32,856 bases of DNA, taken from contig JANXZQ010000320.1 in the NCBI GenBank assembly GCA_025355445.1, forward strand, positions 1 to 32,856, written 5' to 3'. Below are positions 1 through 32,856 of this stretch, one piece after another; within the stretch, counting starts at the first letter, position 1; each line of letters opens with the position of its first letter. Below the pieces are notes generated by a model that searched no databases, was not told where the DNA came from, and saw nothing but the letters and a program-made list of their open reading frames with translations. The position numbers and the translations under genes are program-made. The stretch comes from Gammaproteobacteria bacterium. Lineage in GTDB: Bacteria; Pseudomonadota; Gammaproteobacteria; Steroidobacterales; Steroidobacteraceae.

Positions 1-2
1 CC

Positions 3-515
3 ATGCTCGGCGCCGCCACGGCCGCGACCTCGTTTGCGTGGACCGGACATGCACGCCTGCTCGAGGCGGATATTTCACCCTTTCTCCTCGGCGTGCACCT
101 GCTGGGAGCCGCGTTCTGGTTGGGTGCATTGGCGCCCCTGCTCATCGTCTCCGGCCACGGCGACATCTCGCGGATCGCGGCTCCGACAGCGCGCTTCGGC
201 GCCGCTGCAATTTACGTGGTGGCCGGGATGATGGCCGCAGCCCTGTGGTTGTTGTCGATGCTGTTGGGCGGTGTTGCGCAGCTGTGGAGCAGTGATTACG
301 GCCGCATAGCCCTCTGCAAGCTCGGGTTCGTTGCCGTTCTCTTGTGCTGCGCTGCCTTCAATAAATTGCGCTTGACGCCGCGATTGTTGGCCGGTGACGC
401 GGGCGCCGTGAGCAGCTTGCGTACCTCCCTTCAATTGGAACTGATGCTCGGTGTGCTGATTTTGGCGGCCACCGCGGCATTGACCACCATTGCCGGAGCG
501 CCGGCGCTGGACTAG
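3..515 (+). CDS. CopD-domain copper resistance membrane protein (5' truncated by window edge)
   Basis: This is the carboxy-terminal ~170 residues of an inner-membrane protein; the start lies before the window. Hydrophobic segments are seen at about residues 27-49, 66-91, 104-120 and 145-163. The pattern of WTGHA at 13-17, HLLGAAFWLGAL at 32-43, a KLGFVAVLL helix, and a final ELMLGVLILAATAALT helix matches the CopD family. Members work with the periplasmic copper protein CopC in copper uptake or tolerance. Full-length members are around 290-310 residues, so roughly the last half is present. A CopC-like partner, if any, would lie upstream, outside the window. The family call rests on motif recall; copper as the substrate is inferred from the family. 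Confidence 0.75.
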   Translation: MLGAATAATSFAWTGHARLLEADISPFLLGVHLLGAAFWLGALAPLLIVSGHGDISRIAAPTARFGAAAIYVVAGMMAAALWLLSMLLGGVAQLWSSDYGRIALCKLGFVAVLLCCAAFNKLRLTPRLLAGDAGAVSSLRTSLQLELMLGVLILAATAALTTIAGAPALD

Positions 516-599
516 GCCAAGCTCACAGCAATCGCATCGCGCGCCTGCCCCGCAGCGATTACACTGGCGGCTCATTAGATGCTGCCAAAGGGGAAGGAC

Positions 600-812
600 A
601 TGCGAATTCTGCAAATCGTCGGCGCCATTCTGATTGCCGGCGGACTTTTCGTGCTCATCAGGGGAGCGTCCTATTCCAGCGAAAAGAGCGTGTTCAAGAT
701 CGGCGATGTGGAAGCCAAAGTATCGCAGCAGCATTCGATCCCGCCCTGGACGGGCGCCGCGGCGCTGGCCGCCGGGGTGGTGCTCATCGTGGTCGGTTCC
801 CGCAAAAGTTAG
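600..812 (+). CDS. small two-helix membrane protein of unknown function
   Basis: A 70-residue protein with a helix at about residues 4-23, a short polar loop containing KIGDVEAKV, and a second helix at about 48-66 ending in a basic tail. An in-frame ATG also exists at 579. The ATG at 600 is preferred because the purine-rich AAGGGG at 588-593 sits about 6 bases before it, and translation from 600 puts the first helix at the amino terminus. Small proteins of this layout (DUF3185-like and similar) are common in gammaproteobacteria. I cannot assign a function. It converges on ppk2, with the two stop codons only 2 bases apart. Confidence 0.6.
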   Translation: MRILQIVGAILIAGGLFVLIRGASYSSEKSVFKIGDVEAKVSQQHSIPPWTGAAALAAGVVLIVVGSRKS

Positions 813-814
813 CT

Positions 815-1681
815 TTATATCGCCAGCTCCTTGCGCAGCATCAGCAATTCACGGCGCCGCGCCGCGGTGGTTTTCGGATAACTTAATTGCAGAGCCTCGA
901 TCGTGTCGAGCAGAATTCGCGACACGATTAGGCGGCTGTTGAGCTTGTCGTCGGCGGGCACGACATACCAGGGAGCGTGCTTGGTGCTGGTGGCGCTCAA
1001 AGCCTTCTCATAGGCGCGCATATAGCGCTTCCAATACTGCCTCTCCTCGACATCCGCGATGCTGAATTTCCAATTCTTCTCGGGCTTGTCGATGCGGTCG
1101 AGGAATCGCTTGCGCTGTTCTTCCTTGGAAAGATGCAGGAAGAACTTGATGATGCGCGTGCCGTTGCGATGCAAGTGCCCTTCCAAATCCACGATGGAGC
1201 GGTAACGGTCCTGCCAGACTGACCTTTCATCCGATTGGTCGAACAGGCCCTCGGCGTGCAGAATTTCCGGATGCACGCGTGCAATCAGCACTTCCTCGTA
1301 GTAGGAGCGGTTGAAAATTCCGATCCGCCCACGCTCCGGCAGATCGCGAGTGGTGCGCCAAAGAAAATCATGCTTGAGTTCCGTCGCGCTCGGATGCTTG
1401 AAGCTGAATACCTGGCAACCCTGCGGGTTGACACCCGACATGACGTGCTGAATCGCGCCGTCCTTGCCGGCGGCATCCATCGCCTGAAAGATCAACAGTA
1501 GCGCATAGCGGTCCGAGGCGTAGAGCAGCTCCTGCTGTGCGCTCAGGGCTTTGACGTGCTTGCGCAGCAGTTCTTCATACTGCTCATTGGTCTGGTACAC
1601 GGGTGGCACGATGGTCGGCCACTTTTTGAGGTCGACCTGCGCTGCTTGCCGTACCCGAAAATCAGCGGATTTGATGCGCAT
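815..1681 (-). CDS. ppk2: polyphosphate kinase 2 family protein (class III-like)
   Basis: A 288-residue cytosolic enzyme that moves phosphate between inorganic polyphosphate and nucleotides. The Walker-A-like MDAAGKDG is at residues 68-75. It is followed by VNPQG, the HDFLWR segment and the Walker-B-like [11 protein letters not shown] at about 122-132, all PPK2 hallmarks. Length and sequence resemble the class III group, which can phosphorylate both AMP and ADP; the subclass is inference. The frame stays open to 1867, but the ATG at 1681 is chosen because TGAGGA lies 5 bases before it and because the MFS gene on the other strand begins at 1794. The gene is divergent from the MFS transporter. 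No strong promoter was recognised in the 112 bases between them. Confidence 0.88.
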
Positions 1682-1686
1682 TGCAA

Positions 1687-1692
1687 TCCTCA
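1687..1692 (-). promoter_or_regulatory. ribosome binding site of ppk2
   Basis: On the minus strand the sequence reads TGAGGA, 5 bases before the ATG at 1681. It decides between this start and a 62-codon longer open frame that has no such site and would run under the divergent MFS gene. Confidence 0.6.
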
Positions 1693-1793
1693 CGTAGGCG
1701 CCGTTCGACAGCAACTCGACGTAGCATGGTACAGCCGCGCGCTGTAGTAACATTAGGAATCTCCGCAACCGGTTCGCTTGGAGTTCCTCAGCT

Positions 1794-3068
1794 TTGCCCG
1801 ACTCGATACCCCAGCCCGACGCGCTGCAAACGCGCCGCATTCTGTTTGCAAGTCTCGTCGGCACCACGATCGAGTTTTTCGACTTCTACATCTACGCCAC
1901 GGCCGCCGTGCTGGTGTTTCCCAAGCTGTTCTTTCCGAAGAGCGATCCAACCACGGCCATGCTGCAGTCGTTCGCGACCTTCGCGCTGGCTTTCTTCGCG
2001 CGTCCCGTGGGTTCGGCGCTGTTTGGCCATTTCGGGGATCGAATCGGACGCAAGGCGACCTTGGTCACCGCCTTGCTGACCATGGGAGTCTCAACCGTGC
2101 TGATCGGGCTGTTGCCGACGTACTCCTCCATCGGCGTGGGGGCGGCATTTTTGCTGGCGCTTTGCCGATTGGGTCAGGGCCTGGGGCTGGGCGGCGAATG
2201 GGGCGGGGCCGTGCTGCTGGCGACGGAAAACGCGCCTCCCGGGAAACATGGCTGGTATGGCATGTTTCCGCAGCTCGGTGCCCCATTGGGGTTCTTGTGC
2301 TCCACCAGCGCCTTTCTGCTCATGACCAACAGCCTGACCGAGGCCCAGCTATTCAGTTGGGGCTGGCGCCTGCCGTTTCTGGCCAGCGCCGTCCTGGTGC
2401 TGGTCGGGCTCTACATACGCCTGCAGCTGGTCGAAACGCCGGCGTTCAAACGCAGCCTCGCGCAGGGCGAGAGGGTGCGGGTGCCTTTCCTGGTGGTCCT
2501 GACCCAGTATCCGCTGCGCCTCGTTTTGGGAACGCTCGGCGCCACTTGCACCTTCGTCGTGTTTTATCTGATGACGGTATTCGCGCTCGGCTGGGCCACC
2601 CGTTCGCTGGGATTCGGCCGCCAGCCATTTTTGATCTTGCAGATGATCGGCGTGCTGTTCTTTGGTTTGACCATCCCCGTGGCCGGGCTCATGGCTGATC
2701 GCATCGGTGGGCGCGTCATGTTGATGATTGCCACGGGTCTGATCATTGCCTTCGGTTTCGCTTTTGAAGCGCTGTTCTCCGCTCACAACACGGCGAACGT
2801 GCTGCTGTTCCTGGTGCTCGGTTTTGCTCTGAGCGGCTTGACGTACGGCCCCTTGGGCAGCGCTCTGGCAACGCTGTTTCCCACCGCGGTGCGCTATACG
2901 GGCACCTCGCTGGCATTCAATTTCGCGGGAATATTGGGGGCCTCGCTCGCACCATCGATTGCCACCTCGCTGGCGTCGCACTTCGGCATCGCCTATGTGG
3001 GGTATTATCTGTCGGCGGCGGGGCTGGTGACCTTGATAGCCCTGCTGTTGATAAAAACCGACGAATGA
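1794..3068 (+). CDS. MFS transporter, metabolite:H+ symporter (MHS) type
   Basis: A 424-residue inner-membrane secondary transporter with twelve predicted helices. The MHS subfamily signature is clear: [11 protein letters not shown] at the first helix, [19 protein letters not shown] at the loop between helices 2 and 3, and [11 protein letters not shown] near helix 4. A second conserved loop reads [10 protein letters not shown]. Relatives (ShiA, ProP, KgtP, CitA) bring organic acids or osmolytes in with protons; the substrate here cannot be told from sequence. The start is a TTG with GGAG at 1780-1783, ten bases upstream; no in-frame ATG occurs before the conserved first helix. The next gene starts 43 bases downstream, so the two may be co-transcribed. 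Confidence 0.85.
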
Positions 3069-3111
3069 GATCGGAAGTGGCTGGGATCCCGAAATCTTAA
3101 GGAGTACAAGA

Positions 3112-3909
3112 ATGGTGCGCAAATCATCGGTTTTGCATTGGTTGGGATCGTGGTCGCTGCTGTGCGCCGTTTGGGCGTTTGCCGGCAGCACCACCGCAGC
3201 GGCGGCGGATGCCTATGACGCCGCCGTCGTGCACGCTGGACGCAGCGACGCCGACCTGAAACGCGACCCATTGGATCATCCGGCGGAGATCTTGCGTTTC
3301 GCCAGCATCAAGCCGGGAATGCAGGTGGCCGACGTGCTGGCCGGAGATGGTTACTACAGCGAGCTTGCAAGCTACGTGGTGGGCCCGAAAGGCAAGGTGT
3401 TGATGATCAACAATGCCGCTTTCGATCATTGGGGCGAGCCGGCGCTCGACGCACGCTTGAAATCCAATCGTATGCCCAACGTAGAGCATGAAACCCTCGA
3501 CCTGAATCATCTGAACCTCGCCGCGGCGAGCTTGGACGCGGTCTTCTTGATCAAGGTGTACCACGATTTGTACTGGCTGGATCCGAAGGGCCTCGATTCG
3601 GAAGGCCTCTGGCCCAAGATCGACGCCGGTTCCGTGCTCGATCAACTGGTGCGTGCGCTGAAGCCCCGCGGCGTACTGCTCGTAGTGGATCACTCGGCGA
3701 AAGCCGGCAGCGGCAATACCACGGCGTCCACGCTGCACCGTATCGAAGAGAGCTATGCCGTCAAGGACTTCGAGTCACGCGGGCTCAAAGTCGCTGCCAA
3801 GAGCGATGTGTTCAAGAGGCCGGAGGACTCGCGCGAGCAGATCAGCTACAAGGGACCTGCACTCGGCAAGACGGATCGCTTCGTGCTGCTGTTTCGTAAG
3901 CCGGGCTAG
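3112..3909 (+). CDS. exported SAM-dependent methyltransferase-like protein (COG4798 type)
   Basis: A 265-residue protein with a clear signal peptide: basic MVRKSS, a hydrophobic core at about 10-25, and cleavage near AAA-AD at 31-33. The mature part has a class I methyltransferase fold. The SAM-binding loop is VADVLAGDGYYSE (about 72-84), followed by GPKGKVLMI and the later strand LKPRGVLLVVDH. Predicted methyltransferases with signal peptides of this kind are a known but poorly understood group. AAGGAG lies a few bases before the ATG and supports this start. It follows the MFS gene closely and converges on trxC. Neither the substrate nor actual methyltransferase activity in the periplasm can be deduced. 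Confidence 0.75.
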   Translation: MVRKSSVLHWLGSWSLLCAVWAFAGSTTAAAADAYDAAVVHAGRSDADLKRDPLDHPAEILRFASIKPGMQVADVLAGDGYYSELASYVVGPKGKVLMINNAAFDHWGEPALDARLKSNRMPNVEHETLDLNHLNLAAASLDAVFLIKVYHDLYWLDPKGLDSEGLWPKIDAGSVLDQLVRALKPRGVLLVVDHSAKAGSGNTTASTLHRIEESYAVKDFESRGLKVAAKSDVFKRPEDSREQISYKGPALGKTDRFVLLFRKPG

Positions 3910-3950
3910 AAACGACGGCGGCGCCGCCCCTGCGCTGCGCGCCGCGCGCT

Positions 3951-4385
3951 TCAGACGACGGAGCTCAGCCAGCGGGTCAAACCAGCGATGTCCATCGCGC
4001 CAGACTGGCGAGCGATTTCCTTGCCCGCGCGAAAAACGATCAACGTCGGGATGCTGCGAATGTTGAAGCGCGAGGCCGGACCCGGTTCATCCTGTGTGTT
4101 CAATTTGGCAAAGCGCATCTTCGGCTCGAGTTGGCGGGCCGTTGCCTCGAAAAAAGGCGCCATGGCGATGCAGGGACCGCACCAGGGCGCCCAAAAGTCC
4201 ACCACCAAGGGCAGATCGCTCCGGCTCACATGCCGGTCAAAATTCGTCTCCGTCAGATCGATCGGCTTGCCTGCGAACAAGGGGGAATGGCACTTGGGGC
4301 AGTGCGGCGCATCTTTTAAGCGGTTGCCCGGCAGCCGTACCACCGAGTCGCAATTCCCGCAAACCACTTGAATGGAATCGCTCAC
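3951..4385 (-). CDS. trxC: thioredoxin 2 with amino-terminal zinc ribbon
   Basis: A 144-residue cytosolic thiol-disulfide reductant. Residues 9-32 hold a zinc ribbon (CGNC at 9-12, CPKC at 29-32), and the active site WCGPC is at 68-72 inside DFWAPWCGPC. The cis-proline region reads IRSIPTLIVF. This arrangement and length fit TrxC (about 140 residues) rather than TrxA. The start is taken as GTG at 4385, giving VSDSIQVVCGNC; the frame runs further upstream but there overlaps the preceding gene and encodes nothing thioredoxin-like. The stop codon of the beta-propeller gene ends 10 bases before this GTG, so the two genes are probably translated from one message. In other bacteria trxC is often peroxide-inducible; no OxyR site was recognised. 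Confidence 0.88.
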   Translation of the reverse strand: MSDSIQVVCGNCDSVVRLPGNRLKDAPHCPKCHSPLFAGKPIDLTETNFDRHVSRSDLPLVVDFWAPWCGPCIAMAPFFEATARQLEPKMRFAKLNTQDEPGPASRFNIRSIPTLIVFRAGKEIARQSGAMDIAGLTRWLSSVV

Positions 4386-4395
4386 GATGCTCAGC

Positions 4396-5448
4396 CTATT
4401 TCGGTTGCGCCACCAAGATGGCGAAGCTGTCGGGCACGATGCTGGGACGCGGGTGCGGCGTGTCCTCGGTCGGCGGCGGTGTGGCTCCGAGATTTGCAGC
4501 CGCCAGGAAAATTTTGTGGGTGGCGGGGTCAAGCACCATGGTGCGCGCGCTGACCTGGGTCGTTACCGTCGCCGCGACGCGGTACTCATCCGGCGTCTCT
4601 TCATGAATCACGGTCAGCGTGCCATCCAGACCGTTCGAGCTGAAAACCAGGGCGAGGTCGGAATCGAAAACCGCGTCATCCGGTCCCCTGCCGATCACGA
4701 CCCGGGCAACTTGCTTGCCCGATAGGCTATCGGTGACGGCCATGACCTGATTCGCGCACACCGAGAACAATCGGTGATGAACTGCGTCGAGCGCGAGGCC
4801 GGTGGGGTTCGAGCAGCCCTGCAGCGGCCAGGTCGCCTTGACGGCGAGGGATTTCGTGTCGATCACGGCGAGCTTACCCTGATCGGCCTCGATATTGACG
4901 TACACCATCCCTGCGGGATCGGCGGCCATGAATTCCGGAGGACCGGCCAGGGCGATGGTGGCGACGATTTGCATTGTCCCGGCATCGAATACCGACAGGT
5001 TGGCCGATTCGCTGTTGGCGGTGATGAGCAGATTGCGCCGCGGTTCGTACAGTATGGCATCCGGTTTCTTTCCGGAAACCGGCACCTCCTCGAGAACCCG
5101 CAGAGTATCCAGTTCGAAAACCGAGACGCTGTCGCTGCGTCCATTGCTGGTAAAGCCGCGCGTCAGGGCCGGCGCGAACGCGATGCCGTGAACACCCAGG
5201 GTGTGCGCAATGTTACCGACCGGCTTGCCGCTGACGGTTTCGATGATGTCTACGCGATCGCCGCGGCTGATGAACAGGCGCGCACCGCTGGCCTCTAAGG
5301 CCAAGGTGTCCCAACCGCCGGATCCGCCCAGGGGCCAACTTCGCGAGACCGTGTAATTCGCTGCGGGCAAAGGCGATGTGTCCGCGGCGTGCGTCGCAGC
5401 GGCCGCCATCAGCAATAACGCGTACCCGACCAACACCAGATGGCGCAA
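4396..5448 (-). CDS. exported YncE/YVTN-type beta-propeller protein
   Basis: A 350-residue protein with a signal peptide (residues 1-21, cleavage near THA-AD) followed by repeated blade-like units. Examples are SGARLFISRGDRVDIIE, GRSDSVSVFELDTLRVLEE, SESANLSVFDAGTMQIVAT and DQGKLAVIDTKSLAVKAT. This is the pattern of YncE-like seven-bladed propellers in the periplasm. Their function is mostly unknown; binding of ligands, DNA or metal has been proposed for relatives. The start is TTG at 5448, because GGAGG stands 8 bases before it and no ATG precedes the signal sequence. It is followed at once by trxC. It is divergent from the TonB-dependent receptor gene. Confidence 0.75.
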   Translation of the reverse strand: MRHLVLVGYALLLMAAAATHAADTSPLPAANYTVSRSWPLGGSGGWDTLALEASGARLFISRGDRVDIIETVSGKPVGNIAHTLGVHGIAFAPALTRGFTSNGRSDSVSVFELDTLRVLEEVPVSGKKPDAILYEPRRNLLITANSESANLSVFDAGTMQIVATIALAGPPEFMAADPAGMVYVNIEADQGKLAVIDTKSLAVKATWPLQGCSNPTGLALDAVHHRLFSVCANQVMAVTDSLSGKQVARVVIGRGPDDAVFDSDLALVFSSNGLDGTLTVIHEETPDEYRVAATVTTQVSARTMVLDPATHKIFLAAANLGATPPPTEDTPHPRPSIVPDSFAILVAQPK

Positions 5449-5456
5449 GTAATTAG

Positions 5457-5461
5457 CCTCC
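5457..5461 (-). promoter_or_regulatory. ribosome binding site fixing the TTG start of the beta-propeller gene
   Basis: The minus strand reads GGAGG eight bases before a TTG at 5448. This strong site makes the rare TTG the best start and gives a complete signal peptide. Confidence 0.6.
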
Positions 5462-5633
5462 GTTGGATGGAAATCAGTTTACCTGGATTGACGGGCGGAG
5501 AAAAACCGCTGGAATTCCCCGTGTAATTACTACAAATAACCAATTCGCATTTACATCGACGTAGACGGCAGTTCACAGAAAATGCCGCGACGGCGATCAT
5601 GCTGCCCGTTCCGCACATGCGGCTGTCGAAGCA
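5462..5633. other. divergent intergenic region between beta-propeller and TonB-dependent receptor genes
   Basis: This is part of the largest non-coding stretch (195 bases between the two starts) and is more AT-rich than its surroundings around 5521-5555. On the plus strand TTGACG (5488-5493) with TGGAAT 16 bases later is a weak promoter candidate. On the minus strand TAAACT (5476-5481) is a possible -10 with a poor -35. No Fur box or riboswitch-like structure was recognised. Confidence 0.3.
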
Positions 5634-5643
5634 GGAGTATTGG

Positions 5644-7839
5644 ATGTCTTTACGGGTTATTGCAGTTTTTGGCGTCGCCGCCATGGTGTTTCAGGTCCCG
5701 GCGTCCGCTGCGGCGGAGTCGACGTCCGCGAGCGATGCCGGCGGTCTCGATGAGGTCGTGGTAACCGCTCAGCGCCGTGTGGAATCCTTGCAGGATGTGG
5801 GCATTGCCATCTCCGTTCTGTCCGGCCAGAGCCTGGCAGATAAATCCATCACCTATGTCAATGACCTGAAAAATGCGACCCCCAGCTTGCAGATCGAGCC
5901 TGCTTTCGGCAGCGGCCAACCCCAGTTCCGCTTGCGCGGTGTGGGATTCATCGACTACACGTCAAACAACACCTCGCCGGTCGGCGCCAGCCTCGACGGG
6001 GTCGCCTATGCGCTGCCGATTCAGACTGAAGGGCAATTGTTCGACATCGACCGCGTCGAAGTGCTGCGGGGCCCGCAGGGCACGCTGTACGGACGCAATA
6101 CCACGGGCGGTGTGATCAATTTCATCAGCAATCGGCCTACCGCCGACTTTCATGCGGGCTTCTCCGCCGAGTACGGTTCGCATAATGCGGTGACAGCCGA
6201 GGGCTTCGTATCCGGCGCAGTGGCGGACGGCTTGACGGCGCGGCTGTCGGTGGCTACGGAGCAGGGCGGCGCCTGGCAGCGCAATCGGCTCACGGGTCAG
6301 GAACTGGGGAACAAGGATAAGATCGCGGTGCGCGGCCAATTGCAATGGGATCCTTCCGAGGCAGTGAACTTCCGGCTCGGTGCGCATTTTGCGCAGGACA
6401 AATCCGACGAACAAGGCCTGTACCTGCTGCGCAGCTACGCGCCGGCCAACGGTGCGCCGGCAATTCCGGCCGATACCTCGCGCTATGCCACGGGCTGGAG
6501 CCTCAATCCTACGTTCGCAAAGATCATCGGGATCGACGCAGGCTCCAAGCCAGGGCTCGACGATTCCAATAACGGCGTCGATCTGACCGCAAACATCGAT
6601 TTCGGCGCGGCGAAGCTGACCGGCATCACCGCCTACAACAAGCTCCTCCGGCGCGAGTTCGGCGACTGGGATGCATCGCAGTACTATGACTCCGACGAAT
6701 ACTTCAACAGCAATCTGAACGTCTTCTCGCAAGAGCTGCGGATCGCATCGACGGGGAATGGAGCCCTCGGCTGGGTGGCTGGGGTGTTCTACTCCAATGA
6801 GGACTTGCAGGAGAATTTTTATTCCGATTTCACCGACCGGCTCGGCGGAATCGCGTTGACGCGCTACGAGCAAGTCGCCAACTCGGTCGGCATATTCGGC
6901 CAGGCCAATTTCCATTTCACCGACGCGCTGAACGGCACCCTCGGCGTGCGCGAGGACCACGAGACGCGCGAGTTGAAAGGCTTGAACACGGGCTTCCTGG
7001 TGCCGTCGATTCCCTCCTTCACGGGCGGCGCGCTCGGCGGAACCACCACCTCGAATTTGCCGTCGGGCAAGCTCGAGTTGGATCATAAGGCGGCGGCGGG
7101 CACCTTGATCTATGGGAGCATCAGCCGCGGGGTCAAGTCCGGCGGATTCACGGCGCACAATACCGTGAGTGCGCCGGCGGCCGATCCTTTCCAGCCTGAA
7201 AAGCTCACCGCCTATGAGGTCGGGGTGAAATCGGATATCACGCGCACCCTGCGCCTGGATGCGTCGGTGTTCTACTATCGCTACAAGGACCAGCAGATTC
7301 TCGGCAAGGTGTTCGACGACACTTCGCAGTCCTATATCGGGCGGTTCGTGAATGCGAACTCGCGGATCAGCGGCGGCGAGTTGGAACTTGAATGGCGGCC
7401 TGTGTCCGGAGTGTCGATTTCGCAGTACGTCGGCTATGCGCAGGGCTATTACACGAGCACGTTGCTGGACAGCGGCAATGTCGACTACGACGGCAGGCCG
7501 TTGAGTTTCCCGAAGTGGAGCTACGGCGGCGATCTTGGCTATTCGTGGAACGTGCGCGAGTTCAAGGTCAGCGTCGAAGGCAACTACAGCTTTCACGATA
7601 CCTATAGCCAGTTCTACTTGCTGGGCAGCAACGACTTCACCGTGCCGAAGTACTGGCTGGCCAACGCGAACCTGTCACTGTCGCCGGCCTCCGGCGGACC
7701 TTGGACGGTTGCATTGTGGGGCAGGAACATTCTCAACAAGAACTACGACATCACCCGAAACTTCTTCCTGCCCAGCAGCGAAGTGGCCGCGGCCGGCGAG
7801 CCTGCCACCGTGGGAATTCGGGTCGGCTACAAGTATTAG
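5644..7839 (+). CDS. TonB-dependent outer-membrane receptor
   Basis: A 731-residue outer-membrane importer powered by TonB/ExbBD. It has a signal peptide with cleavage near PASA-AA (about 18-22), the TonB-contact segment LDEVVVTAQRR, and a plug domain with RLRGVG and VEVLRGPQGTLYGRNTTGG. A long beta-barrel follows and ends in the aromatic residue of VGYKY. The amino terminus is typical of receptors in sphingomonads and Xanthomonadales relatives. Two upstream ATGs in frame (5599, 5617) exist, but GGAG at 5634-5637 is 6 bases before 5644 and that start gives a standard signal peptide. The substrate is unknown. The genes after it (hydrolase, peptidase, peptide-type ABC importer) suggest an organic molecule with amide or ester bonds rather than plain iron-siderophore; this is inference. 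Confidence 0.92.
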   Translation: MSLRVIAVFGVAAMVFQVPASAAAESTSASDAGGLDEVVVTAQRRVESLQDVGIAISVLSGQSLADKSITYVNDLKNATPSLQIEPAFGSGQPQFRLRGVGFIDYTSNNTSPVGASLDGVAYALPIQTEGQLFDIDRVEVLRGPQGTLYGRNTTGGVINFISNRPTADFHAGFSAEYGSHNAVTAEGFVSGAVADGLTARLSVATEQGGAWQRNRLTGQELGNKDKIAVRGQLQWDPSEAVNFRLGAHFAQDKSDEQGLYLLRSYAPANGAPAIPADTSRYATGWSLNPTFAKIIGIDAGSKPGLDDSNNGVDLTANIDFGAAKLTGITAYNKLLRREFGDWDASQYYDSDEYFNSNLNVFSQELRIASTGNGALGWVAGVFYSNEDLQENFYSDFTDRLGGIALTRYEQVANSVGIFGQANFHFTDALNGTLGVREDHETRELKGLNTGFLVPSIPSFTGGALGGTTTSNLPSGKLELDHKAAAGTLIYGSISRGVKSGGFTAHNTVSAPAADPFQPEKLTAYEVGVKSDITRTLRLDASVFYYRYKDQQILGKVFDDTSQSYIGRFVNANSRISGGELELEWRPVSGVSISQYVGYAQGYYTSTLLDSGNVDYDGRPLSFPKWSYGGDLGYSWNVREFKVSVEGNYSFHDTYSQFYLLGSNDFTVPKYWLANANLSLSPASGGPWTVALWGRNILNKNYDITRNFFLPSSEVAAAGEPATVGIRVGYKY

Positions 7840-7848
7840 GGCCGACGC

Positions 7849-8805
7849 GTGAAAATACTGGCCGTGGTTTTGGGGATCCTGATTCTGGGTGCCGCCGCCG
7901 CGTGGCTGAAACTGCGCGGGCCGGACATTCCCTACGCGGAATTGGAGGCAAAATACGCGAGCGAGGCATCGCACTTCGTCGATCTGCCGGGCGGCTTTCA
8001 TGTTCATTATCGCGATGAAGGGAATCCCAATGGGCCGTGGTTGCTGCTACTGCATGGATTCGGCGACTCGTACACCAGCTGGGAGGGCTGGGTGCGGGAA
8101 CTCAAGCCGAGATTCCACATCATCAGCCTTGATTTTCCCGGGCACGGCCTGACGCGCGCACCGCAAGGCTATCAATTGAGCGGCGCGGGCTTGGCGGATT
8201 TCGTCGATGCCTTCGCAACCAAGCTGACGCTGCCGAAGTTCGCGGTGGCGGGCAATTCCATGGGCGGCGGCGTCGCCTGGCAGCTGGCCGTGCGCCACCC
8301 AGAGCGCCTCGATGCGCTGATTCTGGTGGACGCGGCCGGCTTTGCGAATGAAAAACCGCCCGCCGCGGTACCGCTGGCCTTCAAGATTTTGCAATACCCC
8401 ATCGGCCGCGCCATCCTGCGCAACATCGACAATCGGCCGCTGATCGCCGAAGGCCTGAAGATCGATGTGTATGACAAATCGCTGATCACGCCGGCGCTGG
8501 TGGATCGCTGGGCGGAGTTCCAACGCGCGCCCGGGCACCGCGCCATATTGTTGGATATCAATTTCGGCGCACAGACAGCGGCTACGGCGGATGTGCTCGG
8601 CGCCATCAAGGCGCCCACCCTGGTATTGCACGGCGCAAGCGATGTGTTGATCGAACCCGCGAGCGCACAGAAATTCGCGGCGGCAATCCCGGGCGCGAAA
8701 CTCATCCTCTACAACCAAGTGGGACATTTGCCGCAAATCGAAATACCGCAGCGCTCGGCCGACGACGCGGCGGCGTTCCTGGACGAGGCGCTGGTTCATC
8801 CCTGA
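7849..8805 (+). CDS. membrane-anchored alpha/beta hydrolase
   Basis: A 318-residue serine hydrolase with one amino-terminal hydrophobic helix (residues 2-20) that reads as an uncleaved anchor or signal. The fold elements are LLLLHGFGDS (66-73, oxyanion HG), nucleophile elbow GNSMGG (135-140, Ser137), acid Asp265 in LHGASD and His293 in QVGHLPQIE, so the triad is intact. Related enzymes hydrolyse esters or C-C bonds; the substrate is not predictable. It starts with GTG, 9 bases after the receptor stop codon, which makes co-transcription very likely. The anchor suggests action on the outer face of the inner membrane, on what the receptor lets in. Confidence 0.85.
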   Translation: MKILAVVLGILILGAAAAWLKLRGPDIPYAELEAKYASEASHFVDLPGGFHVHYRDEGNPNGPWLLLLHGFGDSYTSWEGWVRELKPRFHIISLDFPGHGLTRAPQGYQLSGAGLADFVDAFATKLTLPKFAVAGNSMGGGVAWQLAVRHPERLDALILVDAAGFANEKPPAAVPLAFKILQYPIGRAILRNIDNRPLIAEGLKIDVYDKSLITPALVDRWAEFQRAPGHRAILLDINFGAQTAATADVLGAIKAPTLVLHGASDVLIEPASAQKFAAAIPGAKLILYNQVGHLPQIEIPQRSADDAAAFLDEALVHP

Positions 8806-8833
8806 CGCCGCCGCTCTCCGGTATCATCGCGAC

Positions 8834-10210
8834 ATGCAGCGCGACTATTTGAGCAATCCGGTCGGCGCGCAACGCGACGCCACGTTGCGCGGCATCGATG
8901 ATTTCATCGAAGGTTTCCTGGCCTACGAGACCCGCGCCGAGCGTATTCTCGGCGCCGCGGACGCCGACGTTGATTCCTGTCTGGCCAACACCTATGCCGG
9001 TATGCTGTGGATGCTGCTCGAAGCGCCCGACGGGCCGCGCCGCGCGGCGAAATATCTGTCCGCCGCGCAAGCCGCGGCGCCTCGCGCCACGCTGCGTGAG
9101 CAGCTCAACACGGCCGTGCTGCGGGCCTGGGTGAATGCCGATGTGGCCGAGGCCGTGCGCCAGTGCGACCGCATATCCGATGAATTTCCGCGCGACCTGG
9201 CCATCGTCAAGCTGCATCAGTATTTTGAATTCAATCGCGGCAATGCTCCGCAAATGTTGCGGGTGGCGCTGAAAGTGGCGGCCGTCAGCGCCGATGTCCC
9301 TTACATGCACGGCTTGACGGCGTTTGCCTACGAGCAATGCCATCTGTTGGACGAGGCGGAAGCCGAGGCGCGCACGGCGCTTGCGATGCGGCACAAGGAG
9401 CCGTGGGCCCAGCATGCGCTGGGACATGTGCTGCTGACGCGTGGGCGCATCGACGAAGGCGCGCGGTTTCTGGAACAGGCGGCAGATACCTGGACCGATT
9501 TGAACTCCTTCATGGTCACCCATCTCTGGTGGCACCTCGCTCTGTTCTATCTCAGCCAGGGGCGCAACGACAAAGTGCTGGAACTCTACGATCATCATTG
9601 CTGGGGCGTCGCGAAGGAGTATTCCCAGGATCAAATCGGCGCCATCTCACTGCTGGCGAGATGCGAGCTTGCCGGAGTTGATGTGGGACGGCGCTGGCAG
9701 GAACTAGGAGCTTTTCTTGCACCGCGCGCGCACGACACGGTGCTGCCGTTTTTGACGCTTCAATACCTGTACGGTCTGGCGCGGTCCGGGCGCCCCGAGG
9801 CCGAAACCCTGTTGGCGGCAGTGCGCCATGCCGCCGAGACCGCGCCGCCGTTCACGCGCGAGGTGTGGCGCGATGTGGCGCTGCCCGGCTGTGAAGGGCT
9901 GTACGCGTACGCACACGGAGACTACCCCAAGGCCTGGCACTGGCTCGTTGCCTGCGTGCCGCGCATGGCGGAGGCCGGCGGCAGTCACGCGCAACGCGAC
10001 CTGTTCGAGCAGGTTTTGCTGGACGCCGCCATCAAGAGCGGCCGAACCACGGCAGCCCAGCAAATACTGGAATTGCGACGCGGGATGGATCCCGAGGGCG
10101 TGCCCGTGAACAACGCGCTCGCCGCGGTGTACTTGACATTGGGTTTGCCGGAACTCGCCGGGCAGGCGGCGGCGCGCGCCGCGCTGACGCGAGCCAGGCA
10201 TCCAGCCTGA
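8834..10210 (+). CDS. TTC38-family tetratricopeptide-like protein
   Basis: A 458-residue soluble all-helical protein. It contains the sequence order typical of the TTC38 family: PYMHGLTAFAYEQCHLLDEA, then WAQHALGHVLLTRGRIDEG, then THLWWHLALFYLSQGRNDKVLELYD, then VGRRWQEL, and finally GGSHAQRDLFEQVLLDAA. Members occur in bacteria and animals, but their biochemical role is unknown. No signal peptide is seen, so it is probably cytosolic. It starts 28 bases after the hydrolase gene, with no good ribosome site. A TATCAT at 8822-8827 just before the ATG would allow a nearly leaderless internal transcript (speculative). A scaffold or enzyme role for the operon is possible but unproven. Confidence 0.8.
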   Translation: MQRDYLSNPVGAQRDATLRGIDDFIEGFLAYETRAERILGAADADVDSCLANTYAGMLWMLLEAPDGPRRAAKYLSAAQAAAPRATLREQLNTAVLRAWVNADVAEAVRQCDRISDEFPRDLAIVKLHQYFEFNRGNAPQMLRVALKVAAVSADVPYMHGLTAFAYEQCHLLDEAEAEARTALAMRHKEPWAQHALGHVLLTRGRIDEGARFLEQAADTWTDLNSFMVTHLWWHLALFYLSQGRNDKVLELYDHHCWGVAKEYSQDQIGAISLLARCELAGVDVGRRWQELGAFLAPRAHDTVLPFLTLQYLYGLARSGRPEAETLLAAVRHAAETAPPFTREVWRDVALPGCEGLYAYAHGDYPKAWHWLVACVPRMAEAGGSHAQRDLFEQVLLDAAIKSGRTTAAQQILELRRGMDPEGVPVNNALAAVYLTLGLPELAGQAAARAALTRARHPA

Positions 10211-10228
10211 TACTTGATCCGAGGCCGC

Positions 10229-11509
10229 ATGTCCACCGATCCGACGGATGATCTCTGCAAGGCCATCGATGAGCGCCGCGATGAGCTGGTCGAGTTGACA
10301 CGCGCGCTGATTCGCTTCCCCACGGTTAATCCGCCCGGCGAGGGCTACCGTCCGTGCGCCGAGTTCATCGGCGATCGTCTGCGTGCCCGCGGTTTCACGG
10401 TGGACTATGTGCGCGCCGCAGGCACGCCCGGCGACAGTGAGCGCTATCCGCGCACCAATGTCATTGCGCGGCGCGCAGGCACGGCGCCCGGGCCGTGCGT
10501 GCACTTCAACGGCCACATCGACGTGGTGCAAGCCGGCGGCGGCTGGACATTGGACCCGTTCGCCGCCGTGGTGAAGGACGGGAGAGTCTACGGCCGCGGG
10601 GCCTGCGACATGAAGGGCGGCCTCGCAGCCGCCATTATCGCGGTCGAAGCATTGATCGATTCCGCGGCAAACTGGCTCGGAACGCTGGAGATCTCGGGTA
10701 CGGTCGACGAGGAATCGGGCGGCTACGGTGGTGTGCACTACCTCGCAGAGCGCGGCTGGTTCTCGCCGCCGCGGGTGGATCACGTCATCATCCCGGAGCC
10801 GCTCAATGTCGATCGGGTTTGCATCGGGCATCGCGGTGTATGGTGGGCCGAGATCGAGACTCATGGACGGATGGCGCACGGGTCTATGCCCTTTCTCGGC
10901 GATTGCGCGATACGTCACATGCACGCGGTGGTCGAGCGCTTCGAGCGCGATCTGTATCCAAAGCTTGCGGCCCGCCATACGGACATGCCCGTGGTGCCGC
11001 CGGGCGCGCGGCATTCGACTCTGAATATCAATTCCATCCACGGCGGCCAGGCCGAGGTGCCGGGATTTCCCACTCCGGTGGTGCCGGACTCCTGCCGCAT
11101 GATCATCGACCGCCGGCTGCTCATCGAGGAGAGCATCGACAGCGTCAAGGGCGAGATGCGCGAACTGCTCGACCAGCTCGTCAACGACCGGGATGGATTT
11201 GGCTATCACATCCGGGATATTTTCGAGGTGGCGCCTACGATGGCGGATCGCAATGGGCCGGTCGCCCGCAGTACCGCTGCCGCGGTTTGCCGCGTGCTCG
11301 GCCGCGACCCTGAGTTCATTTGTTCGCCCGGCACCTACGATCAGAAGCACATCGACCGCGTCGGCAAATTGCGCGACTGCGTCGCCTACGGCCCCGGAAT
11401 CCTCGATCTGGCGCATCAGCCGGATGAGTACGTGGTGATCGAGGACATGCTCAATTCGGCGAAGGTGATGGCGCTGGCCGCCCGATCGCTGCTGTACGGA
11501 ACCGCGTGA
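10229..11509 (+). CDS. M20 family metallopeptidase (ArgE/DapE/acylase type)
   Basis: A 426-residue cytosolic zinc hydrolase of the M20 family, which removes amino acids or acyl groups from peptides and N-acyl amino acids. The metal and catalytic residues are present: His96 in NGHID with Asp98, Asp127 in GRGACDMKGG, Glu161-Glu162 in VDEESGG, Glu190 in IIPEP, and a final His in LAHQPDEY. The dimerisation-domain His217 in GRMAHGS is also there. The ATG at 10229 has GAGG four bases upstream; a TTG at 10214 has none. Its last base triplet overlaps the GTG of the next gene (GTGA), tying it to the ABC importer. The likely job is cleavage of the imported compound. Confidence 0.88.
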   Translation: MSTDPTDDLCKAIDERRDELVELTRALIRFPTVNPPGEGYRPCAEFIGDRLRARGFTVDYVRAAGTPGDSERYPRTNVIARRAGTAPGPCVHFNGHIDVVQAGGGWTLDPFAAVVKDGRVYGRGACDMKGGLAAAIIAVEALIDSAANWLGTLEISGTVDEESGGYGGVHYLAERGWFSPPRVDHVIIPEPLNVDRVCIGHRGVWWAEIETHGRMAHGSMPFLGDCAIRHMHAVVERFERDLYPKLAARHTDMPVVPPGARHSTLNINSIHGGQAEVPGFPTPVVPDSCRMIIDRRLLIEESIDSVKGEMRELLDQLVNDRDGFGYHIRDIFEVAPTMADRNGPVARSTAAAVCRVLGRDPEFICSPGTYDQKHIDRVGKLRDCVAYGPGILDLAHQPDEYVVIEDMLNSAKVMALAARSLLYGTA

Positions 11510-14103
11510 AGGGCCGATTACTGGCAGCGCTGCTGCTGCTGATGGCGAACTTAAGCGCGCCCGCAGCCAATCGGGTGACGCTGGGCATGCAACTCGAGCC
11601 GCCCGTTCTCGATCCCACGGCAAATCCGGCGGCGGCGATCTCCGAAATCTTCTACGGCAATGTGTATGAGGGGCTGGTGCAATTTGCCGCCGATGGCTCG
11701 GTGGTACCCAAACTCGCCACGGCCTGGGAGTCTTCCGCGGACGGACTGACGATGGTCTTTCATTTACGCGGTGGCGTGCGCTTTCATGACGGCAGCACCT
11801 TCGACGCGGCGGCCGCCAAGTTTTCCCTGGAGCGGGCCATCGACCCCAACTCGGTGAATCCGCAGAAATCGCGCTTGGCCAAGATCCGGGCGATCGACAT
11901 GGTCGATCCCCTCACCTTGCGCATTGCCCTCAAGCAGCGCTCGGGGGGACTGCTGCAATCCCTCGCGTGGGGGGCGTTCGTCATGGTGTCGCCGCAGACG
12001 GCGGCGAGCAACGCGGTACGGCCCGTGGGCACGGGTCCTTTCCGTTTCTCCGGCTGGCGCCGCGGCGATTCGCTTACCTTGGTGCGCAATGCGGACTACT
12101 GGGGCACCCCCGCCAAACTCGATGTTGCGACGTTCAAATTCATCGCGGAGCCCACCGCAGCATACGCCGCGCTGATGGCGGGCGATGTGGACGCGTTTTC
12201 GAACTATCCGGCGCCGGAGAGCTTTGCACAATTCGCGGCCGATCCTCGTTTCTCGGTATTCACCGGCACCACGGAGATGGAAACGGTGCTGGCGCTGAAT
12301 CAGCGGGAAGCGCCGTTCAACGAGATCAAGGTGCGCCGCGCGATTTCCTACGCACTCGATCGGAGCGCCATCATCGACGGCGCCATGTTCGGCTACGGCA
12401 CGCCGATCGGCAGCCACTTCCCGCCGCACAACGCGGATTATTTGGATCTCACCGGCGTGTATCCCCACGACGTGGCCAAGGCCAAAGCTCTGCTGGCGCA
12501 GGCCGGATACCCGCAGGGCTTTTCTGCGACCCTGAAGCTGCCGCCCCCGAGCTATGCGCGGCGCGGCGGCGAAATCGTCGCCGCTCAGCTCGCACAAGTC
12601 GGAATCCGTGTGCGCATCGAGAACCTGGAATGGGCGCAGTGGCTGGAACAGGTGTTCACGCGGCATGATTTCGACATGAGCATCGTGGGACACGCCGAGC
12701 CCATGGATTACGATATCTACGCGCGCGCCGATTATTACTTCGGCTACAGCAATCCTGAATTCAATGCGCTGATCGGCGCACTCGACGACACCCTCGATGC
12801 GGCGCGGCGCCGCGAACTGCTGCAGCAGATTCAGCGCAAGCTGGCGGAGGACGCGGTCAATGGCTTCTTGTTCCAGTACCCGCGGCTCGATATCTGGGAT
12901 GTTCATTTGCACGATCTTGGCTTCGACAACGTACTGGGAGTCGTCGATTTAAGCCGTGCCCACTATGATGCACTGAGCGCGCGCACCACTGCACCCGACG
13001 CGACGGCACCCGGCGCGACGGCTCGAGCCGTCGCCGGCGCGGACGGCGGCACCGGCTTCTCCGCCGGCCGGCCATTGCGTTGGCACATTGCCGCCGTGGC
13101 TTGGTCGGCCATCGCCGTGCTTTTGTGCGTGTTCATTTCGCGGCGATTCGGCGTCGTGTATCTGGCAGAGCGATTGGGCCTGCTCGTTGCCACCTTGCTG
13201 GCTGCGACCGTCATCGTTTTCATCATCGTGCAAATCGTACCCGGCGATCCGGTGCGCTACATGATGGGGTTGCAGGCAGATCCGGACACCGTGGCGGCGG
13301 TGCGCCGGCAACTGGGCTTGGACGCAGCTCCGCTGCAGCGCTATGGACATTGGATCGCCGGGCTGATGCGCGGCGACTTCGGCAGCAGCTACACCTACCG
13401 AGTCCCTGTGGGCGAGCTCATCGCGGAGCGCCTGCAGGTGTCCTTGCCACTGGCCCTGTATGCATTGCTGCTTGCCACAGTGCTTGCCTTCCCCGTCGGC
13501 CTGATATCTGCTGTCCGGCGCGGCCGGGTCGTCGATGCGCTGCTGACGGGAATCACGCAGCTGGGGCTGGCCATACCGAATTTCTGGCTGGGAATATTGC
13601 TGGTCATGGTGTTCGCCGTCGGCCTTCACTGGGTATCCGCGGGCGGCTTTCCGGGCTGGGATGCGGGACTGCCGGCGGCCCTTAAGGCGCTGACGCTGCC
13701 GGCGATTGCGCTCGCCATGCCGCAGGCGGCCATCCTTGCGCGCGTGTTGCGCGGTTCGCTGCTCGACACATTGCACGAAGACTATATCCGCACGGCGCGG
13801 TCCAAGGGCGCGGGCGAGTGGCAGGTGCTGTGGCGCCACGCGCTGCCCAATGCGATGGTACCGGTGCTGACCATCCTCGGTATGCAGTTCTCATTTCTCC
13901 TGGCGGGCGGCGTCATCATTGAGAACGTGTTTTTTCTGCCGGGGCTGGGCCGGCTGGTGTTCCAGGCCATCGTGCAGCGCGACCTGATCGTGGTGCAGAG
14001 CGTGGTGGTAGTGCTGGTGTTTGCCGTGGTGACCGTGACGTTCGTGGTGGACCTTTGCTACCTGTTGGTCAATCCGCGATTACGGGCGGCGGGCGCCGCA
14101 TGA
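11506..14103 (+). CDS. fused peptide-binding protein (SBP family 5) and DppB-type ABC permease
   Basis: An 865-residue protein that joins two normally separate parts of a dipeptide/oligopeptide importer. A signal peptide (1-20) is followed by a complete DppA/OppA-like binding domain (about 23-489), with LEPPVLDPT, the YEGLV strand and GTGPFRFSGW. A low-complexity Ala/Thr/Pro/Gly linker (490-524) leads to an added helix (526-545) and a basic SRRFG stretch. From about 552 comes a full DppB permease, with VPGDPVRYMMG, RGDFGSSYTYR, and the EAA loop RTARSKGAGEWQVLWRHALP at 762-781. The added helix brings the chain back to the cytoplasm before the permease, so the topology is consistent. The gene starts GTG overlapping the M20 stop and ends ATGA over the next gene. 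Separate DppA and DppB are the norm. Confidence 0.9.
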   Translation: MKGRLLAALLLLMANLSAPAANRVTLGMQLEPPVLDPTANPAAAISEIFYGNVYEGLVQFAADGSVVPKLATAWESSADGLTMVFHLRGGVRFHDGSTFDAAAAKFSLERAIDPNSVNPQKSRLAKIRAIDMVDPLTLRIALKQRSGGLLQSLAWGAFVMVSPQTAASNAVRPVGTGPFRFSGWRRGDSLTLVRNADYWGTPAKLDVATFKFIAEPTAAYAALMAGDVDAFSNYPAPESFAQFAADPRFSVFTGTTEMETVLALNQREAPFNEIKVRRAISYALDRSAIIDGAMFGYGTPIGSHFPPHNADYLDLTGVYPHDVAKAKALLAQAGYPQGFSATLKLPPPSYARRGGEIVAAQLAQVGIRVRIENLEWAQWLEQVFTRHDFDMSIVGHAEPMDYDIYARADYYFGYSNPEFNALIGALDDTLDAARRRELLQQIQRKLAEDAVNGFLFQYPRLDIWDVHLHDLGFDNVLGVVDLSRAHYDALSARTTAPDATAPGATARAVAGADGGTGFSAGRPLRWHIAAVAWSAIAVLLCVFISRRFGVVYLAERLGLLVATLLAATVIVFIIVQIVPGDPVRYMMGLQADPDTVAAVRRQLGLDAAPLQRYGHWIAGLMRGDFGSSYTYRVPVGELIAERLQVSLPLALYALLLATVLAFPVGLISAVRRGRVVDALLTGITQLGLAIPNFWLGILLVMVFAVGLHWVSAGGFPGWDAGLPAALKALTLPAIALAMPQAAILARVLRGSLLDTLHEDYIRTARSKGAGEWQVLWRHALPNAMVPVLTILGMQFSFLLAGGVIIENVFFLPGLGRLVFQAIVQRDLIVVQSVVVVLVFAVVTVTFVVDLCYLLVNPRLRAAGAA
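12991..13020 (+). repeat. tandem 15-bp duplication in the linker of the fused transporter
   Basis: Two adjacent 15-base units, GCACCCGACGCGACG (12991-13005) and GCACCCGGCGCGACG (13006-13020), differ at one base. They encode the repeated APDAT/APGAT stretch of the linker between binding protein and permease. Confidence 0.75.
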
Positions 14104-14933
14104 AAGTCTCCGAGTTGCACAGCGGCACGGCAGCACGTCGCGCAGGTCTCGCCGCCGGCGCGGCCATTACGATATTTTTCTTCGGACTCGCCCTACTGGC
14201 GCAATTTTGGACGCCGTACGATCCCACTGCGCTGTCGATCGTCGACAAGCTGCAGGCGCCGAGCGTGCGTCACTGGTTCGGCACCGATCAGCTGGGCCGC
14301 GACGTGCTGTCGATGATCATGGCCGGTACCAAGAACTCGGTGGGTGTGGCGTTGCTCTCGGTGATCATCGGCGTGCTCATCGGAGTGCCCCTGGGGCTGC
14401 TGGGGGCGTCGCGGCGGGGAGCGATCGACGAGCTGGTCATGCGCGGCAATGATGTGATATTCGCGTTTCCCTCCTTGCTGCTCGCGATCCTGATCACGGC
14501 CGTGTTCGGTCCCGGAGCGGTCAACGCCATCATCGCCATCGGCCTTTTCAACATTCCGGTATTCGCACGCGTCACGCGCGGCGGCGCACTGCAGCTGTGG
14601 ACTCGCGACTACTGCCTGGCCGCGCGGGTTGCAGGCAAGGGGCCGCTGCGAATTTCTCTCGAACACATTTTGCCGAACCTGGTTGGATTGCTGGTGGTGC
14701 AAGGTGCAATACAATTTTCTCTCGGGGTCATTGCAGAGGCGGGGTTGTCCTATGTGGGGTTGGGCGCGCAGCCTCCCGTGCCCAGTTGGGGCCGGATGCT
14801 CAACGAAGCGCAGACGCTGACGGCGCTGGCGCCGTCGCTTGCCTTGTTCCCAGGCGTGACCGTACTGCTGTTCGTATTGGGGCTGAATCTGCTCGGCGAC
14901 GGCTTGCGCCGGCGCCAGGAACGGTCGATATGA
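14100..14933 (+). CDS. DppC-type ABC transporter permease
   Basis: A 277-residue inner-membrane permease, the second channel half of the peptide-type importer. It has an amino-terminal helix at 19-37, then HWFGTDQLGRDVLS (59-72), a motif typical of DppC/OppC/NikC. The EAA loop that docks the ATPase is ARVAGKGPLRISLEHILPN (175-193). The end LGLNLLGDGLRRR is also typical. Its ATG at 14100 overlaps the TGA of the fusion gene by four bases, so translation is coupled; upstream in-frame starts lie inside that gene. It pairs with the permease half of the fused protein. Confidence 0.92.
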   Translation: MKVSELHSGTAARRAGLAAGAAITIFFFGLALLAQFWTPYDPTALSIVDKLQAPSVRHWFGTDQLGRDVLSMIMAGTKNSVGVALLSVIIGVLIGVPLGLLGASRRGAIDELVMRGNDVIFAFPSLLLAILITAVFGPGAVNAIIAIGLFNIPVFARVTRGGALQLWTRDYCLAARVAGKGPLRISLEHILPNLVGLLVVQGAIQFSLGVIAEAGLSYVGLGAQPPVPSWGRMLNEAQTLTALAPSLALFPGVTVLLFVLGLNLLGDGLRRRQERSI

Positions 14934-16549
14934 CGCAGGCAGCAACCTCGGGCGCGGCTCCAGCACCGCTGCTGCAAATCGACGCGCTCAATGTGTCGAT
15001 CGGCGGCGTGCAGATCATCAAGAATCTGTCGCTGCAAATGGGGGCCGGGGAGATTCTGGGTTTGGTCGGCGCCTCAGGCTCCGGCAAATCGATGCTGGCG
15101 CTGGCCATCATGCAGCTATTGCCCACGTACGCCCGCTCGAGCGGCGCGGTGCGTCTGCGCCATGAGACTCTGACCGGCATGGGCGAGACCGAGATGCAAC
15201 ACGTGCGGGGCCGCGACATCGGCATGGTGTTTCAAGAACCCATGACGGCCTTGAACCCTCTGATGCGTGTCGGCGATCAGGTGGCGGAGACGGTGCGGCT
15301 GCATCGCTCCGTGTCCGGTGCAGAAGCGAGGCGCATGGCGCGCGAGACCCTCGCTCTGGTCGGTTTGCCTGACGAGCCGGATCGGTTGCCCTACGAACTC
15401 TCCGGCGGCCAGCGGCAGCGGGTGGCCATTGCGATGGCCGCAGTATTGGCGCCGCCCTTGCTGATTGCCGATGAGCCCACTACCGCCCTGGATGCAGTCA
15501 CTCAGATGCAGGTGCTGGGGCTTCTGAAAGATTTGGCACGCACCCGCAATATGGGGCTGATATTGGTGACTCATGATCTTGCCGTCGCGGCGCAGATGAC
15601 GGATCGAGTCGCGGTGATGAACCAAGGAGAGATCGTCGAGGTGGGCGCAACCCGCTCGCTGCTCAATGCCTTGCAGCATCCCTACGGCAAGGCGCTGCTG
15701 GCCGCCGCCGAATTGCCGCATAAACGGGGGTTGCCTGCTCACGCGAAGGTCTCGCCGGTGTTGCTGGCGAGCGATGTCGTTCATGAATATCCGCGCCGGC
15801 GGCGCTCGTTGTGGCGCACGTCGCCGGCATTGCGGGCAGTGGACGGCGTTTCACTTTTCGTCGATGCCGGCGAGACCGTGGGCCTGGTCGGCGAGTCCGG
15901 CTCCGGCAAGTCCAGCTTGCTGCGCGTCATTCTCGCGCTGCAACGGCCGCAGGCAGGGGAGATTCGCCTGCTCGGCGATGCGTTTTCCAGCGCCCGAGGC
16001 GCCGCGTTGCGCCGGCTGCGCCGCTCGATTCAAGCAGTGTTTCAAGATCCCTACGGCAGCTTCGATCCGCAATGGACTGTCGAGCGACTGATTGCGGAGC
16101 CGTTTTTTCTGATGGATTCGCCGCCGTCCTCGGCCGAGCGCCGGCATAGAGTGTCCGGCGTACTCGAGCAAGTCGGTCTGTCGCGTTCCGATGCCAAACG
16201 CCTCCCGCACGAATTCTCCGGCGGACAGCGTCAGCGCATCGCGATCGCGCGTGCCCTGATTACCGAGCCGTCGCTGATCGTATTCGATGAGGCGGTGTCG
16301 GCGCTCGACGTGCTGGTCCGCGCCCAGATACTGGAGTTGCTGACAGCCCTAAGCGAACGGTTGCGTCTGGGATACTTATTCGTGTCGCACGATCTGAATG
16401 TGGTCCGATCCATCGCCGACCGGATATATGTCATGCAGCAAGGCCGCATCGTGGAGCACGGACCGACACAGGCCGTGTTTGCCGCGCCTCGCCACGCGTA
16501 TACCGCAAGCCTGATCGCCGCCATTCCGACATTTCCCGCCGGCCCATAG
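14930..16549 (+). CDS. double ATPase of a peptide-type ABC importer (DppD-DppF fusion)
   Basis: A 539-residue cytosolic protein with two complete ABC cassettes. Cassette 1: Walker A GASGSGKS (47-54), Q-loop FQEP, signature LSGGQ (157-161), Walker B Asp181/Glu182, switch His215. Cassette 2: GESGSGKS (321-328), FQDP, FSGGQ (429-433), Asp453/Glu454 in FDEAVSALD, His487. Both therefore look active. Tandem ATPases of this sort (YejF, GsiA) are well known for this transporter class. The ATG overlaps the DppC stop by four bases (ATGA). With the two preceding genes it completes an importer made of only three polypeptides. It is the last gene of the operon; the opposite-strand gene ends 2 bases away. 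Confidence 0.93.
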   Translation: MTQAATSGAAPAPLLQIDALNVSIGGVQIIKNLSLQMGAGEILGLVGASGSGKSMLALAIMQLLPTYARSSGAVRLRHETLTGMGETEMQHVRGRDIGMVFQEPMTALNPLMRVGDQVAETVRLHRSVSGAEARRMARETLALVGLPDEPDRLPYELSGGQRQRVAIAMAAVLAPPLLIADEPTTALDAVTQMQVLGLLKDLARTRNMGLILVTHDLAVAAQMTDRVAVMNQGEIVEVGATRSLLNALQHPYGKALLAAAELPHKRGLPAHAKVSPVLLASDVVHEYPRRRRSLWRTSPALRAVDGVSLFVDAGETVGLVGESGSGKSSLLRVILALQRPQAGEIRLLGDAFSSARGAALRRLRRSIQAVFQDPYGSFDPQWTVERLIAEPFFLMDSPPSSAERRHRVSGVLEQVGLSRSDAKRLPHEFSGGQRQRIAIARALITEPSLIVFDEAVSALDVLVRAQILELLTALSERLRLGYLFVSHDLNVVRSIADRIYVMQQGRIVEHGPTQAVFAAPRHAYTASLIAAIPTFPAGP

Positions 16550-16551
16550 GT

Positions 16552-17175
16552 TCAAGGAACCGCTTCCGGACCCGCGGCAGGCGGCGCATCCCGCATATGC
16601 TTGAACAATTCACCATTCGCCGGCTTGGTTCCGATCCCGCAGACGGGGAAGGGGAGTGGGGCCAGCACCAGCACGCATCGGTCATTCAAATTAATGAGCA
16701 GCCCGCCTTCCGGCAAGGATTCAACTCGATGGGTGGGCGCGTAATCCCAGCTGAATTCCGGGGGTTTCGCCGCCGCCGGACCCGGGTGGTGCGGCAGGCC
16801 GAAGTCGCGCCGGGCCGGGGCCGCCTCGCGCAACGAGTTGTCTTTCACGGCCCGCTCCAATTCCGCGTTCCAGTCTATGCTTGGCCCGTCATCACGAGCC
16901 TCATCCGGCGCGGCCAGGAGCGACAGGGAATCGTCGGCTTGCGGACCCGGCTTGCGAAGCTCGACCCCTAAGGGCGGAATTGCCGGCGCATGCACTTGAG
17001 GATGAATGAGCACCTGTGAAATGGGTGGCGTGATGAAGACATACTCGAATGCCGATGCTCGGTCGGGCAGGGATATTTTGATCCTCGTCGGCAGCAGCGA
17101 AAACACTGCGATATGAAGCAGCGCCACCAACAAGGCGGCCCAGAGACTCTGGGCTCGTCGCCGAGTGTCCGGCAC
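16552..17175 (-). CDS. single-pass protein with TonB-like amino terminus, unknown function
   Basis: A 207-residue protein. A short basic cytosolic tail (VPDTRRR) leads to one helix (11-28, with a histidine at 21) and a Pro-rich periplasmic stretch, as in TonB/TolA-like proteins. The carboxy end is not a TonB domain. It is a compact segment at 157-194 with LNDRCVLV, PFPVCGIGTKPANGELFKHM, and two cysteines (167, 179) that could pair. I recall this ending in uncharacterised Xanthomonadales proteins, without a known role. GTG at 17175 is chosen because GGAG is 6 bases before it and it follows the upstream gene stop by 16 bases; a longer frame to 17364 would run inside that gene. It is the third gene of the PadR cassette. 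Confidence 0.6.
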   Translation of the reverse strand: MPDTRRRAQSLWAALLVALLHIAVFSLLPTRIKISLPDRASAFEYVFITPPISQVLIHPQVHAPAIPPLGVELRKPGPQADDSLSLLAAPDEARDDGPSIDWNAELERAVKDNSLREAAPARRDFGLPHHPGPAAAKPPEFSWDYAPTHRVESLPEGGLLINLNDRCVLVLAPLPFPVCGIGTKPANGELFKHMRDAPPAAGPEAVP

Positions 17176-17181
17176 GAGAAG

Positions 17182-17185
17182 CTCC
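17182..17185 (-). promoter_or_regulatory. ribosome binding site fixing the GTG start at 17175
   Basis: GGAG on the minus strand, 6 bases before the GTG. It supports a 207-residue protein that begins right before its single transmembrane helix. Confidence 0.5.
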
Positions 17186-17191
17186 GGTAAG

Positions 17192-17899
17192 TCAGTCCAA
17201 GCTCTGCCGAGTGAGCCGGCGAACCGCCAGCCACAGAGGTCCAAGAACGAGCGCCGCCATCGCCGCAGCTCTTGCCACCTGTCCCGGAAGGGAGTCCATC
17301 GAGAGCCCAATACCGCCGCCGGCCGTTCCGGGGTCCACGCCTCCGCGGACGACCACCTGAACATTCATGAGGGAAACGAATGCACACAGTGCCAGTATGC
17401 CCGCGACCGGCCACTTCAATGCGACGCGCTGTCGATAGGCCAGTGCGGCAAAGGCGGCCGAGATGGAAATGGGCGCGATCCACAAGAGCGCCAGCTGCGC
17501 TCCCAGATCGATGCGGTGAGAAACCTCAGGCGCCACTTGGATTCGGTGGAGATAGGCTTCCAGTGGAGTGGAGAAGGCCCAGGCGATGGCCACCAGCAGC
17601 AGAGGCAGGGCGACGAAGCATAGGAATGGGAATAGAGTGAACAGGAGTCCGGCACGGCGGCTTACCCAGGATTGCAACTCCGGCCGACTCACAAACCGGT
17701 GGACGATATCTTGATCGGATCCGAGCAGAGCGTGTGCCTCGATGCGCGCCTCTTCCAAGCTCGCGCCGCTTGTCAGCGCCGCATCGACCGATTGTTGGAA
17801 ATGGCTCTGGAATTCTGCGACGGTTCGATTGGCGTGACCGGCGGCAATTCCCGAGCGCAGCAGGCGTTCCCTCAAGGAGATGAACCTACGCTCAATCAT
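17192..17899 (-). CDS. HAAS/permease-prefix-like helical domain fused to a four-helix membrane protein
   Basis: A 235-residue protein. Residues about 8-70 form a helical domain with the pattern RLLRSG, a central VAEFQSHFQQSV, then SLEEARIEAHALLGSDQDI. This resembles HAAS or permease-prefix domains that sit next to PadR regulators. Four hydrophobic segments follow at about 84-108, 133-155, 163-182 and 209-227. There is no FtsX/MacB permease domain. ATG at 17899 has a strong GGGGAGGGG before it and overlaps the PadR stop by 8 bases, which indicates coupled translation. Such pairs are thought to sense a membrane signal for the PadR repressor; this role is inference. Confidence 0.65.
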   Translation of the reverse strand: MIERRFISLRERLLRSGIAAGHANRTVAEFQSHFQQSVDAALTSGASLEEARIEAHALLGSDQDIVHRFVSRPELQSWVSRRAGLLFTLFPFLCFVALPLLLVAIAWAFSTPLEAYLHRIQVAPEVSHRIDLGAQLALLWIAPISISAAFAALAYRQRVALKWPVAGILALCAFVSLMNVQVVVRGGVDPGTAGGGIGLSMDSLPGQVARAAAMAALVLGPLWLAVRRLTRQSLD

Positions 17900-18230
17900 G
17901 GGACCCCTCCCCGAGAATGGCTGCGACACCGCGGCTCATCCGGCGCCAATCCTCGGATAATTTGGCGAGCCGTGCACGGCCCCGGGCCGTCGGACTGTAG
18001 TAGATCCTGGTTCTTCCATCGACTCGAGCGCTTCTGGCGCGCAGCAGCCGCCGCGACTCCATGGCATGCAGCGCCGGATAGAGCACGCCCTCGCCGATGA
18101 TCAAGGCGTCGCTGGAAATGAGTTTGATCGAGCGGGCGATTTCATAGCCGTACATCTCGCGTGCGGCGAGCAGCCTGAGGATCAGCAGTTCGGGGACACC
18201 GGACATGAGCGCGGAATTTCGTTCAGCCAT
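17892..18230 (-). CDS. PadR family transcriptional regulator
   Basis: A 112-residue winged-helix regulator. The DNA-binding part has ELLILRLLAAREMYGYEIA and LIIGEGVLYPALHAMESRRLL, followed by the beta wing RTRIYYSPTARGRARL, all standard for short PadR proteins that act as dimers. ATG at 18230 has GAGG about 7 bases upstream; an ATG at 18236 is an alternative. It leads a three-gene unit with the two membrane proteins that follow. A 10-bp perfect palindrome covers the predicted -10 just upstream, consistent with self-repression. Confidence 0.85.
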   Translation of the reverse strand: MAERNSALMSGVPELLILRLLAAREMYGYEIARSIKLISSDALIIGEGVLYPALHAMESRRLLRARSARVDGRTRIYYSPTARGRARLAKLSEDWRRMSRGVAAILGEGSHD

Positions 18231-18249
18231 TGCCATACCTCGCAGGCCA

Positions 18250-18259
18250 AGGTATACCT
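18250..18259. promoter_or_regulatory. palindrome, candidate PadR operator
   Basis: AGGTATACCT is a perfect 10-bp palindrome 20 bases before the PadR start. It overlaps the predicted -10 box, as expected of an autorepressor site. The hexamer AGGTAT recurs once more directly at the start codon. Confidence 0.4.
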
Positions 18260-18279
18260 CAGGATTGGCGCCTGCGCAA
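18251..18279 (-). promoter_or_regulatory. candidate promoter of the PadR cassette
   Basis: On the minus strand TTGCGC (18274-18279) and TATACC (18251-18256) are separated by exactly 17 bases. This lies between the P1-peptidase stop codon and the PadR start, and would give a leader of about 15 bases. Confidence 0.4.
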
Positions 18280-18284
18280 GAGTC

Positions 18285-19280
18285 CTAAGCCGAGGCGCTG
18301 AAATGCACGGCTCGGCCGATGGCGCGCGCCAGGCAATCCGCCGCGGCAGAGCCGATACGCCCGATGTGGGCTGCGCGTTGATACGTCGCATCGAGTCCCA
18401 CCGCAGCACTCGCCAGCGCGAAAATCGTATCGCCATCAAAGGGGGTGTGGGCCGGACGCACCGCGCGCGCGATCCCGTCCTGCGCCATCATGGCCACGCG
18501 CTTGCATTCCACCGTGGTCAGGTCGGCGTTGCATGCAACCACGCCCAGCGTGGTGTTTGCGCCGGCTTGCAAGCGGCCGAGCGCCCGAAGCCGAGACTCG
18601 TCGGGTGCAGGATCGCTCAAGTCCATGGACGCGGGCGGACCAAGGCCGCCGAATTCCCGGTCGAGCTCAAACGCCCAGGCCCAGCAGGTCTTGCCGTCGG
18701 GCATCAGCGCCGAACCCACCGAGTTCAAGGCCACCAACGCGCCCACCATTAGTCCGTCGCCCAAATCCAAAGAGGCGGAACCGATGCCGCCCTTGATCAT
18801 GCCCGCCATGGCGCCGCGTCCGGCGCCCACGGAACCTAATGCGAAATCAGCGGCGGCGGCGTCGAGCGCGCGAAGACCTAAATCACGGTACGGCGGATCG
18901 AGGCCCCAGAGCTTGTCGCCGCCATTACCGAGATCATGCAGCACCGCGGATGGCACGATGGGAATGTGCGGTGAGCCGGGCCGCAACTGCAAGCCGATGC
19001 CCCTGGCCGAGAGCGCCGTGGCCACACCGTCCGCTGCGGCCAGTCCGAACACCGAGCCGCCGGCGAGCACCACCGCGTGCGCGCGACCTACCAGATTCTC
19101 CGGAGACAGGGCATCGGTCTCGCGTCCGCCAGGCCCGCCTCCCCGCACATCCACCCCGGCCCGCCAGGCCGCACCGCATAGCAGCGTGGTGACTCCGGAC
19201 CTGACATGCTCATCGGACGCGTGCCCAACGCGCAGCCCCTCAATATCGGTAATCAGGTTTTTGGGGCCGGGCCGAAACAT
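18285..19280 (-). CDS. P1 family (DmpA-like) peptidase
   Basis: A 331-residue hydrolase of the P1/DmpA family, whose members cut themselves to create an amino-terminal nucleophile and then release amino-terminal residues from small peptides or amides. The expected cleavage site is in GANTTLGVVACNA: Asn242-Thr243, with Thr243 as the candidate nucleophile. DVRGGGPGGRETD and VLAGGSVFGLAAADGV are further family segments. No signal peptide is seen. ATG at 19280 is preferred over TTG at 19289, since GAGG is close by and the coaX stop ends 5 bases earlier. It is translated right after coaX. Some relatives prefer beta-alanyl substrates, which would suit a CoA-pathway link (inference). Confidence 0.85.
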   Translation of the reverse strand: MFRPGPKNLITDIEGLRVGHASDEHVRSGVTTLLCGAAWRAGVDVRGGGPGGRETDALSPENLVGRAHAVVLAGGSVFGLAAADGVATALSARGIGLQLRPGSPHIPIVPSAVLHDLGNGGDKLWGLDPPYRDLGLRALDAAAADFALGSVGAGRGAMAGMIKGGIGSASLDLGDGLMVGALVALNSVGSALMPDGKTCWAWAFELDREFGGLGPPASMDLSDPAPDESRLRALGRLQAGANTTLGVVACNADLTTVECKRVAMMAQDGIARAVRPAHTPFDGDTIFALASAAVGLDATYQRAAHIGRIGSAAADCLARAIGRAVHFSASA

Positions 19281-19285
19281 TGGCC

Positions 19286-20041
19286 TCAACGTGGCTGAGC
19301 CGCGAAGACCGCCAATCCCTGCAGCACGAGGTCCGGCACGATCTCGCCCTGCAAGCGCATCGTGCCCGTGATCATTCCAGCGTCGCCGCCGGTGATGAAC
19401 AATCTAGGCTTTACGCCGGTGCTTTGTTCGATCACGTCGGCAACCCGATCCGCCATGCCTGCCAAGGCAAAAACGGCGCCGCGGGACACGGCTCCGATGG
19501 TATTGTTGGCGAGCACTCCCGCGAGCGATGGTGTGCTGCGTTGCGCCGCCTTGGCGATATCGCTGGTCTTTTTCATCAATGCCTCGCGCATCATGTGGAT
19601 GCCGGGCGCGATCAGACCGCCGAGATGCTGGCCGGCGGCATCCACGCTATCAACCTTGACGGCAGTGCCGGCATCCACCACGCACAGCGCCGAGCGCGCC
19701 ATGGTCCAAGCGCCGATCAAGGCGAGCCAGCGGTCAGCGCCCAGCAGTGTCGGGTCAAGATATCCGTTGGTGAGCCCTTGAAAATCCAGGGCGGCGGTCA
19801 CGTACTCGACGTCGACCTTGAACAACTTCTTGGCGAGGCGGGTGAGCGTTTTTGCCATGGCCGGCCCGGCCACGTTGGAAACCAGCACCCGGCTTGGGCG
19901 TTGGCCTGATTCGAATAGAGCGCTGGTCCAAATGCCCGGCTTGGCGTCGCGATGCACGACGGCCTGCTGATCGGACAGTCCGGTGCTCGTGAGCCAAGCC
20001 CACTTCAGGCGGGTGTTACCCACGTCGATGACCAAAATCAT
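19286..20041 (-). CDS. coaX: type III pantothenate kinase
   Basis: A 251-residue cytosolic enzyme that phosphorylates pantothenate with ATP, the first step of coenzyme A synthesis. The CoaX motifs are complete: phosphate loop DVGNTRLKW (6-14), GADRWLALIGAW (101-112) with catalytic-type Asp103, DAGTAVKVD (123-131), and GGLIAPG (141-147). Length matches the family. It starts with ATG, and the P1 peptidase gene follows after 5 bases. The usual neighbour birA is not here; an MscS channel gene ends 66 bases upstream. Confidence 0.94.
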   Translation of the reverse strand: MILVIDVGNTRLKWAWLTSTGLSDQQAVVHRDAKPGIWTSALFESGQRPSRVLVSNVAGPAMAKTLTRLAKKLFKVDVEYVTAALDFQGLTNGYLDPTLLGADRWLALIGAWTMARSALCVVDAGTAVKVDSVDAAGQHLGGLIAPGIHMMREALMKKTSDIAKAAQRSTPSLAGVLANNTIGAVSRGAVFALAGMADRVADVIEQSTGVKPRLFITGGDAGMITGTMRLQGEIVPDLVLQGLAVFAAQPR

Positions 20042-20107
20042 GCGGTGCTTATTGCTCTAAATACGCCGACGATCGCGCAAGCGCGCAAGGATAGCATCGC
20101 CGGCGGC

Positions 20108-22075
20108 TTATGCGGAGTGGCCGGCCTTCGAGTCCTGCTGTGTGCCGCCGACGGCGCCAAATACGGCCTGCGACACCCTCTCGTCGGTTTCCGCCGCATT
20201 CTGTAGATGCACCGGATATTGAATATGCGCCTGGGCTCCGGCCGCCGAGAAAGACAGCTGCACTCGAGGCCGCGCGTCGGCGGCGGAATTCGAAGCCGTG
20301 GCTCTTTGGATTTCCTTGGTCTGGCGCACGATCTCCTCACGATAGTCCTTGACCGCATCGGTTACCGCTGCGATAAGTTTTTCCTTTGCCGCGGCGTAGT
20401 CAATGCCCGGCGGCAGGTTCAAGACTATTTCCCGCCAGATGAAATTGACGCCGTGGATCTGCTTGAACAGTCCGCTCGAGACCTGAAAGACGATTGAATT
20501 CGCAAACGCAACCACCCGTCCGGTCGGGCCGGATACTCCGTGGCCGCCGAGTTCCATCAGGTATAGCCTGACCAGCCCCAATTCGATCACTTCGCCCGTG
20601 ACATCGCCGATTTGCACGCGGTCGCCGATGCGCAGCCCGTATTTTCCGATCAAGAAGAAGTAGCCGACGATGGAAACGAGTACGCTTTGCATCGCCACCG
20701 CGAGACCTGCGGTGATGAGCCCGGCGAAGGTCACGATCGAGCCCAGCTCGCTCGCGAATGCGAAGCCGACGATGACTATCACCAAGCTCCACAGCGCAAT
20801 CCTGCGCAGCAGGAGGAATTGATAGCGGCGCCGCGAGTCGGGGATGTAGCGCATCACCGCTCGGCGCCACATCTCCGCGGCCGCAAACACCAACGCCAAA
20901 AGAACGGCGAGCACGCCTATGCGCACGCCCAATGTCTTTAGCGCATTGACGTACTGGCTCTTGACGGCGTCGCGCCAGTTATGGACGGTGTGGCGATACT
21001 GGTTGAGCAACACACCTTCTTTACTCAACGGGATGAGCATGACGGATGTTTGCTTGAACTGCGACGACAGGGTGTCGAGCTGGTCGCGAACCTGGTTGAG
21101 GGTCGCGCTGCCGGCCGAATCCGCCTGGCTTGCCAATGTATCGCCGCGCGCCGACAAAGCCTTTAATTGGCTGATGAGCGGCGCACTGATCTGTGAGAAC
21201 GTCGCCTGCAGAGCGGCAGTTCGGGCATCGATGATGTCGATGGTGGCGATCTTCTCGGAGAGGCGCACGGCGTTCGAGGCCAAGTCCCAGATGCCGAACC
21301 GGGCGGCAGCGCTGCTGCTTGCGCCGGTCAGCGCCGACACGGGTGCGGCGGCGTTGGGGTTCGCGGATCTCGCGGCATCTGCGACGGCGTTATTCGGCAT
21401 GCCGGTGGCATTTGCCGCAGTGGGCATGGTCACCGCCATGGCCTCGATCTGCGCCTTGAGCGCATTCCCGCCGCTGCCGTTGGGGTCGCTTTGACTGGCG
21501 AATGTCGACAGGGTGCCGAGCAGACTCTTCCTGGCATTTATCAGGTCAAGCTCCCCTTGCAACTCGGCGCTCTTCGCCTGCAGCTGATTTTTTTGTTCCG
21601 GCCGTGCCTTCGCCAGTAGATGCTGGTCAGATTCGATTTCGGCCTGCACTGCCGTGCCCATTGCGGCGAACTTGTCCAGCAGCTGACTCAGCGTCGGTGA
21701 TGACGCAGGGTCGGCGCCGGCCTCCTTGGGCCTAGGCTGCTTGCTCAGGATCTCGGCGTTGGCCCGCGCTAATTCGAACGCCAGCGCGATGACTTGATTC
21801 GCCGTCTGGCGATTGTCGTAGAGAATCAGCAGGTCGCTGGGCTCGTTCGCCGCTTGCTGCTGGACGCCCAGCGTGCGATACCAGTCGATCGTTTGATCGA
21901 GCATCTGGATGATGCCGTGGCCCGTCATCGGTGCCGGCGTAGCGACCGATGCGGCGGGCGGAGCCGTCGAAGTAGCGGCGAGTTCTGCCGCGGCGGCAAA
22001 GCCCGCGGCGCTCATTGCGAGGAACCCCGCGAGCGCCGCTGCAACAACCGAGCGGCGAGGGTTTGGCGTGGACAT
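20108..22075 (-). CDS. large MscS-type mechanosensitive channel
   Basis: A 655-residue inner-membrane channel that opens on membrane tension. A signal sequence (n-region MSTPNPRR, core about 9-30) precedes a large periplasmic region rich in helices and Ala/Gln, with coiled-coil-like stretches at about 140-185 and 305-350. Helices follow at about 384-401 and 424-444, and the pore-lining helix with AGLITAGLAVAMQSVLVS at about 451-468. The MscS beta domain then shows GDRVQIGDVTGEV and GRVVAFANS. It is closer in design to the long-periplasmic-domain members than to MscS itself. ATG at 22075 is chosen for the signal sequence; a GTG at 22117 is possible. It is divergent from apt. Confidence 0.85.
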   Translation of the reverse strand: MSTPNPRRSVVAAALAGFLAMSAAGFAAAAELAATSTAPPAASVATPAPMTGHGIIQMLDQTIDWYRTLGVQQQAANEPSDLLILYDNRQTANQVIALAFELARANAEILSKQPRPKEAGADPASSPTLSQLLDKFAAMGTAVQAEIESDQHLLAKARPEQKNQLQAKSAELQGELDLINARKSLLGTLSTFASQSDPNGSGGNALKAQIEAMAVTMPTAANATGMPNNAVADAARSANPNAAAPVSALTGASSSAAARFGIWDLASNAVRLSEKIATIDIIDARTAALQATFSQISAPLISQLKALSARGDTLASQADSAGSATLNQVRDQLDTLSSQFKQTSVMLIPLSKEGVLLNQYRHTVHNWRDAVKSQYVNALKTLGVRIGVLAVLLALVFAAAEMWRRAVMRYIPDSRRRYQFLLLRRIALWSLVIVIVGFAFASELGSIVTFAGLITAGLAVAMQSVLVSIVGYFFLIGKYGLRIGDRVQIGDVTGEVIELGLVRLYLMELGGHGVSGPTGRVVAFANSIVFQVSSGLFKQIHGVNFIWREIVLNLPPGIDYAAAKEKLIAAVTDAVKDYREEIVRQTKEIQRATASNSAADARPRVQLSFSAAGAQAHIQYPVHLQNAAETDERVSQAVFGAVGGTQQDSKAGHSA

Positions 22076-22217
22076 GGACTCGAGTACCCCTGTGACGTTG
22101 AGGAAGGACGCTACCACAGGCCGGATCGCTCCGGGATATCGCGGCCCGATCGTCTTAACCGGCCGGTAACGCTAAACTGCCGGATGCCGGTAGCGTACGT
22201 GGCGAGAGGTGTGCTGA

Positions 22218-22721
22218 ATGTTTGAATTGAAGCAAGCGATTTCGAATGTGCCGGATTTCCCGCGTCCCGGCATTCTTTTCCGCGACATATCGCCGTTGCT
22301 GCGCGATCACTTCGACGCCACGGTGCAGGCATTGGATGCGTTGCTGACGGAAGCGCAGTGGGCCGACGTGGATGCTGTGGCGGGAATCGAGTCGCGCGGA
22401 TTCATCTTGGGCGCCGCTCTCGCGATACGCCGCGGCAAGGGTTTCGTGTTGGTGCGAAAACAAGGAAAACTGCCGCCGCCGGTGGTCGACGTGGCGTACC
22501 AGCTCGAGTATGGGGCGGGCGTTCTGGAGATGCAGCGCGGCCAGGGGCGCCTGGTTTTGGTGGATGACGTGCTCGCTACCGGCGGCACCATGAGCGCCGC
22601 GGCCGAATTATGTCAACGCGCAGGCTACCAGCTGCAAGCGTTGGCCACCTTGATCGATCTGAATATCGTCGCCGGCTATGAGTGGCGGAATTTGCGGCTG
22701 CGTGCGGCGATCAGCTATTAG
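22218..22721 (+). CDS. apt: adenine phosphoribosyltransferase
   Basis: A 167-residue cytosolic purine-salvage enzyme that makes AMP from adenine and PRPP. It shows PDFPRPGILFRDISPLL at 12-28, AGIESRGFILG at 55-65, the RKQGKLP loop, and the PRPP motif VLVDDVLATGGT (113-124). Length fits the family (about 170-180). AGAGG stands 8-9 bases before the ATG. The next gene, a nucleosidase that would release adenine, begins 12 bases after its stop. Confidence 0.95.
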   Translation: MFELKQAISNVPDFPRPGILFRDISPLLRDHFDATVQALDALLTEAQWADVDAVAGIESRGFILGAALAIRRGKGFVLVRKQGKLPPPVVDVAYQLEYGAGVLEMQRGQGRLVLVDDVLATGGTMSAAAELCQRAGYQLQALATLIDLNIVAGYEWRNLRLRAAISY

Positions 22722-22733
22722 CCGCGGGTACCC

Positions 22734-23321
22734 GTGATAACGCTGCCGAATACGCTGGTGGTCATGGCGCTGCGCGCAGAATCTGCCGGCGTATTTGAGG
22801 CGGCTGGCGTGCCGGTTCTGTATTGTGGCGTGGGCAAGGTCAACGCCGCCATCGCGCTTACCCGCCAGTTGAGCCGCTACGTGCTGCAGGATCAAGTAAT
22901 GCCGTTGGTGCTGAATTTCGGGTCGGCGGGCAGCCGCCGCCACGCCGCCGGTACTCTGGCGCAGTGTCATGAGTTCGTTCAGCGCGACATGGATGTCAGT
23001 GGCTTGGGGTTTGCTCTGGGTGTGACGCCCTATGACGAGGCCCCCGATTGCTTGCGCTTCGAGCCGATGTTCACTCAATTGCCTTCCGCCGTTTGCGGCA
23101 GCGGCGACTCGTTTTCGACCGGCATGGTCGACGTCGATTGCGCGGTGGTCGATATGGAAGCGTATGCGCTCGCCAAGGCATGCTGGAGCCACAAGGCGGC
23201 ATTCGCCTGCGCCAAGTATGTGACTGACGGCGCCGATCACGCGGCGGCCGATGATTGGCAGAGCAACGTGCACAAGGCCGCCGACGAATTCTTGAGTTTG
23301 TACCGCGGTGTCGTGCGATAG
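22734..23321 (+). CDS. MTA/SAH nucleosidase-like protein (short)
   Basis: A 195-residue member of the purine nucleosidase/phosphorylase superfamily, most like MtnN, which splits methylthioadenosine or adenosylhomocysteine and releases adenine. The key positions appear kept: Glu16 in MALRAES, the GVGKVNAA loop (32-39), NFGSAG (61-66), Glu142 in VVDMEAYALAK, and Asp165 in VTDGAD. It is shorter than MtnN (about 230), mainly in the middle. GTG start. It follows apt by 12 bases, so the pair would recycle adenine to AMP. Another nucleoside specificity is possible. Confidence 0.75.
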   Translation: MITLPNTLVVMALRAESAGVFEAAGVPVLYCGVGKVNAAIALTRQLSRYVLQDQVMPLVLNFGSAGSRRHAAGTLAQCHEFVQRDMDVSGLGFALGVTPYDEAPDCLRFEPMFTQLPSAVCGSGDSFSTGMVDVDCAVVDMEAYALAKACWSHKAAFACAKYVTDGADHAAADDWQSNVHKAADEFLSLYRGVVR

Positions 23322-23360
23322 TCGCGCGACGCGTGCTTTAGCGGGTGGCGCAGGGGAATT

Positions 23361-25637
23361 ATGGGCTTTTCGAGACTTGCATTATCGCTCTGTGTCCTCG
23401 CGCTGGCGCTGCCGGCCGCCCAAGCAGACGTGATGGTGATCGAGGGGCCTACGCCGATCCAAGATGGCGAAGCCAAGTCGGCCGGCGATATCACGGTGGT
23501 GAACGAGAAGTTGGCTTTTGCGCTCGCCGTCGGATCGCCGGTCCCCTATGGGGTGCCGCGTGGTGCGATTATCGATGTGGCGCCGGTGGCGAACGGCAAG
23601 ATTGGCCGCGATTGCGTCGTCTTCGCGGACTTCATTCCCGACAATTGGTCGGCGTGGCCCAACACCTTTCAACACATCAAGATTCTCGAGCGCGGCTCCG
23701 CCCAAGTAGTCATCCGAACGGAGCGTGACTGGGGCAAGGTAACGATCACCTCGCTGTACACACTCAAGTCGAATGCGGACGCGGTGCAGATCCGTACCAC
23801 CATGACCAATGACGGCCCCGCGCTCCCCGGTTTATTGTCGGGACTTACCCTGTGGCCGAAGGGAGGTTATCTTTTCGGTGTCCCCGGAGTGGCAGGGGTG
23901 GCCAGCGGTACGATGCAGGGTGCGCTGGCCGATCGGGTGGTCGCCCATGATGAGCATTGGACGGTGGCGCTGCATGCTCCCTATGCCGACCATTTCAGCG
24001 ACGGGTCCATGGACATGTATCGGTTGCACACTCTGGGCACCGGCCGCTCCCAGGTGTTCGAGGCATGGTTGCAGGTGGGATCGAGCGGCGATCTGAAGCC
24101 GGTGATCGCCGCCGAAATCGCGCACCACCGGCTCACTTCGGGACTGGTTCGCGGGGTGATTACCGGAGCAGACGGCAAGCCGGTCGACTCGCCCGTGGTC
24201 GTGATCGAAAAGCAAGGCAAGCCCTATGCATGGGTGTTGGGCGGGCACGGCGAGTACCAGCTCACACTCCCGGTGGGGGACTACAACGCGTATGCCACTG
24301 CCAAGAATTACTCGCAGAGCGCACCGGCCGCGTTGCAGGTGACGAAGGATGCGGCAATAGTCCGTGATTTCCGGAATTTGCAGTTGCCCGGGAGCATTCG
24401 ATTCGCCGCGGCGGATTCACGCAACGGCAAACCCATGGATGCGCGGATTTCGATCGTGGAAGGCCAGAAGCCGTTGGTGGAATTTCTCGGCCGCAAGACA
24501 TTTTTCACGGAACTCGAGCGCAAGGGCCAAGTCGATGTGCCGATCGCGCCGGGCGATTATTCATTCACCATCTCAGCGGGCGGGGGATTCTTGGCCGATA
24601 GGAAGCAGCTCAGACTCAAGGTTGTTCCCGGCCACGCTCAGGCGGCCAACATTGCGCTGACCCCGCTGTTCGATCCGCCGGCGCGGCATTGGTATTCGGC
24701 CGATTTGCATCATCATGCCGATCAGGCGGAAGCGGTGACTCCGCCGGCGGACTTGGCCCGCTCGCAGCTGGCGGCCGGGCTCGATCTCCTATTCGTCAGC
24801 GATCACGATTCGACGGTGAATCACGGCCCTTTGCAAGCCATCGCCGAACGGCGCGGCAAGGGCTTCATTGCCGGCATCGAGCTGTCGGCGTCGTGGGGCC
24901 ACTTCAACGCGTACCCGCTTAAGGTAGGCCAGAAATTGGCGATCGACACCGCGACCGCCTCCATCGACGACATCATCAAGGAAGGGCGGCGCCAAGGCGC
25001 ATCCGTGGTGCAGGTGAATCACCCGTTCATTCCCTATGGCTATTTCACCAGCGTCGGCGCCGGCGTCGCGCCGGGCGGCTTCAATCCAACTTTCGATCTG
25101 ATCGAGATCAATGCGGGAGCTCCGGCCGACGACGTGAAGGTGCTGCAGACGTTGTGGAATTTCTGGAATGCCGGACATCATTACTATCTGTCGGCGGGAA
25201 CGGATACCCACGATGTGTGGCACGACGAGTCGGGCTCCGTGCGTGCGTTTGCGCACATCGACGGCGCAGTGACCGCCGAGACGTTTGCCCGCTCGCTGAA
25301 GGAAGGCCACGGATACGTGAGTTTCGGTCCGCTGGTGTTCCCCTCGGTGATGTTCGGCGATGAGTTGAAGGTGAAGCCGGGCGAACCATTCGTACTCGGA
25401 TTTGATTTGGAATCCGTGGCCGGACTCAAGCAGGCTGAGTTGATCGGCGGCGGGCGGGTGCTGAAGACGGAAACCTTTTCCGGCACGCCGCACGAGGTTC
25501 ACGTCGACTTTCCATTGTCGACGCCGCGCCCCGCCTGGTATGCCCTGATCGTCGAAGACCGTGAGGGTCACAAGGCCTATACGGACCCGGTCTGGGTGGA
25601 TGCAATCGCGTCGCCGTTCAGCCCCGGTGGGCATTAA
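23361..25637 (+). CDS. exported CehA/McbA-type PHP metallohydrolase
   Basis: A 758-residue protein with a signal peptide (1-22, cleavage at AQA-DV). A long beta-rich amino half contains at about 260-345 a carboxypeptidase-regulatory-like beta sandwich (VRGVITGADGKPVDSPVVV). The catalytic PHP domain follows with metal ligands DLHHH (448-452), SDHDS (480-484), VNHPF, and TDTHDVWHD (614-622). A beta sandwich closes the protein. The CehA/McbA name comes from carbaryl hydrolase, but most members have unknown substrates, probably phosphoesters or esters. AGGGG precedes the ATG. It stands alone or may follow the nucleosidase gene 39 bases away. Confidence 0.82.
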   Translation: MGFSRLALSLCVLALALPAAQADVMVIEGPTPIQDGEAKSAGDITVVNEKLAFALAVGSPVPYGVPRGAIIDVAPVANGKIGRDCVVFADFIPDNWSAWPNTFQHIKILERGSAQVVIRTERDWGKVTITSLYTLKSNADAVQIRTTMTNDGPALPGLLSGLTLWPKGGYLFGVPGVAGVASGTMQGALADRVVAHDEHWTVALHAPYADHFSDGSMDMYRLHTLGTGRSQVFEAWLQVGSSGDLKPVIAAEIAHHRLTSGLVRGVITGADGKPVDSPVVVIEKQGKPYAWVLGGHGEYQLTLPVGDYNAYATAKNYSQSAPAALQVTKDAAIVRDFRNLQLPGSIRFAAADSRNGKPMDARISIVEGQKPLVEFLGRKTFFTELERKGQVDVPIAPGDYSFTISAGGGFLADRKQLRLKVVPGHAQAANIALTPLFDPPARHWYSADLHHHADQAEAVTPPADLARSQLAAGLDLLFVSDHDSTVNHGPLQAIAERRGKGFIAGIELSASWGHFNAYPLKVGQKLAIDTATASIDDIIKEGRRQGASVVQVNHPFIPYGYFTSVGAGVAPGGFNPTFDLIEINAGAPADDVKVLQTLWNFWNAGHHYYLSAGTDTHDVWHDESGSVRAFAHIDGAVTAETFARSLKEGHGYVSFGPLVFPSVMFGDELKVKPGEPFVLGFDLESVAGLKQAELIGGGRVLKTETFSGTPHEVHVDFPLSTPRPAWYALIVEDREGHKAYTDPVWVDAIASPFSPGGH

Positions 25638-25673
25638 GACGCCAATAAACGTTACGGCCATTGTGCTTTTCTT

Positions 25674-25686
25674 ATAACTTCGTTAT
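25674..25686. promoter_or_regulatory. inverted repeat before PadR gene, candidate operator
   Basis: ATAACTTCGTTAT has perfect 5-bp arms (ATAAC/GTTAT) around TTC, and overlaps a -10-like TATAAC (25673-25678). A TTGTGC at 25661-25666 with TATTGT 17 bases on is an alternative promoter reading. It lies 10 bases before the PadR start codon. Confidence 0.35.
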
Positions 25687-25696
25687 TGTGGAAGAT

Positions 25697-26032
25697 ATGA
25701 GGAAGCGCGAGTATTTAGGGCAGTTGGAACTCATGGTCTTGCTCGCCGTGATTCGACCCGCGAAGGACGCCTACGGTGTGCTCATCTCGCATGAGATTGC
25801 GGAAAAGAGCGGACGCGAGGTCGCGCTCGCGAGCGTCTATGCGGCGCTCGAGCGACTGGAGAAAAAGGGCTTCGTGGTTTCGTCGCTCGGCGAACCTACT
25901 GCCGCGCGTGGCGGCAGGGCACGCACTTATTTCAGACCAACTCCAACCGGGCTACGGGAGGCGCGCGATGCACACGAAACGCTGCTGCGTCTCGCCGACG
26001 GCCTGTCGCCGCTGAAGGGCGAGGCCGTATGA
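25697..26032 (+). CDS. PadR family transcriptional regulator (second cassette)
   Basis: A 111-residue PadR winged-helix protein. It shows YLGQLELMVLLAVI, DAYGVLISHEI, VALASVYAALERLEKKGFV as recognition region, and RARTYFRPTPTGLREARDA as wing and dimer helix. ATG at 25697 is taken with GGAAG upstream. The frame opens earlier (25661), but that part contains the promoter-like repeat. Its TGA overlaps the ATG of the following membrane-protein gene by four bases. It probably represses itself and its partner. Confidence 0.87.
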   Translation: MRKREYLGQLELMVLLAVIRPAKDAYGVLISHEIAEKSGREVALASVYAALERLEKKGFVVSSLGEPTAARGGRARTYFRPTPTGLREARDAHETLLRLADGLSPLKGEAV

Positions 26033-26511
26033 CGGAACGAGCACCGCCTAAATTCGCCTTGTGGCTGCTCAAGCATTGGGGGTCTCGCTATCAGGGCGAG
26101 GCGCTCGCCGGAGACTTGATCGAGCAGTACCACGAAGGCCGAAGCCGCGCATGGTGTTGGCGGCAAACGATCATGGCAATTTTGCTTGCTCGGGGACGCT
26201 TCATTGGCGCGATGCCATGGACGGCGTTAGCGAGAGTCTTGTCATATCTGCTGGCGGAAACAGCGGCGGTGCTCGCCACAATCGTCGTCGTCGATCATGA
26301 GCGCCGCGTTCAGGTCCTCGCCGAGCCGATTAGTCCTGCGCTCATCGGCCTATTCCTGAGCTTGATCGCCGTCGCCGGTGCCGGTTTCTTGGCGTCGGCT
26401 CGCAGCGGTGGGAGCATGCTGGGGCGCGCGGCCACCAAGGCATTATTGCTGGCATTCGGCGTGATTGCTCTCGGAGTCGGCACTCTGACCTGGGCATTGA
26501 CAGCGCCCTGA
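26029..26511 (+). CDS. permease-prefix-domain membrane protein partnered with PadR
   Basis: A 160-residue protein. The first ~55 residues (PPKFALWLLKHW, EALAGDLIEQYHEGRSRAWCWRQ) match the short helical prefix domain that in many bacteria precedes MacB/FtsX-like permeases encoded after a PadR gene. Here it is followed only by three hydrophobic segments at about 67-87, 103-123 and 134-156, with no permease. ATG overlaps the PadR stop (ATGA). It may sense a membrane state and act on PadR; the function is unknown. lepB begins 3 bases after its stop. Confidence 0.68.
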   Translation: MTERAPPKFALWLLKHWGSRYQGEALAGDLIEQYHEGRSRAWCWRQTIMAILLARGRFIGAMPWTALARVLSYLLAETAAVLATIVVVDHERRVQVLAEPISPALIGLFLSLIAVAGAGFLASARSGGSMLGRAATKALLLAFGVIALGVGTLTWALTAP

Positions 26512-26514
26512 ATC

Positions 26515-27288
26515 ATGGACTTCGAGGGCATTTTCACTCTGCTGCTCGCGGTCACCGGCGGCATACTGCTGGCCGATCGCGCGATCCTCAAGGGTAGGCG
26601 GCAACGGCGCGTGCAGAACCGGCAGGTGCCGGATCCGCAGTTAATACAGTACGCGCGCTCGTTCTTTCCGGTTATTTTGATCGTGCTGCTGGTACGCGCG
26701 TTCGTATTCGAACCCTTTCGAATCCCATCCGCGTCGATGATGCCTGGGCTCGTTGACGGAGATTTTATCTTCGTCAATAAATTCTCCTACGGGCTACGCC
26801 TCCCGGTGATCAACACCAAAATAGTGTCCGTCGGCGAGCCGCGGCGAGGAGATGTGATCGTGTTTCGGCTGCCCACGGATCCAGCCGTTCACTTCATCAA
26901 GCGCTTGATCGGGCTGCCGGGCGATCATGTCGTGGTGCGCGACAACCAACTAACCATCAATGGGACGCCGATGCCGATGCAGGATGACGGGGTCTATTCG
27001 GGAGGTTATGGATTTACGGGCGCTGAACTTGCGCTCGAGCGATTCGGCGCGGATCAGCATGTCATCATGCTGGCGCAGAATCGTGTCGCCACGGATTTCG
27101 ATACGCTGGTGCCCGCGGGGCACTATTTCTTCATGGGCGACAATCGCAATGACAGTGCCGACAGCCGATTCCCCCTGGTGGGGCTGGTTCCCGAGCAGAA
27201 TCTGGTCGGGCACGCCGTTCGAATCTGGATGAATTGGCAAATCCCCGGTTGGCCGCACTGGCGCCGAATCGGCATGAAAATTCGCTGA
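26515..27288 (+). CDS. lepB: signal peptidase I
   Basis: A 257-residue inner-membrane protease that removes signal peptides of exported proteins. Two amino-terminal helices (about 7-21 and 50-66) flank a basic cytosolic loop. Catalytic Ser74 lies in IPSASMMPGL and Lys129 in HFIKRLIGLPGD; the late box GDNRNDSADSRFPLVG is also present. Length is usual for proteobacterial LepB without the longest insert. It starts 3 bases after the PadR-partner gene, so it may be read from the PadR-controlled message. The usual lepA and rnc neighbours are absent. Confidence 0.94.
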   Translation: MDFEGIFTLLLAVTGGILLADRAILKGRRQRRVQNRQVPDPQLIQYARSFFPVILIVLLVRAFVFEPFRIPSASMMPGLVDGDFIFVNKFSYGLRLPVINTKIVSVGEPRRGDVIVFRLPTDPAVHFIKRLIGLPGDHVVVRDNQLTINGTPMPMQDDGVYSGGYGFTGAELALERFGADQHVIMLAQNRVATDFDTLVPAGHYFFMGDNRNDSADSRFPLVGLVPEQNLVGHAVRIWMNWQIPGWPHWRRIGMKIR

Positions 27289-27317
27289 GGCGGCGCGGGC
27301 CTAGTTCTGGCGCCGCC
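27289..27317. terminator. GC-rich hairpin between convergent lepB and DUF2147 genes
   Basis: GGCGGCGC (27289-27296) pairs perfectly with GCGCCGCC (27310-27317) around a 13-base loop. It begins right after the lepB stop and runs into the end of the opposite gene. No T-run follows on either strand, so intrinsic termination is uncertain. Confidence 0.25.
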
Positions 27318-27792
27318 AGGTCTGTGAACGGCCGAGCAGCGAAAAGCCGATAAAACCACGCACCACCAGGACGCTGCCGTCGTTCTCCAGGTGAAATTTG
27401 CAGTGATACACCGAGCCGCTGTCGGGATCGAGAATGTCGCCGCCGCCGTACTCGCCGTCGTGCAAAGTCACGTTGCGAATAATCAGAAGCCCAATGATGG
27501 GTTGATTCTTGCGGTCGTCCTTGCACACCGAGCAAACGCGTGTTTCGGCGCCCGGCGTGAAGCTCTGTTCAATTCGTCCTAAATATTTCTCGTCTTGCAG
27601 ATAGATCCGCACCAGCGCGCGGGGCATACCTGTCTTGTCGTCGAAGGTCTTCCACAGGCCCAGTGGCGATTGCGATCCGACGGCTTGCACGCTGAGCGGC
27701 AGGCTCGTGAGCAGGAACGCGGCCAGGCAGGCGGCCGCTAACCGGCTACCAACCCACCGCTTGTCCGTCTTTGCGATGATCCGAAGCTCCAT
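27301..27792 (-). CDS. exported DUF2147 protein
   Basis: A 163-residue protein with a signal peptide (basic MELRIIAKTDKR, core about 18-32, cleavage near VQA). DUF2147 features follow: GLWKTFDDKTGMPRALVRIY, RVCSVCKDDRKNQPIIGL, LHDGEYGGGDILDPDSG and LVVRGFIGFSLLGRSQTWRR. The family is periplasmic, about 150 residues, of unknown role. Two cysteines sit in CSVC. ATG at 27792 has GAGGG 8 bases before it, although this makes the gene overlap the end of the gamma-glutamyltransferase gene by 47 bases in another frame. Confidence 0.82.
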   Translation of the reverse strand: MELRIIAKTDKRWVGSRLAAACLAAFLLTSLPLSVQAVGSQSPLGLWKTFDDKTGMPRALVRIYLQDEKYLGRIEQSFTPGAETRVCSVCKDDRKNQPIIGLLIIRNVTLHDGEYGGGDILDPDSGSVYHCKFHLENDGSVLVVRGFIGFSLLGRSQTWRRQN

Positions 27793-29539
27793 GGTAAACA
27801 CCCTCAATCGGTTTCCCTGCGCCGCCGCCCGCCGGCGGTTGATCGTCAAAGCGCGCCGATCCGGCGGCGGCGGGCACGAAGGAGATTGCCTGGTAACCGC
27901 CCATGTCGTCCCCGTTCGCGGAGACCACCGTGTGTCCGAGGGCTTTCAACTGCGCACCTACCAAGCTATACAGGTTCGATTCCAACCGCAATGTGTTCGT
28001 CGCCTGAGCATGCGAGAAGCGCGCTGCATCGCTCGCGGCTTGGACGTTGGCGCCGAGATCGATCATGTTGATGAGCGCCTGCACGTGTCCTTGGGCCTGC
28101 TGCGAGCCGCCCATGAGGCCGAACGCCGTCAGCGGCCGCCCGTCCTTCATGACAAATCCGGGCAGCAGCGTGTGGAACGGCCTCTTGCCCGGAGCTACGA
28201 GATTCGGACTGCGCGGATCCAGCGAGAATAGGGCACCGCGGTCGTTCAGCACGAAGCCGTAACCCGGCACCGTCACTCCCGAGCCGAAAGTGTCGTAAAT
28301 GCTGTAAATGAACGACACCATATTGCCCCAGCGATCGGCAGTGACCAGATACACGGTGCCCCCGACCGGGTCGCCCTTGGCTTCGGGCACGCTCGCTTTA
28401 TGCAAGTCGATGCGCCGGCATTGGTCGGCCGCATAGGCTTTTGAGATGAGCTTCTCGACGGGAATATCCGCAAAATGCGGATCGGCGTTATAGGCATACA
28501 GGTCGGCATAGGCGAGCTTCTTGGCTTCGATGAGCAGATGCCAGTACACCGGCGACCGCGGGCCGAGCGCGGCAAGGTTGACTCCCAACGTGGGCGCACA
28601 TACCTCGAGAATGTTCAACATTTCCAATACGGCGAACCCTTGGGTATTGGGCGGAAACTCGAACACGTCGTAGCCGTGATAATTCGTGCCAATGGGCGTC
28701 ACCCACTCCGCATGGGTATTTGCCAGGTCCGCGGCCGTGAAAGTTCCGCCCAGCATGCGGGATTTGGCCAGGATGGCCGACGCTATCTCACCATGGTAGA
28801 AGGCGTCACGGCCTTGCGCCTGCAGGATACGGAACGCGTGCGCGAGATCGGGATTGCGAAACACGCCGTAGGTAGCCGGCGGTTTGCCGTCGACCAGGTA
28901 GGTTTTCACCGAGTCGGCATCCGCTTGCAGAACATCGGCGCCGTAGATCCAATCGTTGCGGATGCGCTGGCTCACCGCAAATCCCTGCTCGGCAAGATCC
29001 ACTGCGGGCTGCAACAAATCCTTGAACGTGCGGCTTCCGGCGCGCTTCAGCAAAACATCCCAGGCATCGACGGCTCCCGGAGCGGTGGCGGAATCGATTC
29101 CATGCTGCGGCATTTCCTTCACGGCGCCGCGCTCGGCAAGATGCCGGGGCGTCGCCCCCGAAGGAGCCCGGCCGCTGCCGTTCAACGCCACCAGCTTCTT
29201 CTCTTTTGCCAGCCAGGCGATGACGAAGACATCCCCGCCGATCCCCGCACTGCCGGGCTCGACCACATTCATCACGGCCGCGGTTGCCACAGCGGCATCG
29301 ATGGCGTTTCCGCCGCTCTTCAATATTTGCAGGCCTGCTTGCGCCGCCAACGGCTGGCTGGTGGCCACCATGCCATTGCGGGCCAAAACCTCAGAGCGCG
29401 ATTGCGGCAGCCATCCGCTCGCCCGATCGCCACCGACCGCAGAGAATTCCGGGGATTGCCCGTGCACGTCATTCATGAGGCCGCCGAACAGCACGATGCA
29501 TGTCAGCCGTGCAGCAAGGGATACGTGAGCGTGAGTCAT
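27746..29539 (-). CDS. ggt: gamma-glutamyltransferase
   Basis: A 597-residue periplasmic enzyme (signal peptide 1-27, cleavage near VHG-QS) that hydrolyses or transfers gamma-glutamyl groups, such as from glutathione. It is made as one chain that cuts itself. The candidate cleavage and nucleophile is Thr395 in GGTVYLVTADRWGNMVS, whose spacing to GNxVS equals that of the E. coli enzyme. The oxyanion-type glycine pair is in LMGGSQQAQGHVQ. The second Thr and the His of the classic TTH motif are Val and Tyr here, as in a divergent branch of the family. ATG at 29539 has GAGG 7 bases upstream. It follows the cupin gene by 48 bases. Confidence 0.88.
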   Translation of the reverse strand: MTHAHVSLAARLTCIVLFGGLMNDVHGQSPEFSAVGGDRASGWLPQSRSEVLARNGMVATSQPLAAQAGLQILKSGGNAIDAAVATAAVMNVVEPGSAGIGGDVFVIAWLAKEKKLVALNGSGRAPSGATPRHLAERGAVKEMPQHGIDSATAPGAVDAWDVLLKRAGSRTFKDLLQPAVDLAEQGFAVSQRIRNDWIYGADVLQADADSVKTYLVDGKPPATYGVFRNPDLAHAFRILQAQGRDAFYHGEIASAILAKSRMLGGTFTAADLANTHAEWVTPIGTNYHGYDVFEFPPNTQGFAVLEMLNILEVCAPTLGVNLAALGPRSPVYWHLLIEAKKLAYADLYAYNADPHFADIPVEKLISKAYAADQCRRIDLHKASVPEAKGDPVGGTVYLVTADRWGNMVSFIYSIYDTFGSGVTVPGYGFVLNDRGALFSLDPRSPNLVAPGKRPFHTLLPGFVMKDGRPLTAFGLMGGSQQAQGHVQALINMIDLGANVQAASDAARFSHAQATNTLRLESNLYSLVGAQLKALGHTVVSANGDDMGGYQAISFVPAAAGSARFDDQPPAGGGAGKPIEGVYHGASDHRKDGQAVGW

Positions 29540-29587
29540 TGCAGAGCCTCATGAAATGCGGGCGGTCATTCTGGCACGAGCGGGGTT

Positions 29588-30196
29588 TCAGGAAACATCG
29601 AGTCGAGCCTTCTGCCCGCGATTGGCGCCGCGCCAAACGTATAGCGCGAGTAACGGACTGGTGCCGGTGCGCATGGCGTGAGGTTGCTCACTGCGGTGAT
29701 GAATCGGTGTTCCCGGCGCCTGTTCCTGCCATGCCGTGTCGCCTTGCTGCCAAGCCGCGGTGCCGGAGAGCGGCACATACAATTCCTCGGCCGCGTGCCG
29801 GTGGCTCGGATAGTAGGTAGCTGGGCCGAGGATCAGAAAGCCGCAGGCGATCCGGTCGCTCTGAATGGGACCCACTGAACCCACGATCTCGCTCCATCCG
29901 TAATCGTCCAGAAAAGCCGGAGAGAGATCCTGCGCCGTATAGGTTTGGCGCCAATCCAGCAAAGGCGCCGCGCCGCAGACAGCGGCCACGAGATCAGCGC
30001 CGAATGGTGCGGCGCCCGCGGCAAGTTCCGGGAGCCAGCGCAACACCGGCAAGCGGGCGGTGGCAATCTCGCGTCTCGAGTAGACGGGCGGCCAATCGGC
30101 GAGAAACGGCGCGAGCTCGGGCTGCCGCAAGGATTCGAGCAGCTCCTTGACTCGCACGGTGATGCCCTCGCGGGCGGTGTCGGTCTGCGTGCCCAT
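29588..30196 (-). CDS. DMSP-lyase-family cupin protein
   Basis: A 202-residue soluble protein. A helical amino part precedes a cupin with YYPSHRHAAEELYVPLSGTAAW (metal-binding His132, His134, Glu138 and Tyr140 region) and HHRSEQPHAM (His173). LDWRQTY and GPATYYP also fit the dimethylsulfoniopropionate lyase family (DddQ/DddL-like). Many family members in non-marine bacteria have never been tested, so DMSP cleavage is not claimed. ATG at 30196 has no ribosome site; a perfect TATAAT ends 9 bases before it, which suggests a leaderless message. It is first of a group with ggt and DUF2147. Confidence 0.7.
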   Translation of the reverse strand: MGTQTDTAREGITVRVKELLESLRQPELAPFLADWPPVYSRREIATARLPVLRWLPELAAGAAPFGADLVAAVCGAAPLLDWRQTYTAQDLSPAFLDDYGWSEIVGSVGPIQSDRIACGFLILGPATYYPSHRHAAEELYVPLSGTAAWQQGDTAWQEQAPGTPIHHRSEQPHAMRTGTSPLLALYVWRGANRGQKARLDVS

Positions 30197-30205
30197 AGGC
30201 TATCT

Positions 30206-30211
30206 ATTATA
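30206..30211 (-). promoter_or_regulatory. perfect -10 box of the cupin gene
   Basis: TATAAT on the minus strand, 9 bases before the ATG at 30196. The -35 region is poor. Transcription would begin within a few bases of the start codon. Confidence 0.45.
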
Positions 30212-30213
30212 CT
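30208..30213 (+). promoter_or_regulatory. candidate -10 box of the MATE gene
   Basis: TATACT on the plus strand shares bases with the divergent TATAAT and would give a leader of roughly 25 bases. The -35 is weak (CTGCGT at 30185-30190, 17-base spacer). Confidence 0.3.
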
Positions 30214-30234
30214 GCCGCGCCGGTGTCCGGCAGT
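30211..30234. promoter_or_regulatory. inverted repeat in the divergent cupin/MATE promoter region
   Basis: ACTGCCG (30211-30217) and CGGCAGT (30228-30234) are perfect 7-bp arms around 10 bases. It lies just downstream of the plus-strand -10 and ends 2 bases before the GGAG of the MATE gene, so it could be an operator or a leader hairpin that touches the ribosome site. Confidence 0.4.
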
Positions 30235-30236
30235 TC

Positions 30237-30240
30237 GGAG
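30237..30240 (+). promoter_or_regulatory. ribosome binding site fixing the GTG start of the MATE gene
   Basis: GGAG 5 bases before GTG at 30246. The longer open frame from 30147 would overlap the divergent cupin gene and add a non-conserved leader. Confidence 0.5.
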
Positions 30241-30245
30241 AATTC

Positions 30246-31643
30246 GTGCCGCCCAAGCAGTCGTTGACGGAAGGCTCTATCGCGCCCGCGCTGTTGATTT
30301 TTTCATTGCCCATACTCTTCGGAAACATCCTGCAATCGATCAATGGTTCGGTCAATGCCGTTTGGGTGGGCAAGTACTTGGGCGAAGCCGCCCTGGCGGC
30401 CGTCGGAAACGCCAACGTCATCATGTTCCTGTTGTTCGGAGTGATGTTCGGCTTCTCGATGGCATCGACCCTCATGGTGGCGCAATGCGTTGGGGCGAAG
30501 AATATCGCCGAAGCGAAACGCGTCGTCGGCACCAGCGCGGTGTTCTTTCTGGGCTTGTCACTGGCGATGAGCTTGCTGGGGTTCTTTCTGGCGCAATGGC
30601 TGGTCGGTTGGCTGCACATCCCGCCGGATGCCGTGCCTCTGGCGCTCACCTACATGCGCATCATTTTTCTGGCGCTGCCTTTCATGGGCGGATTGTTCTT
30701 TCTCATGGCGGTGCTGCGCGGTGCCGGCGATTCGAGAACGCCTTTCGCGTATCTGCTCATGGCGGTGGTGCTCGATATCGCGCTGAACCCGCTGTTGATC
30801 TTCGGCTGGGGGCCGGTCCCACGCTTCCGTATAGCCGGGTCTGCGATGGCCACGCTGATCGCTCAGGCGCTGAGCTTCATCGCGCTGGTGGCGCATTTAT
30901 ATAGGACCCGGCATTTCCTATGCATTCACCGCAATGAGCTGCGGCTGTTCAGGGTCGATTGGCCGCTGGTGCGATTGCTGGTGACGAAGGGAACTCCCAT
31001 GGGTCTGCAGTTCTTCGTGATCTCCTCCAGCATGATTGCATTGACGTCGCTGGTGAACCGCTTTGGATCGCAGGAAACGGCGGCATTCAACGCGGCCACG
31101 CAGCTGTGGAACTATGTGCAAATGCCGGCGATGTCGATCGGCGCCGCGGTGTCGTCGATGGCGGCACAGAATGTCGGCGCCGGAAAGTGGGACCGCGTCG
31201 GCAGAGTCGCAACGGCGGGGGTGATGTTCAATCTGTTGATCGGCGGTTCCTTGATCGCCATCATCCTTTTGCTCAATCGGCATGCGCTGGGTCTATTCTT
31301 GCCCGCCGACAGCGCGGCACTGCGCATCTCGACGCACATCAACGGCATCGTGATCTGGTCTTACCTATTTTTCGGCACATCGATGATCTTGTTCGCCGTG
31401 GTGCGTGCCACCGGAGCGGTGATGCCGCCGCTCATCATGCTGGTCATATCCTTGTGGCTGATCCGCGTGCCCTTCGCCTATTCGATGCTGGATCGCTGGC
31501 AAGCGGACGCGGTGTGGTGGAGTTTTCCCTTGGCGTCGGGGACGGTCCTGCTGATGGCCGTCGCGTACTACCGCTACGGCGGCTGGCGGAAAGTTCGGCT
31601 GGGGGTGGCAAACCTACGCGCAGCCCCGGTGCCCGGCGTTTGA
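30246..31643 (+). CDS. MATE family efflux transporter
   Basis: A 465-residue inner-membrane exporter with twelve hydrophobic segments in two similar halves. Half 1 begins at APALLIFSLPILFGNILQSI and includes VNAVWVGKYLGEAALAAVG; half 2 has KGTPMGLQFFVISSSMIAL and AAVSSMAAQNVGAGKWDRV. This is the NorM/DinF-like MATE pattern: export of cationic drugs or metabolites using Na+ or H+. Substrate unknown. The TGA stop overlaps the TTG start of the GT9 gene (TTGA). Confidence 0.9.
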   Translation: MPPKQSLTEGSIAPALLIFSLPILFGNILQSINGSVNAVWVGKYLGEAALAAVGNANVIMFLLFGVMFGFSMASTLMVAQCVGAKNIAEAKRVVGTSAVFFLGLSLAMSLLGFFLAQWLVGWLHIPPDAVPLALTYMRIIFLALPFMGGLFFLMAVLRGAGDSRTPFAYLLMAVVLDIALNPLLIFGWGPVPRFRIAGSAMATLIAQALSFIALVAHLYRTRHFLCIHRNELRLFRVDWPLVRLLVTKGTPMGLQFFVISSSMIALTSLVNRFGSQETAAFNAATQLWNYVQMPAMSIGAAVSSMAAQNVGAGKWDRVGRVATAGVMFNLLIGGSLIAIILLLNRHALGLFLPADSAALRISTHINGIVIWSYLFFGTSMILFAVVRATGAVMPPLIMLVISLWLIRVPFAYSMLDRWQADAVWWSFPLASGTVLLMAVAYYRYGGWRKVRLGVANLRAAPVPGV

Positions 31644-32689
31644 ATCGTCCACTGGCAGTGCGGTGCGGCGCCTTCGGCGACATGGTCCTGCTGACGGCAT
31701 TGATTCGCGTATTGAACGCGCGGTTTGGCGCACCGGTGGATATCGTGACCTCCGGCCCCTGGAGCGAGCCGCTGCTTCGGAAGCAACCAGGGGTGGGCGA
31801 CATATGGAGCCTTCGCAGCCGCAAGACTCCGTACTGGTTGAGCGCGGATCAGCGGCGCGTGGTAGGGGCTTTGCGCGCGCGCGGCGTGGGTCCGACCTGG
31901 TACTGCGACGGCAGCGACGCGGCGCGGCCCCTGCTCGAGCGAGCCGGAATTGCGGCGCAATTCGTGGTCGACGTGCGGGATCATCCGCTGCTGCCCGGCG
32001 AACATGCGACGCAGCAATGGCGCAGGCTCGCGCAAATGACGCCCGCAGCAATCGCAGAAGCGCGGCGCGGCGCCGAGTTCGCAGCGGATCTCGCGGCGGT
32101 GGCACCCGGTTGCTATCTGGAAGTCAGCAGCCGGCAGCGCGACGATCTTAAGAGCTGGCTGCAGGCACGCAGTCTGGCCGGGGCGCCGTTGATCCTGGTT
32201 CAAATCGGCAATAAGCGCACGATGCGCCGCGGCCTGCGCCGTTTGGCGGTCAATCTCAAGTACTGGCCGAACGAACGGTGGGCCGAGGTGTTGCGCCACG
32301 TGCGCAGGTTGTGTCCGGATCACTCGATTGTGTTGCTGGGCACGGGACCCGAATACGCACTCAACGAAGAAGTCGCGCTGCTCGCAGATGTCGCGCGGGT
32401 GTACAACGTGGCTGACGACTTGCCGATTCCCCGGCTCGTGGCGCTGCTGGCAAGCGGCGCGGGTTTGATCACCGTTGATTCGGGCCCGGCGCACGCAGCT
32501 GCCGCGGTGGGTTGTCCCATGGTCGTGTTGTTCGGCAAGGCGCTGCCGTCGCTATATAGACCCTGGGGAACGGCGGGAGCGGATGTGAAAGTGCTCCGCG
32601 GCGAAGTGGCGGGTGCGCCCGATATGCTGGGAATCGATGTGGGCAGCGTGGTTGCAGCTTGGACCGGCTTGAAAATGCGCACGGTTTGA
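31640..32689 (+). CDS. glycosyltransferase family 9 protein (heptosyltransferase-like)
   Basis: A 349-residue cytosolic or membrane-associated GT-B enzyme. The amino end LAVRCGAFGDMVLLTALIRVL corresponds to the first nucleotide-binding loop of ADP-heptose:LPS heptosyltransferases. The family signature in the second domain is TVDSGPAHAAAAVGCPMVVLFG, followed by YRPWG. It probably adds a sugar to lipopolysaccharide core or another surface glycan. The start is TTG at 31640, overlapping the MATE stop by four bases; this start alone keeps the conserved first strand, which later ATGs would remove. Co-translation with a MATE exporter is unusual. It converges on glgC. Confidence 0.83.
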   Translation: MNRPLAVRCGAFGDMVLLTALIRVLNARFGAPVDIVTSGPWSEPLLRKQPGVGDIWSLRSRKTPYWLSADQRRVVGALRARGVGPTWYCDGSDAARPLLERAGIAAQFVVDVRDHPLLPGEHATQQWRRLAQMTPAAIAEARRGAEFAADLAAVAPGCYLEVSSRQRDDLKSWLQARSLAGAPLILVQIGNKRTMRRGLRRLAVNLKYWPNERWAEVLRHVRRLCPDHSIVLLGTGPEYALNEEVALLADVARVYNVADDLPIPRLVALLASGAGLITVDSGPAHAAAAVGCPMVVLFGKALPSLYRPWGTAGADVKVLRGEVAGAPDMLGIDVGSVVAAWTGLKMRTV

Positions 32690-32704
32690 ACGCTGCGCCC
32701 AGGG

Positions 32705-32856
32705 CTAGCGCGCCCCGGCGGCGCGCAGCATGTCCTGGGTCACCAACACCACGCCGCGCTTGGTCACATAGAAGCGCTTCTCGTCGAGGACGCGGTCCTG
32801 GCCGATTTGCGTGTCGTCCGGAACCACGCAATTTTCATCGAGAATACAGCGCGTAA
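32705..32856 (-). CDS. glgC: glucose-1-phosphate adenylyltransferase, carboxy-terminal end (partial)
   Basis: The last 49 residues of a protein whose start is beyond the window. The minus strand reads ILDENCVVPDDTQIG, then DEKRFYVTKRGVVLVTQDML and a short Ala-rich tail before TAG. This closely follows the end of proteobacterial GlgC, with its beta-helix turn NCVVP..TQIG and the RFY...GVVLVT..ML ending. GlgC makes ADP-glucose, the donor for glycogen synthesis. The stop lies 15 bases from the stop of the GT9 gene. The identification rests on this short stretch alone, but the motif is distinctive. Confidence 0.8.
   Translation of the reverse strand, partial: TRCILDENCVVPDDTQIGQDRVLDEKRFYVTKRGVVLVTQDMLRAAGAR

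Follow-up and report, generated by a model that had tools for sequence, protein, structure and literature searches.

Importers of the peptide class are the textbook case of a free binding protein, and the locus described here raises the question of whether such a protein (SBP) can become a built-in part of its own importer. The stretch of DNA analyzed (referred to below as the window; 32,856 nucleotides, contig JANXZQ010000320.1 of the Steroidobacteraceae assembly GCA_025355445.1) carries on its forward strand a frame in which an SBP of family 5 is continuous with a DppB-type permease. We consider it very probable (about 0.85) that this is a genuine, inherited fusion, which tethers one family 5 binding domain to the DppB half of its own importer. 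Other families of importers are known to include SBP-permease fusions; here the arrangement occurs within the peptide family and in a Gram-negative bacterium. An SBP family 5-DppB fusion was not described in the open-licence PMC papers searched, a body of literature that leaves subscription papers and preprints mostly outside, and the domain databases may already list this architecture.

A binding protein and a permease in one frame

The frame (11506-14103, forward strand) is translated without interruption through both halves into 865 amino acids, with a mass near 91 kDa (a freed SBP would have about 52 kDa), and its GTG start codon overlaps the stop codon of the M20 peptidase gene that precedes it. 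Residues 1-22 (11506..11571) form a signal peptide recognized from sequence, with a putative cleavage site near APA-AN by eye; a start could be assigned in 40 of 44 fused relatives, and most of these 40 also have an N-terminal hydrophobic stretch. The SBP family 5 domain occupies residues 23-488 (11572..12969), with SBP_bac_5 (PF00496) matching residues 66-398 at 288 bits against a cut-off of 32.4, and is connected by a low-complexity, disordered linker (residues 489-523, 12970..13074, recognized by pLDDT and pN/pS) and an added predicted transmembrane helix (residues 524-548, 13075..13149) to a complete DppB-type permease (residues 549-865, 13150..14100), all on the forward strand. In the permease, BPD_transp_1_N (PF19300) covers residues 553-624 and BPD_transp_1 (PF00528) residues 662-860 (137 bits), and together with PF00496 these are the only Pfam matches on the fusion. 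Among solved structures, phmmer matches the permease half best to E. coli DppB (8z1v, E 3.5e-61). For the SBP half, phmmer gives the agropinic acid binding protein AgaA as the best solved sequence match (6hlx, 3.8e-59) and Foldseek gives YliB as the best structural one (1uqw, E 4.4e-33); AgaA was solved as a separate protein and is remote, so the match does not fix the substrate. The AlphaFold2 model of the fusion has a mean pLDDT of 81. Translation, Pfam and the model together confirm the original prediction that one frame encodes a signal peptide, the whole SBP_bac_5 domain, a linker, a helix and a complete DppB, and the single-frame SBP-permease fusion is a real observation.

The importer had been described as consisting of three polypeptides, which agrees with Pfam and gene order: the fusion (11506-14103) is followed by a DppC-type second permease (14100..14933, forward strand), whose ATG overlaps the fusion stop, and by a double ATPase of the DppD-DppF type in one chain (14930..16549, forward strand). 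The DppC-type protein is encoded on its own, carries no SBP and matches PF00528 only, with an Opp2C score of 244.6 bits against a cut-off of 300; such an SBP-free neighbor predicts a heterodimer of permeases. With SBP_bac_5, two BPD_transp_1 permeases, BPD_transp_1_N on the B subunit, and two ABC ATPase domains (ABC_tran) with an oligo_HPY tail in a single chain, the locus has the composition of a family 5 SBP importer. The double ATPase scores best among NCBIfam models with YejF (479 bits, under the cut-off of 834) and, with its two domains summed, passes the cut-offs of NikD, NikE, and NF008453 (dipeptide ATPase subfamily). The names DppA and DppB used at the outset are loose with respect to curated models: the fusion reaches 125 of 1005 bits for DppA, 210 of 590 for DppB and 289 of 350 for Opp2B, and no curated cut-off among the 25 NCBIfam models listed out of 32, so the names do not establish dipeptide specificity of the fusion. 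DppC (194 of 483 bits) and DppF (379 of 660) likewise stay under the DppABCDF equivalog cut-offs. E. coli DppABCDF shares the SBP of family 5, the DppB and DppC permeases and the two ATPase domains, but comprises five subunits, with a separate DppA and without an added helix; the wild-type translocator is reported to have been purified without DppA bound to it (PMC12136057).

Occurrence and ancestry of the fused form

Two genes joined by an assembly or sequencing error could produce the same picture, and the genome is fragmented (548 contigs, 84% complete). This explanation, which the original prediction had already disfavored, is refuted, and its probability is close to nil: independent assemblies, including those of isolates, carry the fusion with linkers differing in length and sequence. 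Relatives that all had separate genes would speak against a fusion; instead, 42 of 79 public-genome loci are fused in a single frame, 33 have separate genes and 4 have no permease in the stretch examined, the fused ones including isolates of Caulobacter, Brevundimonas, Rhodocyclus, and Roseateles, such as Roseateles puraquae. With repeats removed (L001, L003, L004, L005, L006, L008, L009, and L010 were left out as repeats of other loci), the same single-frame architecture was found at 44 further loci, about 15 of which are Brevundimonas-type and mutually close. All 18 genomes with a close match in the window's family (200 genomes searched, own genome counted) have the fused form, as do 22 of the 23 genomes with a match in another family (62 genomes), and in a set of 60 relatives the fusion occurs in 8 of the 59 other genomes.

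Loci of alpha-, beta-, and gammaproteobacteria all include fused ones. The fusion is rare in the phylum, where a draw of 398 genomes revealed it only in the window's own genome and in G435, separate genes being common. Among the 29 loci of this draw beyond the window's own (L120-L148), L120, from G435, is fused and 12 have stops between the halves, while the remaining 16 have an SBP without a permease in the stretch, their separateness resting on two separate matches. In 60 of 627 plasmid records, nine rows span both halves, eight as two annotated genes and one unannotated. Equal open-frame lengths of the SBP and permease matches were not counted as evidence of fusion. On direct translation, the candidates L024, L026, and L029 have stops between the genes, as have G014:C207, G042:C19, G056:C8, and G005:C282 when translated; 15 more candidate stretches with equal frame lengths comprise 12 with stops and 3 with the permease ahead of the SBP. 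A one-piece match on a Sinorhizobium plasmid turned out to be a two-gene locus.

The two-gene relatives differ from the fusion in having a stop codon past the SBP and a DppB gene of their own. Across 35 such loci, the SBP is 48-57% and DppB 53-66% identical to the window, and in 4 of 33 public two-gene loci the SBP and DppB genes lie 0.9-3.1 kb apart. One of them, on a Qingshengfaniella plasmid (L034; FPZ52_RS18605 and RS18610), has the order M20, SBP, DppB, DppC, double ATPase and, as in the window, a P1 peptidase in the vicinity; others occur in Granulosicoccus, SAR116, and Maritimibacter.

In the careful 43-row tree, the fused rows form one clade nested in two-gene lineages (support 91/86), and the careful 32-row tree also gives one fused clade (83/69), neither tree having a starred branch for it. 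A quick 58-row tree placed the fused locus L060 among two-gene rows and rejected a single fused clade (p-AU 0.023). The second, independent fusion considered for L060 was dropped, given the one fused clade in both careful trees; in the larger of these, L060 groups with five rows from the G435 family (100/98). A single origin of the fusion is favored by these trees, although not proven. Distances between the conserved ends are similar in size, with 168-243 nt in 45 fused rows (median 177) and 62-402 nt in 31 rows of adjacent two-gene loci (median 160), the fused ones being somewhat longer (Mann-Whitney p 0.003).

Linker, added helix and predicted topology

The linker at residues 490-524 and the helix at 526-545 claimed in the original prediction correspond to the AlphaFold2 model, in which residues 492-525 have pLDDT below 50 and are followed by a helix at 524-548 and the first DppB helix at 550-577, and to a hydropathy peak at residues 527-545 (maximum Kyte-Doolittle 2.23), followed by RR at 546-547, the putative cytosolic end. 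A hydrophobic stretch in the linker region is conserved in all 45 fused sequences compared (Kyte-Doolittle 1.52-2.90, at least 1.6 in 43) and in 6 of 6 additional ones, and the K/R count behind the helix is higher than ahead of it in 41, equal in 3 and lower in 1 of the 45. In the two-gene relatives, the SBP terminates 20-27 residues past the homology, its C-tail having a Kyte-Doolittle maximum of 1.19 (n=35), and DppB starts at its first helix, 2-4 residues ahead of fusion residue 552 in 34 of 35.

Four comparisons showed both domains to be constrained (pN/pS 0.13-0.27), whereas linker and helix have values of 0.57-1.1, with 0.60-0.73 in the linker (14-29 codons) versus 0.13-0.27 in the SBP, and 0.57-1.1, which is near neutral, in the helix (25 codons). 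The helix would therefore be kept simply as a hydrophobic stretch. In the model, the first helix of DppB comes right after it, and the added helix could pack on the permease, coupling substrate binding to ATPase activity, but near-neutral drift argues against a specific interface, and we regard such coupling as quite unlikely.

In the tethered importer that we favor, export and signal peptide removal would allow the binding domain to fold in the periplasm, after which the chain would cross the inner membrane once through helix 524-548, reach the cytoplasm and continue as a normal N-in DppB, pairing with DppC, a protein of its own, and with the double ATPase. The added helix was proposed to restore the N-in topology of DppB, a role consistent with the model and with hydropathy in the relatives. 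One binding domain per importer, held on a flexible linker some 35 residues long, would dock intramolecularly, and its high effective concentration may replace the free binding-protein pool. One tethered SBP per complex would fit the one DppA per DppABCDF complex of E. coli, where a single DppA is reported to cap DppB and DppC and to be required for ATPase activity (PMC12136057).

The binding domain had been called permanently tethered; permanence assumes a periplasmic linker that stays uncut. Cleavage in the periplasm would leave the SBP free or loosely held and the permease with the added helix as its first one, and a linker disordered in the model and little constrained in sequence would be reachable for proteases. 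We nevertheless hold this to be unlikely, since the fused form is retained in alpha-, beta-, and gammaproteobacteria even though separate genes yield a free SBP cost-free, and no conserved cleavage motif is visible by eye in the linker alignment. A free DppB might additionally be made from an internal start, the fusion being one of two products, and the window offers in-frame TTG 540, GTG 542, and GTG 551, with no Shine-Dalgarno-like stretch ahead of these codons by eye. Among the 44 other fused loci, however, only two (L037 and L060) combine a Shine-Dalgarno-like stretch with an in-frame start, and in 24, many of them Brevundimonas near-copies, residues 540-556 offer no in-frame ATG, GTG, or TTG; internal initiation of DppB is therefore not a general feature, and we consider a free DppB made in this way very improbable.

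OpuA/OpuF and GlnPQ are Gram-positive importers with the binding domain fused to the permease, and they belong to other SBP and importer families (OpuAC, SBP_bac_3). The fusion described here resembles them in having both parts in one chain, with a predicted anchoring helix between SBP and permease (in the model and, by hydropathy, in 45 of 45 sequences), but is without their SBP families, Pfam giving PF00496, PF00528, and PF19300. It also differs in being Gram-negative and in carrying the SBP N-terminally, with its own signal peptide, on one of two different permeases; two SBD-bearing subunits are reported in OpuA (PMC11065425) and tandem binding domains in GlnPQ (PMC8025302). A trick known from Gram-positive importers is now found, in many proteobacteria, in a family whose capture protein is normally free. 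With the close two-gene relatives as controls, a free SBP pool and one fixed domain become testable against each other inside the same family, in Gram-negatives. Every case examined in which a periplasmic domain is joined to an N-in permease has an added helix, which makes it a good example of how topology limits gene fusion.

Gene row and candidate substrate

The gene row on the forward strand is headed by a TonB-dependent receptor (5599..7839; PF00593, PF07715), followed by an alpha/beta hydrolase (7849..8805; PF00561), whose N-terminal hydrophobic stretch, seen by eye, is a possible anchor, by a TPR-like protein (8834..10210) and, directly upstream of the fusion, by an M20 peptidase/deacylase of the PRK13013 family (10214..11509; NF009558 717.6 bits, cut-off 428). 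A peptidase of family S58 (P1/DmpA type; 18285..19289, reverse strand; PF03576, 174.7 bits) is a possible functional partner. With a TonB receptor and peptidases of families M20 and S58 close by, the substrate may be a modified peptide; judging from these neighbors, it is probably a peptide-like compound that enters through the upstream receptor and is split by the two peptidases.

A relative of the TonB receptor was found at 28 of 37 fused loci and at none of the 24 two-gene loci with enough flank, a contrast that runs along the tree and the taxonomy rather than independently of them. We tentatively propose, while regarding the scenario as a whole as rather unlikely, that the tethered peptide-class importer arose once in proteobacteria through readthrough of the SBP-DppB spacer, the translated spacer becoming the new helix, and then spread between classes together with the TonB receptor, so that a substrate entering through the outer membrane in small amounts would meet a binding domain fixed to the importer. 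Relatives of the S58 peptidase occur at 28 of the 37 fused loci and at 13 of the 24 with two genes, and those of the M20 peptidase, although its gene directly precedes the fusion here, at only 14 of 37 and at 22 of 24, respectively. The TPR-like protein has a weak TPR-type NCBIfam match and no match in a Pfam search, and its relatives are present at 15 of the 37 fused loci and at 3 of the 24 with two genes.

The fused gene and its occurrence in other genomes

The reading frame at 11506-14103 (+) translates without a stop codon into 865 residues, in which Pfam recognizes SBP_bac_5 (residues 66-398), BPD_transp_1_N (553-624) and BPD_transp_1 (662-860). Its GTG start codon overlaps the stop codon of the M20 peptidase gene (10214-11509, +) and its 3' end overlaps the ATG of the DppC-type gene (14100-14933, +); that gene, too, overlaps its downstream neighbour, which codes for the double ATPase (14930-16549, +). 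We infer that this gene row forms one operon. The fusion is a member of the peptide/nickel importers, although the equivalog cut-offs for DppA and DppB are not reached, and in sequence comparison its permease part matches DppB of E. coli (8z1v). In an AlphaFold2 model built from 36 aligned fused sequences (mean pLDDT 81), residues 492-525 are disordered and are followed by a helix (524-548) and the first permease helix (550-577). The best 50 of 453 Foldseek matches were binding proteins of the solute-binding protein (SBP) fold, and among the 60 listed of the 91 matched solved chains none was long enough for both domains.

The original prediction took the fusion for a functional protein and not an assembly slip. 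A scan of genome contigs yielded 79 loci, which a script seeking both domains and stop codons between them sorted as follows: 42 were fused (approximately 15 of them close Brevundimonas-type copies), 33 carried the halves in separate frames, and in four the permease was absent from the available stretch. The fusion is therefore genuine, and its relatives are not all of the two-gene type. In a search of 60 relatives, 8 of the 59 genomes besides the window's own matched almost the entire length in one frame, seven of them among the 22 genomes of the window's genus. Of 200 genomes searched in the window's family, 18 (counting the window's own) gave a match at E up to 1e-100, and each of them encoded it in a single frame. 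In another family (62 genomes), to which the G435 genome belongs, 22 of the 23 genomes with a match had the single-frame form, while the remaining one, which belongs to a different genus, had the two-gene form. Across the phylum the fused form is rare: of 398 genomes drawn, only the window's own and G435 gave a full-length stop-free match. In G333 and G306 the halves were separated by stop codons, as they were in all testable further phylum candidates that were translated. Record NZ_CP141089.1, a 4.9 Mb E. coli entry within the plasmid collection, is probably a chromosome given its size.

Linker, added helix and proposed mechanism

DppB begins in the cytoplasm and the SBP is periplasmic, so the fused chain needs one added membrane crossing. 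As predicted from topology, all 45 fused sequences (the 42 scanned, L007 and L011 from relatives, and the window, with eight repeats left out) contain a hydrophobic stretch between the domains, with a maximum Kyte-Doolittle mean over 19 residues of 1.52-2.90 (at least 1.6 in 43); six additional fused loci gave 1.64-2.59. Lysines and arginines were more numerous after than before this stretch in 41 sequences, equal in three and fewer in one. In contrast, two-gene SBPs (35 loci) end 20-27 residues past the aligned end with a maximum hydropathy of 1.19, and two-gene DppB proteins, if the most distant in-frame start codon in a 15-codon range is used, start 2-4 residues before the position of residue 552 in 34 of 35 loci and 14 residues before it in one. 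Of the 44 fused loci besides the window, 24 have no in-frame start codon at residues 540-556. Sequence drift is seen in the linker and helix, where pN/pS was 0.57-1.1 (four comparisons, 14-29 codons), whereas the SBP and DppB parts are under constraint (0.13-0.27).

According to PMC12136057, E. coli DppB and DppC are capped by one DppA, the Dpp translocator alone has no ATPase activity, and DppA and the translocator separate on a column. A covalent SBP-permease link would make docking intramolecular. For the 11-residue tether of OpuA, 4 mM was estimated by the authors of PMC11065425; by our own estimate, the same arithmetic with a linker of ~35 residues would give a few tenths of mM. The cost would be a single binding domain per importer and no swapping of binding proteins.

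SBP-permease fusions in other importer classes, mentioned in the original prediction, are indeed known, namely OpuA (PMC11065425), OpuF and GlnPQ, and a review cites cooperativity in importers with a fused SBP (PMC8276074). The present fusion would work in a manner like OpuA but lies outside the OpuA family. A search of open-licence PMC papers returned no account of a family 5 SBP-DppB fusion; what would be new is thus the occurrence of such a fusion within family 5 SBP/DppB importers, the principle itself being known.

Probable origin and spread of the fusion

In an 88-row tree whose outgroup consisted of 13 distant two-gene rows, two changes were enough to account for the fused label, compared with a shuffled mean of 29.8. 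A quick 58-row tree placed the Woeseiaceae locus L060 among two-gene rows and rejected a single fused clade (p-AU 0.023). In a careful 32-row tree, the 19 fused rows formed one clade at 83/69, and the 18 without L060 at 100/99. Adding 11 rows, five from the G435 family, gave a 43-row tree in which these five joined L060 at 100/98. Because all 25 fused rows form one clade there (91/86), with two-gene rows diverging on both sides below it (root, two-gene L156), these sequences favour, without proving, a single origin of the fusion from separate genes, and the added rows make the case for it stronger. L060 (4983-7529) and the G435-family fusions (L120, L150-L153) constitute a second major lineage of the fused form, whose SBP tails still resemble those of two-gene relatives.

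In the 88-, 32- and 43-row trees, window-type gammaproteobacteria cluster with the betaproteobacteria Rhodocyclus and Roseateles, and L093 (Woeseiaceae) clusters with Brevundimonas (alphaproteobacteria); these groupings therefore point to transfer of the fusion between classes. The contigs of L079 (labelled Bordetella) and L083 (labelled Methylotenera), whose fusions are nested in the 88-row tree inside Brevundimonas and Roseateles, are probably misbinned MAG contigs.

Neighbouring genes and putative substrate

Loci with 4.5 kb or more of upstream sequence (37 fused, 24 two-gene) were searched by tblastn for relatives of the window's proteins, which could lie anywhere in the available stretch; the counts track taxonomy and should not be read as independent. 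A TonB receptor relative was present in 28 of 37 fused loci (19 of 28 after Brevundimonas thinning) and in none of the 24 two-gene loci. Corresponding counts were 15/37 and 2/24 for the alpha/beta hydrolase, 15/37 and 3/24 for the TPR protein, 14/37 and 22/24 for M20, 28/37 and 13/24 for the S58 peptidase, 37/37 and 23/24 for DppC, and 37/37 and 22/24 for the double ATPase. The neighbours suggest that the substrate is a compound which crosses the outer membrane via the TonB receptor and is then opened by peptidases.

In the window, the TonB receptor, the hydrolase (with a hydrophobic N-terminus) and the TPR-like protein lie upstream of the importer in the same orientation (5599-10210), and this three-gene row recurs in several fused loci (e.g., L036, L037, L038, L077, L081, L085). 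The 458-residue TPR-like protein (8834-10210) has a weak TPR match and none in Pfam; we take it to be reminiscent of the TTC38-like family. The S58 peptidase (P1/DmpA type; 18285-19289, -) scores 174.7 bits in Pfam, with no NCBIfam match at 0.001, and may act on the imported compound, since relatives of it lie near the importer whether SBP and DppB are fused or separate. Two adjoining reading frames at 16552-17929 (-), of 270 and 245 aa, have no Pfam match, the second showing membrane-like stretches by eye. A further peptide-cleaving enzyme, a gamma-glutamyltranspeptidase (461 bits in Pfam), is encoded at 27746-29539 (-).
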